Below are positions 1 through 51,302 of a DNA stretch of 51,302 bases, piece after piece. The first letter of the stretch is position 1. Each line of letters opens with the position of its first letter. Source of the DNA: Spirochaetia bacterium (GTDB taxonomy: Bacteria; Spirochaetota; Spirochaetia; CADAEX01). The stretch spans positions 1-51,302 of the forward strand of contig JAFXTY010000017.1 of assembly GCA_017535435.1 (NCBI GenBank), written 5' to 3'. Under the pieces are notes generated by a model. That model was given only the letters and a program-made list of their open reading frames with translations. It was not told where the DNA came from and did not search any database. A program made the position numbers and the translations under genes.

Positions 1-1
1 C

Positions 2-2047
2 AACATGGATACACTTGTGGCCATGGGTTCGGCAGTCTCTTTCCTCTGGAGTCTGGCAGTCCTGTTCCAGATGACCAGCCTTATCACTGATGGACAGACC
101 AACGGGGCTTTATCAGAGCTCTATCACAAACAGCTCTACTTTGAATCAGCTGCCATGATACCTGCCCTCATCACAGTGGGGAAAATGCTGGAGGCCATGT
201 CCAAGGGGCGCACTACAAACGCCCTCAAGAGCCTTATGAGGCTTGCCCCCAAGACAGCCCTTCTGATCCGGGAGGGAGCAGAGGTGGAAGTACCGGCATC
301 AGAAGTCAAGGCCGGCGACATCTTCGCAGTGCGCCCCGGCATGAGCATCCCTGTGGACGGCATAGTGCTGGAGGGCGGGAGCGCAGTGAACGAAGCCGCC
401 CTCACCGGCGAATCCATTCCTGTGGACAAGAAGCAGGGTGACCGGGTCAGCGCCGCCACCATCAATCAGTCAGGCTACTTAAAGTGCCAGGCAACCCGGG
501 TTGGGGAAGACACCACCCTGAGCCAGATAATAAAGATGGTGTCGGACGCTGCAGCCACAAAGGCGCCCATTGCCCGGATAGCAGACAAGGTATCAGGCGT
601 CTTTGTGCCGGCCGTAATCCTGATTGCGGCCGCGGTCACCGCCGGCTGGGTAATCGCCGGTGAGGACTGGGCCTTTGCACTGGCCCGGGGAATCTCGGTG
701 CTGGTTATCTCCTGCCCCTGTGCCCTGGGACTGGCTACACCGGTGGCAATCATGGTGGGCAATGGAATCGGCGCCAGGAACGGCATATTGTTCAAGACCA
801 GCGAGGCCCTGGAGACAGCAGGCCGGGTGCAGATTGTGGCATTGGATAAGACTGGAACCATAACCCGTGGCGAACCTAGGGTTACAGATATAATCCCGGC
901 CGCCGGAGTGAGCGGAGCAGAGCTTCTGGAAAAGGCTTATGCCCTGGAGGCGAAGAGCGAGCACCCGCTGGCCAAGGCTATTGTGGCCGAAGCTGGGGCA
1001 CAAGGGGCAGCGCTGCCGGATGTGACTGGTTTCAGCGCCCTCTCCGGCAGCGGGGTCAGCGCAGTGGTTGCAGGCCGGACTATGCACGGGGGCAGCGGCG
1101 CCTACATAGGCACTCTGGCACCGGTGGATATGCTGGCGGCACAGGACAGCGCGTGGGCTGGCAAGCCGATGGCTCAGGTCGGCGAGGCCCTAGCCAAGGC
1201 AGGCAAGACGCCGCTGTTCTTCGAGGAGGAAGGCAAGCTGCTGGGCATTATCGCTGTGGCAGATGTGATAAAAGAAGATTCCCCGGAGGCAATCCGGCGG
1301 ATGCAGGATATGGGGCTCAAGGTGGTTATGCTGACCGGCGACAACGCAAGGACAGCAAAGGCTATCGGAGACCAGGTGGGAGTTGATGAGGTTATTGCCG
1401 GAGTGCTTCCCGAGGGGAAGGAGAAGGCGATACGGAAGCTTCAGGAAAGTGGGAAAGTGGCTATGGTGGGAGACGGGATAAACGATGCCCCTGCCCTCAC
1501 CCGGGCTGACATAGGAATCGCCATCGGAGCAGGAGCTGATGTGGCTGTGGACAGCGCAGATATCGTCCTTATGAACAGCACTCTGATGGATGTGGCCAAG
1601 GCTGTGGCGTTAAGCCGCAAGACCTTACAGAATATCCACGAGAACCTGTTCTGGGCCTTCTTCTACAATCTGATCTGCATCCCTCTTGCAGCAGGACTTT
1701 TCGGTTGGAAGATGAACCCTATGATAGGTGCCGCAGCCATGAGCCTGTCAAGCTTCACGGTATGCATGAACGCCCTGCGGCTGAACCTGTACGGCCTCAA
1801 GGGGCAGGATAATTTGAATGTTAAAAGGAGTAACAATATGAAAAAAACTGTAAAGATTGAAGGAATGATGTGCCCTCACTGCGAGGCAAATGTGAAGAAG
1901 ACTCTGGAGGCTTTAGGAAACGTGGCCGGCGCAGAGGTGAGCCACAAGGCAGGAACTGCAATCCTCACCCTCTCCGGGGATGTGGACAATGCAGTGATCA
2001 AGAAAGCTGTTGAGGATAAAGGCTACAAGGTAGTCAGCATTCAGTAA
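2..2047 (+). CDS. copA: Cu(+)-exporting P1B-type ATPase with C-terminal CopZ-like domain, 5' partial
   Basis: ATP-driven copper(I) export across the inner membrane. The start lies outside the window: the first codons read NMDTLVAMGS, the conserved start of the third transmembrane helix, so the N-terminal metal domain and first helices are missing. Counting from the Met at base 5: TGES of the actuator domain at residues 134-137, the CPC metal site at 237-239, the phosphorylated Asp of DKTGT at 281, and GDGIND near 489-494. The last helices carry FFYN and MSLSS, typical of the Cu(I) subgroup. After the last helix the frame continues without a stop into a heavy-metal-associated domain (CPHC, Cys623 and Cys626). 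That domain begins at a Met codon (1838) with its own ribosome binding site, so a free CopZ-like chaperone could also be made. Family assignment is secure; the dual product is inferred. Confidence 0.95.
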   Translation, partial: NMDTLVAMGSAVSFLWSLAVLFQMTSLITDGQTNGALSELYHKQLYFESAAMIPALITVGKMLEAMSKGRTTNALKSLMRLAPKTALLIREGAEVEVPASEVKAGDIFAVRPGMSIPVDGIVLEGGSAVNEAALTGESIPVDKKQGDRVSAATINQSGYLKCQATRVGEDTTLSQIIKMVSDAAATKAPIARIADKVSGVFVPAVILIAAAVTAGWVIAGEDWAFALARGISVLVISCPCALGLATPVAIMVGNGIGARNGILFKTSEALETAGRVQIVALDKTGTITRGEPRVTDIIPAAGVSGAELLEKAYALEAKSEHPLAKAIVAEAGAQGAALPDVTGFSALSGSGVSAVVAGRTMHGGSGAYIGTLAPVDMLAAQDSAWAGKPMAQVGEALAKAGKTPLFFEEEGKLLGIIAVADVIKEDSPEAIRRMQDMGLKVVMLTGDNARTAKAIGDQVGVDEVIAGVLPEGKEKAIRKLQESGKVAMVGDGINDAPALTRADIGIAIGAGADVAVDSADIVLMNSTLMDVAKAVALSRKTLQNIHENLFWAFFYNLICIPLAAGLFGWKMNPMIGAAAMSLSSFTVCMNALRLNLYGLKGQDNLNVKRSNNMKKTVKIEGMMCPHCEANVKKTLEALGNVAGAEVSHKAGTAILTLSGDVDNAVIKKAVEDKGYKVVSIQ
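1824..1840 (+). promoter_or_regulatory. internal ribosome binding site and start for a CopZ-like chaperone
   Basis: The sequence AAAAGGAGTAACAATATG lies inside the copA reading frame. AAGGAG stands 7 bases before ATG 1838, ideal spacing for initiation. A start here gives a 69-residue protein beginning MKKTVKIEGMMCPHCEAN, the size and sequence type of a free copper chaperone. The linker before it is low in sequence character, as if a separate copZ had lost the upstream stop codon. Confidence 0.65.
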
Positions 2048-2052
2048 GTGCC

Positions 2053-2442
2053 TTAGCGCCCTCTGAAAACCAGATAATTCGAGAAAAGAAAATTTACACC
2101 CATTCCTGCCAGGATACCCAAAGCCTGTGGGATGGTTTTGTACGGCCAGGTAAAGAAATAGAGCAGAAGGTTCAATGTGATAAGATTTATTGCCAGGCCA
2201 AACAGAGAGGACATCATAAATTTTGTCCAAAGATGTAATGAGGGAGGTGTTCCTCTGCTCTCCAACTTAAAAGTCCACAGATGGTTTATAAGATAATTCT
2301 GAGTCCCGGCTATTAAAAAACAGAAAGCACTGACCGGGCTCGGTGGAAAATGGAGGTGGTCAGCAAGAATAAAGAAGAGCACCAGATTGGTCACGGTGCC
2401 CAGACCGCCAGTTATGCCGAACTTCAGGAATTTTTTAAACAT
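2053..2442 (-). CDS. GtrA-family membrane protein
   Basis: 129 residues with four predicted hydrophobic segments, the size and shape of the GtrA/DPMS_3 family. These proteins are thought to flip a polyprenyl-phosphate-linked sugar across the inner membrane. Family features include the N-terminal FLKFGITGGLGTVTN segment and the NYLVFR C-terminus. AAGGTG lies a few bases before the ATG. The start overlaps the end of the upstream polyprenol-phosphate sugar synthase by 19 bases, so the two are probably translated together as synthase plus flippase. The 3' end converges on copA with only 5 bases between stop codons. Confidence 0.85.
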   Translation of the reverse strand: MFKKFLKFGITGGLGTVTNLVLFFILADHLHFPPSPVSAFCFLIAGTQNYLINHLWTFKLESRGTPPSLHLWTKFMMSSLFGLAINLITLNLLLYFFTWPYKTIPQALGILAGMGVNFLFSNYLVFRGR

Positions 2443-3137
2443 TTACGCACCTTCCAGACATTAGCAAGAGCTTCAAGGAAAATACCCTGACTCATCTTCG
2501 ACTGTCCCAACACCCTATCAGGGAATACTATCGGGATTTCCTTGATGGAGCATCCCCGTTTCTCGGCCTTGGCCTTCATCTCTATCTGAAAGCTATAACC
2601 TCTTGAGATTATGGAATCAAGCCCTATCTTATCAAGAGCTTCTTTACGCCACATATTATAGCCGCCGGTCAGATCCTTCACGTTCACACCCAGCACAATA
2701 CGGGAATAGAGCGATCCTCCTTTGGAGATAAGATTCCGGAGGAAAGACCAGTTCTCCACGCTTCCACCCTTGATATTCCGGGATCCGATTGCCACATCAT
2801 AGGTCTGAATCGCTTCATACAACTTGGGTAGATATTCTGGTTTATGGGAGAAATCGGCATCCATCTCGCAAAGCACGTCAAAGCCGTGCTCCATGCCCCA
2901 CTTGAACCCAGTGATATAAGCGGTGGCAAGCCCCTGTTTCCCGCTCCGCTCCAGCATGAAAAGCTTATCAGGGAACTGAGTCTGCATCTCTTTAACTGCA
3001 GCCGCAGTCCCGTCGGGAGATCCGTCATCCACCACCAGGATTCCGGCATTTTCCGGGATAACAGCAAAAACCTCAGGCAGCAGCTTCTTGATATTTTCAA
3101 TTTCATTATAAGTCGGAATTATTACTAGTAATCTCAT
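2424..3137 (-). CDS. GT2 polyprenol-phosphate mannosyl/glucosyl synthase (DPM1-like)
   Basis: GT-A fold family 2 enzyme predicted to transfer a sugar from a nucleotide sugar to polyprenyl phosphate on the cytoplasmic face. Family marks are IPTYNE near the N-terminus, VVDDGSPDGT, the metal-binding MDADFSH, and GGYNMWR plus GYSFQIEM further on. It lacks C-terminal helices, like soluble DPM1-type enzymes. The frame can be opened from a GTG at 3152, but the ATG at 3137 is preferred: it follows AAAAGA and gives the usual MRLLVIIPTYNE beginning. The adjacent GtrA gene fits with it as a donor-lipid synthesis and flipping pair. The exact sugar is unknown. Confidence 0.85.
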   Translation of the reverse strand: MRLLVIIPTYNEIENIKKLLPEVFAVIPENAGILVVDDGSPDGTAAAVKEMQTQFPDKLFMLERSGKQGLATAYITGFKWGMEHGFDVLCEMDADFSHKPEYLPKLYEAIQTYDVAIGSRNIKGGSVENWSFLRNLISKGGSLYSRIVLGVNVKDLTGGYNMWRKEALDKIGLDSIISRGYSFQIEMKAKAEKRGCSIKEIPIVFPDRVLGQSKMSQGIFLEALANVWKVRKCLKNS

Positions 3138-3187
3138 AGTTCTTTTATACACTTATAATCTATTTTCGATGTAAATAGTTACAAAGT

Positions 3188-3952
3188 TTAGCACTCGCTG
3201 AGCAGTTTCAGCAACTTCTTCCTGCTTCCGTCGGATAGTTCACCATACGGGGGCAGGACAGAAGGCTTATCGTAATCGTAAGAAAGGATGATTCCAGCCT
3301 CAAAGAAAGTGTCCCACACAGCTTTGTACCGGCCTGGCCCACAGAGAGGATAGATGTATGGCATCTCAATGCGCCATTTATCGCCGCAGGCTTCAATAAG
3401 ACCGGCCTTCTCCCAATCGGAGTAATTGACCTCTTTCTGGAAAGCTATCAGGTTGTAGACAGCCCGCACTGCTCCGGCAAGAATCACCGGAGAAACCGGC
3501 TCGTCGGCAAGTTTCAGCTCGGTCTTGGAAACCACCACACCGGGGGCAAAGGCGAAAGGGACAGGAAGTGAAATAACCACCGGAAGCTCAGATAATTCAA
3601 GAAGCTCATCACCGAAGACAGGGCTCCCTTTTATCGGGTCATTCATCGGGTCAGGAGTAATTGACCCAAGAACCTCCCACGCCTTCTCTTCGGATTTAAA
3701 CAGATAGACGAAGCATTCGCTCCCCACAAGTCTCCTCACAGCCTGCTTGAGCCGGTGGGCATAGGGAGATGGGAAGCCCGGGAGAATCCCCTTGTCGATC
3801 ACATTCTTCATGGCCTGGCCATACCCCTTCTGCCGGTGTCCCATGATCAGGCGGCCCCTGTCCAGCACCATATCAAGATAGCGCTTTCCATCGGCAGTGT
3901 AGAGGAAGTAACCTCTGGCTCTGTTTATCTCCGGAATTTTCTTCATCATCAT
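3188..3952 (-). CDS. class III aminotransferase-like protein lacking the PLP domain
   Basis: 254 residues. Residues 10-40 (RARGYFLYTADGKRYLD followed by MGHR) match the start of class III aminotransferases. The tail, with FFEAGIILSYD and LPPYGELSD, resembles their C-terminal small domain. The central PLP-binding domain, including the Schiff-base lysine region, is absent: length is about 250 against roughly 400-450 for active members. The frame is intact, which argues against simple decay, but catalysis by the normal mechanism is unlikely. Three consecutive ATG codons at 3944-3952 leave the precise start open. It is transcribed divergently from threonine synthase. Function unknown. Confidence 0.6.
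   Translation of the reverse strand: MMMKKIPEINRARGYFLYTADGKRYLDMVLDRGRLIMGHRQKGYGQAMKNVIDKGILPGFPSPYAHRLKQAVRRLVGSECFVYLFKSEEKAWEVLGSITPDPMNDPIKGSPVFGDELLELSELPVVISLPVPFAFAPGVVVSKTELKLADEPVSPVILAGAVRAVYNLIAFQKEVNYSDWEKAGLIEACGDKWRIEMPYIYPLCGPGRYKAVWDTFFEAGIILSYDYDKPSVLPPYGELSDGSRKKLLKLLSEC
3630..3670. repeat. GGTCA-type repeat
   Basis: Tandem TTATCGGGTCA and TTCATCGGGTCA followed by AATTGACCCAAG in the aminotransferase-like gene. The TTATCGGGTCA unit equals the complement of TGACCCGATAA at 20637 and 14666. Confidence 0.4.
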
Positions 3953-3955
3953 AAT

Positions 3956-3984
3956 TTTAACGTTCTTTCAAGAAAATGTATAGT
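3956..3984 (+). promoter_or_regulatory. candidate promoter of thrC
   Basis: TTTAAC (3956-3961), a 17-base spacer and TATAGT (3979-3984) lie in the AT-rich gap between two divergent genes, about 30 bases before the thrC ATG. The -35 box is poor (3 of 6), so this is only a candidate. A short inverted repeat, TTCTT-TC-AAGAA, sits between the boxes. Confidence 0.3.
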
Positions 3985-4015
3985 AAAAACAAAAAAGTTG
4001 ATATATCATAAAGAT

Positions 4016-5320
4016 ATGAAATTTATAAGCACAAGAGACAAAAATAGAGTTGTGACATTCAAGGAAGCTGTTTTCCAGGGTCTTTCCCCGGAGGGCGGCC
4101 TTTTCGTACCCGATTCCACCCCTGATCTTTCCAAGCTTTATGCCGGAATGACAGCTGACACACCGTTCAACGAGTCTGCAATCCAGCTGACTGCAGCCGT
4201 CATGAAGGATGAGATGGACAAAGAGACTGCGGCGCGGATCATAAACCGGGCCTACTACTTCAAACCCGAGATTGTGGACACCGGCGACGATATCTTCATC
4301 GAGGAGCTTTTCCACGGCCCATCCTCTGCCTTCAAGGACTTCGGTGCCTGCTTCCTGGCCGCATCCATGGAGGAATTCCTCCAGTCCGACAACCGGAAGG
4401 CCATCATACTCACCGCAACATCAGGAGACACCGGAAGCGCAGTTGCCCAGGCCTTCTTTGACAAGAAGAACATCGATGTGGTGATCCTCTATCCATCAGG
4501 CCGTGTAAGCCCTCTGCAGGAGAAGCAGCTGACCACACTGGGAAAGAATGTCCGGGCCCTTGAGGTGAAAGGCTCCTTCGACGACTGCCAGCGGATGGTA
4601 AAGCAGATATTCACTAGCCCTGACATGAAGTACCTGCCCCTCACATCAGCAAACTCCATCAACCTGGGAAGACTGTTCCCTCAGTCCTTCTACTACATGT
4701 ACGCCTACAACCAGCTGAAGGCAAAATACAAGAACATCGTATTCTGCGTACCAAGCGGCAACTTCGGAAACCTTACCGCCGGCGTGCTGGACTGGTGCTG
4801 GGGAATGCCTGTGAAGGAGTTCATCGCGGCAACAAACCTGAACAACGAGGTGCCACTGTACCTGGAATCCGGCAAGTACGAGCCCCATCCGAGCTTCAAG
4901 ACCTACTCCAACGCCATGGACGTGGGAGACCCCAGCAACTTCGAGCGCTTAAGATACATTTTCAATGATGATTACAGGAAGATGGGAGAAATGATAAAGG
5001 GAGCCTGGGTATCCAACGAGGACACCCTGAAGGCTATCAAGGACTTCTATGCAGAGAAGAAGAAGTTCATAGATCCGCATACAGCGGTAGGCTATGTGGC
5101 ATCCTGCAGGTACAGGGAAAAGTACCAGCCGAAGGATACAGCCATCATATCCCTCTCAACTGCACATCCGGGCAAGTTCCTGGAGGTGGTGGAAGAGGCT
5201 ACCGGCGCACGCCCTGCCCTCCCTCCGAACCTGGAGCGGCTTCTCAAGCTGGAGAAGCACTCTGTAGTTGTGGAGAACACAGCGGAAGCCCTTAAGGAAT
5301 ACCTTAAGAAGACTTTCTAA
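4016..5320 (+). CDS. thrC: threonine synthase
   Basis: PLP enzyme converting O-phosphohomoserine to threonine and phosphate, the last step of threonine synthesis, in the cytoplasm. 434 residues, within the family's normal length. The start contains FKEAVFQGLSPEGGLFVPD, the classic N-terminal signature. The PLP lysine is Lys107 in SSAFKDFG. ATSGDTGSA and CVPSGNFGN hold the phosphate and cofactor loops. The frame stays open upstream to 3755, but that extension is antisense to the neighbouring gene and is not family-like, so the ATG at 4016 was chosen. The next gene begins 7 bases after the stop. Confidence 0.95.
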   Translation: MKFISTRDKNRVVTFKEAVFQGLSPEGGLFVPDSTPDLSKLYAGMTADTPFNESAIQLTAAVMKDEMDKETAARIINRAYYFKPEIVDTGDDIFIEELFHGPSSAFKDFGACFLAASMEEFLQSDNRKAIILTATSGDTGSAVAQAFFDKKNIDVVILYPSGRVSPLQEKQLTTLGKNVRALEVKGSFDDCQRMVKQIFTSPDMKYLPLTSANSINLGRLFPQSFYYMYAYNQLKAKYKNIVFCVPSGNFGNLTAGVLDWCWGMPVKEFIAATNLNNEVPLYLESGKYEPHPSFKTYSNAMDVGDPSNFERLRYIFNDDYRKMGEMIKGAWVSNEDTLKAIKDFYAEKKKFIDPHTAVGYVASCRYREKYQPKDTAIISLSTAHPGKFLEVVEEATGARPALPPNLERLLKLEKHSVVVENTAEALKEYLKKTF

Positions 5321-5326
5321 AGGCCG

Positions 5327-5827
5327 ATGACCGCGCAGATAGTTTTAGGAAACGGAGTTTTCTTCCTGGGAGCCGTGATTCTCGTGCTCCTGGGACTGAT
5401 CAGGACAAAAAAGAATATCCTCATTGCCCAGATCCTCCAGGAAGTTTTCATGGGTGTCGGAATGCTGATACTGGGGGGAATAGCGGGATTTATCGTGGAT
5501 ACGATATCGATTTTCCGGAACCTGGTGTGCATCAGGTGGAATTATACGCTGAAGTGGAAGCTGATTTTCATAGCAGCGCAGGTGGGATTATACGCCGCCT
5601 TCGGAACCGAGGGATTGTGCGGATGGCTGCCGGTGGTGGCAATGTGCCTTTTCACCTGGTTCCTGGACTCGGAGAATGTGATTCTGCTGAAAGTTCTGAT
5701 AGCTGTGATGCAGCTTATGTGGCTGATCTACGATATCTCTATCGTCAACTATGTGGGGATGGTGGTGGATGTGGTGTCGGCTGTCACCAATGTGGTGGGA
5801 ATCTTCCTGGTAAAAAAGAAAGACTAA
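5327..5827 (+). CDS. YgjV-family inner membrane protein
   Basis: 166 residues and about six hydrophobic segments. The segment NILIAQILQEVFMG, followed by a glycine-rich helix and ISIFRNLVC, matches the Imp-YgjV family of small membrane proteins of unknown role. It follows thrC by 6 bases and is probably cotranscribed. Its stop overlaps that of the convergent DUF4956 gene by 4 bases, leaving no room for a terminator between them. Transport of a small metabolite is conceivable from the fold alone, but nothing in the sequence identifies a substrate. Confidence 0.7.
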   Translation: MTAQIVLGNGVFFLGAVILVLLGLIRTKKNILIAQILQEVFMGVGMLILGGIAGFIVDTISIFRNLVCIRWNYTLKWKLIFIAAQVGLYAAFGTEGLCGWLPVVAMCLFTWFLDSENVILLKVLIAVMQLMWLIYDISIVNYVGMVVDVVSAVTNVVGIFLVKKKD

Positions 5828-6477
5828 ATTCTGACAGCTTTTATTGTGATAGCCTCGCCGGGGAACTTTTCCTTAAGGATTTTCTCCAGCCTCTGTACAT
5901 GGGTTATGTCGTTCCAGACAGCCCTGAAGCATACTTCTACGGAATCAGCCTTGCTCTTGTACTCAAGAAATGTCATCTCCTGGTCATCAGACTCGCTTAT
6001 GGAGCGCATAACCTGATCCTTGTCCGGCATTTTTTCCAGCAGGGTCCGGGGGAACTCTATTGTTATCTCCAGCTCAATGCTGTTCTTGAAGAACTTCTTG
6101 CCGAAGCTGGAGAAGTGGATGCACAGCATAAGAATACCGGTGAACACAGCTATTATAGTTGCTATAAAATAGAAGCCAAGACCACAGGCCATACCTATCA
6201 CAATGGAGAGGAAGATGAAGGACATGTCAAGGAAGCTTCCGACGCTTATCCTGAATCTGATTATGGAGACTGCTCCAACAAGACCGAAGGCTACAGCCAG
6301 GTTGTTGCCGATGACCATCATGGCACCTGCCAGGATCACAGAGATAAAGACCATGGACTGCATCATAAGATGGTTGTTCTGCTTGGACTTGTTCATGATC
6401 TTATACACTTCTGCAAGCCAGAAATTGTGCAGAGCCGCAAGGCCCAGCCCTTTAAGACAGTTAATAAGTACTTCCAT
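5824..6477 (-). CDS. DUF4956 membrane protein
   Basis: 217 residues. An N-terminal half with about four hydrophobic segments contains the family hallmark GAVSIIRFR. A soluble C-terminal half follows, with FLEYKSKADSVEVCF. ATG 6477 is preferred over a GTG two codons upstream because AGGAG stands 5 bases before it. It is the last gene of the long minus-strand operon, directly after three CotH-type lipoprotein genes. DUF4956 proteins commonly neighbour CotH-kinase and VTC-type polyphosphate polymerase genes; here no VTC gene is present. Function unproven. Confidence 0.8.
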   Translation of the reverse strand: MEVLINCLKGLGLAALHNFWLAEVYKIMNKSKQNNHLMMQSMVFISVILAGAMMVIGNNLAVAFGLVGAVSIIRFRISVGSFLDMSFIFLSIVIGMACGLGFYFIATIIAVFTGILMLCIHFSSFGKKFFKNSIELEITIEFPRTLLEKMPDKDQVMRSISESDDQEMTFLEYKSKADSVEVCFRAVWNDITHVQRLEKILKEKFPGEAITIKAVRI

Positions 6478-6485
6478 AATCACTC

Positions 6486-7583
6486 CTAAGGTAAAACAGG
6501 ATCAGAGAGGTGCGAGACTCTTCCGCTTGGAGAGAGGAATCTCAAGAATCTTTCTTTTTCTGTCAAATATTTATTATACCCATCCTTGAAGTTCGGGTCA
6601 TTCTTCATTGCTGTATCGGCGGTCTCAAACATATTCTCAGCATCATCATGCAAGGTTGCAAGGATGCCGTCATCCATGAAAAGCTCCTTCATCCTGCGGT
6701 TGTAGGCAGCCTTTACCTCGGGCACTGCAACCAACCTTCTGGTCAACTGGTTGTCGCCTCCCATTTCATAACCCTTATAATTATAACCCATACAGGATTC
6801 ATTGTCCCAAGGTAAAAGATAAAATTTTTCATTATAGGCAATATAAAGATTAGTCATGAAAGTGTCCTCCACCAGAAGAAAATCATGCACAGCCAGGTAG
6901 GAAGCCACCTTCTCTATATCCACATTTTTAAGTACATAATCTCGCCATTTTACAGGTGAATAAGTGGTGACAGCGGCTAACAGGTTCTCCAGATTGGAAA
7001 AATCATCATCCTCTGGGAACTTCTTCTCGCAAAGAGATCGCAAGGGATGGTTGTTCTCCAGGTGGTCATAATCCTCGAAATAGGACTTATAAAGCTCGCC
7101 TCCAAGGATATCCTCGTCATAGTAGGTGATAAAGTTGTAGCAGCCCAGATATTCATCATTCAGGAAAAGACCGATAGTCTCGGTGTCGCAGGCCGGGAGC
7201 CCCGCAAGCTGATGGGCCCGCATGGCTATCCGGTTGCTTATGCCGGCCACCTCATCTCCACGCTCCAAGACATATTTTCTGCCATCAATCTTAAGTTGGA
7301 AGGACTTTTTCGGGTGCATGCGGGAGGTATAGCCTCGCACCTTGAGCTTTCCCTCGCCCCGCCATTTCTCGTAAATGACGGAGCAGGAAACAGAATCAGA
7401 AATAGAAACTGAACTATACAACCGCATAAGGTTTTCATCAGAGAGGAACAATTCAAGCTTCTGGGCTTTGCCAGTATCAACATCATTGTCTTCGGCGGTA
7501 AACTCACCGCAGCCGATAAGAACTGCAAGAATACAAGAGGAAAGAACAAACAGAATTATATGGCATTTAAAAGCATTCTTCAT
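6486..7583 (-). CDS. CotH-kinase-family lipoprotein (third paralogue)
   Basis: 365 residues from ATG 7583. A signal peptide ends in the lipobox VLIGC (Cys25), followed by GEF, so the mature protein is predicted to be a lipoprotein outside the inner membrane. The CotH-like fold is supported by RGYTSR plus PKKSFQLKI (nucleotide-binding basic residues), AVHDFL, TNLYI and LPWDNESC, a WD-type metal motif. CotH proteins are atypical protein kinases. The frame opens 18 codons earlier, but that part lacks a signal peptide. The ATG sits one base after the stop of the preceding paralogue, so coupled translation is likely. Substrate unknown. Confidence 0.8.
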   Translation of the reverse strand: MKNAFKCHIILFVLSSCILAVLIGCGEFTAEDNDVDTGKAQKLELFLSDENLMRLYSSVSISDSVSCSVIYEKWRGEGKLKVRGYTSRMHPKKSFQLKIDGRKYVLERGDEVAGISNRIAMRAHQLAGLPACDTETIGLFLNDEYLGCYNFITYYDEDILGGELYKSYFEDYDHLENNHPLRSLCEKKFPEDDDFSNLENLLAAVTTYSPVKWRDYVLKNVDIEKVASYLAVHDFLLVEDTFMTNLYIAYNEKFYLLPWDNESCMGYNYKGYEMGGDNQLTRRLVAVPEVKAAYNRRMKELFMDDGILATLHDDAENMFETADTAMKNDPNFKDGYNKYLTEKERFLRFLSPSGRVSHLSDPVLP

Positions 7584-7584
7584 A

Positions 7585-8679
7585 TCAGTGCAGTATAAGA
7601 CTGTCTCCATCGGAGGCGCGACCTGTGTTCTTATCAAGATAGTTCAGCACATAGGTTTTTATTTTCATAAAATCCACTCTGGATGTGGCATATTCTGGGT
7701 CGCTTGCCATTGCTGTACAGATATTGTCGAACATAGCCCCAGCCTCATTCCTCAGCTGATTTAGAATGCAGGAGGCACCTCCTCCTGTAAACAGTTCCTG
7801 CATCTTCTGATTGTATACAGCCTTAAATTCTGGTACTGCCGCCAGACGACTTATAAGCTGATTGTCATTGCATAGAGTGTAACTTTTTCTGCCCGGCAGC
7901 ATACACTGTTCATTATCCCAGGGGATTATCCTATATTTGCCGTCGAACTGGATATAATAGTTGGTACGGCCGGTGTCAATCACGGTTAGAAAATCATGGA
8001 CGACAAGGTATGAGGCGGTCTTATCTATATCCACCTTTTTAAGCACAAATTCATGCCAGTCTGCATCCGAGAAAGAGGAGCAGGCACATATCAGGTGCTC
8101 CATGTTTGACACATCCCCGTCCTTTGGAAACTTTTTCTCGGTCTGTGAAATTAAAGGATGATTCCTGTCCATGTCGAGTTTATTTTTGAACCAGCATTTA
8201 TACAACTCACCGTCCATGAAATCTGGATCATAGTATGTTATGAAATTATAGCAGCCAAGATATTCATCATTAAGGAACAGAACCACCGACTCGGTGTTGC
8301 AGGCAGAGACCCCGGCCAGCTGATATGCCCGCATGGCTATCCGGTTATATAGACCACCGTTTTCCTGTCCCCGTTCCAGCATATATTTCTTGCCGTCGAT
8401 TTTAAGGGCAAAAGATTTTTTAGGCTTAAGCCTGGAAGAAAGACCACGTACCTTTATTTCTGCCTCCCCATGCCATTTATCCTTATCCAATGTACAAGCG
8501 GTATAAGAGTCTGTGGCAACAGAACTGTACAGCCGCTGCATCTTATCCTGGGAGAGGTAGATATGCACCTCGCTCACATACCCGGTATCCACATCATCAT
8601 CTTTGGTTGTGAACTCACCGCAGGCGGCAAGAGAAAAAATAATCAGACAGAAAGGAAAAACCCTCAGGACTTTACGCAA
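7585..8679 (-). CDS. CotH-kinase-family lipoprotein (second paralogue)
   Basis: 364 residues. Starts at a TTG codon (8677-8679) preceded by GGGGA and overlapping the end of the upstream barrel gene by 16 bases. Signal peptide with lipobox SLAAC (Cys20), then GEFTTKDDDVDTG, closely like the neighbouring paralogue. Kinase motifs in order: VRGLSSR, PKKSFALKI, VVHDFLT, TNYYIQF and IPWDNEQC. Similar length and order throughout mark a tandem duplication. Predicted to act in the periplasm or at the outer membrane, possibly on the barrel encoded just before it; that pairing is inference. Confidence 0.8.
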   Translation of the reverse strand: MRKVLRVFPFCLIIFSLAACGEFTTKDDDVDTGYVSEVHIYLSQDKMQRLYSSVATDSYTACTLDKDKWHGEAEIKVRGLSSRLKPKKSFALKIDGKKYMLERGQENGGLYNRIAMRAYQLAGVSACNTESVVLFLNDEYLGCYNFITYYDPDFMDGELYKCWFKNKLDMDRNHPLISQTEKKFPKDGDVSNMEHLICACSSFSDADWHEFVLKKVDIDKTASYLVVHDFLTVIDTGRTNYYIQFDGKYRIIPWDNEQCMLPGRKSYTLCNDNQLISRLAAVPEFKAVYNQKMQELFTGGGASCILNQLRNEAGAMFDNICTAMASDPEYATSRVDFMKIKTYVLNYLDKNTGRASDGDSLILH

Positions 8680-9686
8680 ACGTTTATTCCCCAGATAGGC
8701 TCCACCTTTGTTTTAAGATTGCCGCTCTTGTAGGTGTCGAACCGGAGACCTCCGTCCAGGTGGACAAACACATATTTGCCGTGGAACCAGTTGCCCAGCA
8801 TAAGCTCAAGCCGCCGGTTCTCGTCTATATACTTCAGATCTGGACACAACACACCACATCTGAATGCCGGAGTGTAGACAAATTTAGAAAGGTTGAAGTT
8901 ATATCCCACCGCCAGATCAGCTGATGCAAACCAACTGTCATCCTCTCCTGGGAGATGAAGATAGCCCACAGGGTCAATCAGGTTGGTACCTATATTAGCT
9001 TCAGCAGCCCATACAACTCGGTCAACATTTCTATAATATTTCAGGTCAAATATAAAGTTGTTGTACTTGTACTCTGAAGACCCTTCGAAAGCCACATTAT
9101 GCACAACAAATGGCAGGTATGAGACAGTGAAGGCAATAAAGTCCAGTCCCTCGGTGAAGTTGTAGTAACCAGTAAGGAAGAACTGGCTTTCGTTATGGGC
9201 AGAATTGAAGAAGAAGGCAGCATCAAGCTGTGTTTTATCCCCAAGAATATGTCTGTTTGAATATTCAATACCTGTATCAATATTGGTGAAGCCCGAATCC
9301 TTTATATACTTGACGCCCGGGGAGTCATAGAAAAAGAGCTCACTTTTCTTCTTAAGGAAATCATTCAAAGTCAGGCTGCTGTCGAAAAGACCTCCCTTAA
9401 TGCTCTGGAATTCATCAATCCAATAGAAGACAGAGGCTTCCTCGGGATCCACATCCTTCCGGTCAATATCTATAGCCAAGGTAGCATAAAGACGGTCATT
9501 GAACCTGATCTTTGCCTCCAGTTCTCCCTCCACCTGATATTCCACATAATACTTATCACCGGTGATGTCTGAATCGTCCAGCTTGAACTGCACCTCTGCA
9601 TCCAGGGAGAAATAGTCCTTAGGCTTGCTGAAAAGGGGACCTGCTATAAGTATAAATAGTGTAATAACGACAAAAAGTCTTTTCAT
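8664..9686 (-). CDS. predicted outer-membrane beta-barrel protein
   Basis: 340 residues. A cleavable signal peptide (ends near GPLFSKP) is followed by alternating short strands rich in aromatic residues and glycine, such as LEAKIRFNDRLYATLAIDID and FFLTGYYNFTEGLDF, as expected of a barrel. GGAG stands before the ATG. Shares SIKGG-(x)n-L-DFL and NLIDPVGYL blocks with the barrel gene at 10804-11814 (SIKGG, NLVNPVGHI), so the two are paralogues. Each is followed by a CotH lipoprotein gene overlapping its 3' end. No named family recognised; function unknown. Confidence 0.65.
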   Translation of the reverse strand: MKRLFVVITLFILIAGPLFSKPKDYFSLDAEVQFKLDDSDITGDKYYVEYQVEGELEAKIRFNDRLYATLAIDIDRKDVDPEEASVFYWIDEFQSIKGGLFDSSLTLNDFLKKKSELFFYDSPGVKYIKDSGFTNIDTGIEYSNRHILGDKTQLDAAFFFNSAHNESQFFLTGYYNFTEGLDFIAFTVSYLPFVVHNVAFEGSSEYKYNNFIFDLKYYRNVDRVVWAAEANIGTNLIDPVGYLHLPGEDDSWFASADLAVGYNFNLSKFVYTPAFRCGVLCPDLKYIDENRRLELMLGNWFHGKYVFVHLDGGLRFDTYKSGNLKTKVEPIWGINVCVKS

Positions 9687-9698
9687 TGCATTCTCCTT

Positions 9699-10820
9699 TT
9701 ATTGGAAATGTCGCTTATAAGCGGCGCTTGTTCCTCTGTTGTCTATGAAATTGATAATCATGTCCCGGCATTTACGGGCATCCTCGACAGAATAGTAGAA
9801 AATTGGGTCATTCTTTATAGCCAGGTATGACTCATCATACCACCCCGTCACCTTATCCTTCAGGGTGCCCAGGAAGTCAGTGTCGGCCACAAAATCCTTC
9901 ATGGCCTGGATATAGGCAGTTCTGACAGATGGCACCTTAAGTATGCGTTTCACCAGTTTGTTATCGCCGAAGAAACAGTCATATTCCAGTTTCATTCCCA
10001 TCTCGTGGTCCCATGGCAGGAACACCAGCTTACCGTAATTATAAATATAATAATTGTGAGAAGCAGTATCTGAGACTCCGAAGAAATCGTGAACCACCAT
10101 ATAGCGGATAAAATCATCTACATCGATATACTTCTCAACCCATGCGTTCCAATCCATGTCGTTCATACTGTTAAGATTAGTGATAAGGAGATCCATTGTT
10201 GAGAAGTTCTCGTCCTTTGGAAATTTCTTTTCGGTCCGCTCATGCAGCGGGTCGCCATCAAAACCATTGATCAATATTTTGAAGAGTTCGGAGATGCTAC
10301 CTTTTTTGTAGTTGTTGAGCTGCTTCTCCTCATACATATCCACCTTGACATAGTAGCCGATATACTTGTCGTTCACAAAAAGTGCCACAGGCTCAGTTTC
10401 TGGAGCAGCTGTGAGGGAGGCCCCTTTGTATACATAGTTATTATAGGCATACATGACAATACGGTTCTTGAACCAAGTGTCTGCCTCGTGCATCAGGGCA
10501 TACTTGACTTTTTCGCCCCCCACCTTTATCCGCAGGGTAAAGTTCTTCTTCGGCTCGCCCCGGGAGGTGTATCCCCGGACCTTCATCTCCCCCGGATAGG
10601 TATGCTTGCTCATGGTCACAGTGCACTGGGCGTAGTCCTCCTCGGGCTGGGAGACGCTGTCGTAGAACTTGGCCAGGTTCTCCTCGGTGAAGTAGGCCTC
10701 CACCTTGGTTATACTGCCGGTGTCTGCTTTCTTGAAATCGGAGAATCCCCCGAATTCGCCACAGGATGTGAGGAGCAAGACTGTAAGAAGAGCCAGAATC
10801 AGCTTAGCCTTTGATGACAA
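9699..10820 (-). CDS. CotH-kinase-family lipoprotein (first paralogue)
   Basis: 373 residues from a TTG start at 10818-10820, chosen because it directly precedes the signal peptide and follows GGAGGTG; it overlaps the upstream barrel gene by 17 bases. The lipobox LLTSC gives Cys20, then GEF as in the other two paralogues. Motifs: VRGYTSRGEPKKNFTLRI, VVHDFFG, SHNYYIY and LPWDHEMG. More divergent than the two downstream copies. As at 8664-8679, barrel and kinase-like lipoprotein genes overlap by about 16 bases, so the overlap itself seems to have been duplicated. Confidence 0.8.
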   Translation of the reverse strand: MSSKAKLILALLTVLLLTSCGEFGGFSDFKKADTGSITKVEAYFTEENLAKFYDSVSQPEEDYAQCTVTMSKHTYPGEMKVRGYTSRGEPKKNFTLRIKVGGEKVKYALMHEADTWFKNRIVMYAYNNYVYKGASLTAAPETEPVALFVNDKYIGYYVKVDMYEEKQLNNYKKGSISELFKILINGFDGDPLHERTEKKFPKDENFSTMDLLITNLNSMNDMDWNAWVEKYIDVDDFIRYMVVHDFFGVSDTASHNYYIYNYGKLVFLPWDHEMGMKLEYDCFFGDNKLVKRILKVPSVRTAYIQAMKDFVADTDFLGTLKDKVTGWYDESYLAIKNDPIFYYSVEDARKCRDMIINFIDNRGTSAAYKRHFQ

Positions 10821-11814
10821 GGGAGACTGCCCACCTCCAGTCCATCTTGGTCTTAAGATCATCATCGCCATAGGTGTCATACTTTGTCTTTATGCCGATT
10901 CCTGTATCCAGGTGGAGCTTGACATGCTCCTTATAAGAGAACTGGTTTCCCCAGATCACCTCGAACTCGTTGCACTTTGCCTCCGATATCTCTGGAATCA
11001 GCATGGTGCCCCGGAGTGCGGGGAGCCATTCTATGAAATCTGTCATGTTCACCTTGATACCACAGTGGAGGTCAGCTCCGGCAAAGGCAGGATATTCGGT
11101 GTCCGGGTCGTAGTTGATATGCCCTACAGGGTTGACGAGGTTGGAGCCCATGGTCAACTCTATGCCGTAGACAATCTTGTTGCGGTAATCGGAGTAGACC
11201 AGATCGCCTATAAAGTTGTCCCGGTGGGATTTGCAGTGCTCAGATCCCCAGTTCTCATGGTTTATGAAAGGATAGTAGGAGGCGAAGCCGCCGATAAGAA
11301 GCTCCTCCCGCTGGTCCTGCCAGTAGAAGCCCACATTCAGCTGAGGCTCGAACTGGGATGGGATGTATACAACATGGGCAAAGCCGCCGAAGCCATCCTT
11401 GCTCTTGTCCCTGTATTCATACTTGCCGCCGATGGCATGGCTCACGTAGCCCTGATCCTTCACCTCCCGGGTCACTATGTTCTTCCGGGCAAAAATACGG
11501 TCATAGTTGCCGAGATAATCGTCCAGGGAAAGGATGTTCTCGAACTTTCCACCCTTTATGGAGTGGTTCTCCAGGAAGGTGTACTTGGCAGAGATCTCAT
11601 CTATATCCACCTCGTACTTGTCCAGCTCGGGCTTGAAAACAAGCTCTATGTCGTCTGTGGCCTGGAACTTGAACCGCATGGTGCCGCGGAGATTATAGAA
11701 ATCGTCCTTGGCCTTCTCGTCGTTGGTTGAAAGCTCAAACTCCGGCTTTATGGTGAACTGCGCGAACACACAGCAGGGAATAATCAAAAATAAAAGAATC
11801 AACAGTTTTTTCAT
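10804..11814 (-). CDS. predicted outer-membrane beta-barrel protein (paralogue)
   Basis: 336 residues with a signal peptide ending CCVFAQ and barrel-like alternating strands. Conserved blocks with the barrel at 8664-9686 include SIKGGKFENILSLDDYL, the NLVNPVGHINYD region and an acidic DDDLKTKMDWRW end. Its ATG overlaps the stop of the YdjC-type gene (ATGA), so it is embedded in the polysaccharide operon rather than separately expressed. It may be a porin, a transporter, or the target or partner of the neighbouring CotH lipoprotein; none of these is shown by the sequence. Confidence 0.65.
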   Translation of the reverse strand: MKKLLILLFLIIPCCVFAQFTIKPEFELSTNDEKAKDDFYNLRGTMRFKFQATDDIELVFKPELDKYEVDIDEISAKYTFLENHSIKGGKFENILSLDDYLGNYDRIFARKNIVTREVKDQGYVSHAIGGKYEYRDKSKDGFGGFAHVVYIPSQFEPQLNVGFYWQDQREELLIGGFASYYPFINHENWGSEHCKSHRDNFIGDLVYSDYRNKIVYGIELTMGSNLVNPVGHINYDPDTEYPAFAGADLHCGIKVNMTDFIEWLPALRGTMLIPEISEAKCNEFEVIWGNQFSYKEHVKLHLDTGIGIKTKYDTYGDDDLKTKMDWRWAVSLVIKG

Positions 11815-12713
11815 ATTCTGACTCCTGACAGATTACAGATAGCATTAAACTCTATATGACGGTTTTTGGAAAGATGAAAATCCACAAATCCTGATTTGTT
11901 GAACTCCACAGCAATTTCTTCATTTTTCACACTTCCGGGATGAAAAAGCACTTCAACTCTACAATTTTCTTTACTTGCCAGGCGTTTAAAGGCAGGAAGC
12001 ACCACAGAAAGCCTCTGTTCATCCATGTGACCGCTGTAAAAAACGCCGCAGAGATATCCTATAGGCAGGCCCCGGGATTCAAGCTTCTTTTTAAGGCTGC
12101 GGGAAAAATGATTCAGTATAATGCACTTAAGCAGATTCGGGAAGGAAAAACCTTTCAATGTCTTAAAGGATTTAAAATAAAGGGAAACCGGATCCTGAGT
12201 GTTCCGGATAAAGACAACCTTTCTTCCCTGTTCCTCAAGCCGGTCTATGGCCTCAAACAGGGCCCCCTGAACCAGAGGGATCATGTGGGTATGCTGATGG
12301 CTGTCCAGGCGGAGGGCTTTTGGATCCACCACTCCGGCAGCTATGCACTTTTCCACCTGGGCCACAATCTCCTCTGCAAGCTGGGTTTTAAGGGTCACAC
12401 GACTTGACCTTTTAAAGCCTGATAAAAGGAGGGAACCCCAGCTGATCTTGAAGCATCCGCTGTCATCCACCAGTTCGGACACCTTTTCCTTGGGTAGACA
12501 GCTCCTCCCCTCCATAAAGTTCAGATGGATGCTCCGCTTGACTTCCGGCGGAAAGGATCTCAGAAGAGAGGCAGATGGGCCAAAGGCACTCATATTGGGG
12601 ATAATGCTTATGCTGTCTATGGCCCTATTTTCTCCCAGCCTGCTTATATCCTGGCTAGCAGAGAGGGAGACAGCAAAGTCGTCGGCATGAAAGTCAAAAA
12701 AAGTATTATCCAA
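11811..12713 (-). CDS. YdjC/ChbG-type carbohydrate deacetylase
   Basis: 300 residues. Metal-dependent deacetylases of this family remove N-acetyl groups from sugars. FHADDFAVS near the N-terminus supplies the catalytic and metal-binding aspartates, IHLNFMEG a metal-ligand histidine, and DSHQHTHMIP the second metal motif. Start is TTG 12711-12713, preceded by GGGAG and overlapping the upstream glycosyltransferase by 8 bases. Placed among transferases, it probably trims a sugar in the lipid-linked chain to a free amine. Substrate unknown. Confidence 0.8.
   Translation of the reverse strand: MDNTFFDFHADDFAVSLSASQDISRLGENRAIDSISIIPNMSAFGPSASLLRSFPPEVKRSIHLNFMEGRSCLPKEKVSELVDDSGCFKISWGSLLLSGFKRSSRVTLKTQLAEEIVAQVEKCIAAGVVDPKALRLDSHQHTHMIPLVQGALFEAIDRLEEQGRKVVFIRNTQDPVSLYFKSFKTLKGFSFPNLLKCIILNHFSRSLKKKLESRGLPIGYLCGVFYSGHMDEQRLSVVLPAFKRLASKENCRVEVLFHPGSVKNEEIAVEFNKSGFVDFHLSKNRHIEFNAICNLSGVRI
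12386..12416. repeat. GGTCA-type inverted repeat
   Basis: TTTTAAGGGTCA (12386-12397) and TGACCTTTTAAA (12405-12416) pair 10 of 12 bases across 7 bases, inside the YdjC-type gene. The right arm is the same as at 14651. Confidence 0.45.
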
Positions 12714-13623
12714 TTCTTCTCCCTATGATATACTGAGGCCGCTTTTTAACCTCGTCGTAAATCTGGGCAATGTAGACTCCGATTATTCCAAGGCTTATAA
12801 GGCAGCCGCCGAAACCGATGAGCATAAGGAATACGATGGTGGGGAAACCACTGGCCGCATTGTTCCTGAAGTAGGAAAGAATAGCATCTATACCGATCCC
12901 CAGAGCAATAAGGACAAATATTATTCCTACGATGCTGATTATATGAAGGGGCAGATAGCTGAAGCAGATCACATTCTTAACAGCATATTTCATAAGAGAC
13001 CGGGTGGACCACTTGGAGTGTCCGGAAACCCTGTCTGCCACCTCATAATAGACTGATGTCTTTTTAAAGCCTACCCAAAAGGAGAGAGCCCGGAAGAAGG
13101 TGTTGCGCTCCTTAAGTTTTGCAAGCTCTTCTGTGACTTTCCGGTCCAAGAGCTTGTAGTCGCTGGAGTTGGCCATATCGATCTTGACAGCACTGCTTAT
13201 CATGCGGTAGAAGAGTTTTGTGAACAGACCGTGGATTACGCTCTCCTTGCCCCTGTCCCGCTTGATTCCCTCCACCACCTGATAGCCTTCCTTCCAGAGC
13301 TTATACATCTCTTTAATAAGTAAAGGCGGGTGCTGAAGATCGGCATCAATCACCACGGTGCAATCCCCGGTGACATTGCGGATACCAGCGAAAAGAGCGG
13401 CCTCCTTTCCGAAGTTCCGGGAGAAGGAGATGCACTTTACCCGGTCATCCTTCCCGTGCAACGCCTGTATGCGCTCAAAAGTGCTGTCCGATGAGCCGTC
13501 GTCCACAAACATAAGTTCAAAGGCTGCGGGAATATCATCAAATACTTTAAGGATTGCGTCATAGAAAGGAACAATATTATCCTGCTCGTTGAAGCAGGGA
13601 ACTACTAAGGAAATTTTATCCAT
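12706..13623 (-). CDS. GtrB/ArnC-like GT2 polyprenyl-phosphate sugar transferase
   Basis: 305 residues. GT2 catalytic domain (VPCFNEQDN, FVDDGSSD, VIDADLQHP) followed by two C-terminal transmembrane helices after residue 230. This is the layout of enzymes making undecaprenyl-phosphate-linked glucose or aminoarabinose-type donors. GGAGGAG lies before the ATG. It follows a GtrA gene by 20 bases, making a synthase-flippase pair that would supply lumen-side GT-C enzymes such as those at 17220 and 22949. Sugar identity not determinable. Confidence 0.85.
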   Translation of the reverse strand: MDKISLVVPCFNEQDNIVPFYDAILKVFDDIPAAFELMFVDDGSSDSTFERIQALHGKDDRVKCISFSRNFGKEAALFAGIRNVTGDCTVVIDADLQHPPLLIKEMYKLWKEGYQVVEGIKRDRGKESVIHGLFTKLFYRMISSAVKIDMANSSDYKLLDRKVTEELAKLKERNTFFRALSFWVGFKKTSVYYEVADRVSGHSKWSTRSLMKYAVKNVICFSYLPLHIISIVGIIFVLIALGIGIDAILSYFRNNAASGFPTIVFLMLIGFGGCLISLGIIGVYIAQIYDEVKKRPQYIIGRRIG

Positions 13624-13643
13624 AAAAAACTCCTCCGGCAGAA

Positions 13644-14045
13644 TTATCTCTCATCAGATTTTTTCCGGAATACAACCAGAAAACAGAAAAAGAAGTTAAA
13701 GGTGCTCACCAGCACCTCGTTTATAAGCTTGGAAATCAGCTCGTCCCAGCCGAACACCTTCACGAACAGATTCATGAGGACTACATCCATGAGCCCCGAG
13801 AAAGCCCGGGAACCATAGAAAAGAAGCATGCTTTTCAGAATTGCCCTGAAGCCCGAGGAGCTGTCCTGGAACACCATCTTCTTGTTGGCAAAGTAGGAGA
13901 AAGTGACAGAAAGGAACCAGGCCAGGATTACCGCCGGTGTAAGGGGGACACCCATATGGCGGAACAGAAGGAAGAAGCCCACATTCAGGGCTGTGGTGGC
14001 AAGTCCCCATACAATAAAGGAGAACACTTTTTTAATCATTGACAT
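13644..14045 (-). CDS. GtrA-family membrane protein
   Basis: 133 residues from ATG 14045, chosen because GGAG stands about 10 bases upstream and the frame's earlier part is antisense-like; a second ATG at 14039 is possible. Four hydrophobic segments, SFIVWGLATTALNVGFFLLF and SVTFSYFANKKMVF typical of GtrA. Overlaps the preceding GT4 gene by 14 bases. Proposed to flip the polyprenyl-phosphate sugar made by the following GtrB-like enzyme. It is the second GtrA in the window, not closely similar to the one at 2053. Confidence 0.85.
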   Translation of the reverse strand: MSMIKKVFSFIVWGLATTALNVGFFLLFRHMGVPLTPAVILAWFLSVTFSYFANKKMVFQDSSSGFRAILKSMLLFYGSRAFSGLMDVVLMNLFVKVFGWDELISKLINEVLVSTFNFFFCFLVVFRKKSDER

Positions 14046-15153
14046 GCTGCAATATCTCCATGTAGGTGGCAATCACCTTCTTCTCATCAAACTTCTCTTC
14101 TGCCAGCTGACGGCTCCTTACCCCCATCAAAGCCTGCTCATCCCGACCCAACGCCAGGAACGCCTCCATTGCCCCCTGCAGGGAGCCGGCGGAACGGGGC
14201 TCCACAAACCAGCCGTTGGCGCCGGGAATCACAGTCTCGCGGCAGCCGGGGGTGTCTGTAGTTATGACAGGGCGCCCCATGGCCAGAGCCTCTATAAGAA
14301 TCTTGGGCACCCCCTCCCTGTAGTAGGAGGGAAGCACCATGCAGGAGCATTTCTCAAGCCAGGGGCGCACATCCTTTGCTGCACCCGCATAATATGCCCC
14401 GGCTGCACTGTCCAGAGCCTCCAGCTCGGACAGGGGGACCCCCATGGGGTTGTCGCTGTCGGCCGGCCCCAGCAGGATGAACTCAGCCTCGGGGTGGGCC
14501 GACTTTATACGCCGGCTGGCCTGGATGAACTCCCCAATCCCCTTGTTCTTGAGCATACGGGATATGAGCATGAAGGCCGGCTTCTCCGGCAGTGGTGTGC
14601 AGGTAAATTTTAAAAGGTCAACACCTGACCCATTAACAGACCTTACAATCTGACCTTTTAAGTTTGACCCGATAATTTTCTGCTCCTCGAAGAAAGCCCG
14701 GTCGTCCTTGTTCTGGAACACCACTGCCCGCACCTTGCGGAAAGCAAAGCGGTAGAGCTGCTTCACTATCCTGTAGGTGAAGCCGGCCGGGTTGTCGAAG
14801 GCAGTGCCCAGCCCGTTCACGGTGCAGGTCATGGGAATCCCGGCCAGCCGGCAGGCTATGGCGCTGTAGATGTTGGCCTTTATAGTGTAGCCGAAGACCA
14901 TCTCGGGCTGAATCGACTTGTAAATCTTATAGTACTCCCGGATAAGGAACAGGTCGGCAAAGGGGTTCTTCCCCTTCCTCTCCAGGTTCCTCACCGGGTG
15001 GAACACTGTACCGGGATTCTTTATATCGGTGAAGTTGGACTCGGGGGCCACTGTATGCACTTCATACCCGGCCTCCTGCAAGGTCTTTATAAGGCCGGCC
15101 CTGTGGTTGAATATAGTCCAGGCTGTATTGGATGTTATTACCACCCGCCTCAT
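14032..15153 (-). CDS. GT4 glycosyltransferase (CapM/PglA-like)
   Basis: 373 residues, GT-B fold. Retaining transferase of family 4 with the donor-site motif EGVPKILIEALAMGRPVITT near residues 285-305 and the N-terminal acceptor domain carrying TVNGLG. Similar proteins add GalNAc or related sugars to lipid-linked oligosaccharides. The ATG overlaps the stop of the preceding GT4 gene by 4 bases (ATGA). A cluster of GGTCA-type repeats (14605-14678) lies inside the coding sequence without breaking the frame. Confidence 0.85.
   Translation of the reverse strand: MRRVVITSNTAWTIFNHRAGLIKTLQEAGYEVHTVAPESNFTDIKNPGTVFHPVRNLERKGKNPFADLFLIREYYKIYKSIQPEMVFGYTIKANIYSAIACRLAGIPMTCTVNGLGTAFDNPAGFTYRIVKQLYRFAFRKVRAVVFQNKDDRAFFEEQKIIGSNLKGQIVRSVNGSGVDLLKFTCTPLPEKPAFMLISRMLKNKGIGEFIQASRRIKSAHPEAEFILLGPADSDNPMGVPLSELEALDSAAGAYYAGAAKDVRPWLEKCSCMVLPSYYREGVPKILIEALAMGRPVITTDTPGCRETVIPGANGWFVEPRSAGSLQGAMEAFLALGRDEQALMGVRSRQLAEEKFDEKKVIATYMEILQHVND
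14605..14678. repeat. GGTCA-type inverted repeat cluster inside a GT4 gene
   Basis: TTAAAAGGTCA (14610-14620) and its perfect complement TGACCTTTTAA (14651-14661) flank 30 bases. That spacer holds further TGACC and GACC half sites, and TTGACCCGATAA follows. The same half sites recur at 3630, 12386, 17472, 20614, 26788 and 30516. Confidence 0.5.
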
Positions 15154-16277
15154 TTATCCAATATCTCCTTATATATCCCCAGAGTCTCCTCTGCAGCATT
15201 AGCCCAGGAGAACTCCTTCTCCCGCTCATAGCCCTTTGCCACCAGCTCCTGGCGGAAAGCTCCGTCGGTATAAATCTGGCTCATGGCTCCGGCAATGGCA
15301 TCCACCGAAAGGGGATCTACCAGAACACCTGCATCTCCGGCCACCTCGGCAGTGGATGAGAAATCTGATGTGATCACCGGACATCCGCACTTCATAGCCT
15401 CCAGGATAGGCAGGCCGAAGCCTTCATACAGCGATGGCAAGCAGTAGGCCAGGGCGTTTGAATAGAGGGTGTAGGCATCATCATCCTTAACATATCCTGT
15501 GAATATTATATCTTCACGGTGGGCATCGGCAGGCATCACAAAACTCTTGTGGGGCTTTCCTGCCACAATAAGGCGGATATCGGCATCAGGGGAGGCCTGG
15601 GCCTTGAACTGCATGAAGGCCTGGATGACCCGGCCCACGTTCTTGTGGGGACGGAGCTCCCCCAGATAGAGGAAGTATGGCCTCTCCAGCTCAAACTTCT
15701 TAATCATTTCCCTGTTAGTCTTCATGCTGACAGTAGCTGCCTCGTAGACAACCCGGGCCCTCTCCTGCAGCCCTGACATATGGGGGAACACCTTGAGAAG
15801 GTCGTTCCTGGTGGACTCAGACACAGTTATAAGCTTATCGCAATGCTTTGCGGCATGGCGCATCAAATTCTTAAGGTATATAGACTTAAGTTTTCCCTTT
15901 GACCCCATGAACTCAGGGTGGAGCACATACTTAAGATCGTGGATTGTCACCATCTGCACCCCTTTCAGGAAGAGGGGATGGTTTGAGTAGAGGCAGTGGA
16001 ACAGGTCGCACTTCAGCTTCCGCCGCTTGAGGAAGAACTTGATATCCCGCTTAAGACCTATGGCCGGTATGTCGAACCACATAATCTCAGCATTCTTCCG
16101 CCGGCTCACGAACTTGACCAAAGGATGCTTCATGTCCAAGGAAGGGTGCAGCATCACAGAGAAGAACATATCCTTGGGAGCCTTCTCCAAAAGCTCCTCC
16201 AGAAGCTCCTGCACATACTGCCCCACACCGGTCTTGCTGTTCTCCACCGCCAGGGCGTCAAGAATTATATGCTTCAT
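15150..16277 (-). CDS. GT4 glycosyltransferase (mannosyltransferase-like)
   Basis: 375 residues from ATG 16277, which overlaps the stop of the upstream GT2 gene as ATGA; the longer frame from 16310 is not needed. KTGVGQYVQELL near the N-terminus, ITVSESTRNDL, LYLGELRPHKN and YEGFGLPILEAMKCGCPVI mark a family 4 transferase resembling WbdA/MtfB-type mannosyl- or rhamnosyltransferases. Cytoplasmic, acting on the growing lipid-linked glycan. Donor and linkage are not identifiable from sequence alone. Confidence 0.87.
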   Translation of the reverse strand: MKHIILDALAVENSKTGVGQYVQELLEELLEKAPKDMFFSVMLHPSLDMKHPLVKFVSRRKNAEIMWFDIPAIGLKRDIKFFLKRRKLKCDLFHCLYSNHPLFLKGVQMVTIHDLKYVLHPEFMGSKGKLKSIYLKNLMRHAAKHCDKLITVSESTRNDLLKVFPHMSGLQERARVVYEAATVSMKTNREMIKKFELERPYFLYLGELRPHKNVGRVIQAFMQFKAQASPDADIRLIVAGKPHKSFVMPADAHREDIIFTGYVKDDDAYTLYSNALAYCLPSLYEGFGLPILEAMKCGCPVITSDFSSTAEVAGDAGVLVDPLSVDAIAGAMSQIYTDGAFRQELVAKGYEREKEFSWANAAEETLGIYKEILDK

Positions 16278-17230
16278 TTCCCTACCCCGTTCTTTATGCG
16301 GTGCAGGCATGTCTTTATGCTGTTCACAGCCGGCACAGGAATCACAAAGGAGAGCCCCTCGATATAGTTCAGCGGATCCTGGGGCTTGGTGGCCACAGCC
16401 TTCTTCCAGTAGGAACGGGCCTGCTTATAGTCCTTCAGAAGGATATATTCCCGGAACATGGCAAGGTAATGGAGATGCTCCACAGTCTTCTGCTCCCTGG
16501 GTGTCAGCAAGTGGAAGTACTCCTGCTTCTCCTGGAAAATATGGAGCCGCCCCTGGATCACCTTTTCCCCGGTAGTTATCCGCTCTCCGTCATGGATATA
16601 GACATTGGAGAGGAACTCATCCACAAAGTCGGCAGTATAGCCCAGGGCAAAGATACGGAGCAGAAGCTCGTACTCCTGAGCACACACTATGTTGTGGAAA
16701 TATCCTGCATGCTCAATCACAGCCTTCTTTATCATCAGGGTGGAGGTTATTCCCACATTCCGCACCATCTGGTACTTGAAAACATCCCCCCGCACCTTGG
16801 CCACGCTGTAGCGGATCACAGAGCCGGTTTCGTCCAGATAGCGGTTCTTGCAGTAGACCACACCCAGGTTCTTAAGGTCAGAGCTCTTAAACAGAGCCAG
16901 CTGTTTCTCAAGCTTGGTGGACTCAAACTCATCATCATCATCCAGCAGGGCAATATAGGTTCCCACCGCCTCCTTTATACCGGTATTCCGGGCCGCAGGA
17001 GCTCCGGAGTTCTTCTCGTGCTTTATATACCGGATGCGGCTGTCCCCAAGGTAGGTGGCCATAAAAGCTTCGGTCTCTGCCCGGAAGGGGCTGTCTGCAT
17101 TGTTGTCATCCACAATTATAAGCTCCCAATCCTTAAGGGACTGGTCAAGGACACTCTTTATGGCCCGCCCCAGCTTCCCGGGACGCTTGTAGGTGGTTAT
17201 GACTACTGAAACTTCAGGCTTATTTTCCAT
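16274..17230 (-). CDS. GT2 glycosyltransferase
   Basis: 318 residues from ATG 17230, preferred over 17248 because MENKPEVSVVITTYKRP is the usual GT2 beginning. LIVDDNNADSP and IALLDDDDEF form the nucleotide- and metal-binding sites, and AAGAGAAAGA lies just upstream. The C-terminal 80 residues are charged and without helices. Overlaps the preceding GT-C gene by 11 bases. Part of the chain-assembly block with the two following GT4 enzymes. Confidence 0.87.
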   Translation of the reverse strand: MENKPEVSVVITTYKRPGKLGRAIKSVLDQSLKDWELIIVDDNNADSPFRAETEAFMATYLGDSRIRYIKHEKNSGAPAARNTGIKEAVGTYIALLDDDDEFESTKLEKQLALFKSSDLKNLGVVYCKNRYLDETGSVIRYSVAKVRGDVFKYQMVRNVGITSTLMIKKAVIEHAGYFHNIVCAQEYELLLRIFALGYTADFVDEFLSNVYIHDGERITTGEKVIQGRLHIFQEKQEYFHLLTPREQKTVEHLHYLAMFREYILLKDYKQARSYWKKAVATKPQDPLNYIEGLSFVIPVPAVNSIKTCLHRIKNGVGK

Positions 17231-18752
17231 TCTTTCTCTTGTAAACATTATATTTGCTGTCTATGTCAACCTTGTCATAGTTGGTCCGCACATAATCCCT
17301 GAGCTCCTCAAGATACGGAATCATGTACTCGTTTATATCGCTCCCCTCGGTGCCGAAGAAGGGGGTGCTGTCCACAATCACAACAGGACGGGATTTTTCC
17401 AGTTTATCAAAGAACATGCCATAGAACTGATCAACCCGCTCCTTGGTGTTCAGATATTTTCCACCCAAGAGATGACCCGACGGGTCATAAATAGGAGTTG
17501 CCAGCTTCCGATCTGATGCACAGTAGAAGATATCTCCGAAAGGCCATATAAGAATAGCATCCTCTGGCGATGAATTCTTCTGAATATAGTCCACAGCCGG
17601 CTGCCGCTCATCCATAAAGGCCTGGTAGGTCATAGGCTTCTTGTCCAGCCATATAGAGAGCAGATTCATATGCAGGTAAATCACGGGAGACGAAAGAAGC
17701 ATGAAGGCCAGAAGCCACTTTGCCGCAACACTGTCATGAGCCGCCAGGAACGCATCAAGCCCAGCCCCAGCCAGCATGACCAAGGGGATGAACATCTGGA
17801 AGTAGTAGCGCTCCACATGTTTGCCTCCAGAGAAAGCTGACAACCACAGGGCTGCCAAAAGGATAAGGAGGAACAGGCCTGCATGATTGAAGCGGCCCCC
17901 CTCTTTTGAGCTGGAAGCTCCCAAGAACAAGTATCCCACAAAAAACAGCAGAGGAAGAAGACCAGCAAAGAACCGGTAAATCAGGATTCCCCGGAATATC
18001 CGCATGAAAAAGCTATAAGCTCCTGCATAATACTTGGTGAAGACAAACTGCCAGTTCAAGTAGTCGTCCAGATGTCCAATCTGCCAATAATACAGGACTA
18101 TAAGCCCAATAGGCAGAAGGAATGCGACGGCCGAGGCCAGTGTCTTAAGAAATGCACACATCTTGTTCTCGGAGAAGAGGAAGAGGCAAACCACATAGGC
18201 CAGCACCACAATACCGCATCTGGAATTGACCAGGAAAGAGAGTGACAGGAAGAGGGCGGCAGGAATCAGGTCTCTGTAGCCGAAATGGAACCTGCCCCGG
18301 CAAAAGAAGCAGATGCTGGCCATCATGAAAAGAACGGAGAAAAGCTCTGTATTGGCGGCCAGAACCTCGCTGCCCCGGACACAGGTGGAATAGACTGCGA
18401 AAAGGAGTGCAGCAAAATAACCGGCCCTCTCATTATAAAGCATTTTTCCAAGGCACCACAACATAAGTGATATCAAAAGAACAGCAGCAACAGAGAATAC
18501 ACGGAGTACAAGGAAATCCATCTGCAAGTCATGCCCTGCAAGCCTGTCTGCCAAAGCATAAATATAGAAAATGCCTACCGGCTTAACATCTGCAAAATCG
18601 GTGTAGAGAACACGGCCTGCATTGATTTCCCGGGCTCCGGTCAGATAGAAGAACTCATCTGCCTTCCAGGATATGGCAGGGAATATAACACTGCGGAACA
18701 CAAGTATCGCGGCAATCAGAAGCAGCACTTTGACTGCTGTTCTCTTTGTCAA
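17220..18752 (-). CDS. GT39/ArnT-like membrane glycosyltransferase (GT-C)
   Basis: 510 residues with about ten transmembrane segments. The first loop carries ADEFFYLTGAREI, the acidic catalytic motif of GT-C enzymes, followed by DVKPVGIFYIYAL. A soluble C-terminal part with DYIQKNSSPEDAILIWPFGD resembles the periplasmic domain of the family. Start is a TTG overlapping the epimerase stop (TTGA). Such enzymes use polyprenyl-phosphate sugars on the outer face of the inner membrane, which fits the GtrA/GtrB pairs in the window. Confidence 0.85.
   Translation of the reverse strand: MTKRTAVKVLLLIAAILVFRSVIFPAISWKADEFFYLTGAREINAGRVLYTDFADVKPVGIFYIYALADRLAGHDLQMDFLVLRVFSVAAVLLISLMLWCLGKMLYNERAGYFAALLFAVYSTCVRGSEVLAANTELFSVLFMMASICFFCRGRFHFGYRDLIPAALFLSLSFLVNSRCGIVVLAYVVCLFLFSENKMCAFLKTLASAVAFLLPIGLIVLYYWQIGHLDDYLNWQFVFTKYYAGAYSFFMRIFRGILIYRFFAGLLPLLFFVGYLFLGASSSKEGGRFNHAGLFLLILLAALWLSAFSGGKHVERYYFQMFIPLVMLAGAGLDAFLAAHDSVAAKWLLAFMLLSSPVIYLHMNLLSIWLDKKPMTYQAFMDERQPAVDYIQKNSSPEDAILIWPFGDIFYCASDRKLATPIYDPSGHLLGGKYLNTKERVDQFYGMFFDKLEKSRPVVIVDSTPFFGTEGSDINEYMIPYLEELRDYVRTNYDKVDIDSKYNVYKRKNGK
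17472..17488. repeat. perfect palindrome of the GGTCA type
   Basis: ATGACCCG-A-CGGGTCAT: two perfect 8-base arms around one base, inside the GT-C gene, where it encodes part of YDPSGH. Same half site as the repeats at 3630, 20614, 26788 and 30516. Confidence 0.5.
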
Positions 18753-19726
18753 TTGTCACCACCTGTCATATAAGCCTTGAACCAGGCCAGGAACTTCGCC
18801 ATTCCTTCCTCAAGGTCGGTTTCAGGCTTGTATCCGAAATCCCTCTTAAGGGCAGAGATGTCGGCGAAGGTCTCAAGCACATCCCCCTTCTGGAGAGGCA
18901 TAAGCTTAAGGGAGGCCTTCTTGTCCAGCCCCTTCTCTATCAGGTGGATAAAGTCCATAAGATTCTCGGGCTTTCCCCGCCCAATATTATAAATGCGATA
19001 CTTGGGTTTATCAGCATAGGATGCAGTCAGCACCTTTTCGATTCCGGCAGTAACATCATCAATATAGGTGAAGTCCCGCTTCATCTGGCCGTTGTTGTAG
19101 ACCTCTATCTCCTGACCCCGCTCTATCCTGCCTGCAAACTTGAAGTAGGCCATGTCGGGACGGCCATAGGGACCATATACGGTGAAGAACCGGAGCCCCA
19201 CTGTGGGAAGGCCGTACATCTGGGAATAGACGTGGGCCATAAGTTCGTCTGCCTTTTTGGTTGCAGCGTAAAGACTTACCGGAGTGTCCACCTGGTCAGA
19301 TTCGGCAAAAGGCTGTTTACCTGACCTGCCGTAGACGCTGGAGCTTGAGGCATATACCAGATATGGAACCTGGTTCTGCACACATCCTTCCAGGATATTC
19401 AGGAAACCTGCCACATTGTTCTCCACATAGGTGTAGGGATTCTGGATGGAATACCGGACTCCGGCCTGAGCCGCCAGGCTGCACACTGCGGCGAACTGCC
19501 CTTCCTTTATCAGGGCAAACAGGGCTCCCCTGTCGCAGATATCCAGCTTATGGAATTGGAACCGGCTTCCCAACTCCTTCAGGGAGGCAAGACGCATCTC
19601 CTTGAGGGCCACATCGTAGTAGGCGTTCATAGAGTCGATGCCCACAATATCATGGCCACTCTCATAGAGCCTTCTGCAGAGATGATATCCTATAAATCCG
19701 GCAGCGCCGGTGACAAGCACTTTCAT
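18749..19726 (-). CDS. UDP-glucuronate 4-epimerase-like SDR
   Basis: 325 residues, extended short-chain dehydrogenase. GAAGFIG (residues 7-13) binds NAD. The catalytic Tyr143 and Lys147 lie in SLYAATKK, after YASSSSVYG. NPYTYVENNVAGFLNILE and RFFTVYGPYGRPDMA are typical of the CapI/LspL group, which interconverts UDP-glucuronate and UDP-galacturonate. The UDP-glucose dehydrogenase in the same operon would supply UDP-glucuronate. The polymer therefore probably contains a uronic acid or a sugar derived from one. Confidence 0.88.
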   Translation of the reverse strand: MKVLVTGAAGFIGYHLCRRLYESGHDIVGIDSMNAYYDVALKEMRLASLKELGSRFQFHKLDICDRGALFALIKEGQFAAVCSLAAQAGVRYSIQNPYTYVENNVAGFLNILEGCVQNQVPYLVYASSSSVYGRSGKQPFAESDQVDTPVSLYAATKKADELMAHVYSQMYGLPTVGLRFFTVYGPYGRPDMAYFKFAGRIERGQEIEVYNNGQMKRDFTYIDDVTAGIEKVLTASYADKPKYRIYNIGRGKPENLMDFIHLIEKGLDKKASLKLMPLQKGDVLETFADISALKRDFGYKPETDLEEGMAKFLAWFKAYMTGGDN

Positions 19727-19740
19727 ACTGAAAATATACC

Positions 19741-20694
19741 TTATTTTTTTATTTTATACAGTAGTATATTCCACCTTTTCCGCCGCCAAGCCGGGAGGAA
19801 AATCCTGGAGACATACAGATACATCACCCCATCCTTCTCAAAGCCGGATGAACGGTAGCAGTCAGGCAGGGCGAATCCAGAATCCAGCTCCCAATCTGTC
19901 AGTTTTCTGCTCCTGGCAAGGCGCAGGGTATATCGGGCATTCTTCTCCAGCCCTGATGCGGTGGTAAGAAGCATCATGTACTTACCCTCACTCTGAATAA
20001 TATCCAGATGCCAGGGCAGTGCCTTGAACCCAGACACAGTCACGGCATTCCGGTGGGCAAAGTCCAGGGAATACAGATCCTTTCCTGTCACATATTCAAT
20101 CCGGTAGCCACCCACAGCATCCCGGTTCACATAGAACAGCCAGGAGAGGCCATCCTTCTCTATATACTTTGGAGAAAGCATGAAACAGCCTGAGCCGCCG
20201 GCCAGGTTCTCCCGATGGAGAATCCTCTTCTCCCAATGGATGCGGTCTAAGCTCTCCAGCAGCACAAGGGACTGTCTCTCCGGGCGCATGGTCTCAAGAT
20301 ACAGGATGCCATACTTCCCATTGCTGCAGAACAGGTCGGGATCATCGTTATGGTCCTTCTCCGGGGCAGGCACCAGGGGATTGATCCCAGGCCTCTCCTC
20401 CCGGAAGTGAATACCGTCGTCAGAAACAACTACAGAGGGGTTCTCCACCCTGTCATCGGTGTTAGTATAAGGGGTAAAAGAGAGTACAAACTGGGGCGAA
20501 CCGCTATCCTGCACCAGCAGGGAAGGATGCACCCCCTGCCCCGAGCCGTCATAGGTTGGAATATGGAGACGGAAGAACTTCTCCAAGGGGAGATCCTCCA
20601 GCCCGCCCTTTGGTTTTCGGGTCATGACCTTATAATTGACCCGATAAATCATATCCAGCAGGGCTTTCTTGAAGAAACGCAGCATTTTTCTCAT
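19741..20694 (-). CDS. GH43/GH32-like five-bladed beta-propeller protein
   Basis: 317 residues from ATG 20694, which overlaps the upstream stop (ATGA). No signal peptide. Repeated blade-like segments include HPSLLVQDSGSPQFVLSF, NPSVVVSDDGIHF and NDDPDLFCSNGKYGILYLE. Aspartates follow glycosidase-propeller spacing. Related proteins occur in polysaccharide clusters with unproven roles, perhaps editing or transferring sugars. Catalytic function is not certain. A GGTCA-type repeat at 20614-20648 lies in its N-terminal coding part. Confidence 0.6.
   Translation of the reverse strand: MRKMLRFFKKALLDMIYRVNYKVMTRKPKGGLEDLPLEKFFRLHIPTYDGSGQGVHPSLLVQDSGSPQFVLSFTPYTNTDDRVENPSVVVSDDGIHFREERPGINPLVPAPEKDHNDDPDLFCSNGKYGILYLETMRPERQSLVLLESLDRIHWEKRILHRENLAGGSGCFMLSPKYIEKDGLSWLFYVNRDAVGGYRIEYVTGKDLYSLDFAHRNAVTVSGFKALPWHLDIIQSEGKYMMLLTTASGLEKNARYTLRLARSRKLTDWELDSGFALPDCYRSSGFEKDGVMYLYVSRIFLPAWRRKRWNILLYKIKK
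20614..20648. repeat. GGTCA-type palindromic repeat
   Basis: TTTTCGGGTCA immediately followed by TGACCTTATAA, then TTGACCCGATAA. The outer arms pair 10 of 11 bases. The left part recurs at 26788 and 30518 with wider spacing. Confidence 0.55.
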
Positions 20695-22952
20695 CGCCGC
20701 CAGCTGTAATCGGCCAGATGTATGCCGAAATGCTCTTCCATATTGCGGATACACCGGTCATTGTTGCTGTCCTCCTTGTTAGTGTTGGCATAGTAGAGGG
20801 CCACCTTCTGGGAGCCTAGAATCTCGTCGGGCATGCTGTGGTTGGACTTGACCCACACCACAGGAATCCCCTTCTTTATAAGCATGAACTTGATCCAGAT
20901 ATCGTCCGCATCAAGGCACAGTTTCTTGATTGTATCAATGTCAAAGGCCTCCTCCGGCAGGGAGCCGGGAGGGAACAGGGTGCCGGCACCGTTGGTGGAG
21001 AGGAGGATGTGGGAAGGCTCTGTAAGCCTGGTCCAGCACTTGTCAAACTTGTCGTAGGGCTCAAGGTCGCCTCCTGAGCTGGTTATCCGGTGGACACGGC
21101 GGGCCGATACTGCCTTGGGGTTTTTCTTATATGATTCCAGAAGGCTTTCTATCATGTTCCTGTCATACATCAGGTCGTCATCCACTGTTATTATGATATC
21201 CTCAGGGTATTCCTGCATCGCGAAGAGGTACTTCTTATGAGGTCGCACATCGGCATAGCCCCTCTTGATCTCAAGGCCATACTGCTGCAGGGCCAGAAGC
21301 CGCTCTGGCAGCACTGCATCATCACACTCTTTCCCCAGGTAAAGGAGAATCTTGTCAGGCTTGACGCTCTGGGCAAACAAGCTCTTTATGCAGATATCCA
21401 GGGTGCTGAACCGGGCCGGGAAGCTGGTGAGGGATACAATGATGCGCCCCTTCTCCTCCGAACTGCACCGGAGAGGCTCCTTTATCACCATGTTCCGGAG
21501 CTTCTTAGCCTTGTATCTGCAGACAGCGCGACCGATCACCTTGCGGTAGGCGTAGCGGAGCAGCGATTTCTGCCCTGTAGCCCACATTCCCAGGATAAAG
21601 AGGAATGTCATGACAGCACCCTTTACCACTGCACTCAGGAAAAGGTTCCCTATATGTATAGGGAGGAATGCCATGACTATGAAGATGCCGCCGCAGATGG
21701 CAAGGTCGGGCAGCAGATACTTCACAAGCTCAAGGAAAGGCTTGTTGAATCCATAGCGCATAAGCACATAGTAGTTAAGGACAAAGCTTATGTTGAAGGC
21801 GACAGCCACCATATAGGAAAGTCCATCCAGGCTTCCGAACCCAAGACCAGCCAGGGTCAGGATAACCATGACCAAGGATGCAAGGAGGGTGGCCACAAAC
21901 ATCTTCCGGGTCTCCCCTATGCTCTGGAAGATGGCACCAGTGGAGGCTGTGGTCATCTGGGCCCATATAGCCAGGCTCAATATGCGGAAGCAGGATACCG
22001 ACTCGGTCCAGTTCTTTCCAAAGACAATCAGGATCGCCTCACGGCTGCAGAAGAAACAGAGCACCGTGATATAGATGCCGAAAAGGGACAGCACCTTCAT
22101 GATCTTCAGGTATTTCCGGTAGATATATTCCCGGTCGCTCTGATGGACAGCCAGGATAGGATGAAGCACCGGAGAGATAACATGGGTGAAGTTCTGAACC
22201 GGATAGAGCATGAGCTTGTAGGATTTGTCGTAGTAGCCCAGAGGCACCTGGCCAAGGAACTTTCCTATAAGGAAGTGGTCGGTGTTCCGGGAGAAATAGT
22301 TCACAAACTTGTCCAGGAACTGCCAGAAGGAGTAGCTCTTTATTCCGGCGAAGCTCTCCCTGTGAATCCTGAATGTGAAGTGGAGACGGGTTGAGACCAT
22401 ATTCCACACAAACATAAGGAAGGCAGAGATTATGGCCTGGAGCACCAGAGCATAGTACTTAAGACCGCAGAAGGCCAGAATTATTGTTATTACGCCGGTA
22501 AAGAAGCAGACCAGGATAGTTCGGAGCCCCACCAGCAGGAACTTCTGCTGCTTCATGAGCACCGCATTGGGTATGCTGTTCATAGTGTTGAAGAACAGAG
22601 CTATTGAGAGGAGGCAGCAGATAGGCCTGAGTACCGGTATGCCGTAGAAGGAGGCGATAGGCCCCGATACCAGGCAGAAAAGCAAAGCCAGCACTACGGC
22701 CAGGAAGGTGTTGAAGGAGAAGATCTCGTCAATATTCTTCTGATTCAGGTTCTGGTTCTGAATTACTCCGGCACCCAGCCCCACATCGGCGAAGAGGCCG
22801 AAGAATACGGTGAATACCGCTGTTATAGCCACTATGCCGTAATCAGCCGGGGAAAGGATGCGGGCCAGCACAGCAGTGAAGAGAATATTCAGTATGACTG
22901 TGGAATACTTGGCAGCCCCGTTTATGACAGAGGCTTTACCTATGGATATCAC
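20691..22952 (-). CDS. Wzx-type flippase fused to a C-terminal glycosyltransferase
   Basis: 753 residues from a GTG start overlapping the YfhO stop (GTGA). Residues 1 to about 465 form a WzxC-type MOP-superfamily flippase with about 12 helices (AAKYSTVILNILFTAVLARI, ILSPADYGIVAI, SYSFWQFLDKFVNYFSRNTD). After a short basic linker, residues about 500-753 hold a separate soluble domain. This starts RIIVSLTSFPARF, has the metal motif Asp591-593 in ITVDDDLMY, and later LDADDIWIKFMLIKK; it resembles GT2-like capsular transferases. A repeat-unit flippase joined to a transferase is unusual; both halves look intact. Confidence 0.8.
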   Translation of the reverse strand: MISIGKASVINGAAKYSTVILNILFTAVLARILSPADYGIVAITAVFTVFFGLFADVGLGAGVIQNQNLNQKNIDEIFSFNTFLAVVLALLFCLVSGPIASFYGIPVLRPICCLLSIALFFNTMNSIPNAVLMKQQKFLLVGLRTILVCFFTGVITIILAFCGLKYYALVLQAIISAFLMFVWNMVSTRLHFTFRIHRESFAGIKSYSFWQFLDKFVNYFSRNTDHFLIGKFLGQVPLGYYDKSYKLMLYPVQNFTHVISPVLHPILAVHQSDREYIYRKYLKIMKVLSLFGIYITVLCFFCSREAILIVFGKNWTESVSCFRILSLAIWAQMTTASTGAIFQSIGETRKMFVATLLASLVMVILTLAGLGFGSLDGLSYMVAVAFNISFVLNYYVLMRYGFNKPFLELVKYLLPDLAICGGIFIVMAFLPIHIGNLFLSAVVKGAVMTFLFILGMWATGQKSLLRYAYRKVIGRAVCRYKAKKLRNMVIKEPLRCSSEEKGRIIVSLTSFPARFSTLDICIKSLFAQSVKPDKILLYLGKECDDAVLPERLLALQQYGLEIKRGYADVRPHKKYLFAMQEYPEDIIITVDDDLMYDRNMIESLLESYKKNPKAVSARRVHRITSSGGDLEPYDKFDKCWTRLTEPSHILLSTNGAGTLFPPGSLPEEAFDIDTIKKLCLDADDIWIKFMLIKKGIPVVWVKSNHSMPDEILGSQKVALYYANTNKEDSNNDRCIRNMEEHFGIHLADYSWRR

Positions 22953-25552
22953 CCTTGTTTTCTCCCTTCTGAACGCCTTCTTATCAGCATAAAAGCGATA
23001 AATAAAAGAATTGTCGCAACAGATATGCAGAAACTGGTTTTAAGCAACGGGGTCGCATACACCAGTTCAATATCATGCCGGCCCTTTTCTATCGGCAGGG
23101 CTAAGTTCATTATATTTCCCTGCAGAACAGGTGTTTTCTTACCATCCACAAAGGCAGACCACCCTTTTGAATAGGGAATTGATATCATAAGCAACTTGTC
23201 AGCAGAAAAATCAACTGTTCCAGACACCCGGTTGATATCAAAATGAACATCTGTCCAGGCATCACGTCGCAGGCTCTCTATCTGTGCCGGAAATGCATCA
23301 AAAGGCTGACATATTATAGCCATATTATCAAATGAGTAAGTTCCCCTTCTCTCAAAGGTCAGCGTAACTTCTTTCTTCGATTCCTTTGCGTACCCAAGAT
23401 TGAATATAAAGTCATGGAAATCCACATAATATTCTTCCCGGGGAAGACAGAACTCAATCTCCCGCTGCCTGCCATTTTGTCCTATATAGAATGGAGCACG
23501 GTAATAACTGTATCTGTAGAACCAATATTTGTTTTTTCCATAGAATCTAAGATTGTTGAAGCAGAGATAGGTTTCTACATTCTCAAGCCCCTGGAAAGAT
23601 ATCTTGAGGGAAGCCTTCTCCTTGTTTACAGTAATCTTGCCATTATCAACAATTATATCTGCAGAGGGTTCAATCTTGAACTCTATTTTTTTATCATTGA
23701 AAAAGAACTCTTTGTTCTGGCCATGTGGTGCAGGATTCTCCAGGACTGCACTCTGCATAAGAATCTGCTGTTTCTCTATTTCTGTGTATTTCTCAAACTC
23801 ATTCCTCGGAATATATGAGCTGTAACTGTATCCGAAGGGAAGAGAACTGCGGCTTTTGTAGATATTGGGAAGAGATGTGGATTCAAAGCCATAGGGAATC
23901 CGGTCCTTATTTTTTGTGTAATAATACCTGACACAGGCCAGGGATTCCATCATTGCCCTGCTGTCATAATCACAGTACAGGTGATAGCTAAGGTTATTAT
24001 CCCGGCCCAGAGAAATACGGTATTCCGAGATGTCCCTATTGGTCAGCGACCAATAATACTGAGGAGAAGAAAGCCCTGACAGCAGGTTTATGTTATAGGT
24101 GAGTCTGTCCCCGGAGAAGCGGTAGAAATCTGTATCCCCAAGGCTTTTTATAGCTGTGGCCTCGTTTTCGGCCAGCACCTTGAGCCTAGCCGGCTTTATG
24201 CAGGTTTTGAGCCATCCGCTGATGTAGTATTCATAATTTGCATTTACCACTATGGCAAGGAGAGCCATGGTGACAATGGTGATATTCCGGACCCTCTTGT
24301 TATTTGTTCTCCAGAAGATAAACCATATCACAAAGAAGCTTGCGGCATTGACAAAAGAGATGCCTCTATGCAACTCCTTCGGGTAGATCAGATGGAAAAA
24401 GACAAAATAGCCGAGCACCAGGCAAGCTGCCCAGAACCATATTTTACTTTTCATCTCACAGATATTTTCCCACTGAGTGACCATTATGTAGCAGCTTAAG
24501 AGGACAAAAGCCCAGCACCAGCGCTGTGATTGATATGAAATTCCATTAAAAATCTGCCCGAAGATCGGGAAGAAGAAGAAAACAGCAGAGATAATCACAA
24601 GAATTTTTAAAAATTTGTTCTCCTTCTGGATAAAAAGAGAGACCAGCCCCATGGAAGTCACTGCCGACAGGCTCAGCCACATGGCATATCCGCTGCTTTC
24701 CGGGACAAAGAACATGAGCGGCATCTTCAGATATACTTCCGGGGCATAGAAGATATGGAAGTCAAAGCTTCCAGCCCTGGAATCTATAAAGAAAAAGTGT
24801 ACCACAGGGATGAATATTACAGAGGCCATCAGAGTGCCCACTGCCGCATAGCAGAAAAGATAAAGGATTTTCTTAAAAATAACTTTAAAATCAGTCCTGT
24901 ATCGGTATATCAGCAATGCCAGCACATAGACAGCGGTGAGCAGCACAATCATATAGAAAAAATAGAAATTGCTTATCCCTGCAATAGCGACTGCAATGGT
25001 GAACAGCACCGGTTTATGCTGGTCAAGGAGTCTGTTGATTCCAACAACAATCAAAGGCATATAAATCATAGGGTTGATGAAATAAAGATGGCGTGTGCTG
25101 TGAATGAAAGCCCATGCGGAAAAAATATAAGAGAGGACCGCAACCAGAATTCCAGTCTTTGATTTAACCTTGAAATAATCGCACAGGAAAATAAAGGCAC
25201 ATCCAGCACAGTATAGCTTTAAAAGAGAGATAAGTGCATAACAGATATACATATACTTCGCAGGGAAGAACACCGAGAGCAAGGTAAATGGATCGCCGAT
25301 GACATAGTAGTTCAGCGTCTGGAGTATATCGGCCCCCTCTCCTATGTTGAAATCCCACTGAGGCAAGGTTCCTGACAGCAATGTCCGCAGATACCCGCCA
25401 TAATAGGTCAAGGCAACAATATGCTGCTTAAAGCCGTCGCCGCCCTTTATGAATGTTGTTCCGGTGAAAATATAGCTGCAATATACAAGGAATGCAAAAA
25501 CCAGGAACAGGAATGTGAAAGCAATATATTTTGACTTTGACTTAGAAATCAT
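22949..25552 (-). CDS. YfhO-family GT-C-like membrane protein
   Basis: 867 residues. About 12 helices fill the first 480 residues, then a large extracytoplasmic domain and one final helix before the basic tail RRRSEGRK. The first loop holds GGDGFKQHIVALTYYGGYL, the family signature with acidic residues expected at a GT-C active site. In Bacillus and Listeria, YfhO-type proteins glycosylate teichoic acids. Its place directly after a glycerophosphotransferase gene (ATGA overlap) agrees with a role in decorating a glycerol-phosphate polymer outside the membrane. Confidence 0.85.
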   Translation of the reverse strand: MISKSKSKYIAFTFLFLVFAFLVYCSYIFTGTTFIKGGDGFKQHIVALTYYGGYLRTLLSGTLPQWDFNIGEGADILQTLNYYVIGDPFTLLSVFFPAKYMYICYALISLLKLYCAGCAFIFLCDYFKVKSKTGILVAVLSYIFSAWAFIHSTRHLYFINPMIYMPLIVVGINRLLDQHKPVLFTIAVAIAGISNFYFFYMIVLLTAVYVLALLIYRYRTDFKVIFKKILYLFCYAAVGTLMASVIFIPVVHFFFIDSRAGSFDFHIFYAPEVYLKMPLMFFVPESSGYAMWLSLSAVTSMGLVSLFIQKENKFLKILVIISAVFFFFPIFGQIFNGISYQSQRWCWAFVLLSCYIMVTQWENICEMKSKIWFWAACLVLGYFVFFHLIYPKELHRGISFVNAASFFVIWFIFWRTNNKRVRNITIVTMALLAIVVNANYEYYISGWLKTCIKPARLKVLAENEATAIKSLGDTDFYRFSGDRLTYNINLLSGLSSPQYYWSLTNRDISEYRISLGRDNNLSYHLYCDYDSRAMMESLACVRYYYTKNKDRIPYGFESTSLPNIYKSRSSLPFGYSYSSYIPRNEFEKYTEIEKQQILMQSAVLENPAPHGQNKEFFFNDKKIEFKIEPSADIIVDNGKITVNKEKASLKISFQGLENVETYLCFNNLRFYGKNKYWFYRYSYYRAPFYIGQNGRQREIEFCLPREEYYVDFHDFIFNLGYAKESKKEVTLTFERRGTYSFDNMAIICQPFDAFPAQIESLRRDAWTDVHFDINRVSGTVDFSADKLLMISIPYSKGWSAFVDGKKTPVLQGNIMNLALPIEKGRHDIELVYATPLLKTSFCISVATILLFIAFMLIRRRSEGRKQG

Positions 25553-26772
25553 TTCTTGAGCATCTCCACCAACTGGGTTGCAGCAATTTCCCCTGCATGG
25601 CCGAAGTTATATATCTCCTCGTCTTTGATCTTCCGGATCTTGTCCCGGTAGGCATCTGCATTGCCGATCTCAGATCTGACTATAGATGCCAGACCCCGGA
25701 TTTCCTCCGGTTTGATGATGCGGGTTATCTCCCTGCTCTTATCCAGGTCCCACACCCGGTCGCCGTCGATGTCGATGACATCGTAGCCACCGAGGTTATA
25801 TTCGGCGTTCACCAGGAATATAGGTTTCTCGAAGAGAAATGCGTAGTCGAAGATGACGCCGGATATATCGGTGACCATAGCATGGCTCCTGGCCATGCTG
25901 GCGGCGGCGGTGCGGTTCCGGTCCAGCTCTATGAGGCTGTTGCCTTTTATCTTAGCCTCCACTGCAGCGATTGTCTCCTTGTCGGATACATACATCTGGG
26001 GATGGGGCCGGAAGATGACCCGGATGCCAGCCTCAACCAGCCTGTCGATGACAGCAGTGCCATATTTGACCACTGAGCTCCGCTCGCCCCAAGCCGGTGC
26101 ATACAGCACTGTAAGGCCCTCTTCAGGCTTCTGGGGCAGCTTCTTAAGCTCCTCCAGCATATAATCATAGTAGGTGCAGCCGGTGTCCAGAAGCTCCTTG
26201 GCCTTCTCGTGCCGGTTCTTCTCTATGCTGCGGATGGCATCCTTCTGATAAGGGCCGGTGCAAAGCAGGGTATCGTAGTTGTCAAAGGCATACATCTCGT
26301 ACATGCCTATGTCAGCAGGGGCATGGAACAGATGGACATACCTGCCTGCATGCTTTGAGCGCTTCAGCATATATACATCCAGCTGCGGTGTGGTGGATAC
26401 CACTATCTTTGCCTTGATTCTGTTCATATAGGAAAGAGTCATCAGCTCCTTGCCTGGGCAGACAGCCACCACATTCTTAAGACCGCTGGTGAATACCGGG
26501 TCGTTCTTGTCGGATGTGACAAACCCATATTTGATGTCATATTTATCCAGGGCCTTCAGCACAGGCTGGAACACTTGCCAGTACTTGCCTCCCTCGGACT
26601 GGAACACCAGGTCAGGCATCTCCTTCACTGCCCCTTTCTTCCCCATGAAGACCTTGCTCCGGAGGGAATACCAGAACCCCCTGAGGGCAAAGAGCACAGT
26701 GGTGGTGATACCGACTATTGCGTAAAGCAGGAGGCTTCCTGTACCAGGATCAAGATATAAAAGAGGCATCAT
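25549..26772 (-). CDS. CDP-glycerol glycerophosphotransferase-like protein with LDPGTGS anchor (copy 1)
   Basis: 407 residues. YLDPGTGSLLLYAIVG and a single helix at the N-terminus anchor it, then basic residues and a Glyphos_transf (TagB/TagF) domain. Domain marks are LFHAPADIG with a conserved histidine, YAPAWGE, IIFRPHPQ-like VIFRPHPQMY and VTDISGVIFDYAFLFEKPIF. TagF-type enzymes transfer glycerol phosphate from CDP-glycerol, and the TagD gene two genes upstream could supply this donor. Overlaps the YidC-like/sulfatase gene by 4 bases. A paralogous pair sits at 40136-43914. Other CDP-polyols as donor cannot be excluded. Confidence 0.82.
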   Translation of the reverse strand: MMPLLYLDPGTGSLLLYAIVGITTTVLFALRGFWYSLRSKVFMGKKGAVKEMPDLVFQSEGGKYWQVFQPVLKALDKYDIKYGFVTSDKNDPVFTSGLKNVVAVCPGKELMTLSYMNRIKAKIVVSTTPQLDVYMLKRSKHAGRYVHLFHAPADIGMYEMYAFDNYDTLLCTGPYQKDAIRSIEKNRHEKAKELLDTGCTYYDYMLEELKKLPQKPEEGLTVLYAPAWGERSSVVKYGTAVIDRLVEAGIRVIFRPHPQMYVSDKETIAAVEAKIKGNSLIELDRNRTAAASMARSHAMVTDISGVIFDYAFLFEKPIFLVNAEYNLGGYDVIDIDGDRVWDLDKSREITRIIKPEEIRGLASIVRSEIGNADAYRDKIRKIKDEEIYNFGHAGEIAATQLVEMLKK

Positions 26773-29696
26773 TTAGTCACCTGCCAGTTTTTCGGGTCAG
26801 TTATCGAATCTGTGACCTTATAAATTGTATACTTGGCAACTCCATCGGTGCGGAAATTGGAACGGGAACTTACAAAGTCGGCCCGTGGACTTACCCCAAC
26901 ATGCACATTGCTGCCGACATAGGATGGCTGCAATCCCAATGCCTTCTGCAGTGCGGCATTGATATCGCCATTGCTGGCAAAGGTGTCGTCCACCTTTACA
27001 GAGCCGGATGCCCTGGCCGGTTTTACCATGAACAGGGAGTTCAGCCGGTTGAAGGTATCCCTGGGAAGTGCCGATTCTATCCCCTCTGGAGCCAGGGGGT
27101 TGTTGTCCGAATAATCGTTTCCATGGTCAGAAACCAGGATTATAGTTGTATTGTCGTAAAGGCCCTTGGCCTTGAGCCAGTCAGTGTAAGCCACTATAAG
27201 GGCGATGAACTTCTTGGCGCTGTAATAGGCGCTCTCCCCGAAGATAAAGCTTTTATGAACCTCGTCCGGGTACTGGCTGTTGAAGTCCACCAGAGTTCCT
27301 TCCTCCCCCACTCCATAAGGGATATGGGTGAAGCAGGAATGGAAATATTTGAATGTGTTTCCCTGGGCATCGCTGTTTGAGATCTCAGGAAGCAGATCCA
27401 GGAAGGAATACTCGTTAAAGACGTGGGAGCGGACATACCAGAATAGGGCAACCCGGGAGAAAATAAGCCAGCCTCCGTCGTTATAGATGACAGGCTTAAG
27501 GAAGTATGGTGCCCCCTGGAAGATGGTAAGCATAGTGAAAAGATGGGGCTGGTTCACCTTTCTCTCGGAATCGGACCTGATGTCCCGCACCTTTTCCCAA
27601 TAGCGCTCGTAGGGATCCAGCGCAGAGCTAGCGGTTCCCTCCAAGGTTGCACCCTCCAGATAGGCGGCGCTGCCGTTTACAACAGCCACTTTATAGCCCT
27701 GCTTCTCAGCCTGCCGGAACAGGGTGGAGGCGGCACTGTTCACCTTCTCGTCGCCGCTGCCCGGCATAGAGTTCATAGCCAGGGGCAAATACTCCTCCCC
27801 AGCAAAGATGGAGGGCATGGAGGTGGCAGTCTCAGTGGCTGCCGCCAGCATATTGCGGTGCCATGTGAAGCCGGAAAGCTTTTCCTTATATTCAGGACAT
27901 TCAGAAAGAATGCGCTCCATATAACCGCCAGAGAACATGTCGGCGACTATAAGAACCACATTCTGTCCAGTCTTTGAATAACCATTTATTAGGTCGTTGT
28001 CGGCAGGCAGCCGGACACTGTCACCAGCCACAGCTGCCACCGGCTTCTCAGAGAATGCATACTTTATGCTCTTTACCCCGGCAAAACCGCAGAGGCAGAT
28101 CAGAATCACAGCAATACAGCTCCTGCACTGGGCCGGATACCTGCGCACAATCACACCGGCGGCAATGCCGGAGGCGCACAGGATAACCACATCCAGGCAG
28201 TAAAAAAAGGCAGGGATCTTTTTAAGCTGGTCTGCGTTTCCCAAGATTGTCTTATCCAGCTCGCCGAAGTTGTTGGGCAGAATGTACTGATACAGTACCA
28301 GGACAAGGACAGCAGCCACAGAGACCAGCACAAGGCTCTGCCTGTTCTGCACCAGCTTCCAGAGGACAAAGGCCGCAAGCAGAAGCACAGCTGCCACCGG
28401 CAGGTTTGAGAGAAGCAGGTATCCAAGGGAAATCCCGGTCTCGGCCGGAGATGACAGGAACACAAGAACTGGCGAGATAATGGTTACAAAAAGGACCAGG
28501 AAAGCAGCTGCCCAGCGGTACAAAGCCAGCAGGGCGGCAGGTTTGGCCACAGATGCCCGCTGAATCTGGCATCCGGCGCGGCCCTTTGCCATATAGCAGG
28601 CCGAAATATAGAGCAGGATGTCAGCGAATATGGTGGAGACAAGCACCAGCTTACGTAGGAGTCCTCCTTCTGCATGGGTCATCTTGCCATAGAAGCCGAA
28701 GGCGGCAAAGCCCAGATAACAGACGCCGAAGAAAAGCAGCTGGAGTACAAAGGTCCAAGAACAGCCCTGCCCCTGTTGCCGTGACAGCCGGAGCCGTCTA
28801 AGCCACACTATAAAAGCAGCCACCACAGAGACAAAGGCAACAGCCGATGTCACCAGGAACAGCTTTTCAAAGGTTTCCTTATTAAAAATAATCTGCCAGC
28901 ACTGGAATGTGAAAATGGCGGCAACAACAGCAAAAATATAGAAACTTTGGGTCAGACAAGGCGTTACCGCATCCCTGAAGCCCTGCACATAATCCTTGAA
29001 ACTCTTGTCCTCCGGATCAGGCACATACTTCTCGTGGGGGAAAAGCCTGAGGAATATAAGGCTCTTGCCCACTGAGAACACATTGTTCATGGTCCAGTAG
29101 AGCACCAGCGCCGCAGGGCTGGCATACAGGAGCAGCAGGAACACCCCCGCCATCACATACAGCTCAACTATGTCCTTTGCCCTGCTCCCCCTCATGTAGA
29201 TGCTTGAGGAGACTATGTTTATCACAGTCATGGCTATAGGGAGCAGGTTCAGACCCCACAGGAGGCCATCCGGCACAGCGAAGTCCTTTATGAACAGCCA
29301 GCTCACTCCCCTGTAGGGCTCATAATGGCTGAGGAGGTGATAGGCTGCGAAGAAGAATGGTATCTGTATAAGGAGGCCGAAGGAGGTGCGGAAGGAGCTG
29401 GCGGCAGTGTAGCCCTCCAGCCGGTGGGTGGCCTTTATCATGCAGTACCGCTTCTGCCCGGTGTAGTACCTCTTTATGTAGGAGAGGCGCCTCTTCATCC
29501 GCTTCTCCACCTCCTGCTCCTTCCGCTTCCACACCTCTGCGATGTAGAAAAGGGGGAACATGATTATAGTCACGCTTAAAGAGAGGAGTATGATGGAGAG
29601 GCCGTAGCTCCCGGTCAGATGCACATAGGTGCGGAACAAGAAACCCAGCACTGTCTCTATGGGCTTTATTATGAGAAGATAAATTATGTTCATCAC
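26769..29696 (-). CDS. YidC-like domain fused to sulfatase/phosphoglycerol-transferase-like domain (copy 1)
   Basis: 975 residues. Residues 1-230 are Oxa1/YidC-like: GSYGLSIILLSLSV, LLIQIPFFFAAYHLLS, LPIAMTVINIV and SPAALVLYWTMNNVFS. The groove arginine of insertases is replaced by Thr43. Further helices follow to about residue 560. The C-terminal third is an alkaline-phosphatase/sulfatase fold: metal Asp586 in VLIVADMF, nucleophile region TATSMPSIFAG (Thr623 likely), FTHIPYG, and Asp857-His858 in VSDHGND. This resembles lipoteichoic acid synthases and phosphoglycerol transferases. Starts at GTG 29696 or ATG 29693, right after tagD. Activity on membrane-lipid-derived glycerol phosphate is inferred. 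Confidence 0.8.
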   Translation of the reverse strand: MMNIIYLLIIKPIETVLGFLFRTYVHLTGSYGLSIILLSLSVTIIMFPLFYIAEVWKRKEQEVEKRMKRRLSYIKRYYTGQKRYCMIKATHRLEGYTAASSFRTSFGLLIQIPFFFAAYHLLSHYEPYRGVSWLFIKDFAVPDGLLWGLNLLPIAMTVINIVSSSIYMRGSRAKDIVELYVMAGVFLLLLYASPAALVLYWTMNNVFSVGKSLIFLRLFPHEKYVPDPEDKSFKDYVQGFRDAVTPCLTQSFYIFAVVAAIFTFQCWQIIFNKETFEKLFLVTSAVAFVSVVAAFIVWLRRLRLSRQQGQGCSWTFVLQLLFFGVCYLGFAAFGFYGKMTHAEGGLLRKLVLVSTIFADILLYISACYMAKGRAGCQIQRASVAKPAALLALYRWAAAFLVLFVTIISPVLVFLSSPAETGISLGYLLLSNLPVAAVLLLAAFVLWKLVQNRQSLVLVSVAAVLVLVLYQYILPNNFGELDKTILGNADQLKKIPAFFYCLDVVILCASGIAAGVIVRRYPAQCRSCIAVILICLCGFAGVKSIKYAFSEKPVAAVAGDSVRLPADNDLINGYSKTGQNVVLIVADMFSGGYMERILSECPEYKEKLSGFTWHRNMLAAATETATSMPSIFAGEEYLPLAMNSMPGSGDEKVNSAASTLFRQAEKQGYKVAVVNGSAAYLEGATLEGTASSALDPYERYWEKVRDIRSDSERKVNQPHLFTMLTIFQGAPYFLKPVIYNDGGWLIFSRVALFWYVRSHVFNEYSFLDLLPEISNSDAQGNTFKYFHSCFTHIPYGVGEEGTLVDFNSQYPDEVHKSFIFGESAYYSAKKFIALIVAYTDWLKAKGLYDNTTIILVSDHGNDYSDNNPLAPEGIESALPRDTFNRLNSLFMVKPARASGSVKVDDTFASNGDINAALQKALGLQPSYVGSNVHVGVSPRADFVSSRSNFRTDGVAKYTIYKVTDSITDPKNWQVTK
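26788..26828. repeat. GGTCA-type repeat
   Basis: TTTTTCGGGTCA, 16 bases, then TGACCTTATAAATTG near the 3' end of the YidC-like/sulfatase gene. Both half sites are the same as at 20614 and 30518, and the coding frame reads YKV across the second half in all three. Confidence 0.55.
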
Positions 29697-30140
29697 TTAC
29701 GGATTGACAACATCTCCGTTTACAATCTTTATAACCTGAGTGGTGGAGATACCCTGGGTCCTGGGCACTACTACAATCCTGTGCTGCTCGTATAGATGTC
29801 CGAACCAGTATTTTACATATTCCAGGTCATCGGCAGCTACAAATGCAGCATCTATCTTGTATTTATCCATAAAATCGTTTACTGCAGTCTCGTCATAGGC
29901 ATGAGGCCCCCAGCTGCGGTCCACAATCAGGGCATCGTCCACATAGCGGCAGGCTTTGATTATCTCAAGCCTCTCCTCCTGGTTGAAGATAGGCTTCCGC
30001 TTCTCCTGCATCGCCAGTTCGTCGGAGTCAATGGCAACCACCACTTCCTTGAACTTTTCCTTAGCCCGTTTTAAAAGACGCACATGCCCCACATGAAAGA
30101 GGTCAAAAACACCGTTCACAACGCATCTGTCGTATTTCAT
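29697..30140 (-). CDS. tagD: glycerol-3-phosphate cytidylyltransferase
   Basis: 147 residues, the usual length of TagD. Makes CDP-glycerol from CTP and sn-glycerol 3-phosphate. The nucleotidyltransferase HxGH motif is His16-Val-Gly-His19 in VFDLFHVGH, and the second signature ISTT is at 131-134 in TQGISTTQ. The basic KRKPIFNQEER loop fits TagD and the related ethanolamine-phosphate enzymes. The glycerophosphotransferase genes at 25549 and 40136 make CDP-glycerol the likely product; CDP-ethanolamine is the main alternative. Ends directly before the YidC-like/sulfatase gene. Confidence 0.85.
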   Translation of the reverse strand: MKYDRCVVNGVFDLFHVGHVRLLKRAKEKFKEVVVAIDSDELAMQEKRKPIFNQEERLEIIKACRYVDDALIVDRSWGPHAYDETAVNDFMDKYKIDAAFVAADDLEYVKYWFGHLYEQHRIVVVPRTQGISTTQVIKIVNGDVVNP

Positions 30141-30155
30141 ACTTCCATCCCGCGC

Positions 30156-31460
30156 TCAACGCCCTACCGCAATATAAGTAAACCCAGCCTTCTCCACCAG
30201 GCTGCGGTCATATATGTTCCTGAAATCTGCAAAGAGATTCCCCCGCATAGCCTTCTTAAGCCTCTGGATATCAAGACCCCGGAACTGATTCCACTCGGTA
30301 AGGATGATCACCGCATCTGCATCTTTGACAGCATCGTAGGGCGAATCCAGATACTCAACATCGGCAGGAAGCAGTTTTCTTGCCTCTTTGACACCCTGAG
30401 GATCGCAGGCTTTGATATGGGCACCTGCTTTGACAAGCTCAGGAACAATGACCAGGGAAGGAGCCTCCCTCATATCATCAGTCTCTGGCTTGAAGGTGAG
30501 TCCAAGCACTGCTATGGTTTTTCGGGTCAAATCCTGACCTAATAAATTAATGACCTTATAAGCCTGCCTCATCTTCTGGTTGTGGTTCACCTGGGTTACA
30601 GCCTCAAGGATATGGGGCTCAAGGTCGTTGTCGTGGAAAATTCTGATAAGGGCAGAGACATCCTTGGGGAAGCAGGATCCGCCATAGCCAGGCCCTGCAT
30701 GGAGGAACTTGGAGCCGATACGCTTATCAAGACCCATTCCTTTGGAGATATCCTTTATGTCAGCCCCTGTCTTCTCGCACAGGGCAGAAATCTCATTTAT
30801 AAACGAAATCTTTGTGGCTAAAAAGGCGTTGCTGGCATACTTGATAAGCTCGGCAGTCTCCAGGTTGGTAATGACCATAGGGGTCTCCAGCAGATAAAGG
30901 GGGCGGTAAAGCTCCTTCAGTACAGCCTTTGCCCTATCACTCTCCACTCCTATCACCACCCGGTCCGGCCTCATGAAGTCGCCTATGGCAGAGCCTTCCC
31001 GCAGGAACTCTGGGTTGGAAGCTATATCAAAATCGGCATCAGGATTGGCCTTTCGCACAATCTTGGCCACTTCCCGGGCTGTCCCCACAGGCACAGTACT
31101 TTTATCAACAACCACAGTGTAGCCTTTAAGATGGGCTGCAATCTCCTCTGCGGCGGCATAGACATAGGTCAGGTCAGCATGGCCATCCCCTCTGCGGGAA
31201 GGGGTGCCCACTGCAATGAACACAGCATCGGACTCCTCCACTGCCGGAGCATAGTTCAGGGAAAAGGAAAGACGGCCGGCCCTGACATTCCGCAGCACCA
31301 GGTCATCAAGCCCAGGCTCGTAGATCGGAATCTGCCCGGCAAGCAGCGCATCAATCCGCTCCGGACTCTTATCTATACAGGTGACGTTCCAGCCGAACTC
31401 TGCAAAGCAGGCGCCGGAGACAAGTCCCACATATCCTGTTCCTATGACAGATATCTTCAT
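30156..31460 (-). CDS. ugd: UDP-glucose 6-dehydrogenase
   Basis: 434 residues. Oxidises UDP-glucose to UDP-glucuronate with two NAD in the cytoplasm. GTGYVGLVSG (7-16) binds NAD. Catalytic Cys263 lies in GGSCFPKD; NPEFLREGSA and GLTFKPETDD are family blocks. AGGAG stands just before the ATG. Feeds the epimerase at 18749. A GGTCA-type repeat (30516-30561) is embedded at the NLLGQDLTRK stretch between the middle and C-terminal domains, a surface-linker position where insertions would be tolerated. Confidence 0.95.
   Translation of the reverse strand: MKISVIGTGYVGLVSGACFAEFGWNVTCIDKSPERIDALLAGQIPIYEPGLDDLVLRNVRAGRLSFSLNYAPAVEESDAVFIAVGTPSRRGDGHADLTYVYAAAEEIAAHLKGYTVVVDKSTVPVGTAREVAKIVRKANPDADFDIASNPEFLREGSAIGDFMRPDRVVIGVESDRAKAVLKELYRPLYLLETPMVITNLETAELIKYASNAFLATKISFINEISALCEKTGADIKDISKGMGLDKRIGSKFLHAGPGYGGSCFPKDVSALIRIFHDNDLEPHILEAVTQVNHNQKMRQAYKVINLLGQDLTRKTIAVLGLTFKPETDDMREAPSLVIVPELVKAGAHIKACDPQGVKEARKLLPADVEYLDSPYDAVKDADAVIILTEWNQFRGLDIQRLKKAMRGNLFADFRNIYDRSLVEKAGFTYIAVGR
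30516..30561. repeat. GGTCA-type repeat
   Basis: GGTTTTTCGGGTCA, then CTGACCTAATAA and TGACCTTATAAG within 46 bases of the ugd coding region. Three half sites, in the same orientation as at 20614 and 26788. Confidence 0.55.
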
Positions 31461-31468
31461 TCATTCTC

Positions 31469-32713
31469 CTATTTTGAACCGAAACCGGTAAGGATAGTCT
31501 TAAGTGTCTTGACTGCAATCAGGGCATCCAGCCAGAAGCTCATATATTTGATATAATAAAGGTCGTAGGAGAGCTTTTTCTCGGTCTCCTTAGTTCCGGC
31601 GGCATAGCCCTGGACAACCTGTGCCCAGCCTGTGATTCCAGGAGGCACCATATGCCGGTAGGCATAGAAAGGAATCTCCTTCTCAAACTCCTTGGCAAAG
31701 CCCACCTGCTCCGGCCGGGGACCTATTATGCTCATCTCTCCCTTAAGGACATTTATAAGCTGTGGAAGCTCATCTATACGGAACTTCCGGAGGAAGCTCC
31801 CCATGGGGATGATCCTGCTGTCATGGGAAGAGGTGAACTTGGCACCCTGGGCCTCGGATTCGGTTATCATAGTCCTGAACTTGTACATCTTGAAGGGTCT
31901 GCCACCCTTTCCTATCCGATCCTGGATAAAGAAGGCAGAACCTTTTGAGTTCAGCTTGATGATGATGAAGGCAAAGAGGGAAAGCACCAGGATGATCGGG
32001 GAGAACAGGATAATGACACAGCACTCGGCAAAGTGCTTTATGGCAGAATAGATCTTGGGCACCTTGAAGCCTGACACTATACCGCTTGAAAGGTGGTGGA
32101 GCGATATGCGCCCGGTCACCTTCTCGTATACAGCCGCCGCGTGGTAGATAGGGATATTGGAAAGGCTCACATAAGCTATGAACCGCATCCATTCCGGGGG
32201 TATCTGTTCGTGATAGTCTATGATTATGCCGTCACACTTCTTATGAAGCTCCGGATAACGCAGCATCTCCCATCTGCGGCTCCCCTTCTCGGCCAGCTTG
32301 AAGCCCAGCCCTATAGGACAGATCAGATAGAATAAAGTCTTAGGATTGCGGTAGAGATAAAGCCCCAGGCCGATCCAGAACACAGTAAAGAAATAGAAGA
32401 TGATAAGATATTTTCTGGAATAGTAGGTTCTGCCTATAGTGATGAAGGAAAGGAGCAGAGCCATGACCATGGTGATGACAAATATGGCTATGCTCAGCTG
32501 CTCCCGGAAGGAGAACCGCTTTATCCGTAAAGATGCGGTGCCTGCGGCAAGGAAAGCCAGGGAGGTAAGGAAAAGGAAGGTTCTCCGGTAGAAGTACTTC
32601 CAGAAACAGATATCGTGATAGACCAGAAAGTTGCATATGAACAGTGTGGCAAAAGCACCGGCCACAATCCAGGCAAGAGCTTTTATCATGGAGCTGTCTA
32701 TCTTATTCCTCAT
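31469..32713 (-). CDS. polyprenyl-phosphate sugar-phosphate transferase (initiating, WcaJ/RfbP-like)
   Basis: 414 residues from ATG 32713, chosen because AAGGAG lies 7 bases upstream; it overlaps the previous gene by 11 bases. Four N-terminal helices and a central non-catalytic region precede the bacterial sugar transferase domain (from about residue 225): KMYKFRTM, RKFRIDELPQLINVLKGEMS, IIGPRPE and PGITGWAQV. This transfers a sugar 1-phosphate to undecaprenyl phosphate and starts the repeat unit. It is the only such enzyme seen in the window. Confidence 0.92.
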   Translation of the reverse strand: MRNKIDSSMIKALAWIVAGAFATLFICNFLVYHDICFWKYFYRRTFLFLTSLAFLAAGTASLRIKRFSFREQLSIAIFVITMVMALLLSFITIGRTYYSRKYLIIFYFFTVFWIGLGLYLYRNPKTLFYLICPIGLGFKLAEKGSRRWEMLRYPELHKKCDGIIIDYHEQIPPEWMRFIAYVSLSNIPIYHAAAVYEKVTGRISLHHLSSGIVSGFKVPKIYSAIKHFAECCVIILFSPIILVLSLFAFIIIKLNSKGSAFFIQDRIGKGGRPFKMYKFRTMITESEAQGAKFTSSHDSRIIPMGSFLRKFRIDELPQLINVLKGEMSIIGPRPEQVGFAKEFEKEIPFYAYRHMVPPGITGWAQVVQGYAAGTKETEKKLSYDLYYIKYMSFWLDALIAVKTLKTILTGFGSK

Positions 32714-33818
32714 CCACCTTCTCCTTAAGGTATGAATAAATATAAACAAACGCAATCACAGGCAGATAAATGTTGGTTCTGTACCGTATTCCTGCCCCCG
32801 GGTTAATTATACCCTGTCCATACTGTACAAACAGCAGAAGAAATACGGAGTTACACCCCAGAAGGAACCACTGATAATAGTTCCTGAACTGTCGGAACAG
32901 AGCAACAGGGAATCCCCAGAGCATAACAACTGCTGTCAATATTATAACACCACTTTCCATAAAAGAGAACAGATGGAGGGGCGATGTGGCGCACTCGGCC
33001 CAGGTGGGACCCCAGAAAGCCAAAGGGAGAAGATAAGGCATCTTGCGGAAGAAGTCAAACTGCTCAATGAACAGATGACTCCTGGTAGAGCGGGCAGAGA
33101 CCCGGGGTACATTCTGGGCATAGAAGGCATAGGAATCCAGCTGATACCTGAACAGATACATTCCCACAGCCACTGCAGCTATAAGCCCTGCCAGCATAGC
33201 AACATCCCACTTATATGGGACATTGACGCAGCGCCTGAAAACAACATAGCCGAAGGTGATAAGGACAAATGGTATATATGGTTTTTTGAGCACTATCACC
33301 AGGTAAAGGGCTACAAAGAACAGAATATCCGGTTTGAAGGGCTCCTTTTTATACAGCTTTATCAGCTCGGCACACAGAATTCCCATGCCGAAGACCACCA
33401 GACACTCCTTACCCCCTATAGAGGACCATATATTGAAGGATGGGGAATAGCATAAAAGGATAAGGAGAATATATGCCCTGGAATCGCTTTTTGCGGCAAG
33501 AAGAAACCGTCTTATCCCCACATATCCTATGGCAGAGCAGGCACAGAAGGTAAGAATCTCAAAATGGCAGATAAAATGGATTGAGCTTATGATGGCAACC
33601 CCAAGGACATCCTTCTTAAGGAGGATCATAAGCCCGAACTTCTGATAAAGCATGGGCAGCAGTCCATATTCATCATAAGGAAGCCCATACACGAAAGTAC
33701 CTATATCTGCAAGAATAGTGAACTTTGCTATGACAAACTTTGCCAGGAATGCCATAAGGATCCGGTAGAAAAAGAGACCTGTAATCAATAGTGCAGCTAT
33801 ATCTTTTTTTCTGTTCAA
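32703..33818 (-). CDS. putative Wzy-like polysaccharide polymerase
   Basis: 371 residues and about ten transmembrane segments, with a large loop between helices that includes NVPRVSARSTRSH. A conserved-looking IGGKECLVVFGMG and a late GAGIRYRTNIYLPVI resemble membrane proteins annotated as O-antigen or exopolysaccharide polymerases. The start is TTG at 33816-33818, preceded by AAGG at good spacing. It is the first gene of the long minus-strand operon. Polymerase function is an inference from topology and neighbours; sequence families here are poorly conserved. Confidence 0.5.
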   Translation of the reverse strand: MNRKKDIAALLITGLFFYRILMAFLAKFVIAKFTILADIGTFVYGLPYDEYGLLPMLYQKFGLMILLKKDVLGVAIISSIHFICHFEILTFCACSAIGYVGIRRFLLAAKSDSRAYILLILLCYSPSFNIWSSIGGKECLVVFGMGILCAELIKLYKKEPFKPDILFFVALYLVIVLKKPYIPFVLITFGYVVFRRCVNVPYKWDVAMLAGLIAAVAVGMYLFRYQLDSYAFYAQNVPRVSARSTRSHLFIEQFDFFRKMPYLLPLAFWGPTWAECATSPLHLFSFMESGVIILTAVVMLWGFPVALFRQFRNYYQWFLLGCNSVFLLLFVQYGQGIINPGAGIRYRTNIYLPVIAFVYIYSYLKEKVDEE

Positions 33819-33857
33819 ATCTTTACCTTGCTAAAATATAATAATTATTGTTATAAT
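33814..33857 (+). promoter_or_regulatory. promoter region of the ABC ATPase gene (tandem -10 boxes)
   Basis: Two perfect TATAAT hexamers (33837-33842 and 33852-33857) lie in the 46-base gap between divergent genes. TTCAAA (33814-33819) stands 17 bases before the first, TTGCTA (33828-33833) 18 bases before the second. Use of the second would start transcription at about 33864, giving an almost leaderless mRNA since the ATG is at 33865. Confidence 0.5.
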
Positions 33858-33864
33858 AGGCTAT

Positions 33865-34587
33865 ATGCCGATCATTCAGTTGGAAAATGTCAGAAAGTCG
33901 TATCACCTGGGGAAAACCCTGGTTCCAGCCATCAAAGGGGTTTCCTTCTCCATCGATGAAGGAGATTTTGTCTCAATCATCGGCCCTTCCGGCAGCGGCA
34001 AATCCACTATCCTGAACATGATAGGGTGCATCGATGTCCCCACCCAAGGGAAGGTGATCATAAACGGCCAGGAGACTTCGGGCCTCTCGGACCGGGAGAT
34101 CACAGCTCTCCGCCACGATGTCATCGGCTTTATCTTCCAGTCCTTCAACCTGCTCCCTGTGCTCAATGTATACGAAAACATCGAATTCCCCTTCCTTATA
34201 GGAAAAACAAGGTTCACAGCCCAAGAAAAGCTGGAGCACAAGGAATATATCGAATCGCTGATTGAAGCTGTGGGGCTTACCCGGTGGACAACCCACAAGC
34301 CGGCAGAGCTTTCAGGGGGCCAGCGTCAGCGTGTGGCGATAGCCAGAGCCCTGGCTACCAAGCCAAAGGTGGTGCTGGCAGATGAGCCTACCGCAAACTT
34401 GGACAGCAAGACCGGAGAAGATATCATTGCCCTTATGAAGAAAATCAACAAAGAGCTGAAGACCACATTCATCTTCTCCACCCACGACCACAACATCTTC
34501 TCTATTGCAGACCATGTGATCCGCCTCAAGGACGGCCTGGTGGCAGAGGATTTCAGAAACCAGCAGAAAGCTCCACAAACAAAGTGA
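33865..34587 (+). CDS. MacB/LolD-type ABC transporter ATP-binding protein
   Basis: 240 residues. Walker A GPSGSGKST (40-48), signature LSGGQRQRV near 149, and Walker B VVLADEPT near 170 are all intact; the family spacer TALRHDVIGFIFQSFNLLP confirms the LolD/MacB group. It probably powers the two permeases at 36515 and 37807 for lipoprotein, peptide or glycolipid transport. It is encoded on the opposite strand, convergent with their operon, and its end overlaps the barrel gene by 35 bases. Its own promoter and weak ribosome binding site suggest separate control. Confidence 0.92.
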   Translation: MPIIQLENVRKSYHLGKTLVPAIKGVSFSIDEGDFVSIIGPSGSGKSTILNMIGCIDVPTQGKVIINGQETSGLSDREITALRHDVIGFIFQSFNLLPVLNVYENIEFPFLIGKTRFTAQEKLEHKEYIESLIEAVGLTRWTTHKPAELSGGQRQRVAIARALATKPKVVLADEPTANLDSKTGEDIIALMKKINKELKTTFIFSTHDHNIFSIADHVIRLKDGLVAEDFRNQQKAPQTK

Positions 34588-35764
34588 ATGCAAGCTTGCT
34601 GTCGATAGGGAACTCTTCGTAGAAGTCCTTGTCCAGTTCCTTATCACCATAATGCCATGGGATTGCCATACGTATCTTGACATGCTTCCATGGAGAGATG
34701 GAGAAGCCTCCGATAAACTGCCCTGCATTGTCTGTTACAGAATGGAGCCACTTGAAGCCCATTCCTATAGGGGAGCCGAAAAGGTTGTCAAAGTCGGTGG
34801 CAAGACCTATACAGTGGTCTATGTCATCCTCTATGCGGCCATCGTAATAATATTCCCCGTAGAGCTTGATATTAGTCCATTCCTTGAAGAAACCGGCCAG
34901 AGCCTCGTGGGTTATATCTCCCTCGTCGGAGCGGTTCAACACATAGTCGGCAAAGAGGTCGGTACCAAGTATCACAGTCTTGACAGAGCCAGAATAGCGC
35001 TGACCGTCTAATTCATTATACAGCATGGCTACAGAGAAGTTTATGGGCCCCAAGGTCTTGTCGGCATGACCGGCGAAGGAAAGGTCGCCTTTATGAAGCT
35101 TGTTGTCATTCCGGAACACCCGTTTCTTATAAAGGGAGACCAGAGAAACACCATCCAGAATATTGGGCATAGTCATGCGGAAGGCAGTGCCATCCTCTGC
35201 ATCCTCCATAAAGTTGGCAGGGCGGAAAAGCCTTCCCTGCCCCCAGGTCATATAGAACTTACCAAGACGGAAGTATGACTTGTCCAACCAGTTATAGTCG
35301 CAGTAAAGCTCGTCGAAATCCAATTTGGACCAGACATCGCTGCCATTATCGGAGTTCATCTCTGTCTTAAGCTTACCGAATATCCGGATAGTTGGGTCGG
35401 GCCGTGCATCAAAAGAGATGGTGGCTTTGGAATAGGCACCTGCCACCTTGTCAGGATATCCGTCAAAAGGCTCGTCGTTCCAGCCGATACCACCGCCGGC
35501 CCTGACTACAAAGTCACCGCTTACCACTATCTTCTTGCTCTCCTCGAACTGATTACGGTAGTCAATATCGGCAGGCTGCTCTACCACAATATCCTCGGCA
35601 GGGTCATCAAAGACAGAGTCAAAATCCTCGTCATATTCAGACTGCTCCGATTCCAGCCCTTCACTGCCCCGGGCAACCTCAAACTCAGCACCCCAGGTCA
35701 GGACCGGCAGAAAGATCAGAGAAAGAAAAATTAAAATGTACTTACTTAGTGTTGACTCTCTCAA
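34553..35764 (-). CDS. predicted outer-membrane beta-barrel protein, DUF1302-like
   Basis: 403 residues from TTG 35762-35764, supported by AAGGA 5 bases upstream. Signal peptide ending LTWGAE, a short acidic linker (residues 30-65, EYDEDFDSVFDDPAEDI), then barrel strands with YFRLGKFYMTWGQG and a terminal aromatic (SAGF). This strand pattern is like porin-like proteins encoded next to LolA-like and MacB-type genes. It overlaps the LolA-like gene by 23 bases. It may be the outer-membrane component of the adjacent exporter. Confidence 0.65.
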   Translation of the reverse strand: MRESTLSKYILIFLSLIFLPVLTWGAEFEVARGSEGLESEQSEYDEDFDSVFDDPAEDIVVEQPADIDYRNQFEESKKIVVSGDFVVRAGGGIGWNDEPFDGYPDKVAGAYSKATISFDARPDPTIRIFGKLKTEMNSDNGSDVWSKLDFDELYCDYNWLDKSYFRLGKFYMTWGQGRLFRPANFMEDAEDGTAFRMTMPNILDGVSLVSLYKKRVFRNDNKLHKGDLSFAGHADKTLGPINFSVAMLYNELDGQRYSGSVKTVILGTDLFADYVLNRSDEGDITHEALAGFFKEWTNIKLYGEYYYDGRIEDDIDHCIGLATDFDNLFGSPIGMGFKWLHSVTDNAGQFIGGFSISPWKHVKIRMAIPWHYGDKELDKDFYEEFPIDSKLAFTLFVELSAGF

Positions 35765-36512
35765 GATATTCCTTAGTATACAGGGAATCGGGCTGTTTGT
35801 TAAGGGATGGATTTTTTATATCCACGGTGGTGCGCTCATATTCGGTCTTGTCCCCCACCTTGCGGAACACCAGGTGATCCTGGATTATGATCTTCGCAGG
35901 AACCCAGCGCTTGCCCACCTTCTGGTAGCTTGGAAATGCAGATGTCCTCATAAGCTGTCCCGAGAGGCTGTAGTCCTCCAGCTTCCGCACAAGATTGTCA
36001 TCCGACACCCATATCTTCACCTTCGGGAAGGAGACGCTTTTGGTGTTGGCCTCAAGATCAAACACAGTGCAGTTGAACTTTCCCAGCTTCTCCTGCTTTA
36101 CACTTTTAATATCATAGTTGCCCGAGTAGTTGGAGCCGGTAAAGTCAGATACCCGGAAGCTTGAGTTCTGGAACCGCTCCTTGGCGCTGGTGAAGGTGAA
36201 GCCCTTGCCTATAGGGTCATAGAGCCACAGGTTGTTCCCCTGCTTAAGGTAGCCCTTGCCCTTGTCAGCCACAGGCTGAAGCACCAGGACAACAAACTTC
36301 TCCTCGCTGTCCCGGCGGAACATGGCCGCAACAGTTGTGGAGGAAGATCCGTCCGGATCCCGCTTGACAATAGTATATTCTGCAGAAAGATCCGACTCCT
36401 TGAAGGTGACCAGCTCGTCCACCTCCTTGAGCATCTTTACATAATCGGGCTCTGCATAGACAGAGCAGACCATTCCTAAAAGCAATAATGCAACAATTAT
36501 CTGTTTTTTCAT
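35742..36512 (-). CDS. LolA-like outer-membrane lipoprotein-sorting protein
   Basis: 256 residues from ATG 36512, preferred to a TTG two codons earlier because AAAGGA stands 6 bases before it. Signal peptide ending CSVYAE. The mature part carries NLWLYDPIGKGF and KVGKRWVPAKIIIQDHL, features of the COG2834 family of periplasmic lipid- or lipoprotein-binding proteins. Located directly after two MacB-type permeases and before a barrel gene, it is likely the periplasmic carrier of that exporter. Confidence 0.82.
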   Translation of the reverse strand: MKKQIIVALLLLGMVCSVYAEPDYVKMLKEVDELVTFKESDLSAEYTIVKRDPDGSSSTTVAAMFRRDSEEKFVVLVLQPVADKGKGYLKQGNNLWLYDPIGKGFTFTSAKERFQNSSFRVSDFTGSNYSGNYDIKSVKQEKLGKFNCTVFDLEANTKSVSFPKVKIWVSDDNLVRKLEDYSLSGQLMRTSAFPSYQKVGKRWVPAKIIIQDHLVFRKVGDKTEYERTTVDIKNPSLNKQPDSLYTKEYLERVNTK

Positions 36513-36514
36513 AA

Positions 36515-37804
36515 TCAATCCTTTCTAAGGGCCTGGGCCGGAGGCATCTTAGATGCCTGGTCTGCAGGTCTCCAGGCCGCAGCTAATACAGCCGCCAGCA
36601 TGAAGAACAGGTTCAATGCCACAGAACGGAGCCCTATAAAGCACTGGAGCCTGCCGTTCTCGGTAAACATTCCCGCCGCAGTAACCTTACTTAAATCAAA
36701 CAATCCCACAAAGTGAAAGGTTACAAGACCCAGGGCAAATCCAAGGGCCGAGGCAATCAGAGCCAGGGCTGCGGCCTCATACAGGAATATCCTCTTCACA
36801 TCCGAAGCCTGCATGCCGATAGCCCGCATGGTACCTATCTCCCGGGTCCGCTCGTAGACAATAACCCGGTAGGTGTTGAGAATTCCTATCATAACTATGA
36901 CAAGGAAGATGAAAAGGACAAAATAGGTACAGAGGAGGAATGCGTCCAGCAGGCTCTTGAGCTGCTCCAGCTGGGCGTTGACAGACATCACGGCAGCCAC
37001 CTCCTTGTCGTTACCCCGGTTTCCGGATCTGTATTCACTGAAGTCGTGACGGGTATGGATAGGGGGGAACACATCCTTGGTCTTGGCAAACTCAAGTCTG
37101 AGCCTCTCGGTAATCAGGGGGATATTGCTCCCCTCCTTGGCATATACTGCAATCTCGGTGGCCCAGCCGGGATCCTTGTCCATTATTATATTTAGCTCCT
37201 CCCGGTTCATATAGGCGGCATATCCGAATATATTGGTCTCGTCAAAAATGCCCTTGACTATCATGTTCTCGGTGTTGTACTGGCCCTCTTCTGTCTTCAG
37301 ATAGATTATGACGTCATCCCCCAGCCTTGCTCCTAAAAGACGGGCCGCCTCGGTGCTTATTATGATGCCGTTCCTGCCCTCAGGACCGGAAAGGCCCTCG
37401 ATTCCACCCTCCACAAAAGGGAGCTTGGAAAGTTCCTTCCCCTCGGTCTCAACATCAGCCCCTATGACACGGAGCAGCCTGATATAGTTGCCGCCGAAGA
37501 AAAGCCTCACTTCCTTGCCGTAGTAGACAGAGCGGGGGGAAACTGCCCTGAAGGGGAGCCGGGAATGGTTGATTATATCCACGTAGCTTTTGGAATCGGG
37601 AATGGACATACCAGTGTTTTCAAAGCCGTAGACAATGATATGGCCCGAGAAATAGCGGGCAGCCTTGGTCTTTATAGTCTCCAGGGCACCGTAGGAAAGG
37701 CCTGTCAGCACTGTTATGAGCATAAAGCCCACAGCCACAGCCAGAGCCATGAGGGCATAGCGTTTGCGCTGGAGAAACAGGTTCCGGAGGGCAAAGAGGA
37801 ACAT
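36515..37804 (-). CDS. MacB/FtsX-type ABC permease
   Basis: 429 residues. One N-terminal helix, a periplasmic domain of about 250 residues, and three C-terminal helices of the FtsX domain, with YERTREIGTMRAIGM (the coupling helix that meets the ATPase). Begins FALRNLFLQRKRY, typical of the LolC/E-MacB group. Sits 2 bases after its partner permease gene and probably forms a heterodimer with it and the ATPase encoded at 33865. Confidence 0.9.
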   Translation of the reverse strand: MFLFALRNLFLQRKRYALMALAVAVGFMLITVLTGLSYGALETIKTKAARYFSGHIIVYGFENTGMSIPDSKSYVDIINHSRLPFRAVSPRSVYYGKEVRLFFGGNYIRLLRVIGADVETEGKELSKLPFVEGGIEGLSGPEGRNGIIISTEAARLLGARLGDDVIIYLKTEEGQYNTENMIVKGIFDETNIFGYAAYMNREELNIIMDKDPGWATEIAVYAKEGSNIPLITERLRLEFAKTKDVFPPIHTRHDFSEYRSGNRGNDKEVAAVMSVNAQLEQLKSLLDAFLLCTYFVLFIFLVIVMIGILNTYRVIVYERTREIGTMRAIGMQASDVKRIFLYEAAALALIASALGFALGLVTFHFVGLFDLSKVTAAGMFTENGRLQCFIGLRSVALNLFFMLAAVLAAAWRPADQASKMPPAQALRKD

Positions 37805-37806
37805 GA

Positions 37807-39264
37807 CTAGCCCCTCCCCATTATAGTCACAGGCTGTATCTTAACAGCCAGGGATACAGGATAAATCCAGGAGAGGGCCCCTACCAGGGCTGCCCCTGCA
37901 AAATGGAGTGCTATATTCTTGAAAGTGACCACAGGACGGAGCACATCCCCACCGAACATAGTTATAAGCAGGTCGTTGTGGAGGGCTATACCGCCGGAGA
38001 AGGCAGCAGAGGCTATGATGCCGATTATTATGCCTATAGTGGCGGCTGTAAGGGTAAGCATCATGGATTCAGCTATGAACAGGGCACTTATAAAAGGCTT
38101 GCCTGCCCCTATGCCCCTCATGGTGCCTATCTCGTAGCTCCGCTCAAGGACAGATATCACCAGGGCGTTCACTATGACAAGCACAGCTCCGATTATGATA
38201 AAGAGGATCCCCACGTTGAAGGCAGCCTTGAGGGCAAACACCATCTGGGCACTCAGTCCGGCACCCTTGCGCCAGCCCTTTATCTCCACATTCCAATGGT
38301 TGTCATTGGCCAGTGCGACAAGCTCCTTCCTAAGCTGTTTCTCCTCTCCTTCCTTTGCCTTGAAAAGTACAAAGCTCCAGGCGGAGGAGGAAACCTGGGC
38401 AAGGGCATCCCGCTCTGTGGTGTCGGCCAGTATGGATTCTATCTTATCCAAGGAGAACTCATCTCCCTGGGCTTTTTCAGTATCCTCTGCCTCTGAGAAA
38501 AGAGTATCCATGTCAAAGTCATCAGATGCAGCAGACTCTTCTGCCTTATCGCCGCTGTCTGCCACAAGGTTTCCGGCAGTATAGTCTATAAGCCCCCTCA
38601 CTATGGTGGGGTCGGCAAGGATTATAGAATCGAAGGGGGCTGTCTGGTTTATGTAGCTGTGACAGCCGGCATAGGTGCCCTTGCGGATCTTGAAGCTGCC
38701 GTTGGAGTAGAGGCTGAGCTTAACCTCCTCTCCTATAACCAGGGGCCGCTTAAGCTCTTTCTCGGCCTCCTCCTTTATTGTCCGGCACAGGAATATGCCC
38801 CCTTCTGCTATGCCAGCAGGGTTTCCGGATACAATCTCTATATCCCGGCATACTTTAAAGTAGCTTTCAGGCACTATGCCGAATACGGCCGAAGTACCTC
38901 TGTAATCCCCTATCTCCACACCGGCAGCTCCGGAGACCACCGGGGTATAGGCCTGGGCAGCCTCAAGGGAGTCAAAAGCCTCTGAGATATCAGCATAGCT
39001 CGGGATAGAGGGGATGACCTCATAGTCATCTATGACAGGAATCTCGTTGCCGAAAAGGGAGAAGGGGGTCTCAGACTCGGATGCCATCACCACATCGCCG
39101 GTAAGGCTGCCCACGAAGGAGGTGCGGACACCCTGGTCTGCGCTCTCGAACACAGAGTTGGCAAAAAAGAGGAAAGCCATACCCAGGGCTATCAAGGTGC
39201 CCAGCAGTATGGTCTTCCGGGTATTGCGACAAATATTCCTGAATGCAATCTTTAAAATCAACAT
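37807..39264 (-). CDS. MacB/FtsX-type ABC permease with acidic insertion
   Basis: 485 residues from ATG 39264, which gives the standard beginning MLILKIAFRNICRN and overlaps the upstream stop by 7 bases. Same topology as the next gene: helix, periplasmic domain, FtsX helices with LERSYEIGTMRGIGAG. Unlike that gene it carries a strongly acidic, low-complexity insertion of about 45 residues (around SAASDDFDMDTLFSEAEDT) in the periplasmic domain, perhaps for docking a carrier or ions. Confidence 0.9.
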   Translation of the reverse strand: MLILKIAFRNICRNTRKTILLGTLIALGMAFLFFANSVFESADQGVRTSFVGSLTGDVVMASESETPFSLFGNEIPVIDDYEVIPSIPSYADISEAFDSLEAAQAYTPVVSGAAGVEIGDYRGTSAVFGIVPESYFKVCRDIEIVSGNPAGIAEGGIFLCRTIKEEAEKELKRPLVIGEEVKLSLYSNGSFKIRKGTYAGCHSYINQTAPFDSIILADPTIVRGLIDYTAGNLVADSGDKAEESAASDDFDMDTLFSEAEDTEKAQGDEFSLDKIESILADTTERDALAQVSSSAWSFVLFKAKEGEEKQLRKELVALANDNHWNVEIKGWRKGAGLSAQMVFALKAAFNVGILFIIIGAVLVIVNALVISVLERSYEIGTMRGIGAGKPFISALFIAESMMLTLTAATIGIIIGIIASAAFSGGIALHNDLLITMFGGDVLRPVVTFKNIALHFAGAALVGALSWIYPVSLAVKIQPVTIMGRG

Positions 39265-40130
39265 GAACTGCGGTACTGTCTCACAAATTCCTTGTAATCT
39301 TCCACAGGAGATGTGTAGGTGAAAATCTGGTAGTCTGGCTTTCCTGTCCAATAACCGTAAAGATCGAACTTCTCGGCAACTCCAGGGTCTTTCTTAAAGG
39401 CCTCTTTCTTTATAGTGATGACAGGACAGCGCCTGTCGCCGATGATATATTCCTCCGGGATTGCACTGCAGATAAGGTCCGACACTTTGTTTATCCGGTC
39501 CCGGAACTGCTCCAGGTCAAAGCTCTTGAGCACTCTGCAGAAATGCTCATAGATGAAAGTCGGCGATGTATTAGGGGTCTGATGACGGTCTGCATAGTCC
39601 TTGTAGCGCCGCAGGTTGAGGTAGGAGTAGACATCACTGTCCAAGCAGTGCTCCCACTGGTCCTTTTTGACACACACAACGGCAAGCCCCACATAGGAGG
39701 CAAGCTGCTTGTTGAGGCATGAGCACATAACCTTGGTTCCCTTTGGCAGATCATAGTATGGGAAGGCGCTCACTGCATCCACAATGCAGTTCTCCTTAGA
39801 GAAAGGGGCAGAGATGCTGGTCTCCAGACGGCAGTACATCTCGGTCTCGGGATAGGACTCCTTCTTAGGATAGTTCTGGAGCATCTGGTTCCACCTGTTC
39901 TTGAACTCCCCCTCATAACCTGCCATCTTTATCCGGTACTTCATGGAGAACATGGTGGCCTCCACTCCTACTGTGGCGCTGCCGGGGATAAAGAGGATAT
40001 CGTAATCCTCAAGGCCGAATTTGACAGCAAAAAGCTCCCTCACCTGGTCAAAAAGCTTGAAGAAGCTCTGATCCCTGTGGGAACTGTGGATACTTACGGT
40101 GTCTTTAAAATAGGTGTTAGGTCCAAACAT
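39258..40130 (-). CDS. class V aminotransferase-like PLP enzyme (aminoethylphosphonate transaminase-like)
   Basis: 290 residues from ATG 40130, preceded by AAGGA; the longer frame from 40214 is discarded. GPNTYFKDTVSIHSSHRDQSF parallels the GP and HR motifs at the start of class V enzymes, and FIPGSATVGVEA the GSGTxAVEA cofactor loop. The likely Schiff-base lysine is Lys141 in CLNKQLASYVG. It is shorter than the normal 360-380 residues, so the C-terminal domain is reduced. In this operon it may make an amino sugar or an aminoethyl-type substituent; the substrate is unknown. Confidence 0.65.
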   Translation of the reverse strand: MFGPNTYFKDTVSIHSSHRDQSFFKLFDQVRELFAVKFGLEDYDILFIPGSATVGVEATMFSMKYRIKMAGYEGEFKNRWNQMLQNYPKKESYPETEMYCRLETSISAPFSKENCIVDAVSAFPYYDLPKGTKVMCSCLNKQLASYVGLAVVCVKKDQWEHCLDSDVYSYLNLRRYKDYADRHQTPNTSPTFIYEHFCRVLKSFDLEQFRDRINKVSDLICSAIPEEYIIGDRRCPVITIKKEAFKKDPGVAEKFDLYGYWTGKPDYQIFTYTSPVEDYKEFVRQYRSSC

Positions 40131-40135
40131 AAGCT

Positions 40136-41356
40136 CTATCCTTCTGCGACCTCCTGCTGCACCTGAACCATATAGTCGGCAATACGGGATCCGGCCTGGC
40201 CTTGGTGCTGCCAAGCCTTCTTCTTTGCCAGTCTGCGGTTCTCTGCAGAAGCAGGGTCGTCTGCAATATTTTTTATAATCTCTCCAATCCGGGGGAAGTC
40301 CTCTTCCTTAAGCTCCTTGCCTATCTGGCTCAGAACCTGGAACTGCCACAGGGGATGGGGTACTTTTCCTGCATCATAGGGCCTTGGGTCAAAATCCCCC
40401 ACCGCAGCCAGGAATGGCTTGTCCCGGAGGAAGGCAAAATCCAAGGTGATACTGGAAAAATCAGAAATCATTATATCAGCTTTTGAAATAGATACAATAT
40501 TATCAGGGTCAAAATCCCATATTATATTATTATTTTTATTATATTTAGCCTGAAGACGGGCTATAAGATCCTTCTCCACCACCTTGGACTGAGGATGAGG
40601 CCGCACTATGATGTTCCACCCAGTTTCTGCCAATGGGTCCAGCAGCTTCTCGCTATAAAGGGTCAGGAGACCGCTTGCTCCCCAGGAGGGAGAGACCAGC
40701 ACAGTAAATGGATGCTCTCCGGCAGATTTCATTTCTTCAAGCCGTGCCCCCTGCACATCCAGGTATGGGCAGCCCACAGTAATCAGCCGTTTAGGGGGCA
40801 GACCCCGGAGCTTCTCAAGGTATCTTATATCATCCCCCTGCCAGTCGCCGGCAAGGAGCACAGAATCAAAGTAATCCAGGCCATACCGCTTATAGGTGGT
40901 GGCATCGTTAATCATGTGGACCACATGGCAGTAGTGCTTAATGCCCTTTGACCGCTTGAGCTGGAACACATCCAGCCCCGGGGTGGTCATTAGGCATACA
41001 TCTGCCTCCATCAGGTTGAGCCTGGCATAGGCCTTGTTGCCCTCCCCTATGTATTCTGGCTTTACATGCTGCCAATCCTGGGCAAAAACAGGGTCGTCCT
41101 GAGCAGAAGTGTAGTAGACAAGGGGGATACCCCGCCTCTCAAACTCCTCCACCACCGGCTTGAAGGTGTTCCAGTACTGGCACCCCTCGTTGTAGATCAA
41201 ATAGGGAATCCTTTTCCCTTTGCCCCCTTTCTTCCCTGCAAACAGAAGGCGCAGTTTGATCAGCACACCACGGAAGGCAAAATAGCCCAAGGCAAAGAGG
41301 CTTATGAGCACCGAAAAAAGCATGCTGCCTGTACCTGGGTCTATGTAAAGCATCAC
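40136..41356 (-). CDS. CDP-glycerol glycerophosphotransferase-like protein with LDPGTGS-type anchor (copy 2)
   Basis: 406 residues, paralogue of the protein at 25549. MLYIDPGTGSMLFSVLISL and one helix, then a basic stretch and a Glyphos_transf domain with VHMINDATTY (the equivalent of copy 1's FHAPADIG, histidine kept), SPSWGASG, IVRPHPQSK and ISDFSSITLDFAFL. Overlaps the preceding YidC-like/sulfatase gene by 4 bases, as copy 1 does. A local A/T-rich patch around 40505-40550 encodes an asparagine run. The donor may be CDP-glycerol or the product of the TarI-like enzyme at 47932. Confidence 0.82.
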   Translation of the reverse strand: MMLYIDPGTGSMLFSVLISLFALGYFAFRGVLIKLRLLFAGKKGGKGKRIPYLIYNEGCQYWNTFKPVVEEFERRGIPLVYYTSAQDDPVFAQDWQHVKPEYIGEGNKAYARLNLMEADVCLMTTPGLDVFQLKRSKGIKHYCHVVHMINDATTYKRYGLDYFDSVLLAGDWQGDDIRYLEKLRGLPPKRLITVGCPYLDVQGARLEEMKSAGEHPFTVLVSPSWGASGLLTLYSEKLLDPLAETGWNIIVRPHPQSKVVEKDLIARLQAKYNKNNNIIWDFDPDNIVSISKADIMISDFSSITLDFAFLRDKPFLAAVGDFDPRPYDAGKVPHPLWQFQVLSQIGKELKEEDFPRIGEIIKNIADDPASAENRRLAKKKAWQHQGQAGSRIADYMVQVQQEVAEG

Positions 41357-43914
41357 TTAAGCTTCTCCCAGTTGGCCGCCTTGAAGATATTGTCTTTTAC
41401 CCGATACTTTTCGGTATAATTTAAAGTATATTTACCATGGTCACCGATTTCTCCGGGACCAGTCACTACTGTCATTCCATTCTTTTTCCCCGCCATGTCA
41501 AAAGCAGGGGGTTCCGAGATTCCTTTAGTAGCCAAGAATGCTATATCAGCAATGGTCATGAAGGTGCTGTCTTCCTGTATCTCATGCTCAGCCCCAAAGT
41601 CCTTATACATAAGAATTGCATTCCAGGCCGCCAGTTCTTTCTTATCAAAGTCGGTATCCAAAGTACGGTTCTCGCCCATGAAATCACGGCCATGATCAGA
41701 AGCTATTACAATACGGGTGTTATCGTAGACTCCGTTCTGTCTCATCCAGGCAAACCACTGCCCCAGCATTCTCAAAGCGGCAGCGTTGACATGATAATGC
41801 AAAAAAACCTTATCTCCGCCGAACCGGTTCTGGCCCTTGTCAGTTATCTCAGCCTGCAGCACATACTCAGGATACTGCATCCAGGCAGGCTCATGGGTCA
41901 GGTCGTTGTCCACAGCCATATAGGATCCGGCTCCATCTGTAACATCAGAGAGCTCCGGCAGATAATCAAGGGCAGAATAATATTTTATTGTAAGTGAATT
42001 CTCATCCTTAGCCTTTTCTTTTATAGAGCTCCACCAGCCCCCATGGTCATAAAGGACTCCTCTGAGGGATACTGGGCAGACACGGAAGAAATCAAAGAAA
42101 AGGAAATCCCTCTTCATAAAATCAGAGAGGACAAAGCCTGACAGCTCCATCCCATGCTCCCACCGCCACAGCTTATCGTAACGCCCGGCGATATTTAAAG
42201 CATGTATCTCTTTACTAAATATAGAATTATCTGGGGTCCAGCTATAGTTGGCCATAGGGGCGTCAGTAACAGTCACTCTATATCCCTGCCTCAGGAAATA
42301 GGTGGGCAAAACCCGCAATGCCTCATTGTGCTTGTGGATTAAAAGTTCTTTCTTGCGCTCATTTATCCTTTGGGGGAGGTAGTCATACCCCCCGAACAAA
42401 GCGGGGGATGAGAAGATAGTGCTGTCCCCGGGCGCCAGTGTGTTGGGATAATATACAAAGCCCCGGTAGTTTTCCTTCACCTGAGGCAACTCTTTCATTA
42501 TGTAAGGGACAAAGGAACTTATTCCCCGGTCCAGCATTATAACCAGCACATTTTTTCCAGTTCGGCTAAAATGGTAAACAGGGTTTATGGTGTCATCAGC
42601 CCCCTTGTTGGAGCTGTCGGCCACAATTGCCTTGAAGCGCTGGAACTCGCTGTTGATCTTGGCAACATTGAAGATTGAGAAGGCCAGCAGGGTCAGCACA
42701 AGTATGGTGCAGATGCTCTTAACCTGCTTGAGCCACCCCTTGGAGAGGACAAAAAGCACCCCGCCCACCACTACAAGCATGGTGGCTATATCGATAGGGA
42801 ATTTTGCCAGCTCGTTCTTTATCTTTAGGCCGTTCTCAAAGATAAGGCCGTTCTGAACCAGCACAGTACCGTAGCCCCCGGCAAACATATAGGTGTTGAT
42901 CAGGGCACCTACGATTCCAGCAAACAGCAGGAAGGTGAACACTGTCTGGGTCTTCCTGGAGAACAGGAAGTAGAGCGCCACTATCCACACCGCGATTCCC
43001 ATGGTCTGAAGGAAGGGGAACTGGAATATTCCCAGCGGGCTCTCGTATGGCTCAATATAGGAGAACTCCTGCACCGAGGAGCAGATGAGGGATGATGGAA
43101 TCACCGCCCCTACCAGAAGGAGGAAGGCAACACAGCATAGGAAAAAAATACCGAACCGCAGTCTGTTCTCTTGATAGAGAGGCACCAGGGGCCACTTGCA
43201 GAAACAGTATACTTTTTGAAGACCCTTTTCTAAGGTCTCTGGCTTTTTAAACTTGACCTTGTAGCAAATATTCTTGCAGAGGGAGAAGACATTGTTCAGG
43301 GTCCAATAGAATACCAGACCTGCCGGAGAATTATACAGCAGCACCAGGAAAAGGGCCGCCATACCGTATAGCTGCAGCTTCTCCTTGAATGCAAAACCTT
43401 TGACATAGACTGCACTGGCCACAATGTTTATTATGGTCATGGCTATGGGGAGCACATTTACCTGGAAGCCGCCGATGCTGAACAGCTGATCAGGAGCACC
43501 CAGATCCCTGATGAACCAGAGGCTCTGCCCCTTAAGCATCTCCAAGTTGGACAGATACACATAGGCTGCTATGAAAAAAGGAACCTGGATCATCAGGCTT
43601 ATGGAGCTGCGGAGCGCCATCACCGGATGATAATGGTTCTGCCGGTAAAAGGTGGAGAGGATCATATACCGCTCATCCCCCTTGAACACAGCTTTTATCT
43701 CGTCAATCTCGGGTTTGAATGCCTTCTGGATATCCCGCTCCTTCTGCTGCCACCGCTCTGCAATTATATAGAGGGGCAGGGAGAGAAAGCTGACTGCCAG
43801 ACTCACCGCCGCCAGCGATATACCGCAGTTTTCCCATCGCCAGTAGGAAAGCTGGAACACCAGCTCAATCAGGAGTTCTATAGGATATATGAAAATCAGA
43901 TATAAAATGTTCAT
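41353..43914 (-). CDS. YidC-like domain fused to sulfatase/phosphoglycerol-transferase-like domain (copy 2)
   Basis: 853 residues. Same order as copy 1: Oxa1/YidC-like part (residues 1-225: LMIQVPFFIAAYVYLS, LPIAMTIINIV, SPAGLVFYWTLNNVFS) with Ser42 in place of the insertase arginine, more helices, then the sulfatase-type domain. The metal Asp is in VLVIMLDRG, the probable nucleophile Thr in TIFSSPALFGG, and a late ASDHGRDF. It lacks about 120 residues of central membrane region found in copy 1. Its neighbour is again the LDPGTGS glycerophosphotransferase. Likely an extracytoplasmic phosphotransferase; YidC-type insertion is doubtful. Confidence 0.8.
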   Translation of the reverse strand: MNILYLIFIYPIELLIELVFQLSYWRWENCGISLAAVSLAVSFLSLPLYIIAERWQQKERDIQKAFKPEIDEIKAVFKGDERYMILSTFYRQNHYHPVMALRSSISLMIQVPFFIAAYVYLSNLEMLKGQSLWFIRDLGAPDQLFSIGGFQVNVLPIAMTIINIVASAVYVKGFAFKEKLQLYGMAALFLVLLYNSPAGLVFYWTLNNVFSLCKNICYKVKFKKPETLEKGLQKVYCFCKWPLVPLYQENRLRFGIFFLCCVAFLLLVGAVIPSSLICSSVQEFSYIEPYESPLGIFQFPFLQTMGIAVWIVALYFLFSRKTQTVFTFLLFAGIVGALINTYMFAGGYGTVLVQNGLIFENGLKIKNELAKFPIDIATMLVVVGGVLFVLSKGWLKQVKSICTILVLTLLAFSIFNVAKINSEFQRFKAIVADSSNKGADDTINPVYHFSRTGKNVLVIMLDRGISSFVPYIMKELPQVKENYRGFVYYPNTLAPGDSTIFSSPALFGGYDYLPQRINERKKELLIHKHNEALRVLPTYFLRQGYRVTVTDAPMANYSWTPDNSIFSKEIHALNIAGRYDKLWRWEHGMELSGFVLSDFMKRDFLFFDFFRVCPVSLRGVLYDHGGWWSSIKEKAKDENSLTIKYYSALDYLPELSDVTDGAGSYMAVDNDLTHEPAWMQYPEYVLQAEITDKGQNRFGGDKVFLHYHVNAAALRMLGQWFAWMRQNGVYDNTRIVIASDHGRDFMGENRTLDTDFDKKELAAWNAILMYKDFGAEHEIQEDSTFMTIADIAFLATKGISEPPAFDMAGKKNGMTVVTGPGEIGDHGKYTLNYTEKYRVKDNIFKAANWEKLK

Positions 43915-43933
43915 GCTTAAACGGGTGGGCGGG

Positions 43934-44683
43934 TTATTTCAACCTTTTTCCAAGCCCTTTGATTGCATACTTCATAAAGTGCAATACAGAAGCTCTAAAG
44001 GACAAACCTAGCTCCTTGCGATAGATAGTCCAAGTCCAGGACAAGGCCTTAAGCTTGCTGCCGGAGACCGATGTACCGCTTTCCCGGTAATAGGCTTCCA
44101 CAGTACCTGTGTTACGGGCCACAAAACCCTTCTGGAGCACCTGGAGCCACATAAGGTAGTCCTCGTGGTGGATCTCTTTCTGGAATACCTTGCCTACCTT
44201 GGCTGTATCGTACATTCCGGTAAGGTTGCCTATGCAGTTGCCGTCTAAAAGCTGGTCAAAGCTTACCACTGCCGGGGAGGTGACCACGGCAGGGCGCACA
44301 TTGCCGTAGCTATCCATCTTCTTGTAGAAGGAGAATGCGGCAGCACAGTCAGCTTTTTCGAAAAGGGGCAGCTGGTGCTCAAGTTTGTCCGGCAGCCACT
44401 GGTCATCGCAGTCCAAAAACGCGATAAACCGCCCGGAGGCAGCCTCAATTCCCACATTCCGCGGGGTGGCAGGCTTGCCGGTAGGAGCTGGTGTATGGAG
44501 CAGCTTGATACGGCTGTCCTTGGCACAGTACTCTTCTGCTATTGCTGCACTCGCGTCGGTGGAAACATCATCAACTATAAAGAGTTCCCAGTCAGCATAA
44601 GTCTGAGCCAAAACCGAGTCCACCGCCTGACGGAGTGTTGCTGAGCCATTATGGCATGGCATTATAACAGATACAGTCGCCAT
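43934..44683 (-). CDS. GT2 glycosyltransferase
   Basis: 249 residues. SVIMPCHNGSATLRQAVDSV, FIVDDVSTDAS and IAFLDCDDQW form the GT2 nucleotide and metal sites. No helices. The ATG shares one base with the preceding stop (TAATG). Domain order resembles capsular and O-antigen transferases with unknown sugar specificity. Fits an assembly step for the glycan made by this operon. Confidence 0.86.
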   Translation of the reverse strand: MATVSVIMPCHNGSATLRQAVDSVLAQTYADWELFIVDDVSTDASAAIAEEYCAKDSRIKLLHTPAPTGKPATPRNVGIEAASGRFIAFLDCDDQWLPDKLEHQLPLFEKADCAAAFSFYKKMDSYGNVRPAVVTSPAVVSFDQLLDGNCIGNLTGMYDTAKVGKVFQKEIHHEDYLMWLQVLQKGFVARNTGTVEAYYRESGTSVSGSKLKALSWTWTIYRKELGLSFRASVLHFMKYAIKGLGKRLK

Positions 44684-46146
44684 TACTTGAACAGGTACTT
44701 CCTCAGTTTGCCGAAGGCTTTAAGAGAGCGCTTCAAGTCATCAGGATTCCGGAGACCCACCCACAGGCGGTGGAGGAAATAGCGTGGCCGCAGGTAATAC
44801 TTCTTCCGGGCATAGTTGCAGAAATTCACCATCTCCTGTGCCGAAAGTCCGGGCACATTAAGAACGGTGTTATGGGTTCCGTCCTCGTTGCAATACTGCT
44901 CGTAGGACAGAGTAAGGTTGCCATTCTTCCGGGCCAGATCATAGGCCTCTGTCCCTGGATATGGGATAAGGGGGAAGAACTGGGCAGTATCGGTGTTCAG
45001 CTTAAGAGCCAGCTGCAGGGTCTCCGCCATAGTCTCTCTGGTCTCGCCATCATTGCCCACCATATAGCAGGCGTGGATAAGGAGCCCTGCCTTCTTGGCA
45101 TTATTCACATAATCGTATATCTGCTCCAGCTTGATTCCTTTCTTGATATTGTCCAGAATCTGCTGGCTGCCACTTTCAAAACCAGGGATGATAAGGCGGC
45201 ATCCTGTCTTTTTCATCAGCTTCATAGTGTCCAGGTCCAAGGTGTTGGCCCGGGCATTGCATAGCCATTTAAGCCGCTTCTGGAGCCCTGCTTCTATCAG
45301 GAGCTCAGAAATCCGCCGCACCCTTCCCTTGTCTATGGTAAAGGTATCATCCTCGATAACCACTTCCTTCACATCAGGGAAGTTATCGGCAATGTACTGG
45401 AACTCCTCAACCACGCTCTCTGGACTCCGGGCCCTGAAAGGATGACCATGCATCACCTGGGGATAGACACAGAATGTGCACCGGCAGGGGCAACCCCGGC
45501 CTGTGAATATCTGTATCGCTGGATATGTGGCAGCTGCAAAGAAGTAGTCTCTCTCATCAAGGTTTTCTTTGATAAACTGGGCAGCAAAGGGGATATCATC
45601 CATATCATTGATATGGGGCATAGGGTCGGTCCAGGCAAAGCAGCCATTTGTATGCAGGCATAGTCCCCTGACTTTCTCTATAGGGGTCCCTTTATCCATG
45701 GCATCAGCCAGTTCCCGGATGGTGTAGTCAAACTCCCCTATGGCAACTGCATCAATCTGATCGTTGTAATTTAAAGTCTCCTCTGCACAGGCAGTAGGAT
45801 GGGTTCCAACCAGAATCACAAAGGAATCGGGGTATTTTTCCTTAAGCAGAGCACCGAAGGCTACATCGCTCTTGATGGATGGGGTGCTTGTATCAAGGAC
45901 AAAGAGCACCTGTTCTCCAACAACCTTCTCCTGCACTATCTCCATAGTCTCAAACTCATCCAGAGGCTTGGCAGGAGCATCGATAAAGTCCACCCTATGG
46001 CCATACTTCTGGCAGTAGGCCGCCGCATAGATAAGCCACAGAGGATAGTAGAGAGCCCCACTCTTGGTTATAGCAGGGCTCCTGGACTCCCGTGAGAATT
46101 TTCCATATTCCGCCTTGAAGGGCGGGTTAATAAACACTATATGCAT
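44683..46146 (-). CDS. B12-binding-type radical SAM protein
   Basis: 487 residues. N-terminal Rossmann-like B12-binding domain (residues 1-180; VFINPPF, GTHPTACAEE) followed by the radical SAM barrel. The [4Fe-4S] cluster motif is Cys219-x3-Cys223-x2-Cys226 in GRGCPCRCTFC; ACYMVGNDGETRETM and PYPGTEAYDLA are SAM-enzyme marks. Members methylate unactivated carbons or modify cell-surface molecules such as hopanoids and sugars. In this setting a C-methylation or rearrangement of a glycan or lipid is likely. The canonical B12-binding His motif is not clear, so cobalamin use is uncertain. Confidence 0.82.
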   Translation of the reverse strand: MHIVFINPPFKAEYGKFSRESRSPAITKSGALYYPLWLIYAAAYCQKYGHRVDFIDAPAKPLDEFETMEIVQEKVVGEQVLFVLDTSTPSIKSDVAFGALLKEKYPDSFVILVGTHPTACAEETLNYNDQIDAVAIGEFDYTIRELADAMDKGTPIEKVRGLCLHTNGCFAWTDPMPHINDMDDIPFAAQFIKENLDERDYFFAAATYPAIQIFTGRGCPCRCTFCVYPQVMHGHPFRARSPESVVEEFQYIADNFPDVKEVVIEDDTFTIDKGRVRRISELLIEAGLQKRLKWLCNARANTLDLDTMKLMKKTGCRLIIPGFESGSQQILDNIKKGIKLEQIYDYVNNAKKAGLLIHACYMVGNDGETRETMAETLQLALKLNTDTAQFFPLIPYPGTEAYDLARKNGNLTLSYEQYCNEDGTHNTVLNVPGLSAQEMVNFCNYARKKYYLRPRYFLHRLWVGLRNPDDLKRSLKAFGKLRKYLFK

Positions 46147-46974
46147 TTAATATTTCCCAAAATCAAGTTCAGCCACCTGATGGGTGACCTGCTGCTCCAC
46201 AGGGGGCAGCTTCATATAATCGCCGAAAAGCTCGGTCAAAAAAGCATGATACTCTTTCAGGACCATAAAAGAATCATCCTCAAAGGGCAGCTCTGTATAT
46301 TCGCCAAAGAGATAGGCACTCCGCATCTCCCGGGGAATGCCATACCGTCCGGAAAGATAGGCCCTGGTATTGGTCTTCTTTTTATTCAACCGATAGGGAT
46401 AGTTGATTATTGTCTTACGCAACCACTCTTTTGGCACCCAGAAGAAGCAGATTTTCATAGCTTCAGCAACAAACCTTTTAAACTTGGTTGTACCGTTATG
46501 ATACCCATTCTTCATGGAATAAAGTACAACACAGAAATTCAGCCAGCAAAAGTACAATTTTGCCAGCAGTTTATTGTCATAAATGTTATCGTATGGCAGC
46601 ACGTCCACTAAAAAACCGAAATTCTTAGCATCATCAGGTTGCTGAATGTTACGGTAGGTTGTTCCATTAAGCACCACCTTGGAAAAGAAAGTGCCAATCT
46701 TAGAATCATGCTGAATAGCAAGCAGAGAGAATTCAGATCCCAGCTCTTTGGGAGCAATCTCTATAAAGCGGTCATAATCGGACCGCATCATAGCGATGTC
46801 GATGTCATCATCCCAAGGGATAAAGCCCTTGTGCCGCACCGCTCCAATCAAGGTGCCGCCAGTAAGAAAATACTTTATATCGTGCTTGGTACAGACCCGC
46901 TTAATCTCCTTGAGTACCTTTAGCTCAAGCAACTGCACTTTCCGGAGCTCCTCCGGAGTGAGGGTTTTAGACAT
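46147..46974 (-). CDS. licD: LicD-family phosphotransferase
   Basis: 275 residues. LicD proteins transfer phosphocholine or other phospho-substituents from CDP-linked donors to surface glycans. The family block GGTLIGAVRHKGFIPWDDD spans residues 39-57, with the metal-binding Asp55-Asp56-Asp57-Ile-Asp59. The start overlaps the SDR gene by 8 bases, and the next gene follows directly (TAAATG). A TarI-like cytidylyltransferase in the same operon could make its CDP donor. No choline kinase is visible here, so the substituent is open. Confidence 0.88.
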   Translation of the reverse strand: MSKTLTPEELRKVQLLELKVLKEIKRVCTKHDIKYFLTGGTLIGAVRHKGFIPWDDDIDIAMMRSDYDRFIEIAPKELGSEFSLLAIQHDSKIGTFFSKVVLNGTTYRNIQQPDDAKNFGFLVDVLPYDNIYDNKLLAKLYFCWLNFCVVLYSMKNGYHNGTTKFKRFVAEAMKICFFWVPKEWLRKTIINYPYRLNKKKTNTRAYLSGRYGIPREMRSAYLFGEYTELPFEDDSFMVLKEYHAFLTELFGDYMKLPPVEQQVTHQVAELDFGKY

Positions 46975-47935
46975 TCTTCAAACTCTCTATAAGACGACGA
47001 TAAGATTCAACCAGCCCGACCTTAGGTTCCCATCCAAGAGTTTTGAGTTTATCTACATTCAGGTTCAGGCAGATGTCAGGGGCATATCCTGCATTAGGAT
47101 CCAGGTCAAAGACAAGCTTAATCTTATTCTGTGCAAGCTGGTGAATTATAGCCTCGGCAGTCTCCCGTATAGTACAGAATGTTTCCGGGTTGGCAGCAGT
47201 ATAACATTCACCTGCTTTGCCTTTAAGCAGTACAGTCAAAATAGCAGATACTGCATCATCAATATAGAGGATAGGCCGCTTTGTCTTGCCCTCTGTCTTA
47301 AGGACAATGTCCTTACCCTCTATCACACTACGGGCAAACTGGACAGTCACCCGGTTGTCGGTATAAGACACGCCCGGTCCTACCACCTGGGCAAGCCGGA
47401 CAACCTTTGCAGGCACGCCATACTCAGATGCATAACTTACACAGAGATTCTCGCAGAGCCGCTTGCTTTCGGAATAGCTGGAACGGACATTCATTACATC
47501 AATATAACCCAGGTCTGTCTCCCGGACATCCCTTTTGTCGGTGGAGGTAATACCGAATGCCTCCATGCTGCTGATATAAACAAAGCCTTTAAGTTTTTTA
47601 TTTTTATACTGATCAAGGATATTTATTGTACCACCTACAGCAACTCTGATTGTCTCAACAGGCTTTTCCACAAAATCTTTAGAAGTTGTTGTGCCGGCAG
47701 CGTGGACAATGTAATCCACATCAAGGCTGCTTATATCCAGCGTGCAGATATCTCCATACACTGGAATAATATTGTCATAGCCATGGAAACAAGCTTTGAA
47801 CTTCTCGGAACTCCGACTGCAGGCATACACCTTGGCACCAAGTCCGATTAAACACCGCACAAGAGCCCTGCCGATAAGACCGGTAGCTCCAGTCACAAGG
47901 ACAGATGTGTTTTTAAAAGCTGAAAAGTCTATCAT
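46967..47935 (-). CDS. extended SDR NAD-dependent epimerase/dehydratase
   Basis: 322 residues. The NAD site is GATGLIG (residues 16-22), the catalytic pair Tyr154 and Lys158 in RSSYSESKR. SSMEAFGI in place of the usual serine loop, and RLAQVVGPG further on, place it in the epimerase/dehydratase group; the exact reaction is not readable. ATGA overlap with the TarI-like gene and 8-base overlap with licD. Such SDR plus IspD-like pairs in capsule loci are thought to make an activated, modified polyol or sugar. Confidence 0.8.
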   Translation of the reverse strand: MIDFSAFKNTSVLVTGATGLIGRALVRCLIGLGAKVYACSRSSEKFKACFHGYDNIIPVYGDICTLDISSLDVDYIVHAAGTTTSKDFVEKPVETIRVAVGGTINILDQYKNKKLKGFVYISSMEAFGITSTDKRDVRETDLGYIDVMNVRSSYSESKRLCENLCVSYASEYGVPAKVVRLAQVVGPGVSYTDNRVTVQFARSVIEGKDIVLKTEGKTKRPILYIDDAVSAILTVLLKGKAGECYTAANPETFCTIRETAEAIIHQLAQNKIKLVFDLDPNAGYAPDICLNLNVDKLKTLGWEPKVGLVESYRRLIESLKNV

Positions 47936-48648
47936 AATCCAAATATCTGCTGATTCTCCCGGGCATCATAAAGGGCACGGAAGGTGTAGAAATCGGCAGG
48001 GGTGGTGATCTTAATATTATCCGGAGTTCCCTCCACCACATAGAGAGTATGCCCATAATGCTTCATAAGGGTGGCAGAGTCTATCATATCGGTCTTGCCA
48101 TCCTTCAAAGCTTTCTCATGGGCAGCCAGCAGTTTGCCCAGATAGAAGCACTGAGGTGCTTTTGCAAGATAACATTTGCTGCGGTCGGTGATGTTCTGTA
48201 TCTTCTTGTCCTTAAGCTCAATTATAGTTTCTGTTGCTGGAGTTACGGTGATGGCAGAACCATTCTTCTTTACCGATTTAATGCAGTCAGAAATAAGAGT
48301 ATCGGTAACAAAAGGCCTTACACCATCATGTACCAGCACAATAGAATCCTCAGGAGCAAAGTCAGAAAGAGCGCAGAGTCCGTTGTAGATAGATTCCTGC
48401 CCGGTCTTGCCACCAGCCACAATAAGCCTTACCTTATCTATGCCATACTGAGCCAGCAGTCTCTGAAGATAATCAACCCAACCCTTGATGCAGACAACCA
48501 CAATGTTATCCACCTCGGGATGGTTCTGGAAGTTCTCCAGTGTATGGATGATAATCTCTTTGCCATACAGCTTAAGAAACTGCTTCGGCTTTGATCTGCT
48601 GTTCATCCGGCGTCCTGCGCCCCCAGCGAAAATTAATACATTATTCAT
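47932..48648 (-). CDS. IspD/TarI-like cytidylyltransferase
   Basis: 238 residues. IspD-fold CTP transferase: GGAGRRM (residues 9-15), KPKQF (20-24) and LVHDGVRPFV are nucleotide-binding signatures. The VR rather than AR in HDGVRP, and the IIIHTLENFQNHPEVD block, favour the TarI (ribitol-5-phosphate) side of the family over true IspD. With LicD next door a CDP-activated polyol, sugar or phosphonate donor is likely. The neighbouring SDR may create or use the product. It could be mis-annotated as ispD by a simple search. Confidence 0.8.
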   Translation of the reverse strand: MNNVLIFAGGAGRRMNSRSKPKQFLKLYGKEIIIHTLENFQNHPEVDNIVVVCIKGWVDYLQRLLAQYGIDKVRLIVAGGKTGQESIYNGLCALSDFAPEDSIVLVHDGVRPFVTDTLISDCIKSVKKNGSAITVTPATETIIELKDKKIQNITDRSKCYLAKAPQCFYLGKLLAAHEKALKDGKTDMIDSATLMKHYGHTLYVVEGTPDNIKITTPADFYTFRALYDARENQQIFGL

Positions 48649-48651
48649 TGG

Positions 48652-50268
48652 TTATTCCTCGTCGCTTACCTTGTCATATACTATTACTGTGTTTTTCTCT
48701 ATATTCATTACAGTCTTTGCAATAAAGTTAAAGCTGTTTGTTTCTATCCTGCAATCATCATTTTCCCAGACAGATAGAATCTGTTCTGCGGGATTATTTA
48801 ATATTCCAATTGAAAGAAAAGATGATGAAAGATATCCGGCAATGTGGACATCGGGGTCAAGCATCATATAGATTTCGGTAGGTATTTTAGGATTTAAAAA
48901 AGGAATGCCCATTTTCTTAAGAGTTTCTTTCCTTTTCTCGTCAGAAAAACCCCAGGGGTGATCTTTGATATAATAATCATAGTCCTGACCAAAGTATATC
49001 ATTGTCTTATTGATATATTTATAATCATCCTCGGAGAAGGGGAATCTTCCCAACAGAATACAAATTTTCTTCCCTCTCTTATAACTGCTTTCAAATGGAT
49101 TACCATCAAGTCCAATCATTTTACACAGCTCTGATCTATGGTTGTCCAGTAGTTTTCTGCAATCTTCAAAATTAATGTTATGAACCCGCCGTGTCATCTT
49201 GTCCAAGATTGCTTGATTTCCTTGCAACATATTCACATCATGAAGAACCAACTCAAAGTTTTTATTGTCGTTTGTCATCACGTAACTGTAGGCAGATCGG
49301 TTTGCGAACTGTTTCATCAAGCTCTTGCTTCTTGCTCTTTTGCTAACACAGGGATTACCACAGTGTGTAAAAGTCTCGCTACCCCATTCCTGGGGACCAG
49401 TCTCCCTTGCTTTCTGTTTTGATAATGCCCATGTTTTCTGCATTTTTGAATATCGTTTTTCTGCTTTTTTTATATCAAAAATTAGATTAAAACAATCATA
49501 TGAGGCTGTCCCGTCGCTTAAAAGATGAACGGTGAAGTTTTCCTCAGGAATTCCATTGGCATATATGAATGGAAGAACATAATAAGCCTGATGATCACAG
49601 AGATACAGATTGAACTTCGCTCCTGGGTTAATCTTATAGAGCATTCCGATATAAGAGACCATGCGCTGAGCACTGTGCTCAAATCCCTTATATTGTGTAT
49701 TCAGTTCGGTTTTGCTTGCAAGAGAGAAGGGAAAAACATTTTTTGGAAGATTATTATAATCAAAAAGAATTCTCTCCAACAACACCAAGGTCGGGCTGTT
49801 CTTTTTTGATATCTTCCACATGTAAGAAAGGAAAAGTAGGACAGGAAGTGTCGCAGCCAGATATGCAATATTATACTCGGGGGCGTCTATATTAACTTCT
49901 TTAATCTCTTTAGCAGCCACTTGCCCTTGGTGGCAGTAAATAATCTCTAGAGTCCAACAGCCATAATTATTAAATTCAATGGTTATCTCATCATTCTTTT
50001 CACCATTGAAGGATTCTTCTTTATACTGAAATTTGCCATAATCATTTTTGATGAACTGATTTTCCCAAACCAGATATCGAATTACTTTAACTGTATCAAT
50101 CTGCTTCTCTTTAAGAACTGCTTTGTTTAACTCTATTTTTTTACTGGAAACAATGTTGTTGTTGGTTTGATTATGAATTCTTTCTTGTGTCTTTAGAAAT
50201 TTTATTCTATGATAAATTTTTAAAAGCCACAAAGGGATATATGGAAAAAGCGCTTTTTTTATATCCAT
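48652..50268 (-). CDS. putative GT52/polysialyltransferase-like glycosyltransferase
   Basis: 538 residues. One possible helix near residue 140, otherwise soluble. The C-terminal part has YYIKDHPWGF, then IPFLNPKIPTEIYMMLDPDVHIAGYLSSS, the K-x-HP and GYxSS arrangement seen in CMP-sialic-acid or CDP-using GT52-like transferases. Residues 1-150 (with NNYGCWTLEIIYCHQG) are unlike any family I recognise. The ATG starts 15 bases after the preceding stop. The gene is visibly AT-rich compared with the central operon. Activity is inferred from the C-terminal motifs only. Confidence 0.5.
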   Translation of the reverse strand: MDIKKALFPYIPLWLLKIYHRIKFLKTQERIHNQTNNNIVSSKKIELNKAVLKEKQIDTVKVIRYLVWENQFIKNDYGKFQYKEESFNGEKNDEITIEFNNYGCWTLEIIYCHQGQVAAKEIKEVNIDAPEYNIAYLAATLPVLLFLSYMWKISKKNSPTLVLLERILFDYNNLPKNVFPFSLASKTELNTQYKGFEHSAQRMVSYIGMLYKINPGAKFNLYLCDHQAYYVLPFIYANGIPEENFTVHLLSDGTASYDCFNLIFDIKKAEKRYSKMQKTWALSKQKARETGPQEWGSETFTHCGNPCVSKRARSKSLMKQFANRSAYSYVMTNDNKNFELVLHDVNMLQGNQAILDKMTRRVHNINFEDCRKLLDNHRSELCKMIGLDGNPFESSYKRGKKICILLGRFPFSEDDYKYINKTMIYFGQDYDYYIKDHPWGFSDEKRKETLKKMGIPFLNPKIPTEIYMMLDPDVHIAGYLSSSFLSIGILNNPAEQILSVWENDDCRIETNSFNFIAKTVMNIEKNTVIVYDKVSDEE

Positions 50269-50283
50269 AAACTCAAAATTTTA

Positions 50284-51302
50284 TTATTTATTTTTCCAGC
50301 TCATAATAGGAATTCCAAATAAAAACATCTTTTTCCGAGAAAAAGATATATGCATTATTTTTATTCCAAAGAAATATATTTTTACTTCTTTTTTCAATCT
50401 AACTATATTAAAGATTTTTAATTTGCCAAAAAGAAAAACTCCTTTTTCTTTAGGGTTTTCTTTAGGGTTATCTATATTTTCTTGTAATGTTTTTATAATA
50501 TAATTTGACACTTCCTCAAAGTCTTCATTCTGTTCATAAAAGTCAAATGTTATTCCTTTTTTATTAAACTTTTCTAATTTTTTTTCAAAATATTGTTTAT
50601 AGAACTTGCCATCATCAAATCGGTTCTCAAAAATGGCAAAATGGGTAAAATACCAATAGATTCTATTGTTTTTATTAGTAATTGGATTAGTTAAAACTGT
50701 TTCTAAGTCATCTAATGAACCGCAATCCTTCATCCAGTCATTATAGTGACCATATAAGGAAATAATAGGCAAATCCCATAACAGGGCCATTGTTCCCGTA
50801 AGGGACGTGAAATTAATCATGGCATCAACATATGGGAAGAGTGCTGCTGAAGGCATTAAAAACTCAGTTAATTCTTCAATATAAATAAAATTAGGATATT
50901 TCTCCTGGTAATAACATATTTCTGACATTGAGATTGTTTTAGGCCCAGGGTGTACTGTAAAAACAACCCCTATATCTGGAGCCACATGTTTCATTACATA
51001 GTGAACAACGGCATGATCATCCGCAAAAGGACACATTCCCTCAGAATAGAAAACACCTACTAATGGGCATAGAATTATTTTCCTAAATCTTTTTTTATAT
51101 GGTTCTATTAAATGAGATACATCTAGTGTTTTTGATAGCATAGATGTTATCTTTTTCTTAAACTCTTCTACTTTTTGATTATCTTTTTCTGTAATTGGAT
51201 AATTTTTTATATTATCTGCAAAAGTATTTAAGAAACTCATCTTAATTGATCCAATAGGATCAAAATAAATGCTTGGTGGTAAGGGATATCGAGAAAATAT
51301 GC
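50284..51302 (-). CDS. KpsC/KpsS-like capsule biosynthesis glycosyltransferase, 5' partial
   Basis: At least 338 residues. The frame stays open to the right edge and reads RYPLPPSIYFDPIGSIK before the first Met at 51238-51240, protein-like sequence that continues naturally, so the true start lies outside the window. VHPGPKTIS and NFTSLTGTMALLWDLPIISLYG resemble the HP and STG-x-E-A-x-P-V motif of Kdo-transferase-like KpsC/S capsule proteins. The C-terminus ends in repeated FLFGI/KIYFFGIKI-like segments. This gene is strongly AT-rich. Confidence 0.6.
   Translation of the reverse strand, partial: IFSRYPLPPSIYFDPIGSIKMSFLNTFADNIKNYPITEKDNQKVEEFKKKITSMLSKTLDVSHLIEPYKKRFRKIILCPLVGVFYSEGMCPFADDHAVVHYVMKHVAPDIGVVFTVHPGPKTISMSEICYYQEKYPNFIYIEELTEFLMPSAALFPYVDAMINFTSLTGTMALLWDLPIISLYGHYNDWMKDCGSLDDLETVLTNPITNKNNRIYWYFTHFAIFENRFDDGKFYKQYFEKKLEKFNKKGITFDFYEQNEDFEEVSNYIIKTLQENIDNPKENPKEKGVFLFGKLKIFNIVRLKKEVKIYFFGIKIMHISFSRKKMFLFGIPIMSWKNK

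Follow-up and report, generated by a model that had tools for sequence, protein, structure and literature searches.

Gene content of the locus

The window analysed here, a stretch of 51,302 nucleotides from a Spirochaetia bacterium, contains two genes in which a YidC-like membrane domain is fused to an AP-superfamily domain. The first, designated YS1 (26769-29696(-), 975 aa), begins with a GTG start codon and encodes three parts: a YidC/Oxa1-like core that includes the cytoplasmic C1 helical hairpin (residues 1-225, 29022-29696(-); PF02096 and predicted fold), a linker with nine predicted TM helices (28017-29021(-); model and hydropathy) and an AP-superfamily domain of the phosphotransferase type (residues 561-975, 26772-28016(-); PF00884 and the folds of PbgA/EptA/MCR-1/LtaS). 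The second, YS2 (41353-43914(-), 853 aa), is situated approximately 12 kb from YS1 and joins a YidC-like core to an AP-superfamily domain through five predicted TM helices.

Each fusion has its own TagB-like gene. Partner 1, a TagB/TagF-like CDP-alcohol phosphotransferase (PF04464; 25549-26772(-)), has a start codon that overlaps the YS1 stop by 4 bp, and TagB-like partner 2 (PF04464; 40136-41356(-)) overlaps YS2 by 4 bp. The PF04464 scores of the two proteins were 39.8 and 31.1 bits, against a cut-off of 22.1. Neither YS2 nor the partner genes appeared in the first-pass annotation of this DNA.

The start of YS1 is abutted by a gene for a TagD-like cytidylyltransferase (29697-30140(-)), whose nearest solved relative is the glycerol-3-phosphate cytidylyltransferase 1coz. 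Also present are genes for a YfhO-family membrane protein that overlaps partner 1 by 4 bp (22949-25552(-)), a Wzx-type flippase with a C-terminal GT2 domain (20691-22952(-)) and a bacterial sugar transferase of the type that initiates glycans (31469-32755(-)). The fusion 2 cluster contains an IspD/TarI-like cytidylyltransferase (47932-48648(-)), an NAD-dependent epimerase/dehydratase that overlaps it (46967-47935(-)) and a LicD-family phosphotransferase (46147-46974(-)).

The YidC-like core

The Pfam model 60KD_IMP (PF02096) matched residues 31-215 of YS1 with an E value of 2e-22 (80.4 bits, cut-off 35), and a search of the whole genome with this model identified three places: the housekeeping YidC (a 589-aa frame), YS1 and YS2. 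The curated cut-off of TIGR03592 (yidC_oxa1_cterm), 84.3, was not reached (80.6 and 70.3 bits). A model of the whole of YS1, built from 92 aligned fusions, had a pLDDT of 82.8. The Foldseek list for the full-length protein was dominated by the AP domain, and the Y core (residues 1-225) was therefore modelled separately with AlphaFold (pLDDT 92.7, pTM 0.85). The order of helices in both models is YidC-like, with an N-terminal helix, TM1, a cytoplasmic hairpin (H31-77, H80-93) and four further TM helices. When the Y core alone was compared with the PDB, ranks 1-11 were all YidC or OXA1L and the remaining matches had E values above 1; the best match was Bacillus halodurans YidC (3wo7, TM-score 0.71-0.72), and Escherichia coli YidC (6al2) scored 0.67-0.68. 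The insertase-like domain proposed in the first-pass annotation is thus borne out by both the Pfam match and the predicted fold.

Alignment of the Y family revealed residues that are new with respect to YidC and are invariant or nearly so (N160, N204 and R103). Invariant polar residues (S39, N160, N204 and N205) occur both within the helices and at the cytoplasmic face, and the residues of the C1 hairpin are unusually conserved and differ from those of housekeeping YidC. A proposed equivalence of N160 with Q187 of B. halodurans was dropped, as the two positions are about one helical turn apart.

Loss of the groove charge

A profile alignment to PDB sequences placed Thr43 of YS1 (codon 29568-29570(-)), at the site of the conserved YidC groove Arg/Lys, opposite R366 of E. 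coli and R72 of B. halodurans. The alignment places Ser42 of YS2 (codon 43789-43791(-)) at the same groove position. The housekeeping YidC of the source genome (G000:C22, L001) carries Lys at this site (LTIVVKIVLYPL), as against Thr in the fusion, so the substitution first noted from the YS1 sequence holds when the two proteins of one genome are aligned.

The comparison was extended with MAFFT to 121 distinct fused and eight free-standing Y domains, collected from Spirochaetota, Bacteroidota and Pseudomonadota, which were aligned with nine housekeeping YidC domains. Position 43 was Thr in 76 of the fusions, Ser in 29, Asn in 12, Gln in three and Cys in one. The solo domains, some of which are fusions split by contig ends or frameshifts, had Thr (four), Ser (three) or Asn (one), and the housekeeping proteins had Lys (seven) or Arg (two). 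It is apparent that Arg or Lys occurs at the groove site in none of the 129 fused or solo domains of the collected set; a divergent fusion found later, in genome G642, has Arg.

In YidC, the positive groove charge serves groove hydration and is described as strictly conserved in the family, the members named in that source being protein insertases (PMC8920935). According to the same report, R366 of E. coli YidC is dispensable if residue 517 is hydrophilic or aromatic, and YidC2 of Streptococcus mutans (W234) needs its Arg despite the Trp. In the Y family, W201 is invariant and lies opposite Y517 of E. coli and W244 of B. halodurans. Because of this invariant Trp and the polar replacement, and because Arg is dispensable in E. 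coli with an aromatic residue 517, the loss of Arg is no proof in itself that insertase activity is lost. Of the arginine argument made in the first-pass annotation, therefore, the loss of charge stands, but as evidence for reuse of the scaffold it counts for less than was supposed, given the dispensability of Arg in E. coli and its retention in G642.

The AP-superfamily domain

The Pfam Sulfatase model (PF00884) matched residues 578-864 of YS1 (E value 4.5e-10, 39.8 bits, cut-off 25), and the score for YS2, 22.1, was slightly below the cut-off. The metal ligands D586 (codon 27939-27941(-)), H791 (27324-27326(-)) and Asp857-His858 (27123-27128(-)), as well as the nucleophile Thr623 (27828-27830(-)), are invariant across 92 fusions, in agreement with the earlier description of these residues as intact. 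A Thr nucleophile fits AP-superfamily phosphotransferases such as LtaS/EptA. A formylglycine (type I) sulfatase was ruled out by the lack of a C/S-x-P-x-R motif and the presence of Thr623 in 92 of 92 sequences, and a canonical LtaS by a score of 14.9 bits with NCBIfam NF053595, for which the equivalog cut-off is 970.

The nine predicted TM helices, the PF00884 match and the AP folds also agree with the earlier proposal that extra helices join the core to an extracytoplasmic phosphotransferase-type domain. The number of helices in the linkers is odd (nine in YS1 and five in YS2, by crude hydropathy), which would place the AP domain, with its catalytic residues, outside the membrane. The earlier label of phosphoglycerol transferase holds as to the phosphotransferase type; specificity for glycerol is suggested only by the TagD and TagB neighbours, the LtaS model being far below its cut-off and phosphonate genes lying beside the module elsewhere.

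Apart from YidC proteins, the fold matches of the full YS1 model were PbgA/YejM, MCR-1, EptA and LtaS, and sequence profiles reached LtaS, MCR-1 and sulfatases no more than weakly. These best structural neighbours are phospholipid-dependent or lipid-binding proteins. They would accord with an LtaS/EptA-like reaction, with PG or PE as the source of the AP domain's donor, the TagB-like protein engaged in a separate, parallel step and the Y core assisting the folding of the enzyme. Such a scheme is nevertheless improbable, the Y-AP family occurring without TagB in almost no genome.

Distribution, fission and decay of the fusions

Full-length fusions with 85-89% identity to YS1 were found in sister genomes, and about 110 were found in all, from three phyla; the loci were collected with peptide patterns from one protein, so that divergent members are under-sampled in this number. 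Since PF02096 and PF00884 are common families, an ordinary duplicated YidC might have been joined to a sulfatase with which it has no connection, whether by chance or through misassembly of two genes. Given the number and spread of the homologues, their overlapping operon neighbours and their grouping in one long-branch clade, this explanation is refuted and its probability is negligible.

In the phylogenetic tree, the Y family forms one clade on a long branch, with the solo forms nested among the fusions. A free Y protein of 229 aa is present in G007 and G009, where it overlaps or abuts a TagB-like gene; G007 encodes its AP protein (721 aa) in a separate gene of the same cluster. As a split fusion leaves Y beside TagB and AP elsewhere, Y belongs with TagB, and it is the fusion that links Y to the AP domain. 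A fusion in G009 (L129, 11029-13632(-)) has a degenerate Y core that retains 13 of 32 key residues and has lost the cytoplasmic hairpin, and the same genome has a free, intact Y; every other Y core keeps at least 27 of the 32. Judging from this one case, a single intact Y per cell may serve in trans.

The fusion of G642, a gammaproteobacterium of the order of Neptunomonas, is 1052 aa long (L144, 3864-7022(-)) and lies by a TagB-like gene with the motif YLDPASG. It is the basal branch of the family clade (a single sequence; clade support 0.92) and a possible transitional form. As it combines the groove Arg with the same gene partners, loss of Arg was not required for the module and probably followed its origin, unless the G642 fusion was an independent event. 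No kin of this Arg-keeping fusion were detected beyond G642 itself in 399 genomes of that phylum, and a tblastn search of plasmids with it gave no match.

Two other arrangements look like repeated duplication and decay. In Treponema putidum (L041, 1-9000), solo AP and solo Y genes alternate beside a full fusion, and a Y copy at G464:C1:2070708-2071379 contains two in-frame TAA codons.

Association with TagB-like transferases

The partner proteins have an N-terminal membrane segment with a motif of the type Y-[IL]-D-P-[GA]-x-x-S, in which Y, D, P and S are invariant in alignment A2. It reads YLDPGTGS in partner 1 (26729-26757(-)) and YIDPGTGS in partner 2 (41319-41347(-)). A degenerate DNA pattern for YxDPGTGS had exactly two matches in the source genome, one per partner, and the reversed control pattern had none there.

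By far the commonest neighbour of the fusions is a PF04464 gene; 65 loci contain 71 such genes, of which 60 directly adjoin a fusion. A Y gene lies on the same strand for 69 of these 71 genes, within 50 bp in 55 and overlapping or abutting in 41, in either order. Among 118 relatives, the Y family and the YxDPGTGS TagB-like family were found in the same 22 genomes, with one further weak TagB match (4e-16). Across the phylum, 99 of 393 genomes have both, four only Y, three only TagB and 287 neither (Fisher's exact P = 7e-84, a value that ignores shared ancestry), and most of the genomes with only one of the two are incomplete assemblies. The pair is also found side by side in Bacteroidota and Neptunomonas. 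Pairing of the Y domain with a YxDPGTGS TagB-like transferase is close to obligate, and is a new observation.

Co-occurrence and adjacency fit a Y core that is a dedicated insertase, or one that is a docking platform for TagB, as well as they fit an element for the passage of substrate. As a dedicated protein insertase or chaperone, the core would insert the N-out segment of TagB that carries YxDPGTGS, possibly together with the helices of the AP protein, with no passage of substrate. YidC inserts substrates of the N-out type, and the N-terminus of TagB, with one TM helix and a short N-tail carrying an invariant Asp, resembles them. The retention of the YidC fold, the C1 hairpin and a polar groove agrees with such a role, as do the position of solo Y beside TagB and the presence of W201, an aromatic residue of the kind beside which the E. 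coli Arg can be dispensable (PMC8920935). The role is all the same somewhat unlikely; it leaves unexplained why nearly every AP copy has its own intact Y core (up to six per genome, versus one to three TagB) and why N160, N204 and R103 are (near-)invariant and unlike YidC. As a docking platform, the core would hold TagB beside the AP domain and nothing would pass through it. This would account for the co-occurrence, the adjacency, the Rosetta-stone fusion and the distinctive conservation of the C1 hairpin, but S39, N160, N204 and N205 include polar positions within the helices that pure docking would not need, and we regard it as distinctly unlikely.

Donor supply

Other genes recur at the related loci: a fusion of PEP mutase with a cytidylyltransferase domain in 15, a phosphonopyruvate decarboxylase in 13, an NTP_transf_3-aminotransferase fusion in 32 and an iron alcohol dehydrogenase in five (e.g. 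L059 of Bacteroidota). These genes point to a route to CMP-aminoethylphosphonate or, by inference, CMP-hydroxyethylphosphonate (PMC6697681). In the source genome (G000), a search for PEP mutase gave no PF13714 match; phosphonate chemistry, common in the relatives, is thus unsupported here, and the donor is more likely to be CDP-glycerol or a CDP-polyol. Across the loci, the gene context strongly favours a role for the module in surface phospho-alcohol or phosphonate chemistry.

Possible function of the module

The reading that we prefer, at a little under even confidence, makes the fusion a component of a three-part module by which phospho-alcohol or phosphonate groups, activated with CDP or CMP, are attached to the glycans of the cell surface. 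By homology, a cytidylyltransferase would make the activated group (TagD-like for YS1, IspD/TarI-like for YS2 and of the PntC/PEP-mutase type in other genomes). With its YxDPGTGS membrane segment as anchor, the TagB-like partner would then transfer the group at the cytoplasmic face to an acceptor that is probably membrane-bound. The charge-free Y core may dock the TagB-like enzyme and may offer, in its polar, lipid-open groove, a path by which the headgroup or the lengthening acceptor crosses the membrane. At the outer face, the AP-fold domain, whose predicted chemistry is that of its homologues, would capture the group on Thr623 and transfer it to the glycan. By analogy with three-component glycan modification, charging would fall to TagB, flipping or hand-off to the Y core and transfer to the AP domain.

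The fold and domains, the invariant catalytic residues, co-occurrence, adjacency, fission, the degenerate Y core of G009 beside a free intact one, the odd TM count, the recurring supply genes and the occurrence of the motif once per partner all speak for the three-part module. Against it, co-occurrence and adjacency are matched equally well by an insertase or a docking role, the G642 module retains the groove Arg, and the cluster already contains a Wzx flippase, so that an extra translocator for the main glycan is not obviously needed. A more specific proposal, which we advance only tentatively, is that a branch of Oxa1/YidC left protein insertion to serve as the element for membrane passage in a widespread system of extracytoplasmic phospho-alcohol or phosphonate transfer, moving lipid or glycan headgroups and binding the TagB-like enzyme via its YxDPGTGS segment.

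Relationship to known systems

The Y core shares with YidC/Oxa1/Alb3 (PF02096; 3wo7, 6al2) the order of the five-TM core, the C1 hairpin, a TM-score of about 0.7 and an aromatic residue (W201) at the 517/244 position. It differs in lacking a positive charge at the R366/R72 site (129 of 129 collected domains, with G642 as the exception), in its new invariant Asn and Arg residues, in its fusion to an enzyme and in its tie to a TagB-like gene. Like LtaS/EptA/MCR-1/PbgA-YejM, the fusion has an AP fold outside, behind a TM bundle, with a Thr nucleophile and Asp, Asp-His and His ligands; unlike them, it is far below the LtaS cut-off, has a YidC core attached and has a linker of five or nine TM helices. 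The partner has the RPHP motif and matches the family profile of TagB/TagF/TarL (PF04464; Cps3D 8qoy, TagF 3l7i), but has the extra N-terminal YxDPGTGS membrane segment and an almost obligate YidC-like partner.

Systems of the GtrA/GtrB/transferase type (PMC11127046) likewise comprise a cytoplasmic charging enzyme, an element for membrane passage and an extracytoplasmic transferase. The module proposed here from genomic position, often present in several copies, would differ in using phospho-alcohols or phosphonates in place of sugars and a YidC fold as the passage element. The PntC phosphonyl-tailoring clusters (PMC6697681, Treponema denticola) resemble the related loci in that genes for PEP mutase-cytidylyltransferase, phosphonopyruvate decarboxylase and NTP_transf_3-aminotransferase recur beside the fusion; in a search of that paper by terms, the YidC-like/AP/TagB part was not mentioned. 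A search of the open-access literature found no paper that mentions a YidC-sulfatase-domain fusion, a tie between YidC and CDP-glycerol in spirochetes or the two Pfam families in combination.

An old protein-insertion machine thus seems to have been recruited into the decoration of the cell surface: a large clade of the YidC family without the groove charge is tied to surface phosphotransferases through shared occurrence, gene overlaps, fusion and fission. Movement of cargo other than protein by the Y core would give the YidC fold a second function; if the core inserts only TagB, it would be a dedicated single-client insertase. Either function is testable in culturable treponemes and E. coli. 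The module also offers candidates for the missing steps after nucleotide activation in the treponemal pathways for phosphonates and teichoic acid-like glycolipids.

Other features of the window

A LolA-like lipoprotein-sorting protein and two FtsX permeases are encoded between the two modules (35742-39351(-)), with an ABC ATPase nearby (33865-34587). A 318-aa protein without a Pfam match (39258-40214(-)) is weakly similar to 2-aminoethylphosphonate transaminase (E value 1e-8), in a genome without PEP mutase. The gene at 44683-46146(-), which adjoins fusion 2 within a glycan cluster, encodes a radical SAM protein of the B12-binding type, with HpnJ as its closest relative. At 48652-51240(-), where two ORFs (538 and 318 aa) have no Pfam match, the G+C content drops to 28-38%, and this segment is possibly a recent acquisition.
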